A stretch of DNA of 46,703 nucleotides. Source: an uncultured Flavobacteriales bacterium. GTDB lineage: Bacteria; Bacteroidota; Bacteroidia; Flavobacteriales; BACL11. A program made the position numbers and the translations under genes. The notes under the pieces are model-generated. The model saw nothing but the letters and a program-made list of their open reading frames with translations, made no database searches and was not told the DNA's origin. Shown piece by piece: positions 1-46,703 of the stretch (position 1 is the stretch's first letter; every line of letters begins with the position of its first letter). The stretch is from assembly GCA_905478555.1 (NCBI GenBank), contig CAJQIZ010000003.1, forward strand, positions 1 to 46,703. The letters run 5' to 3'.

Positions 1-981
1 ATTTTATTTATAAAATTAGGTGCAATTGGTGATGTTATCCGAACAACTCCATTATTGGAAAAATACAAAGAGAAATATGGAGATTGTCATTTTACATGGA
101 TAACACATAGCCCGCAAATAGTGCCTAAAAATGAGGTAGATGAGATACTTAAATGGGAAGAATCTTCTGTCTCTTATTTATCAAATCAGGAATTTGATAT
201 TGCTATAAATCTGGATAAAGACAAGGAAGCTTGCATGTTACTTTCTCTTGTTAAGTCTAAAGATAAATTTGGTTTTATTTGGAAAGATGGACACTTAAAT
301 ACCGCAACAAATAATGCAGAACACAAATTAATTACGGGATTGTTCGACCATATTTCAAAAAGAAATACCAAAAACTATTTACAGGAAATTTTTGAAATTT
401 GCCATTTTGATTTTAATGGAGAAGATTATAAGATTAATCTCAACCAAAAAGGAAGTGATATTTGGAAAAAGAAATTAAGAAAACTAGCAAATGGAAAAAC
501 TATTATCGGACTAAATACCGGTTGCGGACTCAGATGGAAAACCAGGCTTTGGCCAAAAGAAAATTGGGTAGAACTAATAAATAACTTAGAAAGACAAGGA
601 TATTTCTGTTTACTAATGGGAGGTCCGAATGAAGATGAAATGAACCACTATTACGTTAAACAAACAAATGCAACTTATTTAGGCACTTTTTCTTTAGAAG
701 AATTTATCTCTATTACTAACAATACCGATATTATTGTCACTCCTGTAAGTATGATGATGCACATTGCGATTGCTTTAAAAAAACAATTAATGCTCTTCCA
801 TAATATATTTAATATACACGAATTTGAACTCTATGGAAGAGGGATAATAATAGAGCCTACTAGTGGTTGCGATTGCTATTTCGGAAATTCTTGTAGCAGA
901 GAAAAAAGTTGTATGAAAGATATTTCCGTACAAGATGTTTTAACTAATATTGCAGAACTAAATAAAAACTTAATAAAATAA
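1..981 (+). CDS. Glycosyltransferase family 9 (heptosyltransferase-like), 5' end cut
   Basis: Transfers a sugar, in known relatives ADP-activated heptose, to lipopolysaccharide core on the inner face of the inner membrane. The frame is open from base 1, and the first codons read ILFIKLGAIGDVIRTTPLL, the N-terminal GT9 signature, so only a few residues are missing; the TTG at 55 is internal. The middle carries NTGCGLRWKTRLWP and LLMGGPNEDE, the usual donor-binding region of this family. The C-terminus is cysteine rich (CDCYFGNSCSREKSC), which I believe occurs in other members of this branch. The gene lies 5 bp before the dihydrolipoyl dehydrogenase gene. The acceptor and exact donor cannot be read from sequence. 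Confidence 0.85.
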   Translation: MLFIKLGAIGDVIRTTPLLEKYKEKYGDCHFTWITHSPQIVPKNEVDEILKWEESSVSYLSNQEFDIAINLDKDKEACMLLSLVKSKDKFGFIWKDGHLNTATNNAEHKLITGLFDHISKRNTKNYLQEIFEICHFDFNGEDYKINLNQKGSDIWKKKLRKLANGKTIIGLNTGCGLRWKTRLWPKENWVELINNLERQGYFCLLMGGPNEDEMNHYYVKQTNATYLGTFSLEEFISITNNTDIIVTPVSMMMHIAIALKKQLMLFHNIFNIHEFELYGRGIIIEPTSGCDCYFGNSCSREKSCMKDISVQDVLTNIAELNKNLIK

Positions 982-986
982 AGAAT

Positions 987-2372
987 ATGAACTATGATGT
1001 AATTGTACTTGGGAGTGGACCTGGTGGATATGTAACTGCTATAAGAGCTTCACAATTAGGACTAAAGACTGCTATTATAGAAAAAGAAAGCCTTGGTGGT
1101 ATCTGCCTTAACTGGGGATGTATTCCTACAAAAGCATTATTAAAATCGGCACAAGTATTTGAATATATAAAGCATGCTGAGGACTATGGTATTAATGTAA
1201 AAAGTGCTGATGCCGATTTCCCTTCTATAATAAAAAGAAGTAGAGATGTTGCAGACGGAATGAGTGGAGGAATTGCTTACCTATTAAAGAAGAATAAAGT
1301 AGAAGTACTTAAGGGTTACGGAAAAGTTTTAAAAGGAAATAAAGTTTCTGTTACTACAGATGGAATAAATACCGAATACATTGCAAAAAATATTATTGTT
1401 GCTACAGGAGCTCGATCTAGAGTATTAGCAAATATTCCTCAAGATGGAATTAAAATCATTGGATATAGAGATGCTATGACACTTAAGTCTGCTCCAAAAG
1501 AAATGGTTATTGTTGGTTCTGGTGCTATTGGAGTAGAATTCGCATACTTCTATAAGGCAATGGGATCGGAAGTAACAATCGTTGAATTTATGCCAAATAT
1601 TGTTCCAGTAGAAGATGTTGATGTTTCTAAACAATTAGCAAGGTCACTAAAGAAATCAGGCATAAAAATAATGACTAACGCATCTGTAGAAAGTGTAGAC
1701 ACTAAAGGTTCTGGATGTAAAGTATTAGTAAAAGGAAAAAAAGGAGAGGAAACTATTGAATGTGATGTAGTTCTTTCTGCAGTTGGTATTGAAGCAAATA
1801 TTGAAAATATCGGACTAGAAGAAGTTGGAATAAAAACAGAAAGAGGGAGAGTTTTAGTAGACGATTTTTACCAAACTAATGTTCCTGGTTATTATGCAAT
1901 TGGAGATATATTACCAACTCAAGCCTTAGCGCATGTTGCTTCTGCTGAAGGAATTGTTTGTGTAGAAAAAATTGCTGGTCATAATCCAGAACCAATTGAC
2001 TATGGTAATATTCCTGGATGTACTTACTGTTCACCAGAAATTGCATCTGTTGGTATGACAGAAGCTGCTGCAAAAGAAGCAGGATACGAACTTAAAGTTG
2101 GAAAATTTCCATTTACAGCTTCTGGTAAAGCATCTGCTGCCGGACATAAAGATGGATTTGTAAAAGTTATTTTTGATGCAAAATACGGAGAATGGTTAGG
2201 TTGTCATATGATTGGATACAATGTTACAGAATTAATTGCTGAAGCAGTAGTAGCCAGAAAACTAGAAACTACAGGACATGAAATACTAAAATCAATTCAC
2301 CCTCACCCTACTATGAGTGAAGCGGTTATGGAAGCTGTAGCTGATGCATATGATGAAGTAATTCATATATAA
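987..2372 (+). CDS. lpdA: Dihydrolipoyl dehydrogenase (E3)
   Basis: Cytosolic FAD enzyme that reoxidises lipoamide on 2-oxoacid dehydrogenase complexes or the glycine cleavage system and reduces NAD+. FAD site GSGPGG is at residues 9-14 and the redox disulfide C40/C45 sits in GGICLNWGCIPTK. A second nucleotide site, GSGAIG, lies near residue 178. The C-terminal dimer domain has HPHPTMSEA with the catalytic His. Length 461 aa is normal. It follows the GT9 gene by 5 bp and ends at a strong hairpin, so it is the last gene of that unit. No E1 or E2 genes are nearby, so which complex it serves is unknown. Confidence 0.97.
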   Translation: MNYDVIVLGSGPGGYVTAIRASQLGLKTAIIEKESLGGICLNWGCIPTKALLKSAQVFEYIKHAEDYGINVKSADADFPSIIKRSRDVADGMSGGIAYLLKKNKVEVLKGYGKVLKGNKVSVTTDGINTEYIAKNIIVATGARSRVLANIPQDGIKIIGYRDAMTLKSAPKEMVIVGSGAIGVEFAYFYKAMGSEVTIVEFMPNIVPVEDVDVSKQLARSLKKSGIKIMTNASVESVDTKGSGCKVLVKGKKGEETIECDVVLSAVGIEANIENIGLEEVGIKTERGRVLVDDFYQTNVPGYYAIGDILPTQALAHVASAEGIVCVEKIAGHNPEPIDYGNIPGCTYCSPEIASVGMTEAAAKEAGYELKVGKFPFTASGKASAAGHKDGFVKVIFDAKYGEWLGCHMIGYNVTELIAEAVVARKLETTGHEILKSIHPHPTMSEAVMEAVADAYDEVIHI

Positions 2373-2397
2373 AACAAAACTCAAATTAAAATATTAA

Positions 2398-2427
2398 AAT
2401 CCCTTCTCATTGAGTAGGGATTTTTTT
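2398..2427 (+). terminator. Rho-independent terminator after lpdA
   Basis: Stem AATCCCT (2398-2404) pairs with AGGGATT (2416-2422), followed by a run of T. The loop can close further through CTCA/TGAG. It lies 25 bp after the lpdA stop. Confidence 0.85.
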
Positions 2428-2428
2428 A

Positions 2429-2436
2429 TATATTTG
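2429..2436 (+). promoter_or_regulatory. Bacteroidota -7 box for the DUF2147 gene
   Basis: TATATTTG matches TAnnTTTG and sits 19 bp before the ATG at 2456, directly after the lpdA terminator T-run. A TTG at 2410 is closer than the usual 19 bp, so the -33 element is uncertain. Confidence 0.5.
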
Positions 2437-2455
2437 AAATTCTAAACTAATAATT

Positions 2456-2893
2456 ATGATAAAAAAAAATAAACTACTTCTCCTCAGCATTTTTATAGCT
2501 AGTTTTAGTTATTCTCAATCCTATAATATTGAGGGAGATTGGTATACCGAAAATAATGATGCTATTATTAAAATATATAAAGATGGAAATACACTTTCTG
2601 GAAAAATTACTTGGATGAAAACTCCTAATGATAAAAATGGAAATCCTAAAACAGATCCGGAAAATCCGAATGAAGAATTAAAATCCAGAAAAAGATTAGG
2701 AATGATAATGATGTATAACTTTAGTTATGATAAAGAGGAACAGTGGGATGATGGTGAAATATACGATCCTGAAAGTGGAAATACATACAGTGGAATTATA
2801 ACTATGACTTCTAAAAATAAATTAGATTTAAGAGGATATGTTGGAATATCTTGGTTTGGAAGAACTTCACAATGGACAAGAAAAACTAACTAA
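2456..2893 (+). CDS. Secreted DUF2147 family protein
   Basis: Small exported protein of the DUF2147 family, whose molecular role is not known. Residues 1-20 are a signal peptide (hydrophobic LLLLSIFIASFS ending at SYSQ). The mature part starts with IEGDWYTENNDAIIKIY and has the family pattern GKITWMKTPND, a central LGMIMMYNF, then GEIYDPESGNTYSG and a final FGRTSQW. It is 145 aa, the usual size. It has its own promoter after the lpdA terminator and is followed 12 bp later by a zinc-ribbon gene, so the two and possibly the CapA gene are probably cotranscribed. Confidence 0.88.
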   Translation: MIKKNKLLLLSIFIASFSYSQSYNIEGDWYTENNDAIIKIYKDGNTLSGKITWMKTPNDKNGNPKTDPENPNEELKSRKRLGMIMMYNFSYDKEEQWDDGEIYDPESGNTYSGIITMTSKNKLDLRGYVGISWFGRTSQWTRKTN

Positions 2894-2905
2894 AAGAACA
2901 AAATT

Positions 2906-3175
2906 ATGAAATTAGATAAATTTTGTCAAAGCTGCCATATGCCTAAAGAAAGTGAAATGTTTTCTGCAGGAACAGATAAAGATGGAACAACAAATGAAAA
3001 TTACTGTAACTATTGTTACAATAATGGAGAGTTTACGCAACAAGACACTATAAAAACTGCAAAAGACATGCAGGAAATGGTAAAAAAACAATTAAAAAAA
3101 CAAGGAATAGGAAAAGTAAAAAGATGGTTCTATACTGTTGGAATTCCTAGACTTGGAAGATGGAATAATAGATAA
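2906..3175 (+). CDS. Small zinc-ribbon protein (putative zinc ribbon domain)
   Basis: 89 aa cytosolic protein. CQSCHMP near the start and CNYCYNNGEF around residue 35 supply four cysteines for one zinc, and the spacer contains GTDKDGTTNENY, typical of the putative zinc ribbon family seen in many bacteria. The remaining half has the helical stretch MQEMVKKQLKKQGIGKVKRW, basic and possibly nucleic-acid or protein binding. It stands 12 bp after the DUF2147 gene and 3 bp before the CapA gene. Function is unknown in the family. Confidence 0.82.
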   Translation: MKLDKFCQSCHMPKESEMFSAGTDKDGTTNENYCNYCYNNGEFTQQDTIKTAKDMQEMVKKQLKKQGIGKVKRWFYTVGIPRLGRWNNR

Positions 3176-3178
3176 ATT

Positions 3179-4369
3179 ATGAAAGAAAAGTTATTTATTT
3201 CTTGTAAAAAAAGTTTAATTTTAATATCAACTATCACATGCTTTAATATTTCATGTCAAGAAACAAATGATTATAAAAAAGAGGAATTATCAATTAAAAC
3301 TCCAATTATAGATGATGAGGTAAGTTTTCTTTTTATGGGAGATTTTATGCAACATGGCCCTCAAATAAAAGCAGCAAAAGATTCTATGGGCAATTATAAT
3401 TACGATCATTACTTTGAATATACAAGTTCATTAATAAATAGTGTAGATTTTGCAATTGCTAATTTAGAAGTTACTTTAGCTGGTAAACCTTATAGTGGAT
3501 ATCCAAGATTTTGCGCTCCAGATGAATATGCTATTGCAATTCAAAATGCTGGATTCGATATTTTAACTACATCCAATAATCATAGTAATGATAGGGGTTC
3601 AGATGGATTAGTTAGAACAATTAATGTTCTTGACTCATTGAATTTTACACATCTTGGAACTTATAAAGATTCAGTTGAGAGAAGAGATAATTCCCCTCTA
3701 ATAATTGAAAAGAAAGGAATAAAATTAGCATTGCTAAACTATACATATGGAACGAACGGATTAGATACCAAATATCCTAATATTGTAAACATGATTGATG
3801 AAGATGTAATATTACAAGATATTCAAATCTCTAAAGAAAAAAATGTTGACAAAATCATAGTAATAATTCATTGGGGGTCGGAGTACCTGTCCTTCCCAGA
3901 TAAATATCAGAAAAAATGGGGAGAATGGTTATTATCAAATGGAGCGGATATAGTAATTGGTGGTCATCCTCATTGGGTACAACCTGCAGAATACAGGAAA
4001 GATAGTCTGAATAATGAAAAAATTATTATTTGGTCTTTAGGAAATATTATAAGTAATCAGAGAAGAGAACATACTGATGGTGGATCCTCATTACAATTTT
4101 CTTTATATAGAGATACTAACGGTGAAGTAAAATTTAAAAACATTGGATATCATCTACATTGGGTTTGGTTATATAATAAAGATAATTTAACTAGATATCA
4201 AATACTACCAATATCTAAAGTTGAAAAATTAACATTAGAGATGGATGAAAAAAGTAAAAATGAATTAAATAAATTTATAGATAATGAAAGGTCACTATAT
4301 ATAGATAATAATATTGAAATACCTGAATTCCAATATAATCTAAAATCAGACTCTTATTATTTAGAATAA
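3179..4369 (+). CDS. CapA-family lipoprotein (PGA_cap metallophosphatase-like)
   Basis: Belongs to the CapA/PgsA family, which takes part in polyglutamate capsule handling in Bacillus but whose role elsewhere is mostly unproven. The N-terminal 26 residues end in ISC, a lipobox-like site with C26, so it is probably a lipoprotein. The calcineurin-like fold is marked by FLFMGDFMQHG, AIANLEVTLAG, TTSNNHSNDRG, IIVIIHWGSEY and VIGGHPHWVQP. Length 396 aa is typical. No capB or capC homologue is nearby, so polyglutamate synthesis should not be inferred. It converges on the FKBP gene with 4 bp between stops and no visible terminator. Confidence 0.87.
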   Translation: MKEKLFISCKKSLILISTITCFNISCQETNDYKKEELSIKTPIIDDEVSFLFMGDFMQHGPQIKAAKDSMGNYNYDHYFEYTSSLINSVDFAIANLEVTLAGKPYSGYPRFCAPDEYAIAIQNAGFDILTTSNNHSNDRGSDGLVRTINVLDSLNFTHLGTYKDSVERRDNSPLIIEKKGIKLALLNYTYGTNGLDTKYPNIVNMIDEDVILQDIQISKEKNVDKIIVIIHWGSEYLSFPDKYQKKWGEWLLSNGADIVIGGHPHWVQPAEYRKDSLNNEKIIIWSLGNIISNQRREHTDGGSSLQFSLYRDTNGEVKFKNIGYHLHWVWLYNKDNLTRYQILPISKVEKLTLEMDEKSKNELNKFIDNERSLYIDNNIEIPEFQYNLKSDSYYLE

Positions 4370-4373
4370 ATTT

Positions 4374-5309
4374 TTAATTTATCTTAAGAAGTTCTACTTC
4401 AAAATACAAAGTGGCGTTGGGACCAATTCCTGCTTGAGGAATTCCACCTTCTCCATAGGCTAAATCTGAAGGAATTACTAAGTTCCACTTGCTACCAACT
4501 TGCATTAATTGCAAAGCTTCCGTCCAACCAGGGATAACACCACTTATTGGAAAAACCGCAGGCTCTCCCCTATCAACAGAACTATCAAAGATAGTGCCAT
4601 CCGCTAATTTACCAGTATAATGTACTGTTACCTGATCTTGTGAAGTAGGAGAAACTCCATTTCCTTCATTTAATATTTCAATTTGCAATCCACTGTTCAA
4701 AGTTACCTTGCCATTAACAGTATTTTTCATTGATTTTCTATTTTCGACTAATTTTTCCATTAATAAAGATTGAGATTTTTTCTCTTGTTCTTTTTGTTGT
4801 TTTATCATAAAAGCTTCAAAACAAATATTAGCTTCTTCAAAAGACATCTTACTTTCCTCACCTTCAAAAATTACACGAAACGCTTTCGTTAATTTTAAAG
4901 GATTAAAAGCTAGATTAAATCTTGTGGTAATAGTTTTAGCAATATCCAAACCTAAACTATAACTAATATCATCTAAATTATCATAATTAGCATTTACTGG
5001 ATTTACCAAAGTATCTTCAAATTGCTTTACAAATTCATCAATAACTATCCTTCCAGAATCTTGATGAATTCTTAATGATCCTTCATTTAAAAAAGTATTA
5101 GATGCATCTTCAAATTCAGTAAAATTCAATTTCTGAACACCAATGTTATTAAAAATATAATTAGAATACACTATTCCAATAGCATAACTTACACTGTCTA
5201 TTTCTGGAGTAAATGATAATTTATCTACTTCAGATACAGAAGATTTATCATTAACACAGGAAAATAACAATAATAAACTCGCACCTAATACTACACTAAT
5301 TTTTTTCAT
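4374..5309 (-). CDS. FKBP-type peptidyl-prolyl isomerase lipoprotein
   Basis: Catalyses cis-trans isomerisation of proline peptide bonds on envelope proteins. The signal peptide ends in LLLLFSC with C18 as the lipid-bearing residue. Residues about 35-200 form a helical FkpA-like N-terminal region in two related halves ([14 protein letters not shown] and [13 protein letters not shown]). Residues about 215-311 are the FKBP domain, with [31 protein letters not shown] and the final [12 protein letters not shown]. Length 311 aa. It is divergent from rfbC and convergent with the CapA gene. The client proteins are unknown. Confidence 0.93.
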
Positions 5310-5324
5310 AATTTAAATTTTTAG

Positions 5325-5332
5325 CAAATTTA
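5325..5332 (-). promoter_or_regulatory. -7 box for the FKBP gene
   Basis: On the minus strand TAAATTTG, a TAnnTTTG match 15 bp upstream of the ATG. No clear TTG at the -33 position. Confidence 0.5.
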
Positions 5333-5375
5333 CATTTATTTGTTAAATTAAACAGATATATTGAAATTGATTTTA

Positions 5376-5383
5376 TATATTTG
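5376..5383 (+). promoter_or_regulatory. -7 box for the rfbC operon
   Basis: TATATTTG, 23 bp before the rfbC ATG. It heads the run rfbC, lytic transglycosylase, uvrA, LOG gene, which have no gaps large enough for another strong promoter. Confidence 0.5.
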
Positions 5384-5406
5384 ATACTTACATAAATTTA
5401 TATAAA

Positions 5407-5949
5407 ATGGAAATAATAGAAACTAAAATTGAAGGACTTCTAATCATAAAACCTAGAATTTTTGAAGATGAAAGAGGATACTTCTTTGAAAGCTGGAGCA
5501 GGGAGTCTTTTAAAAACAATGGAATAGATGTAGACTTTGTACAAGATAACCAATCTTTTTCTTCAAAAGGAGTATTAAGAGGATTACACTTTCAAAACCC
5601 ACCATTTGAACAAGGAAAACTAGTAAGAGTAATACAGGGGTCAGTTTTAGATGTTGCGGTGGATATCAGAAAAGCTTCTCCTACATATGGAGAACATGTT
5701 TCGGTACATTTAACTGGAAAGAACAAAACTATGGTTTGGATTCCTTCTGGTTTCGCTCATGGATTTTCTACCTTAGAGGACGAAACAATTTTTTCCTATA
5801 AATGTAGTGGAATATATAACAAACAGTCAGAAGGTTCGTTAATGTGGAACGATTCAGACTTAAATATTGATTGGAAAATAAAGGAAAGTATTATCTCAGA
5901 AAAAGATGAACAATCTGAACTTTTCAAAAACTTTAAAACACAATTCTAA
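5407..5949 (+). CDS. rfbC: dTDP-4-dehydrorhamnose 3,5-epimerase
   Basis: Converts dTDP-4-keto-6-deoxyglucose to dTDP-4-keto-rhamnose, the third step of dTDP-rhamnose synthesis, in the cytosol. A 180 aa cupin with family motifs FEDERGYFFESW, FVQDNQSFSSKGVLRGLHFQ, VRVIQGSVLDVAVDIR (catalytic His in RGLHFQ, Asp in DVAVDIR) and WIPSGFAHGF. The partners rfbA, rfbB and rfbD are not in this window, neither here nor in the polysaccharide locus 33 kb away. The stop overlaps the next start (TAATG), so it is translationally coupled to a lytic transglycosylase, an unusual partner for this enzyme. Confidence 0.95.
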   Translation: MEIIETKIEGLLIIKPRIFEDERGYFFESWSRESFKNNGIDVDFVQDNQSFSSKGVLRGLHFQNPPFEQGKLVRVIQGSVLDVAVDIRKASPTYGEHVSVHLTGKNKTMVWIPSGFAHGFSTLEDETIFSYKCSGIYNKQSEGSLMWNDSDLNIDWKIKESIISEKDEQSELFKNFKTQF

Positions 5950-6896
5950 TGATTAAAAACTTCCTATTATTTTTATCTTTAATTATCATTGCTCTTCTAT
6001 CTTTTAATTTTCTAAATCCTCAAGAAAAGACAGATGACATTGTAGACATTATACACCAAAGAGAATTCAATTCTTTTTTTAGAAGTTACACATTAGTAAC
6101 CCCAGATTCTATAGGATTTGCTGGGGAGTACACTCCTATTTTTGCGGAGGACATATGGGAAAGGTACGATAAAGAAATTCACAAAAATGTATACTGGCAA
6201 TCTAACACACTTTTTTACTTTAAAAGAGCGAATAAGTATTTTCCTATTATAGAACCAATATTAGCAAAAAACAATATACCTGAAGATTTTAAATACTTAG
6301 CAATAATAGAAAGTGGATTAGAAAATGTCGTCTCTCCCGCAGGAGCATCTGGATTTTGGCAATTCATGAAGGGAACAGCAAAAGATTACGGAATGGAAAT
6401 AAATTCAGATGTAGATGAAAGGTATAATTTAGAAAAATCTACTGAAGCTGCTTGTAAGTATTTACAAAGGTCTTATGATAAATTTGGAAATTGGACTATG
6501 GCAGCTGCATCTTACAATGTTGGAACTAATGGACTCTACAGAAGAGCTACTGAACAAAACTCTAACAACTATTACGATTTGCACTTACCAACAGAGACAT
6601 CTAGGTATATTTTTCGACTTTTAGCCATTAAAGAAATTTTTGAAAACAAAAATAAATATGGGTTCATTTTAAGAAAACAAGATTTGTATAAAAAAATTGA
6701 AACTAATACACTTCAACTAAGTGAAAGTAATGTTGATTTAGCCGCTTACTCAGATAGTATAGGAGTAAATTACAAAATATTAAAACAATTTAACCCTTGG
6801 CTCAGAGACAAAAAACTCAGCAACAAAAACAAAAAAAAATACACTATTACCATTCCTAAATCTCATGAAATTAATATATTCAAAACCAAAGAATAG
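5949..6896 (+). CDS. Lytic murein transglycosylase (MltD-like, SLT domain)
   Basis: Cleaves the glycan strand of peptidoglycan to 1,6-anhydromuramic acid products. One N-terminal hydrophobic segment (residues 3-21) works as signal or anchor. The SLT domain covers about 95-230: catalytic E121 in YLAIIESGLEN, then SPAGASGFWQFM and MAAASYNVGTNG, both family marks. The C-terminal 80 residues contain SDSIGVNYKILKQFNPWL and KKYTITIPK, which resemble a LysM repeat, as in MltD. Overlaps the rfbC stop by one base and precedes uvrA by 3 bp. Confidence 0.9.
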   Translation: MIKNFLLFLSLIIIALLSFNFLNPQEKTDDIVDIIHQREFNSFFRSYTLVTPDSIGFAGEYTPIFAEDIWERYDKEIHKNVYWQSNTLFYFKRANKYFPIIEPILAKNNIPEDFKYLAIIESGLENVVSPAGASGFWQFMKGTAKDYGMEINSDVDERYNLEKSTEAACKYLQRSYDKFGNWTMAAASYNVGTNGLYRRATEQNSNNYYDLHLPTETSRYIFRLLAIKEIFENKNKYGFILRKQDLYKKIETNTLQLSESNVDLAAYSDSIGVNYKILKQFNPWLRDKKLSNKNKKKYTITIPKSHEINIFKTKE

Positions 6897-6899
6897 AAC

Positions 6900-9728
6900 A
6901 TGAGAGAAGATAAAATAGAAGTAATTGGAGCTAGAGTACACAATCTTAAAAATATAAATTTAAGCATACCCAGAAACCAACTTGTTGTATTTACTGGAAA
7001 AAGTGGTAGTGGAAAATCTTCTCTCGCTTTCGATACCATACATGCAGAAGGACAAAGAAGATACTTAGAAACTTTCAGTGCTTATGCCAGACAATTTTTA
7101 GGAAATACAGAAAGACCAGATGTCGATAAAATAACAGGATTAAGTCCTGTAGTATCTATAGAACAAAAAACAACCAGCAAAAACCCTAGATCAACCGTTG
7201 GTACCATCACAGAAATTTATGACTATTTAAGATTATTATTTTCTAGAGCGGGAATTGCTTATTCCTACAACACTGGTGAGGCAATGATACGATATACAGA
7301 CGAACAGATTGTTCAACTAATTCAAAAAGATTTTAAAAATAAAAAAATCAATATTTTATCTCCAATAGTTCGTTCCAGAAAAGGGCATTATAGAGAGTTA
7401 CTTAGAAAAACACTAAAGAAAGGTTATGTAAAAGTTCGTATTGATGGAGAAATAAGAGACATTATTCCTGGAATGAAATTAGATAGATATGTAACTCATG
7501 ATATTGAAATAGTAGTAGATAGATTAAAAGTAAAAAAGGAAAATGAAAAAAGATTAATATCATCTATAAAAGTAGCATTAAAAGATGGAGATGGTGTAAT
7601 GATGATTTTGGAGCACGAAAAAGATAGTGTACGATATTTCAGTAAAAACTTAATGTGCCCTAGTTCTGGAATTGCTTATAAAAACCCTGAACCTAATAAC
7701 TTTTCTTTTAACTCCCCAAAAGGAGCATGCAACAGCTGTAACGGATTAGGATATCATAAAAAAGTAGATTTAAAAAAGATCATTCCTGACGACAAGTTGA
7801 GCATAAACAGAGGAGCTATAGCAGCTATAGAAGGTCAGAATGCAAGATGGTTTAGTAAACAAATTGAAGGAATTGGAAAAAAACATAAATTTGACCTCAG
7901 CACTCCTATTAAGGATATAAATAAAGAGGGATTAAATGCGATACTATATGGTATGCAAGAAAATTTTACCGTTGAAATAAAAAGTGTTGGAGTAACTAAA
8001 ATTTATAAAATTCAATTTGATGGTATTGTAAATTTTATTGAAGAACAATCTAAACTATCATATGTAAAATCTATTGAGAGGTGGGCCAATAAATACATGA
8101 GTGAATACAATTGTGATTCCTGCAATGGAAGTAGATTAAATAAAGAGTCTACATCTTACAAGGTAGGAAAAACAAGTATACAAGACTTAAGTTCAATGGA
8201 TATCTCTCATTTTTACAAATGGGTAACTTCAGTAGATGAAAATTTGAATGCAACGCAAAACAAAATTGCAAATCAAATATTAAAAGAATTAGAGAAAAGA
8301 ACTAAATTTATTTTAGATGTAGGATTAGGATATCTATCGTTAGGTAGAAGTTCTAAAACTCTCTCAGGAGGAGAATCTCAAAGAATAAGACTTGCTACAC
8401 AAATAGGATCACAACTAACAAATGTACTTTATATTTTAGATGAACCATCCATTGGATTACACCAACGAGATAATCAGAAATTAATTACTTCTTTAAAAGA
8501 ATTAAGAGATATTGGGAATTCAGTAATCGTAGTAGAACATGATATGGACATGATAATAGAGTCAGATTATGTTGTAGACTTAGGTCCGGATGCTGGAGAA
8601 CATGGAGGAGAAATAACCTTTTCTGGGACATCAAAACAATTTATTAAAGGAAAGAGTAATACAGCAAAATATATAAATGGAAAATTTAAAATTGAAATCC
8701 CTATCAACAGAAGGAAAGGGAACGGAAAAAAACTTGTATTAAAAGGAGCAAAAGGAAATAATCTTAAAAATATAAATTTAGAAATACCACTTGGATTATT
8801 ATGCTGTATTACGGGAGTTTCAGGAAGCGGGAAGTCATCTTTAATTAACAAGACTCTATACCCTATTTTAAATAAATATTTTTTCAGAAGTGTACAAGAG
8901 CCTTTAGAGTATAAAGAAATAAAAGGAATTGAACATATAGACAAAGTAATTGAGGTAGACCAATCACCAATTGGAAGATCTCCAAGATCGAACCCAGCAA
9001 CATATAGTGCAGTTTTCTCTCAAATCAGAAACTTATACAGTTCACTTCCAGAAGCAAAAATAAGAGGATACAAATCTGGGAGATTCTCATTTAATGTACA
9101 AGGAGGAAGATGTGAGGAATGTAAAGGAGGAGGAATGAAAACTATAGAAATGAATTTCTTGCCAGATGTACTCATTCACTGTGAAGAGTGTAATGGAAGA
9201 AGATACAACAGAGAAACTTTAGAGATTAGATATAAAGGAAAATCAATATCAGATGTATTAGATTTAACAATAAATCAAGCGGTTAATTTCTTTGAAAAAA
9301 TACCTGCTATTTATAGAAAAATTAAAACTTTACAAGATGTAGGACTTGGGTATATAAGATTAGGACAAGCTGCAACAACCCTATCTGGAGGAGAAGCACA
9401 AAGGGTGAAACTCGCTTCTGAATTAGCAAAAAGAAGTACCGGGAATACTTTATATATTTTAGATGAACCAACAACCGGGTTACATTTTGATGATATAAAG
9501 CTACTCTTAAAAGTAATAGATAAAATTGTGGAACAAGGAAATACAGTTATAATAATTGAACACAATTTAGATGTTATAAAAACTGCTGATCACATTATTG
9601 ACATAGGTCCTGAAGGAGGAGGGAAAGGAGGTGAGATAATTTGTAACGGAACACCAGAATCTATCGTAAAAACAGAAGTTGGATATACTTCAAAATATCT
9701 ACGACCAATCTTAAAAAATAGAATATGA
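6900..9728 (+). CDS. uvrA: Excinuclease ABC subunit A
   Basis: DNA damage recognition ATPase of nucleotide excision repair; works as a dimer and loads UvrB. Two ABC modules are visible: Walker A TGKSGSGKSS near residue 33 and TGVSGSGKSS near 640, signature SGGESQRIRLATQ and SGGEAQRVKLASE, Walker B LYILDEPSIGLHQ and LYILDEPTTGLHF. Zinc fingers include CNSCNGLGYH, CDSCNG and the CEEC pairs around 740-765. The first finger reads CPSSGIAY, with Ser in place of the second Cys found in E. coli; I believe this is common in Bacteroidota. Length 942 aa. Overlaps the LOG gene by 4 bp. Confidence 0.98.
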   Translation: MREDKIEVIGARVHNLKNINLSIPRNQLVVFTGKSGSGKSSLAFDTIHAEGQRRYLETFSAYARQFLGNTERPDVDKITGLSPVVSIEQKTTSKNPRSTVGTITEIYDYLRLLFSRAGIAYSYNTGEAMIRYTDEQIVQLIQKDFKNKKINILSPIVRSRKGHYRELLRKTLKKGYVKVRIDGEIRDIIPGMKLDRYVTHDIEIVVDRLKVKKENEKRLISSIKVALKDGDGVMMILEHEKDSVRYFSKNLMCPSSGIAYKNPEPNNFSFNSPKGACNSCNGLGYHKKVDLKKIIPDDKLSINRGAIAAIEGQNARWFSKQIEGIGKKHKFDLSTPIKDINKEGLNAILYGMQENFTVEIKSVGVTKIYKIQFDGIVNFIEEQSKLSYVKSIERWANKYMSEYNCDSCNGSRLNKESTSYKVGKTSIQDLSSMDISHFYKWVTSVDENLNATQNKIANQILKELEKRTKFILDVGLGYLSLGRSSKTLSGGESQRIRLATQIGSQLTNVLYILDEPSIGLHQRDNQKLITSLKELRDIGNSVIVVEHDMDMIIESDYVVDLGPDAGEHGGEITFSGTSKQFIKGKSNTAKYINGKFKIEIPINRRKGNGKKLVLKGAKGNNLKNINLEIPLGLLCCITGVSGSGKSSLINKTLYPILNKYFFRSVQEPLEYKEIKGIEHIDKVIEVDQSPIGRSPRSNPATYSAVFSQIRNLYSSLPEAKIRGYKSGRFSFNVQGGRCEECKGGGMKTIEMNFLPDVLIHCEECNGRRYNRETLEIRYKGKSISDVLDLTINQAVNFFEKIPAIYRKIKTLQDVGLGYIRLGQAATTLSGGEAQRVKLASELAKRSTGNTLYILDEPTTGLHFDDIKLLLKVIDKIVEQGNTVIIIEHNLDVIKTADHIIDIGPEGGGKGGEIICNGTPESIVKTEVGYTSKYLRPILKNRI

Positions 9729-10435
9729 AGAAAGAAAGAAAAGAGAAAAGAAGAATTTTTGATGAGAAAAATTGGAATGAAATAAAAACAAAAGATTCCT
9801 GGCAAATATTTAAAATAATGTCCGAATTTGTTGAAGGATTTGAAACAATGGGAAAGATTGGACCCTGTGTTTCTATTTTCGGATCAGCAAGAACTACAGA
9901 GAAAAATCCATATTATAGTTTAGCAGAAAAAATTGCTTATGAACTTACTCAAAACGGATATGGTGTAATAACCGGTGGAGGACCAGGAATTATGGAAGCT
10001 GCAAACAAAGGAGCTCAAAGAGGAGAAGGGAAATCAGTAGGATTAAACATTGTATTGCCCTTCGAGCAATCCTCTAACCCTTATATTGACAATGATAAAC
10101 TTATTAATTTTGATTACTTTTTTGTTAGAAAAGTTATGTTTGTAAAATATGCACAAGGTTTTATAGTACTTCCTGGGGGTGTAGGAACTTTAGATGAACT
10201 TTTTGAAGCAATTACTTTAATACAAACAAAAAAGATAGGAAAATTCCCTATTGTTTTGGTAGGAAAATCATTTTGGAGGGGACTTATTGATTGGATAAAA
10301 GAAACAATGCTAGCTAAAGAAAAGAATATTAGCCCTGAAGATTTAGATCTATTTTCGGTAGTAGACACATCAGAAGAAGCATTGGAAGTAATCAATAACT
10401 TCTATAACAAATACGGATTAAAACCGAATTTCTAA
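9725..10435 (+). CDS. LOG-family (TIGR00730) nucleotide-processing protein
   Basis: Rossmann-fold protein of the LOG/YgdH family. Some members hydrolyse nucleoside monophosphates to the free base, as in cytokinin activation or nucleotide salvage; the substrate here is unknown. Diagnostic motifs are SIFGSARTTEKNPYY, ITGGGPGIMEAANKGA (the GGGxGxM phosphate loop) and LPGGVGTLDELFEAIT. It has a basic N-terminal extension of about 35 residues. 236 aa. The ATG overlaps the uvrA stop (ATGA), making it the last gene of the rfbC-uvrA operon. Confidence 0.92.
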   Translation: MKKERKEKRRIFDEKNWNEIKTKDSWQIFKIMSEFVEGFETMGKIGPCVSIFGSARTTEKNPYYSLAEKIAYELTQNGYGVITGGGPGIMEAANKGAQRGEGKSVGLNIVLPFEQSSNPYIDNDKLINFDYFFVRKVMFVKYAQGFIVLPGGVGTLDELFEAITLIQTKKIGKFPIVLVGKSFWRGLIDWIKETMLAKEKNISPEDLDLFSVVDTSEEALEVINNFYNKYGLKPNF

Positions 10436-10499
10436 AAGAGATAGTATATTTTCCTAATTTTTCGTATTTTTACGCCTTGTATAAAACTATCTATTGATT

Positions 10500-12506
10500 A
10501 TGAAGAAAATATTCTTATTACTTGCTTTATTTGTATTTACACAATCTAACTCTCAAAACAGAGATTATGAAGTACCTGAAAGGGATGCTTTTCAACCCAT
10601 GTTTTCTATTGGATCTGGATACTACAACTCCTTAGGTGACATAAAAGGACCTGAAGGAAATTACCTTTTAGGAAATATGGGAATCAACACTGGTATTCGT
10701 GTTAATCTTTCAGAAGATTTAGATTTATCTTTTCTATTTACTTCTAATGCAAAACTTCATGAGAAATCTACAACTGAATCATTTGAATCTAATTTAAATG
10801 GGTTAGGATTTAATGTAGACTATACTTTTAATAGTATTATGAAAAATACTAAAATTACACCCTTTGCAACGACAGGAGCTCAATGGATGTATTTTAAAAC
10901 TACTTCTAATGGAGAAACTTTTTCTCAGGAATCTGGATTAAACCTGCCAATTGGTTTAGGTATTTCACTAGATGTATCTGAAAGAATTAGGTTTGATGTA
11001 GGAATGAATTACCACCTTTCTTTTGCAGATATCGACCATGCAACTACTTTAGCTAGTAACGATAATTTTACAGTAGTTAACTTCACTTTACATTATGATT
11101 TATTCACTCCAAAACCAGATGATTATAATTATTATGACGAAACCAACTATACGAAAGTAAACTTTAAAGCAATGGATGTAGAAGATCATGATGCGGATGG
11201 TGTTCCTGATATTGAAGACAATTGTCCATCTACACCTAACGGAGTAAAAGTAAACGAATACGGATGTCCATTTGATGGTGATAATGACGGAGTACCAAAC
11301 TACTTAGATGAAGAACTTAATACAAGAGAAGGCGCAGTAGTTAACGAAAGAGGAATTCAACTTACTGATGAAGAATACAATAGTCAATACTCAGAGTATG
11401 ACGCGGCTTCAAGAGAATACGCTAAGTTTTATAATGATTCCGAAATTAAAAGAGATAACTATAAAACTGTTAATGAATATCTAATTGCGAAAGCAAACGC
11501 TTTTAACCTTAAGTACAATGAAAGCAACAAAGAAACAGCTATAGGAACAAGATATAAAGTTCAAATTGGAAGATTTGAAAATGATATTCCATCCTATTTA
11601 ATAAATAAATTTTTGAGCTATGAAGATTTAGAAAGTATACCACAAGAAGATGGAACATTTATATATGCAGTTGGAAATGAAACTAATATTGATGATGCTG
11701 AAAACAGACAAAATAACATCTTAATGAAAGACGGTACATTAGATACAAAAATTATTATTATTGAGAATGGAATTGTATCAGATTTTGTTTATCCTTTTGA
11801 ACAAAAAGAAGAGACTACAGAAGTATTAGTTAATGAAAAAACTGCAGTAGAGTCTATCTCTGACTCTACATCAACAGAAAACATAGAAACAGAAACTGTC
11901 TCAGAAAATAAAGAAAAATTGATTTATTGGGTACAACTAGGTTTCTACAAAAAAGATCTTTCTTACGATATTTTTAAAGGATTAGATGTAAAAACAATTA
12001 AAGATAATGGAGGAACTTATTATTATGTTGGATCATTTACCAATCATCAAGACGCTCTTATCAAACAATCTGAAATGAAAGTAGCAAGAGGATTCTCTGA
12101 CGCTTTTATTGTTACTTATAAAAATGGTGAGAGAGTTAATATCAGTAAAGCTTTAATAACAGAAAAGAAAAATAAAAGAATTAAGAAAGAGAAGAAAGAA
12201 GTTGTTAAAGAAACAGTAATTGAAACTCCTATTCTTAACATTAAATTTATTGTACAAATAGGAGTTTGGGAAGCAGATGTAAACACTGAAACACTAAAGA
12301 ACATTAACTCAATTGGTGGAGCTGAAAAAATCCGTGATAATGGTAGTTTATACAAATATATCGCAGGAAGGTACAATTCTTTAAGTGAAGCTGAATTTAG
12401 AAAGTCTGAGGTTAGTCAAAACGGATTCTCCGATTCATTTATTTATGCTGAAAAAGATGGTAAAAGAATTGAAGTAAGAGAAGCGGTGAAATTTCTAAAT
12501 AAATAA
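10500..12506 (+). CDS. Outer-membrane beta-barrel protein with TSP3 and SPOR-like repeats
   Basis: The start is ATG at 10500 (MKKIFLLLALFVFTQSNSQ, a clean signal peptide); a TTG two codons earlier is less likely. Residues about 30-205 form an OmpA-like N-terminal barrel rich in alternating aromatic strands. Residues about 230-275 hold calcium-binding thrombospondin type 3 repeats (DHDADGVPDIEDNCPSTPNG, DGDNDGVPNYLDEE). After that come three SPOR-like modules beginning RYKVQIGRFE, IYWVQLGFYK and KFIVQIGVWE, each with a conserved GG or DNG turn; SPOR domains bind denuded peptidoglycan. It thus appears to tie outer membrane to cell wall. 668 aa, single gene between terminators. Confidence 0.83.
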   Translation: MKKIFLLLALFVFTQSNSQNRDYEVPERDAFQPMFSIGSGYYNSLGDIKGPEGNYLLGNMGINTGIRVNLSEDLDLSFLFTSNAKLHEKSTTESFESNLNGLGFNVDYTFNSIMKNTKITPFATTGAQWMYFKTTSNGETFSQESGLNLPIGLGISLDVSERIRFDVGMNYHLSFADIDHATTLASNDNFTVVNFTLHYDLFTPKPDDYNYYDETNYTKVNFKAMDVEDHDADGVPDIEDNCPSTPNGVKVNEYGCPFDGDNDGVPNYLDEELNTREGAVVNERGIQLTDEEYNSQYSEYDAASREYAKFYNDSEIKRDNYKTVNEYLIAKANAFNLKYNESNKETAIGTRYKVQIGRFENDIPSYLINKFLSYEDLESIPQEDGTFIYAVGNETNIDDAENRQNNILMKDGTLDTKIIIIENGIVSDFVYPFEQKEETTEVLVNEKTAVESISDSTSTENIETETVSENKEKLIYWVQLGFYKKDLSYDIFKGLDVKTIKDNGGTYYYVGSFTNHQDALIKQSEMKVARGFSDAFIVTYKNGERVNISKALITEKKNKRIKKEKKEVVKETVIETPILNIKFIVQIGVWEADVNTETLKNINSIGGAEKIRDNGSLYKYIAGRYNSLSEAEFRKSEVSQNGFSDSFIYAEKDGKRIEVREAVKFLNK

Positions 12507-12524
12507 GAATTACAATTTGTAGGT

Positions 12525-12562
12525 AAATAAAAAAGGAGAGTTTTCACTCTCCTTTTTTATTT
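12525..12562. terminator. Bidirectional terminator between convergent genes
   Basis: Stem AAATAAAAAAGGAGAGT (12525-12541), loop TTTC, and its exact complement at 12546-12562. A and T runs on the two sides let it serve both the SPOR protein gene (+) and the methyltransferase gene (-). The distal arm reaches the methyltransferase stop codon. Confidence 0.92.
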
Positions 12563-13718
12563 ATCTATTTTGTTTAGATTCTTTTTTTGATCCTTCATAA
12601 ATATCGAATCTGACAAACCTACATTCTAATTTTCCATTAAATACCTTAATTTTTCTAGAAGGTTTAAGTCCTATCATTTTTAAGTTTTCAATATCAGAAG
12701 ATATCAACCAGACGGTACATCCTTGATAATTATGTTTCAGTGTATCTCCTATTTTCTGATAAAATTCATTAATACCAATTGACATTCTCTCTCCATAAGG
12801 AGGATTAAATACTACATGAGTTCCAGGAGATACTTTTGTATCAAAGAAGTCTTGCATTTTAATTTCAATATCATCTCTCATTAAAGCATTATTTATATTT
12901 GCTCTACCAGCTCGTAATGATTTCTGAAAATTATCTGCACCACTAATAATACCATAATATTCTTTTTCTTTTTCTAAAGAGATATCTCTAATTTTATTCC
13001 AAAGTTCAGGGTCAAAATCTTTCCAACCTGAAAATCCAAATCTTTTACGAAAAATGTTTGCAGGTATATTATTAGCAATTAAAGCTGCTTCAACTAAAAT
13101 AGTAGCCGAACCACACATTGGATCATAAAAATTAGAAATTTGATTCCAATCTGAAAGTAAAATTAAAGCAGCAGCTAACACCTCATTTATTGGAGCATCT
13201 ACAGAAGCTACTTTATATCCTCTTTTGTGTAAAGAATAGCCTGAACTATCTAATGAGATAACAAAACTATTATCCCTTACATGAACATTAATCTGAACAT
13301 CAGGAGATTCCACATCAACATTTGGTCTTTTTCCGTGCTTATCTCTAAACGAATCTGCAATAGCATCTTTAGTTTTTAAAGCGGTGTATTTACTATGAGA
13401 AAAAACTTCTGAAAAACCAGAAGATTGAATAGCAAAAGTACCATCAACATCAAAATGTTGTTCCCAATCGTATTCATAAATTTTTCTGTATAGCTCCTTC
13501 TCATTTCTAGCTTTAAATGAAAAAATAGGCTTTAAAATCCTAATTGCCGTTCTTAAATTTAAATTCGCCTTATACATGAAACCAACATCACCTACAAACT
13601 CTACTGCTCTATTCAACTCATTAATATGCTGAGCTCCTAAAAGTCTTAATTCTTCTGCTAAGATATCTTCCAGCCCCATCATGGTAGTCGCTACCATGCT
13701 ATAATTTTCTTTATTCAT
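12561..13718 (-). CDS. THUMP-domain RNA methyltransferase (RlmL/TrmN-like)
   Basis: S-adenosylmethionine-dependent guanine-N2 methyltransferase of RNA. Residues about 1-170 hold the THUMP RNA-binding region (TTMMGLEDILAEELRLLGA). The Rossmann catalytic part has DPMCGSATILVEAALIA near 200-215 and the NPPY catalytic motif in VVFNPPYGERM. At 385 aa it matches the N-terminal RlmL module of the E. coli RlmKL fusion (23S G2445), which fits the standalone form seen in Bacteroidota; a tRNA target cannot be excluded. It lies 23 bp after the GDCCVxC gene and is probably cotranscribed with it. Confidence 0.88.
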   Translation of the reverse strand: MNKENYSMVATTMMGLEDILAEELRLLGAQHINELNRAVEFVGDVGFMYKANLNLRTAIRILKPIFSFKARNEKELYRKIYEYDWEQHFDVDGTFAIQSSGFSEVFSHSKYTALKTKDAIADSFRDKHGKRPNVDVESPDVQINVHVRDNSFVISLDSSGYSLHKRGYKVASVDAPINEVLAAALILLSDWNQISNFYDPMCGSATILVEAALIANNIPANIFRKRFGFSGWKDFDPELWNKIRDISLEKEKEYYGIISGADNFQKSLRAGRANINNALMRDDIEIKMQDFFDTKVSPGTHVVFNPPYGERMSIGINEFYQKIGDTLKHNYQGCTVWLISSDIENLKMIGLKPSRKIKVFNGKLECRFVRFDIYEGSKKESKQNR

Positions 13719-13741
13719 TATTTACAACATTTTTTATTTTC

Positions 13742-13927
13742 CTAAATTGGAGGGTATGGAATTGTAACATGCGTACAATAAACACAACAGTCTCCATTAT
13801 TTGGTTTTAAATTTTCATTACAGTTTTCACAAGTATATAATATTTGACAATTATCCGTTGACATTCTCTCAATTTTAGTGAATCCATATTCAGGAAAAGT
13901 GATTTTTGAATCTAAAATTATCTTCAT
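13742..13927 (-). CDS. GDCCVxC-domain small protein, cysteine-depleted
   Basis: 61 aa protein with the signature GDCCVYC at residues 46-52 and CENCNENLKP just before it, which places it in the GDCCVxC (seleno)protein family, a small putatively metal- or redox-active group of unknown role. From memory of the family, most members have a CPxC pair near residue 12 and end in a CPP motif. Here those positions read TFPEYGF and IPYPPI, so three expected cysteines are replaced by Phe or Tyr while the central CxxC and GDCCVxC remain. It has a -7 box just upstream, after the rpsT terminator. Confidence 0.8.
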   Translation of the reverse strand: MKIILDSKITFPEYGFTKIERMSTDNCQILYTCENCNENLKPNNGDCCVYCTHVTIPYPPI

Positions 13928-13943
13928 AAATATAATATTTTCA

Positions 13944-13951
13944 CAAATTTA
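13944..13951 (-). promoter_or_regulatory. -7 box for GDCCVxC and methyltransferase genes
   Basis: Minus strand TAAATTTG, 16 bp before the ATG at 13927, directly after the rpsT terminator. No clear -33 TTG. Confidence 0.5.
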
Positions 13952-13953
13952 AT

Positions 13954-13985
13954 AAAAAAAGGTCTATCAAAACGATAGACCTTCT
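13954..13985 (-). terminator. Terminator of the tRNA-Glu/rpsT unit
   Basis: Inverted repeat GGTCTATC/GATAGACC at 13961-13981, with a T-run on the minus strand (A-run 13954-13960 on plus). It lies 33 bp after the rpsT stop. Confidence 0.9.
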
Positions 13986-14017
13986 TATAATAGTAATAAT
14001 AATTTAAACTAAATCAA

Positions 14018-14272
14018 TTACGACATTGCGTTTACACGCTTAGTCAATTTTGATTTTAAGTTAGACGCTTTATTCTTATGAATAATATTTCTTTTTGTTA
14101 ATTTATCTAACATAGCAACTACTTTAGGTAATAATGTAGAAGCGTCTTTCTTATCACTTAACTCTTTCAGCTTAGATACCGCATTTCTAGTAGTTTTGTG
14201 AAAATACTTATTTAACAATCTTTTCTTTTCTGATTGTCTGATTCTTTTAATTGCAGATTTATGATTTGCCAT
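14018..14272 (-). CDS. rpsT: 30S ribosomal protein S20
   Basis: Binds 16S rRNA in the 30S subunit. 84 aa, very basic and helical, starting MANHKSAIKRIRQSEKKRL, the standard S20 N-terminus, with NIIHKNKASNLKSKL toward the end. It starts 26 bp after the tRNA-Glu gene and has no separate promoter box in that gap, so it is likely expressed on the same transcript from the promoter at 14394-14423. Confidence 0.97.
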   Translation of the reverse strand: MANHKSAIKRIRQSEKKRLLNKYFHKTTRNAVSKLKELSDKKDASTLLPKVVAMLDKLTKRNIIHKNKASNLKSKLTKRVNAMS

Positions 14273-14298
14273 ATTTCTTAATTTTTATTTTTTCTGTG

Positions 14299-14370
14299 TA
14301 GCCCGACGGAGAATCGAACTCCGGTTACATGGATGAAAACCATGCGTCCTAACCACTAGACGACCGGGCC
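14299..14370 (-). tRNA. tRNA-Glu (TTC)
   Basis: Minus-strand cloverleaf. The acceptor stem pairs GGCCCGG with TCGGGCT, with G-U at both ends. The D arm starts TCGTCTAGTGG. The anticodon loop TTTTCAT gives TTC. The T arm is CGGAG-TTCGATT-CTCCG and A is the discriminator base. The 3' CCA is not encoded. Sits between its promoter and rpsT. Confidence 0.97.
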
Positions 14371-14393
14371 AGCTATAGTCTAAAATTGGATTG

Positions 14394-14423
14394 CAAATGT
14401 AAACTTTTTTTATTATCTCACAA
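14394..14423 (-). promoter_or_regulatory. Full Bacteroidota promoter for tRNA-Glu and rpsT
   Basis: On the minus strand TTG (plus CAA 14421-14423), 19 bases, then TACATTTG (plus 14394-14401). This is an exact TTG-N19-TAnnTTTG match about 24 bp before the tRNA 5' end, the best promoter in the window. Confidence 0.85.
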
Positions 14424-14434
14424 ATAAAATTTAT

Positions 14435-15109
14435 TTATTTGTTTTCAAAAGAAAACTTAAATCCCAATGACTTAGATGTTCTCAACTTATTACTACTATT
14501 CATATCTAGTAATTGATGTACATTAACTAAATTAATATCTTTAAAATTTGGGGTCATTAAATCGAAATTTAATGCAAAAATCATAGAAGAATCAACAATT
14601 AACTCCAAAGTTTCGTTATTTAATTCCTGATTTATGAAATCATTAAATAGGAAACCTAACTCTTTTTCACCCTCAACAAAGAAGTGATTGTCCTTATTCA
14701 CAAAAATTCTGGCAACTAAATTACCAACATCATTTAACCTATTATATTTAAACGAATCGTTCAGAAAATTATAAACATGAATAACACCACAAAAACTTCT
14801 TAATTTATCCTCCTTTACATAAGATGTTTTATGAATGGAATGTGTAGAAGGAAAATCAAATACATTAGAATGCATATGAAAAACAAGACGATCTCCAGAA
14901 AACATAATATGAGATTCAAAATCACCTTTCTGTTCAAAGGAAAGATCAATAAACTCATCCTCTTCACTCATTTTTGAACTTAATTTATTTACCTTGTTTT
15001 CTAAAACAGTTGTTAGCTGCTGAAACACTATTTTTGTATTTCTAAACACCTCCTGTTTAGTGGAAGATTTTGTTTTTAATAACTCTAAAATTCTAGTATT
15101 TTCCGACAT
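14435..15109 (-). CDS. Conserved hypothetical protein downstream of proS
   Basis: Not recognised. A soluble protein of 224 aa from ATG 15109 (MSENTRILELLKTKSSTKQE); a TTG 18 bases upstream would overlap proS. No signal peptide or membrane segment. The first 50 residues are helical and charged; the rest mixes strands and helices, with FVEGEKELGFLFNDFINQEL near residue 150, and no catalytic motif that I can name. The ATG is one base after the proS stop, so the two are translationally coupled. A role linked to translation is only a guess from position. Confidence 0.75.
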   Translation of the reverse strand: MSENTRILELLKTKSSTKQEVFRNTKIVFQQLTTVLENKVNKLSSKMSEEDEFIDLSFEQKGDFESHIMFSGDRLVFHMHSNVFDFPSTHSIHKTSYVKEDKLRSFCGVIHVYNFLNDSFKYNRLNDVGNLVARIFVNKDNHFFVEGEKELGFLFNDFINQELNNETLELIVDSSMIFALNFDLMTPNFKDINLVNVHQLLDMNSSNKLRTSKSLGFKFSFENK

Positions 15110-15110
15110 A

Positions 15111-16583
15111 TTAATACGCTTTAGCAAATAATACTTTTCTTATTGACTTACTGCCTGAAAATACGCAAACACCATCTTCCAAAACAGCATCTTTAGGAAT
15201 GCATCTTATAGTTGCCTTTGTATCTTGTTTTATTTTTTCTTCTGTTTCTGCAGTACCATCCCAATGAGCATACACAAAACCACCCGACTTTATAAGTTCT
15301 TTAAATTCCCCATAATTATTTGCAGTAAATGTTTTCTCCTCACGGAAAGTAGATGCTTTGGCATATAAATTTTTCTGAATACTATCTAATAAATTAACTA
15401 CCTTATTACCAATATCAGTAATCTGATAAGTTTCTTTTTCCATAGTATCTCTCCTAGCTATTTCAACAGTTCCATTTTCCAAATCTCTGTTACCTAAGGA
15501 TAACCTTAAAGGAACACCTTTCAATTCGTATTCTGCAAATTTCCAACCTGGTTTATGTGTATTTCTATTGTCAAATTTAACCGAAACACCTAAATCTTCT
15601 AATTCTTTTTTCAACTTTAAAGCAACTTGAGAAACTGCCTCTAGTTGTTCGTCTCCTTTATAAATAGGAACAATAACCACTTGATAAGGAGCTAATTTTG
15701 GAGGAAGAACTAATCCAGCATCATCAGAATGAGTCATAATTAAAGCTCCCATCAATCTAGTAGAAACTCCCCATGAAGAAGCCCATACATATTCCTTCTT
15801 TCCTTCTTTTGTAGCAAATTTTACATCAAATGCTTTAGCAAAATTTTGCCCTAAAAAATGGGAAGTACCCGCCTGTAATGCTTTACCATCTTGCATTAAA
15901 GCCTCAATAGTATATGTTTCCAATGCCCCCGCAAATCTTTCACTTTCTGTTTTTGTACCTACTACAACAGGCATGGCCATAAAGTTTTCAGCAAATTCCT
16001 CATAAATACCTACCATTTGAATAGTCTCATCTAAAGCTTCCTGCTTAGTTGCATGTGCAGTATGCCCTTCTTGCCATAAAAACTCGGAAGTTCTAATAAA
16101 CAATCTAGTTCTCATCTCCCATCTTACTACATTGGCCCACTGATTTATTAAAATTGGTAAATCTCTGTAGGACTGAATCCATTTTCGATAAGTATCCCAA
16201 ATAATAGTTTCTGAAGTAGGGCGAACAATTAATTCTTCTTCCAATTTCGCTTCCGGATCTACTATTACTCCCTTTCCATTCGGGTCGTTTTTCAACCTAT
16301 AATGTGTAACTACCGCACATTCTTTTGCAAAACCATCTACATGACTCGCTTCTTTACTAAAATATGATTTAGGGATAAATAAAGGAAAATAAGCATTTTC
16401 ATGTCCTGTTTCTTTAAATTTTTTATCTAGTTCTGCTTGCATTTTCTCCCAAATTGCAAAACCATAAGGTTTAATCACCATACAACCTCTCACTCCTGAA
16501 TTTTCCGCTAAATCCGCATTTTGAACTAATTCATTATACCACTGAGAATAATCTTTTTCTCTTGATGTTAATTTTTTTACCAT
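15111..16583 (-). CDS. proS: Prolyl-tRNA synthetase (archaeal/eukaryote-type)
   Basis: Charges tRNA-Pro with proline. 490 aa class II synthetase: motif 2 region [20 protein letters not shown], then [11 protein letters not shown] and [18 protein letters not shown], motif 3 [14 protein letters not shown], and an anticodon domain starting [13 protein letters not shown]. The length and absence of the large editing insertion seen in E. coli ProRS show the short archaeal/eukaryote-like form, usual for Bacteroidota. Ends in the [18 protein letters not shown] tail. Faces a divergent lipoprotein gene across about 115 bp. Confidence 0.96.
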
Positions 16584-16641
16584 TTTTTATTTAAAATATT
16601 GTAATTTTATCCCGCATTTATCGTTAACTAAAATAAGATAG

Positions 16642-16649
16642 CAAATTTA
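16642..16649 (-). promoter_or_regulatory. -7 box for proS
   Basis: Minus-strand TAAATTTG about 58 bp before the proS ATG, giving a leader near 50 nt. It lies only 11 bp from the opposing box at 16661. Confidence 0.45.
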
Positions 16650-16660
16650 ATAAATTAAAC

Positions 16661-16668
16661 TATCTTTG
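16661..16668 (+). promoter_or_regulatory. -7 box for the Tyr/Asn-rich lipoprotein and FadL genes
   Basis: TATCTTTG, 30 bp before the ATG at 16699. Its upstream half overlaps the proS promoter region. Confidence 0.5.
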
Positions 16669-16698
16669 TTTACTTTGTTCAAACTAAAAAATTAAAAG

Positions 16699-17682
16699 AT
16701 GAAAACTAATATTTTTTACCTATCAGCTCTACTGATTTCTTTCAGTTCTTGCAGCACCAACTACTACACTTACAATTATTCAGACCCTAATTATTTAAAC
16801 TCTGATGAGTTTACAGATGCACCAAAAATTGAGGAAGAGAAAATTATTATTGATGAAAACGATTATGTAGAAAATGAAATTGTAGAAAATGACACTTTTG
16901 TATATGATGAGGGATCAACAATTATTAATAATTATTATGAAGAAGATGATGATTATAATTTTTATTACTCTTCCAGAATAAGAAGATTCCATAGACCCTA
17001 TAATAGTTATGGATATTATGGAAACTATTACACGAACAGTTATTGGTACACAGGAAACCCTTACCATTGCGGATCCTCTATATATTATTCTCAAGGATGG
17101 AACTCTTCACATCATTACGGAGGATATGGACATTACGATCCATACTACGACTACTATTCGTACAACTACACTCCATATCATTACGGAGGGTACTATAACA
17201 ACAACCATCATGGAAATTATTATGGATGGGGAAATACCAACACCAACAGTACCACTTCTAATTATGAATTCGGACATAGAGGTAGTTTAAATGGAGGAAA
17301 TAGACATCAAACAGTAAAGTTAAATTCAAATAATAATACAACAAACTCTAACTCTGTAAAAGTAAATACTAATTATAATTCAGTAAAAATTAATAATAGT
17401 ATAAGAACAAAAACGAATACTAACATTATAAAGACGAATAATAATACAGTTAAAATAAAAACCAACACTGTAAAAATTAATAATAATAATAATAACAGAG
17501 TTAAAACAAATAGAGTAAAAACAAATAACAATAGAACTACAACAAAAACAAATAGGACTTACAACAATAGCAACAGAACTACTACAACTCCTACAAGGAG
17601 CTATAATTCAGGTTCAAGAAGCAATTCTTCTGGAGGTAATAAAAATTCTGGAGGAAACAGAAGTGTAAAACCAAGAAAATAA
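16699..17682 (+). CDS. Low-complexity Tyr/Gly/His then Asn/Thr/Lys-rich lipoprotein
   Basis: Exported lipoprotein of unknown function. The signal peptide ends in SFSSC with C18. Residues 20-85 are acidic (repeated Asp/Glu). Residues 90-185 are rich in Tyr, Gly, His and Asn with short YGGY/YGNYY repeats. Residues 200-310 are a basic Asn/Thr/Lys/Arg tract with repeated VKTN or VKIN units. No folded domain is recognisable, and composition suggests a disordered surface or adhesive coat. It stands 6 bp before the OmpP1/FadL gene, a pairing I recall from other Flavobacteriales. 327 aa. Confidence 0.75.
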   Translation: MKTNIFYLSALLISFSSCSTNYYTYNYSDPNYLNSDEFTDAPKIEEEKIIIDENDYVENEIVENDTFVYDEGSTIINNYYEEDDDYNFYYSSRIRRFHRPYNSYGYYGNYYTNSYWYTGNPYHCGSSIYYSQGWNSSHHYGGYGHYDPYYDYYSYNYTPYHYGGYYNNNHHGNYYGWGNTNTNSTTSNYEFGHRGSLNGGNRHQTVKLNSNNNTTNSNSVKVNTNYNSVKINNSIRTKTNTNIIKTNNNTVKIKTNTVKINNNNNNRVKTNRVKTNNNRTTTKTNRTYNNSNRTTTTPTRSYNSGSRSNSSGGNKNSGGNRSVKPRK

Positions 17683-17688
17683 TAAATA

Positions 17689-19143
17689 ATGAAAAAAACC
17701 ATTCTCCTAATTTTAGGATTAGTTAGTATTAACTTAAACGCACAAAATGAAATAGATGCTTTAAGATATTCCACACAAAACATATTCGGAACTGCAAAAT
17801 TCAACTCTATGGGGGGTAGTTTCGGATCCTTAGGAGGAGATTTCTCCACCTTGAGTTACAATCCGGCAGGAATTGCATTTTACAACAACTCTGAAATAAG
17901 TTTCACTCCTTCACTTAACATGAATGAAACCAACACTTCCTTAAATGGAAATAATTTTACAAATAATAATTTTGGGGCTAATATTTCTAATTTTGGTTTT
18001 ATAGCCAAAGGAATAAATGACAACCAACAATGGAACAGAGTAAATATTGGATTCGGATGGAATCAATTAGCAAATTACAACAGTATTTTTCATTCCCAAA
18101 CTCTTAATTCTACTTCCTCATTAGCAGAAACATTTTTATATCAAGCAGAAGGAACGTTAATAAACGAATTAAATAGTTTTGGAGCAAGTCCTGCATTTTG
18201 GAGCGATTTAATTGATTTACAGAATAACTTTGTAGATACTGCTACAGGATGGTACGCATTTGATAATGGAAACTATGTTTCTAATGTGAATCCTTATTCA
18301 GAAAAAACTCAAATACACCATTCAATAACTGAAGGAAATATGGGAGAGTATGTATTTTCATTAGGAAGTTCGTTCGAGGAAAATATTTATTTTGGAGCTA
18401 CTATTGGAATACCAACAATACAATACTCTGAAACAAATACTTATTCGGAAAGTAATTTTTCTGACACTAGTCAAAATTTAAATAGCTTCACTTACAAAGA
18501 TCAACTAAACGCTTATGGTAGTGGAGTTAACTTAAAACTTGGGGTTATTATGAGATTAGGAGAAAACACAAAAATAGGAGGAGCGGTACATAGTCCATCC
18601 TACATATCCATGGAAGAAGAATATTCTACAAGCATTTCTACTGATTGGGGAAATAACGAAAGCATAGAAGAAACTTCTCCCTTAGGTTATTTTACTTATG
18701 AAATAACTACTCCATGGAAAGTTATAGCATCTGCATCTACCATACTAAATAAACAATTTTTAATATCTGCAGAAATTGAAAAAACAGATTACAGCTTCAG
18801 TCGTTTTCATTCTGACTACTATCAGTTTACGCAGGAAAACAATTTAATAAATGATACTTACACTACAGCTACCAATATTCGTTTAGGGGGAGAAGCTAAT
18901 TTTCATCCTCTAAAACTTAGAGCGGGATATGCGTTATATGGATCTCCTTTTAAGGATAGAGAAGAGTTTGAAACGGAGAACTATAGTGCAGGTATAGGTG
19001 TTGATTTCGGATCAACTTTTTTGGATATGAGTTATACCATTTCGAGAAACAATTCAGAATACAATATATATAGTTCTGAAAACTCAACTGATGTAATCAA
19101 TGAAAAACATTACCTGATGTTCACCTTAGGATTTAGATATTAA
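17689..19143 (+). CDS. OmpP1/FadL/TodX-family outer-membrane transporter
   Basis: Outer-membrane barrel of the FadL family, which lets hydrophobic compounds cross the outer membrane; some homologues are annotated as hemin receptor. The signal peptide ends in INLNAQ. The N-terminal hatch region has FNSMGGSFGSLGGDFSTLSY followed by NPAGIAFYN, the family signature. The rest alternates amphipathic strands and ends in LMFTLGFRY, with the aromatic C-terminal residue used for barrel insertion. 484 aa. Probably cotranscribed with the lipoprotein upstream; ends at a strong hairpin. Substrate unknown. Confidence 0.9.
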   Translation: MKKTILLILGLVSINLNAQNEIDALRYSTQNIFGTAKFNSMGGSFGSLGGDFSTLSYNPAGIAFYNNSEISFTPSLNMNETNTSLNGNNFTNNNFGANISNFGFIAKGINDNQQWNRVNIGFGWNQLANYNSIFHSQTLNSTSSLAETFLYQAEGTLINELNSFGASPAFWSDLIDLQNNFVDTATGWYAFDNGNYVSNVNPYSEKTQIHHSITEGNMGEYVFSLGSSFEENIYFGATIGIPTIQYSETNTYSESNFSDTSQNLNSFTYKDQLNAYGSGVNLKLGVIMRLGENTKIGGAVHSPSYISMEEEYSTSISTDWGNNESIEETSPLGYFTYEITTPWKVIASASTILNKQFLISAEIEKTDYSFSRFHSDYYQFTQENNLINDTYTTATNIRLGGEANFHPLKLRAGYALYGSPFKDREEFETENYSAGIGVDFGSTFLDMSYTISRNNSEYNIYSSENSTDVINEKHYLMFTLGFRY

Positions 19144-19147
19144 CCAT

Positions 19148-19179
19148 AACAAAGGAACTTCAAATGAAGTTCCTTTGTT
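19148..19179. terminator. Bidirectional terminator, 15-bp perfect stem
   Basis: AACAAAGGAACTTCA (19148-19162), two-base loop, exact complement 19165-19179. Between convergent FadL (+) and zinc-ribbon (-) genes. The strongest hairpin in the window, though without a long T-run. Confidence 0.9.
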
Positions 19180-19195
19180 AAATCTATTTTTCTAA

Positions 19196-19948
19196 TTAAT
19201 CCTGATCTGATAAGATATTAGAATCTATCAGTATTCTTCCACAATGTTCGCAAACAATAACTTTTTTATGTAGTTTTATCTCTAATTGTCTTTGTGGTGG
19301 TATTTTATTAAAACATCCTCCACAAGCATCTCTATCTACAGATACAAGAGCTAAACCATTTCTGACACTACCTCTAATTCTACTGTACGACTGTAGTAAT
19401 CTATCATCAATTTTCTTTTGTGTAACATCTGACTTTTTAATTAAAGTAGCTTCCTCTTTTTCTGTTTCGGCAGTAATAGCAGATAACTCTGATATTTTAG
19501 CTTCTAAATCTTCTTTATGTTCTAACAAAGATTCTGATGACTGAGAAATAACCTCATTCTTCATTAAAGTTTTAGCCTTAATTTCGTTAATTTTCTTTTC
19601 AGAAAGTTCCATTTCTAATTCCTGAAATTCTACCTCTTTTGTTAAAGAAGTAAATTCTCTATTATTCTTAATATTCTCTAATTGAGTTTTATATCTGGCA
19701 ATTAAATCAGAAGAATTTTTCATAGAATCTTTTCTTGATTTCAAGTCCTCTTTTAAAGATTTCTTTTCCTCTTCAAACTTATCTAATCTAGATTGTAATC
19801 TTACAACCTCATCTTTTAAATCCTGAATTTCAACTGGTAATTCACCTCTTACAATTCGTAACTGATCAATTTCTGAATCTACACATTGTAAATCATAAAG
19901 TGCTTTTAATTTTTCTTCAACTGATATACTGATTGTCTTTTTTGCCAT
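19196..19948 (-). CDS. C4 zinc-ribbon coiled-coil protein (CT398-like)
   Basis: Cytosolic protein of 250 aa. Residues about 20-180 form a long antiparallel coiled coil (many Glu/Lys/Leu heptads), and the C-terminal 50 residues carry CGGCFNKIPPQRQLEIK and CEHCGRIL, a C4 zinc ribbon. The fold suggests nucleic-acid or complex binding, and homologues have been linked to flagella or transcription in other bacteria, but no function is settled. Starts one base after the nif3 stop and is its operon partner, a very common Bacteroidota pairing. Confidence 0.9.
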   Translation of the reverse strand: MAKKTISISVEEKLKALYDLQCVDSEIDQLRIVRGELPVEIQDLKDEVVRLQSRLDKFEEEKKSLKEDLKSRKDSMKNSSDLIARYKTQLENIKNNREFTSLTKEVEFQELEMELSEKKINEIKAKTLMKNEVISQSSESLLEHKEDLEAKISELSAITAETEKEEATLIKKSDVTQKKIDDRLLQSYSRIRGSVRNGLALVSVDRDACGGCFNKIPPQRQLEIKLHKKVIVCEHCGRILIDSNILSDQD

Positions 19949-19949
19949 T

Positions 19950-21044
19950 TTATAGGAAGTTTATCGGGTTTGTATTTATTTTTGATAATCGGACCGCAAA
20001 TTTACTAAAATTATTGATAAGCAAGTCATAAATTAACTCCTTTGTAAATTGTTCGCTTTCGTAGTGACCAACATCCGCAATTATTATATTGTTTTCAGCA
20101 TTAAAAAACTCATGGTATTTAAAATCTGCTGTTATAAAAATATCCGCTCCTACTGCTTTTGCATTGTTTAACAGAAAACTACCACTACCTCCACAAACCG
20201 CTACTTTTTTTATGAAATTTTTTACCAAACTTGTGTGTCTTATACAATCGGTTTTCATAGTAATTTTCAGTTTTTCTAGAAATTCTAATGCAGGAATTTC
20301 CTTCTTCAATTCACCCACAATACCAGAACCAACTTGATGATAAACATTGTCTAATATATAAATTTGATGAGAGACTTCCTCATACGGATGGGAAATTTTC
20401 ATTTCTGAAATCAGCCTTTTCTCTATATTTTTAGGAAATATAACTTCTATTTTTACCTCTTCTACTCTTTCTTGTTTTCCTATTTCTCCAATCTTAGGGA
20501 TTGCATCTTTAGTTGGCAAAAAAGTCCCTTCTCCTTGTGATTGAAAGGAACAATTTTTATAATCCCCAATGGAACCGGCACCAGCTGAAAACAATACATT
20601 TTGAACTTCTTCTACATTTTCTTTTGGAACAAACACTTCTAACTTTCTTAGTAAATCTTGTTTTGGTGCAAGTATTTTCTGATTTTCAAGTTCTAATATA
20701 TCTGCAATTTTACTACTCACGCCACCTTTAATATTATCCAAATTGGTATGTATAGCGTAAATTGCAATATCATTCTTTATTGCTTTTATTATGGTGCGCT
20801 CTATATGGTTGTTTCCGTTTAACTTTTTAAGACCAGAAAACACAATAGGATGATGAGCTATTACCAAATTACATCCATTTTCTATCGCTTCATCTATCAC
20901 TTGTTCTACACTATCCAAACAAATAAGAACGGAAGTAACTTCCCTATTCTCATCCCCAACAATTAATCCTGAGTTATCATAACTTTCTTGATAATTTAAT
21001 GGAGCAATTCCTTCTAAAAATTGTGTGATTTCTTTTATTTTCAT
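19950..21044 (-). CDS. Nif3-like dinuclear metal centre protein
   Basis: YbgI/NIF3 family, which binds two metal ions; annotated in some species as GTP cyclohydrolase-like, with no proven general role. N-terminal metal ligands are in CNLVIAHHPIVFSG and AIYAIHTNLDN, C-terminal ligands in FITADFKYHEFF and IADVGHYESEQF. Between them sits an inserted PII-like domain, about residues 130-230 (LEVFVPKENVEEV ending in SHPYEEVSHQIY), giving the long 364 aa form. First gene of a two-gene operon. Its -7 box leaves only four bases before the ATG. Confidence 0.93.
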   Translation of the reverse strand: MKIKEITQFLEGIAPLNYQESYDNSGLIVGDENREVTSVLICLDSVEQVIDEAIENGCNLVIAHHPIVFSGLKKLNGNNHIERTIIKAIKNDIAIYAIHTNLDNIKGGVSSKIADILELENQKILAPKQDLLRKLEVFVPKENVEEVQNVLFSAGAGSIGDYKNCSFQSQGEGTFLPTKDAIPKIGEIGKQERVEEVKIEVIFPKNIEKRLISEMKISHPYEEVSHQIYILDNVYHQVGSGIVGELKKEIPALEFLEKLKITMKTDCIRHTSLVKNFIKKVAVCGGSGSFLLNNAKAVGADIFITADFKYHEFFNAENNIIIADVGHYESEQFTKELIYDLLINNFSKFAVRLSKINTNPINFL

Positions 21045-21048
21045 TCAC

Positions 21049-21056
21049 CAAATATA
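21049..21056 (-). promoter_or_regulatory. -7 box for nif3 (apparently leaderless)
   Basis: Minus-strand TATATTTG with four bases between the box and the ATG at 21044, so transcription should begin at or next to the start codon. Confidence 0.55.
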
Positions 21057-21075
21057 CAAATAGTTAAGATATTAC

Positions 21076-21083
21076 TATCTTTG
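21076..21083 (+). promoter_or_regulatory. -7 box for lpxK (apparently leaderless)
   Basis: TATCTTTG with four bases between the box and the ATG at 21088. Exactly 19 bases separate it from the opposing nif3 box. Confidence 0.55.
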
Positions 21084-21087
21084 CCCT

Positions 21088-22122
21088 ATGAGATTTTTAT
21101 TATATCCTTTTTCTTTAATGTATGGAATTGTTATTGATATTCGTAACTTTCTTTTTGATATTAATATATTTAAATCTAAAAGCTACAACATACCTATTAT
21201 TTGTGTTGGAAACATTACCGCAGGAGGAACAGGAAAAACTCCTCACACAGAATATATATTGAGTTTACTTTCCGATAAAAAAACAGCAGTTCTAAGTAGA
21301 GGTTACGGAAGAAAAACTAGTGGATTACTTTTGGTAGAAACTAATTCTGAATCAGAAAAGGTAGGAGATGAACCTTTACAAATAAAACAAAATTTCCCGA
21401 ACACTATAGTAGTGGTTTCAGGGAACAGAAGGATAGGAATAGAAAAAATATTGGATAATTACCCAGAAACAGAAGTGATAATAATGGATGATGGTTTTCA
21501 ACACAGATGGGTAAAAGCAGGAATGTATATCGCTCTTAACAATTACGAAAACCCAATTTATTCAGATTACCTTATTCCCATGGGGAGATTAAGAGAATCC
21601 AAGAATGCACTAAGAAGAGCAAATATTATAATCACTACAAATTGTTCAGAAATAAGTCCTACCGAAAAGAAGGGTATTATCTCCCACCTAAATACTTTTG
21701 CATCACAGAAAAACTACTTCTCCTCTATTGTCTATCAGAATTTAAAATCTGTTTTTACACAAGAGGAAACAGAAACTCCAAAAAACTACAATATTACATT
21801 GCTAACTTCTATAGCAAATGCCGATAATTTAAAACAGCATTTACAAAAGAATGGAAATACATTACATCACTTATCTTTTCCAGATCACCACAATTTCACT
21901 CCTAAAGATATTGCAAATATCTTGTCGAAATATAAGACTTATATCTATAACAAAAATATTATCTTGACCACCGAAAAAGACAAAGTAAAACTCCTAAAAT
22001 ACAAGGAACATTTTGAGGGAATAAAATTATACTTTTCACCTATAAAAATTAACATTGACAATTCTGAAGAATTTAATAACCAAATAACAAACTATGTTAC
22101 AGAACACAAAAGAAACTGCTAA
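21088..22122 (+). CDS. lpxK: Tetraacyldisaccharide 4'-kinase
   Basis: Phosphorylates the 4' position of the lipid A disaccharide precursor at the inner membrane. The N-terminus MRFLLYPFSLMYGIVIDIRN is the usual membrane-associated helix, which supports the ATG at 21088 even though the promoter box is so close. The P-loop lies in VGNITAGGTGKTPHTEY; VLSRGYGRKT, GDEPLQIKQNFP and IIMDDGFQHRWV are the family motifs. 344 aa. The 3' end overlaps punA by 29 bp. First gene of a probable unit with punA, a T9SS protein, gatB and lpxH, the last of which is also a lipid A enzyme. Confidence 0.94.
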   Translation: MRFLLYPFSLMYGIVIDIRNFLFDINIFKSKSYNIPIICVGNITAGGTGKTPHTEYILSLLSDKKTAVLSRGYGRKTSGLLLVETNSESEKVGDEPLQIKQNFPNTIVVVSGNRRIGIEKILDNYPETEVIIMDDGFQHRWVKAGMYIALNNYENPIYSDYLIPMGRLRESKNALRRANIIITTNCSEISPTEKKGIISHLNTFASQKNYFSSIVYQNLKSVFTQEETETPKNYNITLLTSIANADNLKQHLQKNGNTLHHLSFPDHHNFTPKDIANILSKYKTYIYNKNIILTTEKDKVKLLKYKEHFEGIKLYFSPIKINIDNSEEFNNQITNYVTEHKRNC

Positions 22123-22903
22123 TTTCATCACTGAAAAAACAAATTTCAATCCAGAAATTGGAATTATTTTAGGAACAGGACTTGGAGGATTAGTTTCCGA
22201 GATTGAAATTGAGCATTCCTTACCATACAACGAAATACCTAATTTCCCACTTTCTACAGTAGAAGGACATTCTGGAAGATTGATATTAGGAATTTTAGGA
22301 GGGAAAAAAGTAGTAGCCATGCAAGGTAGATTTCATTTTTATGAAGGATACTCCATGGAAAAAGTAACTTTCCCTGTTAGGGTAATGAAGTTTTTAGGAA
22401 TTAAAAACCTAATTTTATCCAACGCAAGTGGTGGTGTAAATCCTGATTATGAAGTAGGAGATTTAATGATTTTAGAGGATCATATTTGTTTAATACCAAA
22501 TCCGTTAATTGGTTCAAATTTAGATGAATTAGGCCCAAGATTTCCGGATATGAGTGACCCATATTGTAAGAATATGATTCAAATTGCTCAGCAAATTGCC
22601 TCAAAAAATAATCTTCCTATGCAGAAAGGAGTTTATGTAGCACTTACAGGTCCAACACTAGAAACCCCAGCAGAATACAAATACATGAGAATTATTGGAG
22701 GAGACACGGTTGGTATGTCTACCGCACCAGAAGTTATAGTCGCTCGTCATATGGGAATCCCTTGTTTTGCCATGTCGGTAATTACTGATTTAGGAGCTCC
22801 CGGGAAAATACAGAAAGTAACACATGAAGAGATTCAAAAAGTTTCGGAAGTAGCAGAACCAAAACTTACCCTCATTATAAAACAACTAATTTCAAAAATA
22901 TAA
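22094..22903 (+). CDS. punA: Purine nucleoside phosphorylase
   Basis: Phosphorolyses inosine and guanosine (trimeric PNP class II) to the base and ribose 1-phosphate in purine salvage. Motifs: GIILGTGLGG, VEGHSGRLILG, MQGRFHFYEGYSM, LSNASGGVNP, VALTGPTLETPAEYKYM and DTVGMSTAPEVIVARHMG (the base-specificity region). 269 aa, normal. The start lies inside lpxK, which suggests translational coupling. The next gene begins 3 bp later. Confidence 0.95.
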   Translation: MLQNTKETANFITEKTNFNPEIGIILGTGLGGLVSEIEIEHSLPYNEIPNFPLSTVEGHSGRLILGILGGKKVVAMQGRFHFYEGYSMEKVTFPVRVMKFLGIKNLILSNASGGVNPDYEVGDLMILEDHICLIPNPLIGSNLDELGPRFPDMSDPYCKNMIQIAQQIASKNNLPMQKGVYVALTGPTLETPAEYKYMRIIGGDTVGMSTAPEVIVARHMGIPCFAMSVITDLGAPGKIQKVTHEEIQKVSEVAEPKLTLIIKQLISKI

Positions 22904-22906
22904 AAT

Positions 22907-24268
22907 ATGAAACATATAATTCTAACGTTAACTATTTGCTTTATTAGTACTTTTTCTTTTTCTCAACTAAACGCTAATTTACTTTTTCATTGGGAAGACT
23001 CTAGTCTTGTGGGATCTAGTGCATACGATAACACCTACAACGAATGTTGGGGATTTAAAATAAATGAAACTGAAATTGCTGTAATCGGATCTACAGAAGG
23101 AACCCATTTCTTTGATGTAACAGACCCTCAAAACAGTACAGAGGTAGCTTTTGTTGCAGGATCCTATACTGGAAGCGGTGTGATACATCGAGATTTTCAT
23201 GACTATAATGGATATCTTTATGTAGTATGTGATGAAGGAAGTACAAGTACTCTACAGATTATGAATATTTCTAATCTGCCAAATAGTGTAAGCACTGTTT
23301 ACGACTCTGACTCATTGTTCCAAAAAGCTCATAATATATTTATAGATACCGCAACAGCGAAATTGTATGTTTGTGCAGTAAAACACAATAATCCTTCTAG
23401 TTTTAAAGCAATGGAGATATATTCCTTATCAGATCCTATTCTCCCAAATTTAATTTACACTTATGATGAAGTAGGGCATGTACATGACGCATATGTACTT
23501 AACGATACTGCATATTTAAATTGTGGTAATGATGGATTTAAAATTGTAGACTTTCATTATCTGGATTTACCTGGGGGAATGGCACCTACTGAATTAGCAA
23601 CATTAACTTCTTATCCAGATGCAGGATACAACCATTCCGGATGGCTTTCTGATGATGGAAATACTTATGCCATGCAAGATGAAAACCATGGTTATGATGT
23701 TAAATTATTAGATGTTTCTGACCTTAATAATATCTCTGTTATTTCCACCTTCAATTCTGGGACGAATGCTCAATGCATGGCACATAACGGAATCATAAAA
23801 GGAGATTTACTATATTTAGCTTATTACCATGATGGACTAAGAATATTCGATATTTCAGACCCATCAACACCAACACAAGTTTCTAATTACGACACCTACT
23901 CTCCATCTTCTTACAATTCCTACAAAGGAGCATGGGGAGTATACCCTAATTTACCTTCTGGAAATATAATTGTTTCCGATATGCAATCCGGATTATATAT
24001 TTTGGATTGTACCATTCCAGTAAATACAATAGAAAGTATTAATCCGAATTTTAATATTTACCCAAATCCTACAAAAGATTATTTCAATGTAAATACTCTA
24101 GCAAACAGAATTGAAATCTATGATATTTCAGGAAGAAATATAATGGAAAAAACAATATTTACAGAGCACAAAATTTATAGAGAAAATATCTCAAATGGTT
24201 TGTATATTTACCGTCTTTACAATGAGAAAGAAAAGCAAATAGAAAACGGAAAGATTATCTTTGAATAA
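22907..24268 (+). CDS. Choice-of-anchor B family protein with T9SS sorting domain
   Basis: Secreted protein, probably exported through the type IX system. Signal peptide residues 1-20 (ending FSFSQ). Most of the protein consists of LVIVD-type beta-propeller repeats (VTDPQNSTEVAFVAG, ISNLPNSVSTVY, LSDPILPNLIYTYD, ISDPSTPTQVSNY), as in the choice-of-anchor B family. The last 75 residues form a T9SS type A domain (INPNFNIYPNPTKDYFNVNT, ISNGLYIYRLYN). 453 aa. Its stop directly abuts the gatB ATG. Binding target unknown. Confidence 0.88.
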   Translation: MKHIILTLTICFISTFSFSQLNANLLFHWEDSSLVGSSAYDNTYNECWGFKINETEIAVIGSTEGTHFFDVTDPQNSTEVAFVAGSYTGSGVIHRDFHDYNGYLYVVCDEGSTSTLQIMNISNLPNSVSTVYDSDSLFQKAHNIFIDTATAKLYVCAVKHNNPSSFKAMEIYSLSDPILPNLIYTYDEVGHVHDAYVLNDTAYLNCGNDGFKIVDFHYLDLPGGMAPTELATLTSYPDAGYNHSGWLSDDGNTYAMQDENHGYDVKLLDVSDLNNISVISTFNSGTNAQCMAHNGIIKGDLLYLAYYHDGLRIFDISDPSTPTQVSNYDTYSPSSYNSYKGAWGVYPNLPSGNIIVSDMQSGLYILDCTIPVNTIESINPNFNIYPNPTKDYFNVNTLANRIEIYDISGRNIMEKTIFTEHKIYRENISNGLYIYRLYNEKEKQIENGKIIFE

Positions 24269-25717
24269 ATGAATACTTCAGACAAATATGAAGCAGTTAT
24301 TGGACTAGAAGTCCATGCTCAACTTACAACAAAAACAAAAGCATATTCTTCTGATGAGAATATATATGGAGCAACTCCAAATACAAAAACATGCCCTATT
24401 ACTTTAGGTCACCCAGGAACATTACCTGTTTCTAACTCTAAAGTAATTGAATATGCTGTAAAAATGGGGATTGCTGTCGGATCACAAATAAGAGAGAGAA
24501 ATGAGTATGCTCGTAAAAATTATTTTTATGCCGATTTACCAAAAGGATATCAGATAACACAAGACACTACACCAATTTGTAACGGAGGTTTTATTGAAAT
24601 AAAAGGAGAAGACGGAAAAGAAAAACAGATTGAAATTACTCGAATTCATATGGAAGAAGACGCTGGAAAAAGTATTCATGATCTAGATCCTTTTCACACT
24701 TTAGTAGATTTAAACAGAGCGGGAGTTCCACTTATAGAAATTGTATCGGAACCAGAGATAAGAAGTTCTGGTGAAGCCTACCAATATGTATTAGAAGTAA
24801 GGAAATTAGTAAGGTACATTGGGATTTGTGACGGAAATATGGAAGAAGGAAGTTTAAGATGTGACGCCAACATTTCTGTGAGATTGAAGGGAGCAGAAAA
24901 ATTCGGAATAAAAGTAGAGGTGAAAAACATGAATTCGATTAGTAATGTAAAAAAAGCTATTGAGTATGAAATAGAAAGACAAATAGAGCTTATTGAAAAT
25001 GGAGGAGAAGTAGTACACGAAACCAGAAGTTTTAATGCTGCAAACGGAGGAACAATATCCATGAGACATAAAGAAGAAGCAAACGACTACAGGTTTTTTC
25101 CAGAACCAGATTTACAACCTGTAATTGTAACTCAGGAATATATTGAGAAAATAAGAAAAACACTTACTTTACTACCTAAACAACTGTATATAAAGTTTAC
25201 AAATAAATTTGGATTGTCTGATTATGATTCAATTATTTTAATTGAAGAAAAAGAAATTGCATTGTACTTTTTAGAGATTACAAAGCATACTAAAAACTAT
25301 AAAACTGCTGCAAACATAGTGAACGGAGCTATAAAAGCGCACTTAAACGAATTTGTAAAACATATTTCTGAGTTTAGCATTTCTGCTATCCGAATTGCTG
25401 AACTCATTCAACTTATTGATGATGGAAAAGTGAGTAATTCTGTCGCTACATCAAAAGTATTTACTCAAATGTTACAATCTGATTTATCTGCAGAAGAAAT
25501 TGCAAAAAACAACAATTGGATTCAAGATTCTGACACCGATTCATTATCTGAATTTGTAAAACAAGTTATTGCAAAATACCCTGAAAAAGTAGAAGAATAT
25601 AAATCTGGAAAAAAAGGATTAATAGGACTTTTTATGGGAGAAGTAATGAAACTATCTAGAGGAAAAGCAGACCCAAAACTAGCAAACCAGTTGGTAAGAG
25701 CAGAACTAGAAAAATAA
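24269..25717 (+). CDS. gatB: Asp-tRNA(Asn)/Glu-tRNA(Gln) amidotransferase subunit B
   Basis: tRNA-binding and kinase subunit of the GatCAB complex, which converts misacylated Glu-tRNA(Gln) or Asp-tRNA(Asn). N-terminal EAVIGLEVHAQLTTKTKAYS and GHPGTLPVSNSKVIEYA are signatures; RNYFYADLPKGYQITQ, RIHMEEDAGKSIHD, DLNRAGVPLIEIVSEPE and EVKNMNSISNVKKAIEYE follow, then the helical and YqeY-like tail ending in LMGEVMKLSRGKADPKL. 482 aa. gatA and gatC are not in the window. No gap from the T9SS gene before it. Confidence 0.97.
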   Translation: MNTSDKYEAVIGLEVHAQLTTKTKAYSSDENIYGATPNTKTCPITLGHPGTLPVSNSKVIEYAVKMGIAVGSQIRERNEYARKNYFYADLPKGYQITQDTTPICNGGFIEIKGEDGKEKQIEITRIHMEEDAGKSIHDLDPFHTLVDLNRAGVPLIEIVSEPEIRSSGEAYQYVLEVRKLVRYIGICDGNMEEGSLRCDANISVRLKGAEKFGIKVEVKNMNSISNVKKAIEYEIERQIELIENGGEVVHETRSFNAANGGTISMRHKEEANDYRFFPEPDLQPVIVTQEYIEKIRKTLTLLPKQLYIKFTNKFGLSDYDSIILIEEKEIALYFLEITKHTKNYKTAANIVNGAIKAHLNEFVKHISEFSISAIRIAELIQLIDDGKVSNSVATSKVFTQMLQSDLSAEEIAKNNNWIQDSDTDSLSEFVKQVIAKYPEKVEEYKSGKKGLIGLFMGEVMKLSRGKADPKLANQLVRAELEK

Positions 25718-25721
25718 TATC

Positions 25722-26474
25722 TTGAATAATAATAAAATATATTTCGCATCCGATTTTCACTTAGGAGCTCCCAACTTGGAACAAAGTAGGATAAGAGAAA
25801 AACAAATTGTTTTATGGTTAGATGAGATAAAAAAAGATGCAAAATCTATTTATTTAATTGGAGATCTATTCGATTTTTGGTTTGAATATAAAGAGGTCGT
25901 ACCAAAAGGATTTGTAAGATTATTAGGCAAGATAGCAGAACTAACCGATAGTGGAATTGGAATTCATGTTATTGTAGGAAACCATGATTTATGGATGAAA
26001 GATTATTTGGAAGAGGAATGCGGAGTAAAAATATATCATGAACCAATAAAGATAAAAGAAAGTAATAAAACAATTTTCATAGGACATGGAGATGGCTTGG
26101 GTCCTGGACAAAAATCATTTAAATTTGTAAAACAATTTTTTGCTAATAAAACATGTCAGTGGCTTTTTGCACGACTACATCCTAACACTGCACTTAAATT
26201 TGCACACAATTGGTCACGAAAAAGTAGACTAAATGGAAATACACCAAATTACTTGGGTAGTGATAAAGAATACCTAGAACAGTTTTGTATCTCTCATAAG
26301 AAAGTAAATACAGATATTGATTTTTATGTTTTCGGTCACAGACACCTACCTTTAGATATAAAGATACCAAACGATTGCAAATACATAAATACAGGAGATT
26401 GGATTCAACATTTTTCGTATGCAGTATTTGAGAAGGAAAATATAGAGTTAAAATATTTTAAGAAATCTTCCTAA
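25722..26474 (+). CDS. lpxH: UDP-2,3-diacylglucosamine diphosphatase
   Basis: Hydrolyses UDP-2,3-diacylglucosamine to lipid X in lipid A synthesis, a metallophosphoesterase at the inner membrane. Metal ligands lie in ASDFHLGAPN (D11, H13), LIGDLFDFWFE, VGNHDLWM, FIGHGDGLGPG and VFGHRHLP. 250 aa, typical of the Bacteroidota LpxH. The start is TTG at 25722: an in-frame TAG lies five codons upstream and no ATG fits. It ends in a 17-bp tail-to-tail overlap with gap. It belongs to the lpxK unit, so two lipid A genes share a transcript. Confidence 0.9.
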   Translation: MNNNKIYFASDFHLGAPNLEQSRIREKQIVLWLDEIKKDAKSIYLIGDLFDFWFEYKEVVPKGFVRLLGKIAELTDSGIGIHVIVGNHDLWMKDYLEEECGVKIYHEPIKIKESNKTIFIGHGDGLGPGQKSFKFVKQFFANKTCQWLFARLHPNTALKFAHNWSRKSRLNGNTPNYLGSDKEYLEQFCISHKKVNTDIDFYVFGHRHLPLDIKIPNDCKYINTGDWIQHFSYAVFEKENIELKYFKKSS

Positions 26475-27441
26475 GTAAATCGATTAATCGATTGGAATAA
26501 CCACTTTCATTATCGTACCAAGCAACTACTTTTATCATTTTACCAATTACGGAAGTTAAATCAGAATCTAGAACAGAAGAAAATGAGTTACCTATAATGT
26601 CTACTGAAACAATCGGCACATTAGTATAATCCAAATACGGATTTTCTGAATTTTGAAACATCTCATTTACTTGTTGTATTGTAGTATCTTTTCTTACCAC
26701 ACAAGTTAAATCGGTTAAAGAAGCATTTGCAACAGGAACTCTAATTCCACATCCACCAATTTTCCCATCTAAGCTAGGAAATATTTTAGTTAAAGCCTTT
26801 GCAGCACCTGTAGTAGTTGGTATTATAGAACTTGTTGCCGAACGAGCTCTTCTTAAATCCTGATGAGGAGAATCGTGCAAGTTTTGATCGTTAGTAAAAG
26901 AATGAACTGTTGTGATATAGGCACTTTCAATTTCCCAATTTTCGTCAATAATTTTAAGGAGAGGTGCAGCTGAATTAGTAGTACAAGATGCATTAGAAAT
27001 TATTAAATCCTCCTCTCTTATCAAATCATCATTTACGCCCATTACAATAGTTTTAATACTGTCTTCAGAAGGTGGGGAAGATAGAATCACCTTTTTTGCA
27101 CCGGAATTAATGTGTTTTTGCAATTCTGACTTTGTTCTGAATTTACCCGTACACTCAATTACAACATCAATATCATATTTTTTCCAGTTGATATTATCTA
27201 AATCATTCTCTTGCAGAACTTGAATTTCTCTTCCATCAACAAATAAATTATCATTTTCTGATTTTACCTCTGCATGAAATGTGCGGTGTACCGAATCGTA
27301 TTTTAATAAATGGGAAAGTGTATTGAGTTGCATTAAATCATTTATCACTACAATTTCTATATCTTCAGAAAGATAAGCAAGCCTGAAGAACATCCTACCA
27401 ATTCTTCCAAACCCATTTATAGCGACTTTTATTTTATTCAT
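26458..27441 (-). CDS. gap: Glyceraldehyde-3-phosphate dehydrogenase
   Basis: Oxidises glyceraldehyde 3-phosphate in glycolysis with NAD+. NAD-binding GFGRIGR at residues 11-17, INDL with D35 (favouring NAD over NADP), catalytic C153 in SNASCTTNSAAP, and TTVHSFTNDQ and IRVPVANASLTDL. 327 aa, close to normal; the C-terminal WYDNESGYSNRLIDL is intact. It lies 64 bp after the metalloprotease gene, with a terminator hairpin in that gap and no room for a full separate promoter (see findings). The 3' end overlaps lpxH antisense. Confidence 0.95.
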   Translation of the reverse strand: MNKIKVAINGFGRIGRMFFRLAYLSEDIEIVVINDLMQLNTLSHLLKYDSVHRTFHAEVKSENDNLFVDGREIQVLQENDLDNINWKKYDIDVVIECTGKFRTKSELQKHINSGAKKVILSSPPSEDSIKTIVMGVNDDLIREEDLIISNASCTTNSAAPLLKIIDENWEIESAYITTVHSFTNDQNLHDSPHQDLRRARSATSSIIPTTTGAAKALTKIFPSLDGKIGGCGIRVPVANASLTDLTCVVRKDTTIQQVNEMFQNSENPYLDYTNVPIVSVDIIGNSFSSVLDSDLTSVIGKMIKVVAWYDNESGYSNRLIDLLRKIS

Positions 27442-27453
27442 CTTCTAAAATTT

Positions 27454-27481
27454 AAAAACCCTCAATAAATTGAAGGTTTTT
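27454..27481 (-). terminator. Hairpin between the metalloprotease gene and gap
   Basis: AAAAACC-C-TCAAT / ATTGA-A-GGTTTTT with a two-base loop and one mismatch. Ends 12 bp before the gap ATG, followed by T-rich sequence on the minus strand. Terminator or attenuator. Confidence 0.75.
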
Positions 27482-27505
27482 AATATATTATAATTCTAAA
27501 TTATT

Positions 27506-30130
27506 TTATTGAACTAATATCTTAGTTGTTTCCACTACCTTTCCTTCAGAAATCATAGAGATAAAGTAAATACCCTCTTCAATGTTTTCTAAATTCACAT
27601 TAAAAGAATTATGTCCCTCCTCCACATTATTATCAAATAATGTTATCACCTCAGCACCTAAAACATTATACATTTTAATAGTAACAAAACCATCAATATC
27701 TGAATTGAAAAGTATTTGAGTATTATCAGCAGTAGGATTTGGATATACAGATAAAGCAAATAGATTAGAAGCATTAGGAGTAGTAATTAAACTAGAAGCT
27801 TCTCCAACTCTAATATTATCAATATATAATCTGTTAGATAAAGAAGCTACAGTATATTCAAATCTGAACCTTACATTTTCTGATATTAAATCATTATTAC
27901 CAATTTGATCAAACATTACCATATTGTTCCAAATCATTCCTTCATCAGGAATAAAGTTTTCCGAAAAATAACCAGCTGAAGCTAATCTTGCAGAAGATAT
28001 AGTAGATAAAGATTTCCAAGCACCACACTCAGTAGAGTAAGAAACAAGTAATGTATTTTTCGGGAACGAATTAACAGCTGCTCCAATAAAATCAATAGCA
28101 ATTGCTGGTTCTGATAAATCTGATAAATTATAGGATTGAGTTTCAAAAATTATTGAATTTGCAGAAGTTAATTTCTTTCCATTCATCATAATAGAAGAAT
28201 TTCCGTTAGAAGAAACTCCATCAATAACTTCCCAATTAGGATTAGATGATACATTAAAATCCCAATCTGCAACTAAATCATTTTCTTTTACTAAGAAATC
28301 TTCTTCTAAAGTAGAACCCTCAAAACTATAAGTATACAAATTATTTGTATTTGTTGAAACTGAAGGAAGAATAGTAATAAATCCTTCTTTAGTAGTAGAA
28401 GCAGTACAAGATGTTTCGTAATGAGCTAAATAATAAGTTTCATCATAATCCCCTCTATAAAATAAAGAATCAATAAAATAAGCATCAAACGAATTATCAA
28501 TAAATTCAGCAAAATGAAATACTAGATTTACACCATTTAGTAGTGTAGAATCTACAGTATAGTAGTTATATGCTGTTTGTAAATGAGATAAAAGATTTGC
28601 ATCTATTGTACTATCAGGATGAATAGTATATTTTAACAGAAAGGTATCTAATCCTAAAGGAACTAGAGTACTTGCACCAACTACACTATCAGTAGGTTGA
28701 GAGTAAACCCAACGAGAATTTACACTAAAACTATCTAAGTCCAGATATAGAACAGCATTGTAAGCATTTACTGCTTCCAACTCTTCCAGCGTACCTTCTA
28801 TCATTAATGTTTCTGTAATTGTTTCTAAACTAGTATAACCAGGAATTACATCAGACATTAAATACGATTTAGCAACAATATCATCAGTATATGTAATAGA
28901 CATATTTACATCATAAGTTCCTGCAGAGGTATAAGTATGTTGGGGTGAATTAGAATTAGTTGATGTTTCTCCATCTCCCCAATTCCAAGTTAAAGAGCTA
29001 ATATTGCTGAAAATATTTTTATTTCCATCTAATACTGTAACATCACCTTCACAATTAGTTACATTACCATACTTTTCAATGAAATTAGTTTCTTTATTAC
29101 AAGCCTCTCCTTGATAACCATTTTCAGTTCCTGTTAAATTTAAATTTTCTGCAGACCATAGATATCTTCTAAAAGGGTAATTTTCTTCATCTCCTACTAA
29201 GGTTTGATTAACGATCTCCATTTGCCCATCTGTAAACATAGATTGTACAGCATCATCAGAATAATCCATATAATTCATAAACATTTCTCCAGAAGGATTA
29301 ATTGAATCTGCTACACAAACATTTAAATGATAAGGGAAATCAGAAAGTAATACTCCCCAATTTTCTTCTTTTGCTGTTGGAGTATCTCTCACACCATCAT
29401 CTGCACACAAACCATCTCCCCATATATGACGTAATCCTAACCAATGTCCCACTTCATGAGTAAGTGTTCGACCATTTTTAAATTGTGAAGCTAGTATAGC
29501 AACTCCATCTGTAGACATAGATCCACTAAAAGGGAACTGTGCGTATCCTAACAAAGTACCTCCGTCAGATTGAGCAGGGAAAGAAGAAACCACCCAAATA
29601 TTAAAATATTGGTAACTGTTCCAATAACTTAAAGATTTCACTATATCTCTAGGTTCAGGAACATTTGTCAATTCAGAGTTAATTCTCACAACCCCATCTG
29701 TTGGATTTCCTTCGGGATCTAGTGTAGCTAACCTAAATTCTACATTTGCAGAACCAGAAACAGAAGCAAAAACATCAGGGGTAGAAAGAGCATTATTCGC
29801 CTGTCTATTGATATTCTTATTTAATTGACTTAGCGCAAAGTCTACATCAGCATCTGTAACATTAGCAGAACCAAAATCATGAATTACATGTACCACAACA
29901 GGAATAATTTTTCTTTCTCCTGTGTTTGCTTTTTCAGAAAGATTTTGAGTTAATTGGATACTTTTCTTTTCTAATTCAGCATTTTTATCTTCAATTGAAT
30001 TGTAAAATTCAGGATATTTTTTCATTTCATCTTGAAGGTAACCATCATAAGTACCACAAGTACCTTGAGAATTTGCTAGGTTAGCTACAAATAATGCTGA
30101 AATTAAAATTGGTAAAATTATTTTTTTCAT
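27506..30130 (-). CDS. Secreted M43 (pappalysin-like) zinc metalloprotease with PKD and T9SS domains
   Basis: Extracellular protease. Signal peptide residues 1-21. The catalytic domain, about residues 75-300, has the metzincin motif HEVGHWLGLRH (H225, E226, H229, H235) and a Met-turn region MFMNYMDYSDD. Residues about 355-420 form a PKD-like domain (LTWNWGDGETSTNSNSPQHT). Residues about 590-780 look like a jelly-roll region. The last 80 residues are a T9SS type A domain (LSVYPNPTADNTQILFNSD, EEGIYFISMIS, final VETTKILVQ). 874 aa. It is expected to leave by T9SS and either be released or attached at the surface. Ends with a hairpin. Confidence 0.92.
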   Translation of the reverse strand: MKKIILPILISALFVANLANSQGTCGTYDGYLQDEMKKYPEFYNSIEDKNAELEKKSIQLTQNLSEKANTGERKIIPVVVHVIHDFGSANVTDADVDFALSQLNKNINRQANNALSTPDVFASVSGSANVEFRLATLDPEGNPTDGVVRINSELTNVPEPRDIVKSLSYWNSYQYFNIWVVSSFPAQSDGGTLLGYAQFPFSGSMSTDGVAILASQFKNGRTLTHEVGHWLGLRHIWGDGLCADDGVRDTPTAKEENWGVLLSDFPYHLNVCVADSINPSGEMFMNYMDYSDDAVQSMFTDGQMEIVNQTLVGDEENYPFRRYLWSAENLNLTGTENGYQGEACNKETNFIEKYGNVTNCEGDVTVLDGNKNIFSNISSLTWNWGDGETSTNSNSPQHTYTSAGTYDVNMSITYTDDIVAKSYLMSDVIPGYTSLETITETLMIEGTLEELEAVNAYNAVLYLDLDSFSVNSRWVYSQPTDSVVGASTLVPLGLDTFLLKYTIHPDSTIDANLLSHLQTAYNYYTVDSTLLNGVNLVFHFAEFIDNSFDAYFIDSLFYRGDYDETYYLAHYETSCTASTTKEGFITILPSVSTNTNNLYTYSFEGSTLEEDFLVKENDLVADWDFNVSSNPNWEVIDGVSSNGNSSIMMNGKKLTSANSIIFETQSYNLSDLSEPAIAIDFIGAAVNSFPKNTLLVSYSTECGAWKSLSTISSARLASAGYFSENFIPDEGMIWNNMVMFDQIGNNDLISENVRFRFEYTVASLSNRLYIDNIRVGEASSLITTPNASNLFALSVYPNPTADNTQILFNSDIDGFVTIKMYNVLGAEVITLFDNNVEEGHNSFNVNLENIEEGIYFISMISEGKVVETTKILVQ

Positions 30131-30161
30131 CTGTAAAATTTAAAGTTGTTTTTCAAGCTAA

Positions 30162-30169
30162 CAAATATA
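30162..30169 (-). promoter_or_regulatory. -7 box for the M43 protease gene
   Basis: Minus-strand TATATTTG, 31 bp before the ATG. No TTG at the usual distance. Confidence 0.5.
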
Positions 30170-30229
30170 GTGCTTTCTTATTTAAAAAGAAGTAAGAAAC
30201 TTAATTTTACAAATAAACTTTAAATGAGT

Positions 30230-31084
30230 TTAATACATGTGCTTCTCTGCATGATAAGAAGAACGAACTAAAGGACCACTCTCAACTACTCTAAATCCCA
30301 ACTCCATACCTATTTTCTTAAACTCTGCAAACTTATCTGGATGAACATATTCTACAACAGGAAGATGTTTTGTAGTAGGTTGTAAATACTGACCAATTGT
30401 CATTATCTCAACCCCTACTCCTCTTAAATCTTTCATGGTCTGAATTACTTCTTCATCTTTTTCTCCTAAACCAAGCATAATTCCTGATTTAGTTCTGATG
30501 AATCCTTCCTTTAAAAATCTTAAAGTATCTAAACTTCTACGATATTTTGCCTGAATTCTAACCTTTTTAGTTAACCTTTCTACCGTTTCCATATTATGAG
30601 AAACAATTTCGGGAGCAACATCAATAATAGTTTGAATATCTTCTTTTCTGCCCTTAAAATCTGGAATTAAAGTTTCCATTGTTGTTGTTGGGTTTACTTT
30701 TCTTATCTCATTAATTGTTTCTGCCCAAATAGAAGCTCCACCATCTTTCAAATCATCTCTATCCACAGATGTAATTACCGCATGTTTCACCTCCATTAAC
30801 TTCACTGAATTAGCAATGTTTTTAGGTTCGTTCTTATCAACAGCAAGCGGCCTACCAGTAGCAACATTACAAAAACCACAAGAACGGGTACAAATATTTC
30901 CTAAAATCATAAAGGTAGCTGTACCCGCTCCCCAACATTCTCCTATATTCGGACAATTACCACTTTCACAAATTGTATGTAACGAATTTTCTTTTACAAC
31001 TGTTCGTACAGATTTAAAAGCGGCAGCAGAAGGAAGTTTCACCTTTAACCATTTCGGCTTTCTTGGTTTTTCTAAAGTTTTCAA
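30230..31084 (-). CDS. lipA: Lipoyl synthase
   Basis: Radical-SAM enzyme that inserts two sulfurs into octanoylated E2 or H proteins. The auxiliary cluster ligands are C39, C44 and C50 ([12 protein letters not shown]); the SAM cluster is C65, C69 and C72 (CTRSCGFC). The Ser ligand sits in VRSSYHAEK near the C-terminus. 284 aa. The start is TTG at 31084, as a TAA codon comes directly before it and no ATG precedes the conserved WLKVKLPS segment. It begins 4 bp after the stop of a 34-residue lipoprotein gene, so that start is likely served by coupling. lipB is not in the window. Confidence 0.95.
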
Positions 31085-31088
31085 TTAA

Positions 31089-31193
31089 CTATTTTTCAGA
31101 GTTAATTGCGACCCCTTCACATTGCTGAGAATAAATACCGCAAGAAGAAACAAAAAACATATTAGCAATAAGTAAAACAAATAAATATTTCAT
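31089..31193 (-). CDS. 34-residue lipoprotein upstream of lipA
   Basis: Very small gene. It encodes MKYLFVLLIANMFFVSSC, a clean lipoprotein signal with C18, then GIYSQQCEGVAINSEK. I recall similar tiny lipoproteins ending near a CEGVA motif in other Flavobacteriales, but cannot check this here. It has the second-best promoter match in the window (31209-31240) at a sensible distance and is followed by lipA 4 bp later. Function unknown. The lipobox, the promoter and the close spacing together make a real gene likely. Confidence 0.7.
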   Translation of the reverse strand: MKYLFVLLIANMFFVSSCGIYSQQCEGVAINSEK

Positions 31194-31208
31194 GAATTAA
31201 ATTTTAAG

Positions 31209-31240
31209 CAAAAATACAAAATAAAAATATTATAAATCAA
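31209..31240 (-). promoter_or_regulatory. Promoter for the small lipoprotein and lipA
   Basis: Minus strand TTG (plus CAA 31238-31240), 21 bases, then TATTTTTG (31209-31216), 15 bp before the ATG at 31193. Confidence 0.65.
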
Positions 31241-31260
31241 AATAAAACAACTTCAGTTTT

Positions 31261-31275
31261 GTTATCTTTGATAAC
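31261..31275 (+). promoter_or_regulatory. -7 box within a palindrome upstream of ung
   Basis: GTTATC-TTT-GATAAC is a perfect 6-bp inverted repeat. Its middle contains TATCTTTG (31263-31270), a TAnnTTTG box 27 bp before the ung ATG. Confidence 0.5.
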
Positions 31276-31297
31276 TTAAAATTATCTGCCTAAAAGA

Positions 31298-31972
31298 ATG
31301 CTTATAAGAAATGAATTAGAAAAATCTTGGGAAAACAAAATGAAGAAAGAATTTGAAAAAGATTACTTCTCTATTTTAAATCAATTTTTAAAACAAGAAT
31401 ATAAAGAACAAACTATATTTCCTGAGAAAAAATTAATTTTTAATACTCTAAACTCCACACCTTTCAACAAAGTGAAAGTTGTGATTATAGGTCAAGACCC
31501 ATACCATGGAAAAGGACAAGCTCACGGACTTTCATTTTCTGTTACAGAAGGAATAAAAACACCTCCATCTTTAGTTAATATTTTTAAAGAAATAGAAAGT
31601 GATTTAAAAATAAACAACCATGGAAAAGGAGATTTAACAAAATGGGCAAAACAAGGAGTACTACTATTAAACGCTACTTTAACAGTTAGAGAAAATACTC
31701 CAGGCTCGCACCAGAATAAAGGATGGGAGCAATTTACAGACCAAATAATCTCAACAATATCTGAAGAAAGAAAAGATCTTGTGTTTTTACTTTGGGGAAA
31801 ATTTGCACAAAAAAAAACCAAATTAATAGACAAAAACAAGCACCACATACTAATGAGTTCTCACCCCTCCCCTCTTTCCTCTTACAGAGGATTTTTAGGA
31901 TGTAAACATTTTTCGGAATGTAATAATATTTTGAAAAGAGAAAATAAAACTGAAATAAACTGGCAACTATAA
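31298..31972 (+). CDS. ung: Uracil-DNA glycosylase
   Basis: Removes uracil from DNA in base excision repair. Family 1 signatures: IGQDPYHGKGQAHGLSFSV with catalytic D67, LLLNATLTV, FLLWGKFAQKK and the SSHPSPLS loop near residue 187. 224 aa, normal. Its stop overlaps the ATG of the Omp85-like gene (TAATG), so the two are coupled although not functionally linked by any known pathway. Confidence 0.96.
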   Translation: MLIRNELEKSWENKMKKEFEKDYFSILNQFLKQEYKEQTIFPEKKLIFNTLNSTPFNKVKVVIIGQDPYHGKGQAHGLSFSVTEGIKTPPSLVNIFKEIESDLKINNHGKGDLTKWAKQGVLLLNATLTVRENTPGSHQNKGWEQFTDQIISTISEERKDLVFLLWGKFAQKKTKLIDKNKHHILMSSHPSPLSSYRGFLGCKHFSECNNILKRENKTEINWQL

Positions 31973-33348
31973 TGAAAAAAATCCTTCTCATATTTTATAT
32001 TTTTTATGGAACCCTCTCCTTCTCTCAACAGAATGAAGGTTATTTTTACATACAAATATCTAATAATGAAACTCTAAATTATAAAGTAGATAACAATGGA
32101 TATGTGAAAATTAAAATTTCTGATATTGAGAAATATCTCAGTAATTATGTTGTCTACTACGAGAATAACGGATATCCATTTGCAGAAGTCAAACTAGAAA
32201 ACATACGAGAAAACACAGCAGAACTAGTTGTCAATAAAGGAGAAGATTACACAGTAGATTCTTTAGTTATTTATGGGAACTCAAAACTAACAGAAAAACA
32301 ACTTTTTAAATTAATTGGAATAGAAAAAGGGGAAGTATACAAGCAGGAAAAGCTAGATAAAATAGATGACAAAATATCTAATATAGGATACTTGAAACAA
32401 ACAAAGGAACAATCCTCTGTTTTTTATAAAAACACTAACCATATTTATTTTTACTTAGAAAAAGTAAAGAATAACTTTATAGATGGAATAATCGGATTTT
32501 CCTCATCAGAAGAGGAGATAAAACTAAATGGATATGTAAACACAAAACTGAAAAACACATTAAATTATGGAGAAGAAATAGATATAAACTGGAGATCGGA
32601 ACAAGACAAGTTTCAGAAACTAGAAAGTTCAGTAACGGTTACTCATCTGTATAAAAACATAGGAGCGGCTTACAATTTAGACATCTACAGACAATACGTA
32701 AACTTCAGCAATACAAACTACGAACTCAGCATACTGAAAAGCAAAAACAGAAATCAATTTGGTATTTCCTTTCAATCCAAACAATCTGTATCAGAACAAA
32801 GTGAACAACAAAATACAGAAACAAAAAATATAGGAATTAAATATCAGTTCCAGAACAGAAATACACACTTAATAGGTTCCTCTTATTTTGGTAATCGTAA
32901 AACAGAAAACAACATACATCCATACCAAAAATACTCTATAGAAGCTACATATAGTTATCCGTTTTCAGATAGACTCTATTCTTCTTTTAAGAATATTAGC
33001 AAAATAATTATATCAGAAAACCTACAAGATAGTGAATTACTTTTTTTTGGAGGAGCTAGTAGTTTAAACGGATTTAAAGAAGACCAATTTAAAGTAAATA
33101 ACTACAACTTGAGCAGTATTAATATAAATTATGATTTAGACAAAAGTAGCTCTACAAATATATTTTTCCAACAAGCCTACTATGAATCAGAAGAGCTACA
33201 AAAATGGGCACATTCTGTTGGAATAGGCTTTGATTTGAAAAGTAAATCGGGAACAATATACCTGAAATATGCAGTTGGATTTAATGAACAACAAGAATTC
33301 AACATTGAGAATGGAATTATACATATAGGAGTAAAAAATACTTTTTAA
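31972..33348 (+). CDS. Omp85-like outer-membrane protein (POTRA plus barrel)
   Basis: Signal peptide residues 1-18 (LLIFYIFYGTLSFSQ). Residues about 25-160 contain POTRA-like units (YYENNGYPFAEVKLENI, YTVDSLVIYGNSKLTEKQL); YGNSKLT is the typical strand-turn. The barrel follows, with GGASSLNGFKEDQF as the Omp85 loop motif in which the usual Arg of RGF or RGY is Asn. It ends in GVKNTF with a terminal aromatic. At 458 aa it is smaller than BamA and TamA, so it is a short family member; substrate unknown. Coupled to ung by a one-base overlap. Confidence 0.8.
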   Translation: MKKILLIFYIFYGTLSFSQQNEGYFYIQISNNETLNYKVDNNGYVKIKISDIEKYLSNYVVYYENNGYPFAEVKLENIRENTAELVVNKGEDYTVDSLVIYGNSKLTEKQLFKLIGIEKGEVYKQEKLDKIDDKISNIGYLKQTKEQSSVFYKNTNHIYFYLEKVKNNFIDGIIGFSSSEEEIKLNGYVNTKLKNTLNYGEEIDINWRSEQDKFQKLESSVTVTHLYKNIGAAYNLDIYRQYVNFSNTNYELSILKSKNRNQFGISFQSKQSVSEQSEQQNTETKNIGIKYQFQNRNTHLIGSSYFGNRKTENNIHPYQKYSIEATYSYPFSDRLYSSFKNISKIIISENLQDSELLFFGGASSLNGFKEDQFKVNNYNLSSININYDLDKSSSTNIFFQQAYYESEELQKWAHSVGIGFDLKSKSGTIYLKYAVGFNEQQEFNIENGIIHIGVKNTF

Positions 33349-33426
33349 CAAATTTAAAATTAGGATTGTACAACCCTTTTTTATTTGTTATTTTGAAGGA
33401 TAATTTTCAACCTAAATTTAAGAAAT

Positions 33427-34611
33427 ATGGAATATGTAGTATTAGCAGTTTTATTAATAGGATTCGGATCCTTATACTTTAAAAAAGAAGATGTAACGGA
33501 GGATAATTCTGAAGAGGATAAAGAGAGAATATCGGAATTAGAACAAGCTCATTCTGCAAAAGATGAAATTATAAAAAACTTACAAAACACTGCAGATGTA
33601 TTGAATGCTAAACTAAGTTCATTTGATCAAACTAAAACAGAAAAAACACAAATTGCAGAAAGGCTAAAGTTAATTGAGGGGGAAAGAAATAATCTGAAAA
33701 ACGAAAATACAAAACTTAATAAAGAGGAAGAAAATAGAAATGAAACTTTAAGGAAATCTGTAGAGTCCACAAATACACTTCAAAATAGTTTGAAAACAGA
33801 AATTGCAAGAGTAAATGATGAAAGAGTAAAAGAAACAGAGCAGAAATTTGAGAAAATGAAACTCACTTGGGGAGAACATGAAAAAGAGGTAGAAAATCAT
33901 TTAAGAAAAATATGTAACAATCATGTTATAGAATATATTGGACAGGAAGATTTCCCATATCCTAGAAACAAACCTGACAATTCCATTGAAATAATGGATC
34001 AACTTATAGTATTTGACGCAAAAAGCCCGGCAAATGATGATTTAACTAACTTCCCAAAATACATTAAGTTACAAACTGAAAATCTGAAAAAATACGCAAA
34101 ACACGATAATGTAAAAAAGGATTTATTTTTAGTAATCCCATCTAACACACTTTCTGTAATTAATCAATTTTCTTACAATATTGGCGACTATAATGTATAT
34201 ATTATTACTAAAGATGCATTAGAGCCAATTATTTTAAGCTTAAAGAAAATAGAAGAATATGAGTTTGCAGATAAATTAAGTCCAGAAGAAAGGGATAATG
34301 TTTGCAGAGTAATTGGGAAATTTGCTCACACTACAAAAAGAAGAATTCAGATTGATCAATTTTTTGCAGAAGAATTTTTAGATACACTTCAGAAAGCAAA
34401 ACATTTACCAAGTGATATTTTAGAAAGTGTAATTCAGTTTGAAAATGCGGAGAAACTAAACCCTCCAATGGAAAAAAGAAAAAAACAAATACTTACAAAA
34501 GATTTGAAAGAAAAGTCAGATCAAATAAAAAAGGAAATTGAATTAAGGGAAATTCCTGAAATTCAAGCCAAAATAACTTTTAAAGAAAAAGATGAGGGAG
34601 AACAAAAATAA
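33427..34611 (+). CDS. rmuC: RmuC-family protein (putative DNA recombination nuclease)
   Basis: RmuC limits rearrangement at inverted repeats in E. coli; the domain is PD-(D/E)XK-like. The N-terminal residues 2-17 are hydrophobic and could anchor it in the membrane. Residues about 25-155 form a coiled coil. The core begins near 160: NHVIEYIGQEDFPYPRNKPD, then MDQLIVFDAKSPAND, where D and the DAK motif fit the nuclease core. 394 aa. The last 20 bp overlap rlmB. Confidence 0.88.
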   Translation: MEYVVLAVLLIGFGSLYFKKEDVTEDNSEEDKERISELEQAHSAKDEIIKNLQNTADVLNAKLSSFDQTKTEKTQIAERLKLIEGERNNLKNENTKLNKEEENRNETLRKSVESTNTLQNSLKTEIARVNDERVKETEQKFEKMKLTWGEHEKEVENHLRKICNNHVIEYIGQEDFPYPRNKPDNSIEIMDQLIVFDAKSPANDDLTNFPKYIKLQTENLKKYAKHDNVKKDLFLVIPSNTLSVINQFSYNIGDYNVYIITKDALEPIILSLKKIEEYEFADKLSPEERDNVCRVIGKFAHTTKRRIQIDQFFAEEFLDTLQKAKHLPSDILESVIQFENAEKLNPPMEKRKKQILTKDLKEKSDQIKKEIELREIPEIQAKITFKEKDEGEQK

Positions 34612-35347
34612 CGATTACGAAAAAAATTCTGTTTTTGGAATAAGAGCAATTATTGAAGCAATTGAAGCCGGTAAAACAATTGACAAACTGTTTATACAAA
34701 AAGGTTTGCATAATGATTTGTTTGCTGAATTATGGAAACTAGTCCGTTTAAGAAGAATAAACTACAAACATGTTCCGATTGAAAAAATAAATAGATTAAC
34801 AAGAAAGAACCACCAAGGTGTTTTTGCGTTTATATCGCCTATCGACATTCATAATATTGAGGATATTATTCCTCAAATATACGAACAAGGAAAAACTCCA
34901 CTTATCTTGGTTTTAGATGGAATAACAGATGTAAGAAACTTTGGAGCCATTGCCCGAACTGCAGAATGTGCTGGCGTAGATACTATTTTAATTCCAGAAC
35001 AAAGTGCAGCTGCTATAAATGCAGATGCCGTAAAAACCTCTGCTGGAGCTTTGCACAAAATACCTATTTGTAGAACTTGGAATTTAAAAATGAGTCTTCA
35101 GTTTTTAAAAGATAGCGGATTGCAATTGGTTAGTTGCACCGAAAAAACTACTAAAAGCTTGTACGATCCAGATTTCACACATCCAACCGCAATCATCATG
35201 GGATCGGAAGATGACGGAGTATCTCCAGAATATTTAAAGATGTCGGATTGCAAAGCTAAAATACCAATGAGTGGGAAAATATCTTCCTTAAATGTATCAG
35301 TAGCATCCGCTATTATTGTTTATGAAGCTATAAGACAGAGAGGATAA
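34592..35347 (+). CDS. rlmB: 23S rRNA 2'-O-methyltransferase of the TrmH/SpoU family
   Basis: Methylates the 2'-OH of a guanosine in 23S rRNA (G2251 in E. coli RlmB) through a knotted SPOUT fold. The N-terminal SpoU substrate-binding part has SVFGIRAIIEAIEAGKTIDK and KNHQGVFAFI. The catalytic domain has LDGITDVRNFGAIARTAECA, VKTSAGALHKIPI, IIMGSEDDGVSPE and PMSGKISSLNVSVASAI, all family motifs. 251 aa. The assignment to RlmB rather than another TrmH paralogue is likely but not proven. Confidence 0.9.
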   Translation: MRENKNNDYEKNSVFGIRAIIEAIEAGKTIDKLFIQKGLHNDLFAELWKLVRLRRINYKHVPIEKINRLTRKNHQGVFAFISPIDIHNIEDIIPQIYEQGKTPLILVLDGITDVRNFGAIARTAECAGVDTILIPEQSAAAINADAVKTSAGALHKIPICRTWNLKMSLQFLKDSGLQLVSCTEKTTKSLYDPDFTHPTAIIMGSEDDGVSPEYLKMSDCKAKIPMSGKISSLNVSVASAIIVYEAIRQRG

Positions 35348-35349
35348 AT

Positions 35350-35457
35350 CTATAATATTATTTCATAAACATCATTATAAGTTCTCTGTATGTTTTTATA
35401 CAAAAAACCACCATCTTCCAAAGCGTCATCTACCAAGTCAAATGAAGTACAATACAA
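35350..35457 (-). other. Possible 35-codon minus-strand reading frame after rlmB
   Basis: An open frame from TTG (35457) with acidic, protein-like composition (SFDLVDDALEDGGFLYKN then DVYEIIL) that occupies the gap between rlmB and the MmcQ gene. It has no clear start signal, lies antisense to the leader of the MmcQ gene, and is not recognised. It may be a small gene, a remnant or chance. Confidence 0.2.
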
Positions 35458-35472
35458 ATAATTAGTTAAATT

Positions 35473-35480
35473 TAAGTTTG
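35473..35480 (+). promoter_or_regulatory. -7 box for the MmcQ/YjbR gene (apparently leaderless)
   Basis: TAAGTTTG with five bases before the ATG at 35486, so the transcript should start at or beside the ATG. Confidence 0.5.
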
Positions 35481-35485
35481 CATTT

Positions 35486-35842
35486 ATGAACCTTGACCAA
35501 TTCAGACAATATTGTCTACACTTTAAAGTAGAAAAAGAAGATCTTCCTTTTGATGAAAATACTTTAGTATTTAAAGTAATAGGGAAGATGTTTTACCTTT
35601 GTAATATGTTGGAGTTTGAGTTTTGTAACTTAAAATGTGATCCTGAAAAATCATTAGAACTCAGAGAATACTTCCCAGTAGTAACTCCAGCTTGTCACAA
35701 GAGTAAAAAACATTGGAACTCAGTAAACTTCAATGGGGAACTAAATGATAATCAAATAAGAGAATGGATTTCGGATTCCTATAATTTAGTAGTAGAAAAA
35801 ATGTCAAAGAAGTTAAAAAAAAATTATCAGAAAAAAGGATAA
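35486..35842 (+). CDS. MmcQ/YjbR family protein
   Basis: Small cytosolic protein of the MmcQ/YjbR (CyaY-like double-wing) fold, some of which bind DNA; the role is unknown. 118 aa with the family pattern: FRQYCLHFKVEKEDLPFDE, TLVFKVIGKMFYLC, NLKCDPEKSLELRE, PACHKSKKHWNSVNFNG and IREWISDSYNLVVEKM. Expressed from its own -7 box five bases from the ATG, suggesting a leaderless mRNA. Followed by a stretch of 170 bp with no gene before the next small gene. Confidence 0.88.
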   Translation: MNLDQFRQYCLHFKVEKEDLPFDENTLVFKVIGKMFYLCNMLEFEFCNLKCDPEKSLELREYFPVVTPACHKSKKHWNSVNFNGELNDNQIREWISDSYNLVVEKMSKKLKKNYQKKG

Positions 35843-35991
35843 AATAAAACTGATTTTCAAAAACTAAAAATGTACCTCCGAACATAAACTATATTATTTT
35901 CAGAAAGATTGTAATAAAGAATTTATAATGAAAATGAGTATCACAGAATACAAAAAATTAATTTTAAGTTTAAGGAATAAGTAAGATTTAT

Positions 35992-35999
35992 TACTTTTG
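35992..35999 (+). promoter_or_regulatory. -7 box for the 43-residue protein
   Basis: TACTTTTG, a TAnnTTTG match 14 bp before the ATG at 36014. Confidence 0.5.
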
Positions 36000-36013
36000 A
36001 AAAAAAATAAATA

Positions 36014-36145
36014 ATGTTTAAACTATTAGCTAAAATTAACAAAATTATACTACCTTCTATGATTAATAAAGATTTATCAAAACTAGGTTCTCTTCAGAAA
36101 CTAATTATAGGATATAGATATTGGGTAACTAAAAATGCTTTATAA
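36014..36145 (+). CDS. 43-residue basic protein, conserved-looking in Flavobacteriales
   Basis: Small gene, too short for usual cut-offs. The product begins MFKLLAKINKIILPSM and ends with LIIGYRYWVTKNAL. It is basic, helical and without a signal peptide. I recall proteins of this length with the same frame (FKLLAKxNKxxLPS near the start and WRYYVTKxAL at the end) in many Flavobacteriales genomes, some misnamed SsrA-binding protein. No function is known. A -7 box sits 14 bp upstream. Confidence 0.75.
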   Translation: MFKLLAKINKIILPSMINKDLSKLGSLQKLIIGYRYWVTKNAL

Positions 36146-36210
36146 TAATCGTTTTATAGATAAGTAATTTCTAATTTACAAATAATAGAGAGTACAATAA
36201 TGAGAAATCT

Positions 36211-36912
36211 TTATTTTCTTCCTTTCATTATCTGTTCGTAAGATTCTTTTACTACCAAAAACTTCTCCTCAGCTAACTTCTTAATATCATCACTTACTCC
36301 AATCAACTTGTCGGGATGGAATTTAACAGCCATTTTCCTGTACGCCTTCTTCACCTCAGTATCTGTAGCATCTTTTGAAATTCCTAGAATGGTATACCAT
36401 TTTTCAGAATTACTTCCCTTGGACAAGAACATGGACTGAATAGATTCAAAATCATAAGAATTAATATTCATATAAGTAGCAATTCTTTTTATTTGTTCTA
36501 CTTCATTTGGGTGAATTTCATTATCAGCAGCTGATACTCCAAACAAAAAATGAATTATTTCTAAACGAGAGGAATGATTTATATGTGAGTTTAATTGTAA
36601 ACAAACTTGTCTGAGTTTAGAGCTATAATCCTGTTTATTCAAATTATTAAACATCCTAAAGTATTCATTCGATTTTTTTGTTCCAAATGTATTGGTAAAG
36701 AATTTTTTCACATACTCCAATTCTGATTTCAACACTTTTCCATCTGCTTTTATTACAACTGAAGAAAGTATAAGTAAGGATATTTCGAATGCAGTTTTAT
36801 TATCCACTTTAGAAGCAAAAACATTTTTCCCTACATAATAACCAATAATTCCACCAATTGGACCAGCAAAAAACCATCCTGCAGCCGCTCCAATCCATTT
36901 TCCGTTCGACAT
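36211..36912 (-). CDS. TerB-like plus DnaJ-domain protein (DjlA-like)
   Basis: Co-chaperone candidate for DnaK. The N-terminus ([20 protein letters not shown]) is glycine rich and hydrophobic, possibly membrane associated as in DjlA. Residues about 40-160 are a TerB-like helical domain ([40 protein letters not shown]). The J domain occupies the last 65 residues, with [20 protein letters not shown] and the HPD triad near residue 197, which stimulates DnaK ATPase. 233 aa. Own -7 box upstream. Confidence 0.9.
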
Positions 36913-36926
36913 ATATATATTTTTTA

Positions 36927-36934
36927 CAAATTTA
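36927..36934 (-). promoter_or_regulatory. -7 box for the TerB-DnaJ gene
   Basis: Minus-strand TAAATTTG, 14 bp before the ATG at 36912. Confidence 0.5.
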
Positions 36935-36958
36935 CAATTTTATTCAACAACTATCAGA

Positions 36959-37162
36959 ATGGTGAAAAAAAAAGAATCCGAAAGTTCTCTTTTATCTATT
37001 AAATAACTCTATCGAAATACGGAAAAAGGGATTCGTTTAACTCCAATAATTATTGAATTCAGCTTGTGGGGGAATTATAATATGCGAGAATTTAATGAAA
37101 TAGATGACATTGAAGGCTTGAATTGTTATAAGTATAAAAAACGAGCGTTATATTCATGTTAA
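36959..37162 (+). pseudogene. Remnant tail of an HxlR-like winged-helix regulator
   Basis: One frame reads MVKKKESESSLLSIK, stop (37004-37006), then 51 codons containing TEKGIRLTPIIIEFSLWG and ending KKRALYSC. The LTEKG-x(4)-PI-x(4)-WG pattern is the C-terminal winged-helix end of HxlR-type regulators. The helix-turn-helix core is absent, so only a fragment remains. The last codons run into the direct repeat at 37147. Whether the first 15 codons belong to the same ancestor is unclear. Confidence 0.45.
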
Positions 37163-37196
37163 ATAATTTAAATAACATATGTTATATGCACGTTAA
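37147..37196. repeat. Imperfect 16-bp direct repeats with palindromes before the recombinase
   Basis: GTTATATTCATGTTAA (37147-37162) and GTTATATGCACGTTAA (37181-37196) differ at two positions and are 34 bp apart. Between them are the perfect palindrome ATAACATATGTTAT (37172-37185) and an inverted pair ATGTTA/TAACAT (37156-37161, 37173-37178). The recombinase ATG is 46 bp downstream. Possibly recombinase-binding or attachment sequence; not proven. Confidence 0.5.
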
Positions 37197-37242
37197 TTTT
37201 TATAAAATACCATAAATACAGGTCAATAATCCTCATTCAAAA

Positions 37243-38202
37243 ATGAAAAATTCAACCTTATTATTGGAATATTTAAGCGAATTTATTGCAAATTCAGCCA
37301 CAAGAAGAGTCAAAGGATATGGTACTGTTGGATTGGCTCATAATACTATTAGAACCTATAAATCGCTTTATATGATCACAGTGGAGTATGAGTTGGAGAA
37401 AGCTCAGTAATTATTTCTGGATGGAATCGATAAAAATACCGCTGAGTCATTCACTCGATTTCTAAAAATAGAGAAACAATACAGCGATAATTACTGTGGT
37501 CAATTGCTGAAATTATTTAAGATTATTTTAAGAGATGCCCAGAAAAGTGGCTTTGAGATTCACCCTTATTCTAATTATATAGAATCCTTTAAACAGAAAA
37601 GTTCAGATCGAATTATCCTTTTTTTGAATCCAGCAGAAATAAAAGTGTTGAAGAGATTAGAGCGGATACCAAGTGAGTTAGAAGATAGCTACAAATGGTT
37701 ACTGATTGGACTTTCTATTGGACAAAGAGTTTCGGATTTATTAAGTCTTAATTCTAGTAATATTAGAAAAGCTAACAATGGACTCTATATCGATATCATC
37801 CAGCAAAAAACAAAAAAGGCTGTTACCATTGGGGTGGCAGATCCGCTAGTGATTGACCTTTTAGAAAGTGAATTTCCAAAAGTACTTTCTCAAGAAGCTT
37901 TTAATAAGCACATAAAAATGATTTGTAAAATTGCAGGAATTGATGAAGTAGTTCGTGGTTTTAAGAACAATCCTAAAACTAGAAGAAAGGAAGTGTCATC
38001 AGCTCCAAAGTATGAGTTTGTAACCTCTCATATTATGAGAAGATCTTTTGCTTCTAATTATTATGGGAAAATTGAAACACCGCTGTTGATGAACATAACT
38101 GGACACACCAAAGAGAGTACGTTTTTAACTTATATTGGTACTCATCAGAATAAGGATGCGTTGGCAGATTTTTTTATGCAAAAAGCGAGTGTTATTTGGT
38201 AG
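37243..38202 (+). pseudogene. Tyrosine recombinase/integrase with in-frame stop
   Basis: Reading from ATG 37243, codons 1-55 encode a SAM-like core-binding region (LLLEYLSEFIANSATRRVKG, HNTIRTYKSLYMITVEYEL). Codon 56 is TAA (37408-37410), and the same frame then runs on without break to 38202. The catalytic domain keeps all six expected residues: R162 in GQRVSDLL, K189, H263 and R266 in HIMRRSFASN, H288 in GHTKEST and Y297 in TYIGTHQ. With CAA at codon 56 it would be a 319 aa enzyme. Without readthrough, only a C-terminal piece from the TTG at 37504 could be made. Converges with a frameshifted small gene. Confidence 0.85.
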
Positions 38203-38489
38203 GATCTGGGTCTCTATCCATAAGACCTTGCTTCTCTATTTCTTTTAATTGTTTAATAGTAAATTGATCTCTAACTGATTTTGTTTTTGGAAAGATATAG
38301 TTAGAAAGGGTAACAAAGACTTTTACCCGTTCTGTTTTGGTGAGTTTTTCTTGGTTTACCAAAAGATCATCCAGCACTTTTTCATAGAGCAGCTCCATCT
38401 TTTCTTTAATAGAAAGTTCATCTTTTTTTTGCGGGACCCCGTTTGGATTTTTTGCCTGCTTTCTTTGCTGATTTTGGATTGAATGGCAT
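38192..38489 (-). pseudogene. Small basic gene next to the recombinase, broken in an A8 run
   Basis: From ATG 38489 the frame reads MPFNPKSAKKAGKKSKRGPA then KKR and a stop. If the run of eight A on the minus strand (plus 38423-38430) were seven, it would join the downstream frame through KKDELSIKEK to the segment MELLYEKVLDDLLVNQEKL and on to the end at 38192, a protein of about 98 aa. The intact part starts at 38398. The N-terminal half is Lys/Gly/Pro rich, like the tails of some phage or island proteins. Function unknown. Sequencing error in the homopolymer is possible. Confidence 0.6.
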
Positions 38490-38514
38490 ACTTAGTGAAA
38501 TTAAAAAGTGAATT

Positions 38515-38522
38515 CAAATTTA
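38515..38522 (-). promoter_or_regulatory. -7 box for the small gene beside the recombinase
   Basis: Minus-strand TAAATTTG, 25 bp before the ATG at 38489. That a promoter remains supports the longer reading of this gene. Confidence 0.4.
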
Positions 38523-38581
38523 GATAAAATAATTTATAGCTGGCTTAAAATTTGTTCTGAAACATTTTTACAGAAAATAAT

Positions 38582-39298
38582 TCATGATTTATTCTTTTTA
38601 GAAATTTTCATATATAAAACTTGAAGAATAAACTGTGGTGTAGATATTAAATTCCTCTTAGCCAATCTTATAGGTTCATGCAGAAAACGTGGTAACCATT
38701 CTAAACCATATTTTATCCAAAATTTAGAAGGACGGCTGACAGTCCCAGAATAAAAATCAAATACAGCTCCTATTGAACAAATTAATTTCGCATTTATATT
38801 TATATTATTATTATAAACCCATTTTTCTTGTTTGGGAGCAGTCATACCTACAAATAAAATGTCAGATTCTACTTTATTAATTAATGAGCATATTTTCACA
38901 TTTTCTTCATTTGTGAAATTATTTTTATAAGGCGGTGAATAAGAATGTACAGTAACATTAGGAAATTCTTTGGAGGCACGTTTTGTAATCATTTTTAGAG
39001 TATTATCTGAAGCCCCAAGAAAAAAACATGATCCCTTCTTATTATTTAAATCATTCATTAAGTGCAGAAATAAGTCATATCCTGCGATTTTCTTGATTTT
39101 AGCTTTATATAATATATTTTTTGCCCAAACAACTCCAATCCCATCAGGTAATAAAACATCGGAACTTTTAAGTGCTTCAAAAAAGGATTTATCTGAATGA
39201 GACATTAGATAACTATGAGGATTAAGAGTATTAATTATCCTATGATGATTAAAATTAATCTGATTTAAATTTTTTGTAGTTACTTGATTTATTAGCAT
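38582..39298 (-). CDS. WecG/TagA/CpsF-family glycosyltransferase (GT26)
   Basis: Transfers a sugar such as N-acetylmannosaminuronate or N-acetylmannosamine to a lipid-linked acceptor during surface-polymer assembly. 238 aa with family marks: DVLLPDGIGVVW, KIAGYDLFLHLM, GSCFFLGASDNTLKMI, VHSYSPPYKN, ILFVGMTAPKQEKWV and CSIGAVFDFYSGTVSRPSKF, then GLEWLPRFLHEPIRLAKR. Complete and apparently functional. Its first 31 residues recur in a truncated copy at 39661-39852. It sits at the end of the polysaccharide locus, separated by about 620 bp of debris from the main operon. Confidence 0.92.
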   Translation of the reverse strand: MLINQVTTKNLNQINFNHHRIINTLNPHSYLMSHSDKSFFEALKSSDVLLPDGIGVVWAKNILYKAKIKKIAGYDLFLHLMNDLNNKKGSCFFLGASDNTLKMITKRASKEFPNVTVHSYSPPYKNNFTNEENVKICSLINKVESDILFVGMTAPKQEKWVYNNNININAKLICSIGAVFDFYSGTVSRPSKFWIKYGLEWLPRFLHEPIRLAKRNLISTPQFILQVLYMKISKKNKS

Positions 39299-39557
39299 TT
39301 ATTATTTATAAATATGAACTTATGATTATAATCAATTGTTTAAATAATGTTATCACAATTTACTTTAATTTGAAAGTGCAAATTAAAAAATAAAAAACTA
39401 CAAATAATGAAACAAATGTTAGAAAGAATTTATTTCTTAAAAATTTAATGTCACCATCCATTTCTAATTTTTTAAATTAATTAATATTACAATAATACTA
39501 ATAATATATTACTCCTAAAGTTCTAATCGGTAAACTACATAAAAATTAGGTAAACAA
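39299..39557. other. Non-coding stretch in the polysaccharide locus
   Basis: AT-rich sequence between the intact WecG/TagA gene and the debris. I see no gene, RNA or clear repeat. Together with the truncated copy and the gap to 39918 it makes about 620 bp without a complete gene. Confidence 0.5.
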
Positions 39558-39852
39558 CTAGTTAGAATCTAACTGCATGGATTCACACAATTCTAACATG
39601 TCTTCTAGTTTAAGCTTACCTGAAGAGCTGTTAGAAGTTACAATTACGTTTCTATCACTATCAAAAACTAACTTCAGTTGGAAATGTTCCTTTAAAAGTA
39701 ACTCCAGTTTTACCCTTTACATCTATCTCAAAAGAACTACTACTAGAAGATTGAGCAGTTAAATAACTATGAGGATTAATAGTATTAATAATTCTATGAT
39801 CATCAAAGTTAATCTTATCAAAACTTTTCGTAATTATTTGCTTTATTAACAT
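39558..39852 (-). pseudogene. Truncated duplicate of the WecG/TagA gene joined to foreign debris
   Basis: From ATG 39852 the first 31 residues match the intact WecG/TagA gene at 21 positions (shared INF, HRIINT, NPHSYL). Similarity ends near 39757, where a serine run (SSSSSSFEIDVKG) begins; that frame stops at 39661. In the next frame, 39716 to 39558 encodes a 52-residue protein-like tail (LLLKEHFQLKLVFDSDRNV, SGKLKLEDMLELCESMQ) that I do not recognise. So the 5' end of one gene is fused to the 3' end of another, with a frame change. Neither part is complete. Confidence 0.65.
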
Positions 39853-39862
39853 TTATTTTATA

Positions 39863-39870
39863 CAAATATA
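39863..39870 (-). promoter_or_regulatory. -7 box before the truncated WecG/TagA copy
   Basis: Minus-strand TATATTTG, 10 bp before the ATG at 39852. The intact copy has similar upstream sequence but its box is degenerate there. Confidence 0.45.
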
Positions 39871-39918
39871 TTATCAAGAATCAATCTGAATAATATAATT
39901 AATAAAAAACTATAGTTC

Positions 39919-41025
39919 TTATCTAATTTTAGTTAAAATTTCAGTCATATTTTGTTCAAAATGAGATAATGTATATTCACTTTCATATTTTTTTCTACTT
40001 GCTCTTCCTAATTTCTCTCGAAGCTTTGAAGACTTAATAAGTTTTTCTATTTTTTCTACTAGATCATCAACATTATTTTTTGGAACAATATAACCAGTTT
40101 TCCCATCTATAATTAAATCTGGTACACCTCCTTCAAAAGTAGAAATAATTGGTAGACTATATTGCATTGCTTCCAAAATAACTAATGGAACACAATCCTC
40201 TAGCGTTGGATGCACAAAAATATCAGCATTTTTAAACTCTAACACTTTAGATTGGTTATATTTTTTGCCTGCATAATGAACTACATCTAATATGTTAAGT
40301 TGATTTGCAAATCTATTAAATTTTTCTTCTGTAAAATCACCTATATCACCTACAAAAGTACAATTAAAATTAAGTTTTTTCTGCTTTAGTTTTTGACAGG
40401 ATTTTAATAATATATTAATGCCCTTAGACTCTATCAAATTGGATAAAAATAAAATTTTGATATTATCATTACTTTTATTAATCTCAATATTAGGGTTTGA
40501 GTTTAAGTCTGGAATACCATTTATACAATAATAAATTTTTTGTTCAGATACATATTTTTTAATATCTGAATAAAGATATTTAGATAATAAAATAACATTA
40601 GCATTATTAAACATCCATCGATAAATCAAATCATCAATAAATTTATTTTCATTATTTTTTACACCTTTGTTATGAAAATGATAAACTAACTTAATGTTAA
40701 ACAGTTTAATTAATAGTATTATTGGAATATCTTTGTATAAGCCTATCCCATGCGCAGTTGGTGTCAGATAACAAAGATTAGGTCTAAATGAATATAAATG
40801 ATTATAAACATTAATTATCATCTGTAGATATCGGAAAATTTTAGTGAAGCTATTTTTACCTATTTCGTCAACATCTATTGAGATACCCAGATTGATATAT
40901 TTGGTTTGAAAAGTATTATTTACAATTTTACTATTTTTAATTTGATTTCCCATCATAGCTGCACCATGTATTGGGGGAGGGTAATGTAAAATAAACAAAA
41001 TTTTCTTTTTTGAATTAGATTTCAA
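39919..41025 (-). CDS. Glycosyltransferase family 4 (GT-B)
   Basis: Adds a sugar from a nucleotide-sugar donor to the growing repeat unit at the cytosolic face of the inner membrane. N-terminal KKILFILHYPPPIHGAAMMG is the acceptor-side start of GT4 enzymes. The donor half has IKILFLSNLIESKGINILLK and FVGDIGDF, then DIFVHPTLEDCVPLVILEAM, with the E-x7-E pair, and STFEGGVPDLI. 368 aa. Last gene of the polysaccharide operon, 32 bp after the sulfotransferase gene. Sugar and linkage unknown. Confidence 0.9.
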   Translation of the reverse strand: MKSNSKKKILFILHYPPPIHGAAMMGNQIKNSKIVNNTFQTKYINLGISIDVDEIGKNSFTKIFRYLQMIINVYNHLYSFRPNLCYLTPTAHGIGLYKDIPIILLIKLFNIKLVYHFHNKGVKNNENKFIDDLIYRWMFNNANVILLSKYLYSDIKKYVSEQKIYYCINGIPDLNSNPNIEINKSNDNIKILFLSNLIESKGINILLKSCQKLKQKKLNFNCTFVGDIGDFTEEKFNRFANQLNILDVVHYAGKKYNQSKVLEFKNADIFVHPTLEDCVPLVILEAMQYSLPIISTFEGGVPDLIIDGKTGYIVPKNNVDDLVEKIEKLIKSSKLREKLGRASRKKYESEYTLSHFEQNMTEILTKIR

Positions 41026-41057
41026 TTTATATTGATAATTTTTAATAACAATACTTG

Positions 41058-41750
41058 CTATTGATTTATTGAACTATGATTAACTAAACTAGAGTACATT
41101 TCGTTAGCAAGTTTGTAATTTTTATTTTTTTTAATTTCAGAGATTAATTGAGACTTTTCTTTATCTCTTTTATTTGAAGGAAGTCCAAAAACTTTCTCAT
41201 ATCCCTTGCCATACTTTTCAATCTCCTCTTGCTTTAAATGATTTTTTATTTTTAATATTGTTTCTTTTGTATTATCATGATACTGAAAATTAGTACCCAT
41301 TTTATTATTCAACTTTTTTATTATAGATGGAAAGTCATTTATTGTACTTGTAAAATCACTGATTATCGCATGCGTTTTATATTTAATAACTATTTGATGA
41401 AACTTAATATAGTACAATATAGCATCTTGAATTGTATATTTTGAATCACGAATCATTAAAGATGATATTGAATCTAGAGGATTTCTTATTAGAAAAATGG
41501 CAGGTGTTTTGTATTTTTTTGAAAAAATGATTTGATAAGGCAAATGCACATGAGAGGCAATTTCTAAATCTTGATTCGAGTGTTTAAAGCTAGCAACAGC
41601 AAAAGTATTCCCACATCTAGGAAAACCTTCTATTACAATATTTGTATCTTCTCTAACAAGATTTTGATGTACTTTGGAAAACATCTTGTAAATAGATTTA
41701 AAAATTGTATACTCAGAGAGTACTAATTTTAGTTTTAGTTTTGTTCTCAT
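41058..41750 (-). CDS. Sulfotransferase-family protein
   Basis: Probably transfers sulfate from PAPS to a polysaccharide or glycolipid. The 5'-phosphosulfate loop is IEGFPRCGNTF at residues 40-50, in place of the more usual GxPRSGTT, and FLIRNPLDSISSLMIRD around 97-113 is the 3'-phosphate-binding segment with the expected Arg and Ser. 230 aa, a compact form. No signal or transmembrane segment, so it acts in the cytosol before export. The start overlaps the GT2 stop (ATGA). Its place suggests a sulfated surface polymer. Confidence 0.8.
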   Translation of the reverse strand: MRTKLKLKLVLSEYTIFKSIYKMFSKVHQNLVREDTNIVIEGFPRCGNTFAVASFKHSNQDLEIASHVHLPYQIIFSKKYKTPAIFLIRNPLDSISSLMIRDSKYTIQDAILYYIKFHQIVIKYKTHAIISDFTSTINDFPSIIKKLNNKMGTNFQYHDNTKETILKIKNHLKQEEIEKYGKGYEKVFGLPSNKRDKEKSQLISEIKKNKNYKLANEMYSSLVNHSSINQ

Positions 41751-42574
41751 AATTTATATTTTATCATTATAAAAAGTTCGTAAATAAATCTAATACTTTT
41801 ATAAAAAAAATACTGGCTAGCTCGAATTTTATGCCAAAACGAGATGTAATTTTTGATTGATTTGCGTGTATTATAATCTTCTTCATTATTAAATAACTGT
41901 ATCAATTCAAGTGAAACTAAATCAGGATTCTCAGGGATTCTTTTAGTGGATGTATCTCTATTAAATATTGTAAGTGGTTTATTAATATAACCCCATGATG
42001 TTAAAGAAGCAATTTTTGCCCACAAGAGTAAATCCTCTCCACTTTTAATTTTTTCTGAAAAGAGTTTAACCTCTATAAGTAAACTTCTTTTTATACATAC
42101 TGCGCTTGAATGGATGGGAGGTGAGTTATATGCTGCAAAACTAAAATAATCTGTAATTATATTATTTTTTATATACTCTGTCTTTACAATTGGATTAATT
42201 GATTTAACATTTTTATTTTTATGAAAATAATTGGAGGCAATGGCACGTAATTCTTGATTATCAATATATCTTTTTTTTATTTCAAATAAGAAATTATTTT
42301 CCCATTCATCATCAGCATCTAAAAAAGCAATCCAATCATTTTGTGCTAATTTTATACCTTTATTTCTTGCTGAGGATACTCCATTATTTTTTTGAGTAAC
42401 AATACGAATTAAATTGTTGTTAAGATTTTGCACTAACTTTTCTGAGCCATCATTAGAGCCATCATTAATGACTATAATTTCATTTGGCAAAACCGATTGA
42501 TTTAAAATTGATTTAATAGAGTTAATAATGGTAATCTTCTTATTATATAAGGGGATGACTACTGTTATTTTCAT
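41747..42574 (-). CDS. Glycosyltransferase family 2 (GT-A)
   Basis: Inverting transferase for repeat-unit synthesis. N-terminal MKITVVIPLYNKKITIINSI and IIVINDGSNDGSEKLV form the nucleotide-binding half, and WIAFLDADDEWENNFL (about residues 81-96) contains the metal-binding DxD. HSSAVCIKRSLL and SGEDLLLWAKIAS (ED motif) form the acceptor side. 275 aa. It overlaps the polymerase gene by 32 bp and the sulfotransferase gene by 4 bp. Donor and acceptor not determined. Confidence 0.92.
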   Translation of the reverse strand: MKITVVIPLYNKKITIINSIKSILNQSVLPNEIIVINDGSNDGSEKLVQNLNNNLIRIVTQKNNGVSSARNKGIKLAQNDWIAFLDADDEWENNFLFEIKKRYIDNQELRAIASNYFHKNKNVKSINPIVKTEYIKNNIITDYFSFAAYNSPPIHSSAVCIKRSLLIEVKLFSEKIKSGEDLLLWAKIASLTSWGYINKPLTIFNRDTSTKRIPENPDLVSLELIQLFNNEEDYNTRKSIKNYISFWHKIRASQYFFYKSIRFIYELFIMIKYKL

Positions 42575-43742
42575 AATTGTATTTTAATATTGTTTTGTTT
42601 TGCTTATTAATAGACATTAACATTCCAGCAATAGCATAGAAATAAATAATGAAACTGAAAGTCATTCTTAAAATGTTTTCTGAAAACATAAATAACATCA
42701 TTGGCAATGTTAATGAAAAAAGTGTTATTATTAATAGTCTTTCTGTACGGGAATGAATTCTTATAGACAGAAAATATCTAAATTGAATGAAATACGAAAT
42801 AAATAAAAATAAAAGACCAAATAATCCATAATTAACTAAAATCTGTAAGTAGTCATTGTGAGCTTCTTGAATATTATTGAAATTATCTTTTAAAATAAAG
42901 TAATCAGCCCTAAGGCCATTTCCAAAAATAGGTTTTTTATAAAACTCGTTAATTAAAAGAAAATTAATACTTTTTCTCCCACTGGTATTAATGTTATCAC
43001 TATCAATACTAATCTCATTTAAATTTCCTTCACCATTAAAAAACATCTTCTCTTGTATGACATTAAGGTTGAAAATATAAATCAATAAGGGAATAAATAG
43101 TAACAATAGCTTTATTTTATTATTAGAAAAAATTCTGTATGTATGTAAAAATGGCAATAATAACATAATAGCAATAGCTGTTCTTGTAGCTGCCAGCGTA
43201 GGAATTGTAAGTATTAAAATATAGTATATAAGATATTTTTTTTTATTAGTATCATAAAATAAAGTTAAACATATCGTCCCTCCAATAACAGCAAGGGGTC
43301 CATAAGCTGATGGGCCAAAACCTAATATACCATACCTTAAAAAAGAAAATAAAGAATTAGATAAGATGATAATAATAATAAGATTTCTGAAATACTTTAA
43401 GATTTTGAGAAGAACTTGCTGATTGTATTGTAACCCACCAGCAACATATCCTACTATCAATGGTAGAGTAAATTGTAAAGTTGATTGAAGGCCTATAAAT
43501 GAAAAATCATATATTAGATATATAAATAAATATAAAACCAAAGGAATCCAAATTTTATAAGAAAAGAAAGATTTTTTAATTTTGAAGATAATGTAATAGA
43601 GAGAAACAATAAAAACTAGTATCCAGGCATATCCAGACAGATTAAAATTAAAAAATACACTAGGTATAGGTATTATAAAATTTAAACAACCAATCAAACT
43701 TGAGAGCACTAAAAACCTGTAGTATTTTAATGTATCTTTCAT
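42543..43742 (-). CDS. O-antigen ligase/polymerase-like membrane protein (Wzy/WaaL type)
   Basis: Integral membrane protein with about ten or more hydrophobic segments and little else, 399 aa. The long periplasmic loop contains KPIFGNGLRADYFILKDNF and NIQEAHNDYLQILVNYGLFG; a conserved GxG then HNxxLQ pattern is the hallmark of the Wzy_C/WaaL family, which polymerises repeat units or ligates them to lipid A core. Which reaction it does cannot be told; in the middle of a capsule- or EPS-like operon, polymerase is more likely. Overlaps the GT2 gene by 32 bp. Confidence 0.87.
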   Translation of the reverse strand: MKDTLKYYRFLVLSSLIGCLNFIIPIPSVFFNFNLSGYAWILVFIVSLYYIIFKIKKSFFSYKIWIPLVLYLFIYLIYDFSFIGLQSTLQFTLPLIVGYVAGGLQYNQQVLLKILKYFRNLIIIIILSNSLFSFLRYGILGFGPSAYGPLAVIGGTICLTLFYDTNKKKYLIYYILILTIPTLAATRTAIAIMLLLPFLHTYRIFSNNKIKLLLLFIPLLIYIFNLNVIQEKMFFNGEGNLNEISIDSDNINTSGRKSINFLLINEFYKKPIFGNGLRADYFILKDNFNNIQEAHNDYLQILVNYGLFGLLFLFISYFIQFRYFLSIRIHSRTERLLIITLFSLTLPMMLFMFSENILRMTFSFIIYFYAIAGMLMSINKQNKTILKYNYENNSSHPLI

Positions 43743-43752
43743 TAGTATTTAA

Positions 43753-44904
43753 TTAAATATCAAACAATCTTCTATATAAATTTCTATTAATTTGCTCAAA
43801 TTTTTTGAATGAGAATTTTTTTATTATTCTTATTTTCGCTAAATTACCCAGAGATTCTTTAAGTTTTTGATTCATAATGAACATTAACATATATTTTTTT
43901 AAATCTTCGGTATTTTCTGGTTCAAATAAAAAACCAGTTATATTGTGTTTTATTAATTCTTTTAATCCAAACAAATTACTTGCAATAACTGGCTTTTCCA
44001 TCGCCATAGATTCTGCTGCGGATAATCCAAAACCTTCAAACCTAGATGAGACAAGCACAACGTCCATTATAACCAGTAATTTCATTGCTTTTTTCCAATA
44101 AGTCTCACCGTAAAAAATAACATATTCACTTATTTGTAAGTCTTTACATAATTTTTTTAATTTATCTTCCTCTTTACCACCTCCAACAATTAATAGAATT
44201 GAATTATGTTTTGCATCAATTACTTTTTTAAATGCTTTTATGGCAATATCAATTCCTTTTTCATTACTTAATCTAGATACCATTCCAAAAACTATACTTT
44301 CATCATTAATTTTTAATTTTTGTCTTTCTTTTAAAACATCCACATTATTTTTAATGCTTTCTAATTGTTTTACATCTATTGAATTATAAATTGTAAAATG
44401 TTTTGGCAATTTTTTATTTTGAGGTATTTCTGAGAACTGAATACCCGACCCAAACCAGCTTATTTCAGCATTTTTAGAAACTAAAATAACATGTTTACAC
44501 AAAAGGCTTGATATTCTCAAAAATAGCTTTGCTTTTATTCCATGCGATTTTGTGTATGGCTGATGAACGGTAGTTATAATATTTCTAACGCCTGCTATAC
44601 GACCAGCAATAATCGGCAACATTCCAGGAGCCATATACTGTACATGTACTAGATCTGGTTTAATTTTTTTAAATAATAGTTTTAGTTTTTTTATGAACTC
44701 TAAAGAAGAAATGGTTCTATTTAGTTTTAAAAGTATAACCTCACAATTATTTTTTTTAAACTCCTCAACAATAGAAATATCATACTCAAAATAACAAATA
44801 ATGGTAGATTGATGGCCTAAATTGGTAAGTACCTTAACCAATTGTAAGCTTTGCATTTCGGTTCCTCCTTTTAATAAACAGGGTATTGTAATTAATAAAT
44901 TCAT
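43753..44904 (-). CDS. Glycosyltransferase family 4 (GT-B), second copy in the locus
   Basis: Cytosolic nucleotide-sugar transferase. N-terminal MNLLITIPCLLKGGTEMQSL has the GGTE loop typical of GT4. PDLVHVQYMAPGMLPIIAGR follows, then VFGMVSRLSNEKGIDIAIKA, LLIVGGGKEEDKL and VVLVSSRFEGFGLSAAESMA, with the E-x7-E donor-binding pair. 383 aa. The start overlaps the FemAB-like gene by 4 bp. It shares the general fold with the other GT4 in the locus but is divergent in sequence, so it probably makes a different linkage. Confidence 0.92.
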   Translation of the reverse strand: MNLLITIPCLLKGGTEMQSLQLVKVLTNLGHQSTIICYFEYDISIVEEFKKNNCEVILLKLNRTISSLEFIKKLKLLFKKIKPDLVHVQYMAPGMLPIIAGRIAGVRNIITTVHQPYTKSHGIKAKLFLRISSLLCKHVILVSKNAEISWFGSGIQFSEIPQNKKLPKHFTIYNSIDVKQLESIKNNVDVLKERQKLKINDESIVFGMVSRLSNEKGIDIAIKAFKKVIDAKHNSILLIVGGGKEEDKLKKLCKDLQISEYVIFYGETYWKKAMKLLVIMDVVLVSSRFEGFGLSAAESMAMEKPVIASNLFGLKELIKHNITGFLFEPENTEDLKKYMLMFIMNQKLKESLGNLAKIRIIKKFSFKKFEQINRNLYRRLFDI

Positions 44905-45968
44905 AGAAAATCTGATTTTATATTAACTATTTTATTTTTTATTTTAGAAAGCAAAGCTTTAGATTGATACTCTATTTTGAAAAGTTTCTGTATTTCTGGA
45001 GCCCAACCAGTTTTATAATTTTCTTTACCTCTTAAGTGATCAAATATTTCTAGTTTTAATTCTATGGCATGATTTACTAAAAATAACAAATGAACTTTAC
45101 CTGGTGAGTATTTTTGCCAAATACCATTGATGGCTGGCATGTAATAATAAAAAGTTTTTTTATCAACAAAGCCTAAATGCCAGCTAATTACTTCATCATC
45201 CACCTTAAGTGCAGAGAAATGAACAATACCTTTAATCAATCCACAATTAATAATATTTTCATGAAAAGATGGGGCTTTGTAAGCATTTGGCCACCTTCTA
45301 CAATGTTCTTTCATAAATTTTGAAAAATTAGATGATGAGAAAGAATCCTTACTGTATGACACCATAGTTAGTGTACCTTTTTCATTAAGCCTTCTAACTT
45401 GCCGTCTTAAATCACCTCTTAATTTCGTATTTAAAGTTAATATATACTGATTGTCATCTAAAAAATTAGATATAACCGTAAAAGGTGCAATATCATTTTC
45501 CTCAAGAACTAAGTTTGAATCACCTTTTCTTAATCCATTTATATATATTTTATCAAAAATAATTTTCTCTTTTAGCTCATCTATTAAGTTTTTTAAAAAT
45601 AATGCATATCCTTTTGATTTTTTATTTTCTGAAATTATTAATGGGTCATGATAATCAAAATCTGAATGACCAACAGGTATTATAAGTTTCTGAAAAGCAT
45701 TTTTCCAATTACGTTGCCATAAAACTAAGGGTAAGAAAATAGTAGTATCTTCATTCTTAGCAATACAAAAAACTGGTTTTAGATTACGTATTGGCCTGTA
45801 TGTATCAAGCCAAGCAATACAAAGATTAGGATTGGAAAAAACATTACTATTTATCATGTTTTCATAAAAAATCAGCCATTTTTTCTGAAATTTTTTTGAA
45901 TAGATAGTTTCCCAATCTGTAATCAATTCAATATTGTAATTATTTAAATTATCCATTGAATTTCTCAA
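44901..45968 (-). CDS. FemAB/BioF2-like GNAT acetyltransferase
   Basis: GNAT-fold protein of the CelD/BcsL group, common in exopolysaccharide loci, that probably acylates a sugar or amino sugar. The N-terminal third includes PVGHSDFDYHDPLIIS. The C-terminal half has LRGDLRRQVRRLNEKG, then HFSALKVDDEVISWHLGFVD (beta-bulge region of the acceptor fold) and YSPGKVHLLFLVNHAIELKL ending in FDHLRGKENYKTGW. 355 aa, usual size. Overlaps the PIG-L gene by 20 bp and the GT4 gene by 4 bp. Substrate unknown. Confidence 0.8.
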   Translation of the reverse strand: MRNSMDNLNNYNIELITDWETIYSKKFQKKWLIFYENMINSNVFSNPNLCIAWLDTYRPIRNLKPVFCIAKNEDTTIFLPLVLWQRNWKNAFQKLIIPVGHSDFDYHDPLIISENKKSKGYALFLKNLIDELKEKIIFDKIYINGLRKGDSNLVLEENDIAPFTVISNFLDDNQYILTLNTKLRGDLRRQVRRLNEKGTLTMVSYSKDSFSSSNFSKFMKEHCRRWPNAYKAPSFHENIINCGLIKGIVHFSALKVDDEVISWHLGFVDKKTFYYYMPAINGIWQKYSPGKVHLLFLVNHAIELKLEIFDHLRGKENYKTGWAPEIQKLFKIEYQSKALLSKIKNKIVNIKSDFL

Positions 45969-46703
45969 TTATTTCAAATTCTTTAGAAAATGGATGTATC
46001 ATAGATTTTGGAAGCATTCCACTCCAAGGCAAACCATCTTGCGAATAAGCATTTAAATAAATCTCTATCAATTTTTGTTTTTCACTCAGTTCTTCTGTAA
46101 CATCTATTTTATTTAATTTTTTAAAATTCAGTTTTAAAAGGTGCCAGGGTTTTAAATGATACCATGTCCAAATCCAGTAGAACCATAACTCGCTTTTAAA
46201 AGTGGATGTTTTTATAGCTTCCTTAGCTATTTGACTGCATGCAACATGATCAAAGGGCCAATAGTCACTTTTTGCTGTTGCAAAAATGGCGTCAGGTTTT
46301 ATAGATTCAATTTGGAGTTTAATTTTATTTACGGTTTCTTTAAATCTATTTTCTTCAGAAAAAGGGACTTCTCCATCCGGCAAATGTAATCTTGAAATAT
46401 TTTCGGGATTAATATTTAGTTTATTTATTACTTGTTCCGACAATCTTATACGTTGTTTTTTTATTTCATTTTTATTTGCCGAAGCACCCGAATTTTTGCC
46501 ATCGGTTAAATAGGTAATATAAACCTGTCCATTATTTTTAAGAGTTTGTAACACAAGGCCTCCTAATCCTATTATTTCATCGTCTGGGTGCGGTGCTAAA
46601 ACCAAAATAGACTTAAAACTGGTATTTCTTTTTTTTATTAATAGAATCCCAATGTTATAACTAATCCGACCAAATATATTTTTAATTAATGTTTTCAAAT
46701 ATA
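45949..46703 (-). CDS. PIG-L family deacetylase, 5' end probably outside the window
   Basis: Zn-dependent deacetylase of N-acetylglucosaminyl groups or similar sugars. The metal site HPDDE is at about residues 37-41, in ILVLAPHPDDEIIGLGG. DYWPFDHVACSQIAKEA holds the second His (DHVA). The only in-window start is TTG at 46698; the frame remains open to the edge at 46703, so the true start is likely upstream. Length at least 249 aa. First visible gene of the polysaccharide operon; paired with the FemAB-like gene, it suggests a deacetylation and re-acylation of one sugar. Confidence 0.85.
   Translation of the reverse strand, partial: YLKTLIKNIFGRISYNIGILLIKKRNTSFKSILVLAPHPDDEIIGLGGLVLQTLKNNGQVYITYLTDGKNSGASANKNEIKKQRIRLSEQVINKLNINPENISRLHLPDGEVPFSEENRFKETVNKIKLQIESIKPDAIFATAKSDYWPFDHVACSQIAKEAIKTSTFKSELWFYWIWTWYHLKPWHLLKLNFKKLNKIDVTEELSEKQKLIEIYLNAYSQDGLPWSGMLPKSMIHPFSKEFEIIEKFNG

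Follow-up and report, generated by a model that had tools for sequence, protein, structure and literature searches.

A chimeric scar beside wecG in an uncultured Flavobacteriales bacterium, probably left by microhomology-mediated joining

Chimeric gene fragments that arise by microhomology-mediated illegitimate recombination are a known kind of sequence. The feature described here, a scar upstream of an intact wecG gene in an uncultured Flavobacteriales bacterium, resembles them in joining pieces of unlinked loci at short overlaps; it differs in holding two donor loci and two extra deletions within ~450 bp, all in one orientation. The intact neighbour is a clear member of the WecG/TagA/CpsF family (PF03808, TIGR00696; relatives of the solved structure 7mpk), whereas in the partial copy within the scar the similarity stops after residue 31 and the entire PF03808 region (residues 46–215) is missing. 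At the scale of whole polysaccharide clusters, the part of PMC4033161 drawn on here terms such clusters (e.g. that of the O-chain) replacement flexible genomic islands, finds no clear traces of illegitimate recombination at their boundaries and favours an origin by homologous recombination among closely related strains. Two genomes discussed below, G042 and G049, are like the islands described in that part of PMC4033161 in that their cluster content is wholly different beside a conserved region; the present case differs in having a scar near a cluster end, and in a module that is common to genera. Among the publications listed there was nothing specific on such a module or on the joining mechanism.

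The wecG gene and its second 5′ end

The window (the whole stretch of DNA that was analysed, 46,703 nucleotides) makes up the entire contig C3 of a draft genome that totals 1.79 Mb in 44 contigs. Along the minus strand come, in turn, a glycosyltransferase, a second wecG 5′ end (wecG′), a piece of a SPOR-domain gene, a piece of a Crp-type regulator and rhodanese locus, intact wecG and a 98-aa ORF; beyond intact wecG, a tyrosine recombinase gene lies convergent with the 98-aa ORF. The glycosyltransferase (group 1, PF00534; 39919–41025, minus strand) is the neighbour upstream of wecG′, which comprises a 17-bp leader and the first 31 codons (39759–39869, minus strand) and was recognised by both DNA and residue identity. 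Intact wecG (38582–39298, minus strand) encodes a glycosyltransferase of 238 aa that matches PF03808 at E 6e-49 over residues 46–215 (166.5 bits versus a curated cut-off of 27.4) and TIGR00696 with 138.4 bits (curated cut-off 69), and is presumed to be a working gene. A known structured RNA at the scar was ruled out, as no Rfam match reached the gathering score in 30001–46703.

When the window was compared with itself, 39759–39869 matched 39205–39315 with 83% DNA identity over 111 bp (E 5.6e-26), a match that takes in the 17 bp upstream of the ATG. The reading frame at 39852–39661 (minus strand, 63 aa) begins MLIKQIITKSFDKINFDDHRIINTINPHSYL, and 21 of its first 31 residues are those of intact WecG; 16 of the 31 codons differ, 10 of them with a changed residue. 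The catalytic domain is absent from 39661–39852. These results bear out what the earlier note had read from the sequence: the count of 21 matching residues was exact, the upstream bases are indeed alike, and the copy is diverged and partial, not a fresh tandem duplication. The note had also wanted the N-terminal match weighed against other WecG pairs, and we aligned intact WecG with 14 relatives (12 family loci and two from named genomes; the broken copy L030 of G042 and the fragment L034 of G018 were left out). Of the 31 residues of the intact protein, 13 and 14 recur in the two closest relatives (54–55% overall identity) and 2 to 9 in the remaining twelve, so that the idea that any two WecG proteins match equally well is ruled out. 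Because 21 of 31 exceeds the matches between other WecG pairs, wecG′ is, on sequence grounds, a close paralogue or allele of wecG.

WecG was found in 14 of the 52 genomes of the family, the present one included (E 1e-3), and in none of the five other genomes of the genus, all of them drafts that are 79–97% complete; the scan of named genomes returned only Confluentibacter sediminis (54%) and a Rhizobium (30%). The description of wecG as an end gene, made in the earlier note, holds for G034, where the Poly_export gene comes directly after it; in Confluentibacter sediminis a VanZ-like ORF intervenes between the two.

Sources, joins and decay of the pieces

Behind wecG′ lies the duplicated 3′ end of a SPOR-domain gene (39460–39757, minus strand; ~199 bp of coding sequence followed by ~98 bp of downstream spacer). 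It is 90.6% identical over 298 bp to L004:1839–2135 on contig C9 of the same genome, where the source is an intact 501-aa gene with the SPOR domain PF05036, and 186 bp of the fragment also match a relative in G005 at 75%. The join between wecG′ and the SPOR piece preserves the frame, but only as far as a T run that differs in length by one base; what remains is a chimeric frame of 63 aa at 39661–39852 (minus strand) made of 31 WecG residues and an in-frame fragment of the SPOR gene. Since the same T-run difference switches the frame, the 52-residue tail in another frame looked foreign, as the earlier note had called it. The search that was suggested there traced the tail back to the genome's own DNA: 47 of its residues match residues 455–501 of the SPOR-gene protein at 70%, and a phage or foreign gene as its source was thereby ruled out.

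The next piece (39323–39473, minus strand) duplicates, apart from two internal deletions, the junction at which a Crp-type regulator gene ends and a rhodanese gene starts. It aligns with L017:7232–7430 on contig C34 of the same genome in three blocks, of 32 bp (100%), 109 bp (93%) and 19 bp (100%), and has positions 39460–39473 in common with the SPOR piece. What had been described as unrelated debris thus consists of pieces from two loci of the same genome. The source on C34 carries a perfect 16-bp palindrome, TGTAACATTTGTTACA, between the regulator and rhodanese genes (L017:7311–7326), which we take to be a likely regulator site; it is intact in the source and kept in G003, and is spoilt in the window copy. 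Besides the wecG 5′ match, no further own-genome piece was found in the neighbouring 2.4 and 6.9 kb among the best 40 candidates scored, out of 113 to 232 in these DNA searches, so further weak copies could be missed. The fusion of wecG′, SPOR and Crp pieces occurs in none of the five other genomes of the genus.

Overlaps were measured at three of the five breaks; the outer two, between wecG′ and the SPOR piece and between the rhodanese piece and wecG, have no known second parent. The overlap is 9 bp at the join of the SPOR and Crp pieces and 7 and 6 bp at the two internal deletions, and random joins of the same sequences (200,000 draws each) reach 9, 7 and 6 bp at frequencies of 7.5e-5, 1.4e-3 and 4.4e-3. 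The measured joins therefore show short identical overlaps that exceed chance, as expected of microhomology. The copies also appear to have decayed. In the coding part of the SPOR piece each of the six changes that could be placed in the copy affects the protein sequence (two hit one codon), as against one of the four assigned coding changes on the source side, with one further change ambiguous (one-sided Fisher p 0.033, from small counts). When the spacer is counted in, the polarity of the entire SPOR copy is balanced (11 changes belong to the copy and 12 to the source, with 4 undecided), although the outgroup spacer hardly aligns. In the 109-bp block from C34, seven of the eight changes fall on the copy's side. 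From this bias towards copy-side and protein-altering changes, together with the frame change, we infer that the copies drift without selection.

The feature is thus probably a decayed, non-functional scar of microhomology-mediated joining. For this scar the source of each piece, the order, the common orientation and the microhomology at three of the five breaks are established, as is the finding that base changes are mostly in the copies or protein-altering. The second wecG 5′ end would have lost everything beyond its first 31 codons and become fused to the SPOR-domain gene's 3′ end; the SPOR piece would then have been joined to the Crp/rhodanese piece, and that piece to the upstream side of intact wecG. 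The joins may be the work of template switching or of microhomology-mediated end joining, whether in a single event or in several, and in this or a near lineage, and the product would have been drifting without selection ever since. On this reading the scar is plain decayed debris, if of a kind whose origin can be traced with uncommon clarity.

It could be objected that the assembler made the joins by combining reads from strains that occur together. The assembly is a draft of 44 contigs, and the contigs of G002 and G040 end within the module described below, as an assembly or strain-mixture artefact might have it. Against this, the pieces are 7–17% distant from every other own-genome copy found, two short exact ones excepted, the overlaps at the measured joins are only 6–9 bp, and the protein-changing bias of the SPOR copy is unlike the working gene of another strain. 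On balance we regard an artefact as unlikely.

The edge module and cluster exchange in relatives

On the other side of wecG the window carries a module (37114–38538) whose extent is common to another genus of the same family, as judged by DNA identity: 93.6% to G042 over window positions 37114–38538 and 91.5% to G049 over 37117–38553. It contains a broken copy of a 98-aa ORF with internal frame changes (38192–38489, minus strand) and a tyrosine recombinase gene (PF00589; 37156–38202, plus strand) that is broken by two in-frame stops. The G042 recombinase has an open frame of 348 aa, to which that of the window is 95% identical apart from its two TAA codons, and the G049 recombinase is also broken. 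Among the five other genomes of the window's own genus only G002 keeps the module; there the recombinase adjoins a TerB/DnaJ gene as it does in the window, and the contig ends inside the recombinase. The G040 contig starts inside the recombinase. The similarity between G002 and G042 stops at a palindrome, GACTACGGACTGTAGTC (L054:10313–10329 and L087:547–563), at the left end of the module, and among the loci compared this palindrome, a candidate attachment site, occurs only at that end, in G002, G040, G042 and G049; the window has no match to it with up to 3 mismatches. Taking this end and the G042/G049 breakpoint as the limits, the module is ~1.5 kb long.

To the left of the module, the TerB/DnaJ-domain gene (36210–37002) is 95.6% identical to that of G002, with neighbouring common stretches at 69–80%; the gene probably moved together with the module. 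Further left, a SpoU-type methyltransferase gene is the last gene that this part of the window (34592–36211) has in common with G001 and G005, and it is followed by a TonB-receptor-like gene in those two genomes and by YjbR-domain and TerB/DnaJ genes in the window. A 134-bp remnant of the G005 spacer persists at 35828–35960, and ~137 bp at 36009–36150 match, at 74%, stretches that adjoin unrelated genes in G003 and G002.

In a sample of 395 genomes of the order, drawn from a larger group, recombinases of at least 91% identity were found in four, the present one included, and distant ones (32–53% identity) in 27 more. The intact G042 recombinase scored 32.3 bits with NF040815 (XerA-type recombinase/integron integrase), below the cut-off of 220. 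The 98-aa protein also occurs in four of the 395 genomes, and adjoins the recombinase in G000, G042 and G049. In G134, from another family, the match (54%) has no frame of at least 70 aa that starts with ATG, and it lies between a glycosyltransferase and a Poly_export gene, with no recombinase in the gap. The protein belongs to no Pfam, NCBIfam or PHROGs family above cut-off; neither it nor the recombinase has a relative in viral contigs by the pattern method, and the recombinase has none in plasmid records at E 1e-20. Each of the four 98-aa protein loci is found where a run of polysaccharide genes ends, which suggests a link to cluster exchange.

One pair of relatives displays such a whole-cluster change. 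Over the 5.7 kb that span the module and the export genes, G042 and G049 show 94% identity, and beyond that the similarity continues at 86%; on the other side of the 98-aa ORF the two have wholly different clusters, and the last gene of the G042 cluster is a broken wecG, that of the G049 cluster a sugar transferase. The change begins beyond the 3′ end of that last gene. No internal repeats appeared when the G049 stretch, which leaves the far cluster end outside, was compared with itself, and the window and the G042 contig both end inside the cluster. The export gene next to the G042 module is present at 87% identity or more in three of the 14 genomes of that genus (G042, G049 and G040) and at 35% in three more; since it is closely kept in only those three, no empty site was found.

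It is here that the remaining proposal of the earlier note, that the repeated 5′ end serves as homology for exchanging the end genes of polysaccharide clusters, has to be weighed. The two copies are direct, in one orientation, ~0.55 kb apart and 83% identical over 111 bp, and wecG is an end gene in relatives. However, an interrupted match of 111 bp at 83% offers little for recombination to act on, only fragments and no alternative gene lie between the copies, neither wecG nor the fusion was seen in any of the five other genomes of the genus, and the change in the relatives starts on the opposite side of the last gene. We therefore consider this role very unlikely; the exchange idea agrees better with the far side of wecG than with the 5′ end.

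A function for the scar, either as a captured promoter by which the rhodanese upstream piece drives wecG or as a leader peptide encoded by the chimeric frame, appears highly improbable. The Crp-type/rhodanese spacer does lie immediately upstream of wecG in the same orientation, and there is a promoter-like match (10 of 12) at 39353–39325 (minus strand), but the region holds 14 promoter-like matches versus 12.2 expected in shuffles, the palindrome of the source spacer is spoilt in the copy, and the chimeric frame stops early. It is likewise highly improbable that the joins are products of site-specific recombination by the tyrosine recombinase next door, even though just 44 bp separate the module's end (38538) from the wecG stop (38582) and the module sits where the clusters of two other genomes diverge: the measured joins have overlaps of different sequence and thus reveal no common site, the left-end palindrome of the module is without a counterpart in the window, and the window's recombinase is broken.

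Implications for the ends of polysaccharide clusters

Read as the product of microhomology-mediated joining, the scar shows, base by base, how fragments of unlinked genes can come to form the new end of a surface-polysaccharide cluster. For cluster exchange the module is a better lead than the 5′ end of wecG, although its role is unproven. A wider hypothesis, that a module of ~1.5 kb at the ends of surface-polysaccharide clusters in this bacterial family moves between genera and fixes the breakpoint of whole-cluster exchange, the wecG′ scar being a by-product of repeated exchange, is one that we put forward as speculation and hold to be rather doubtful. If the module does set the exchange breakpoint, it would provide a testable mechanism for a question that PMC4033161, in the part drawn on here, calls unclear.
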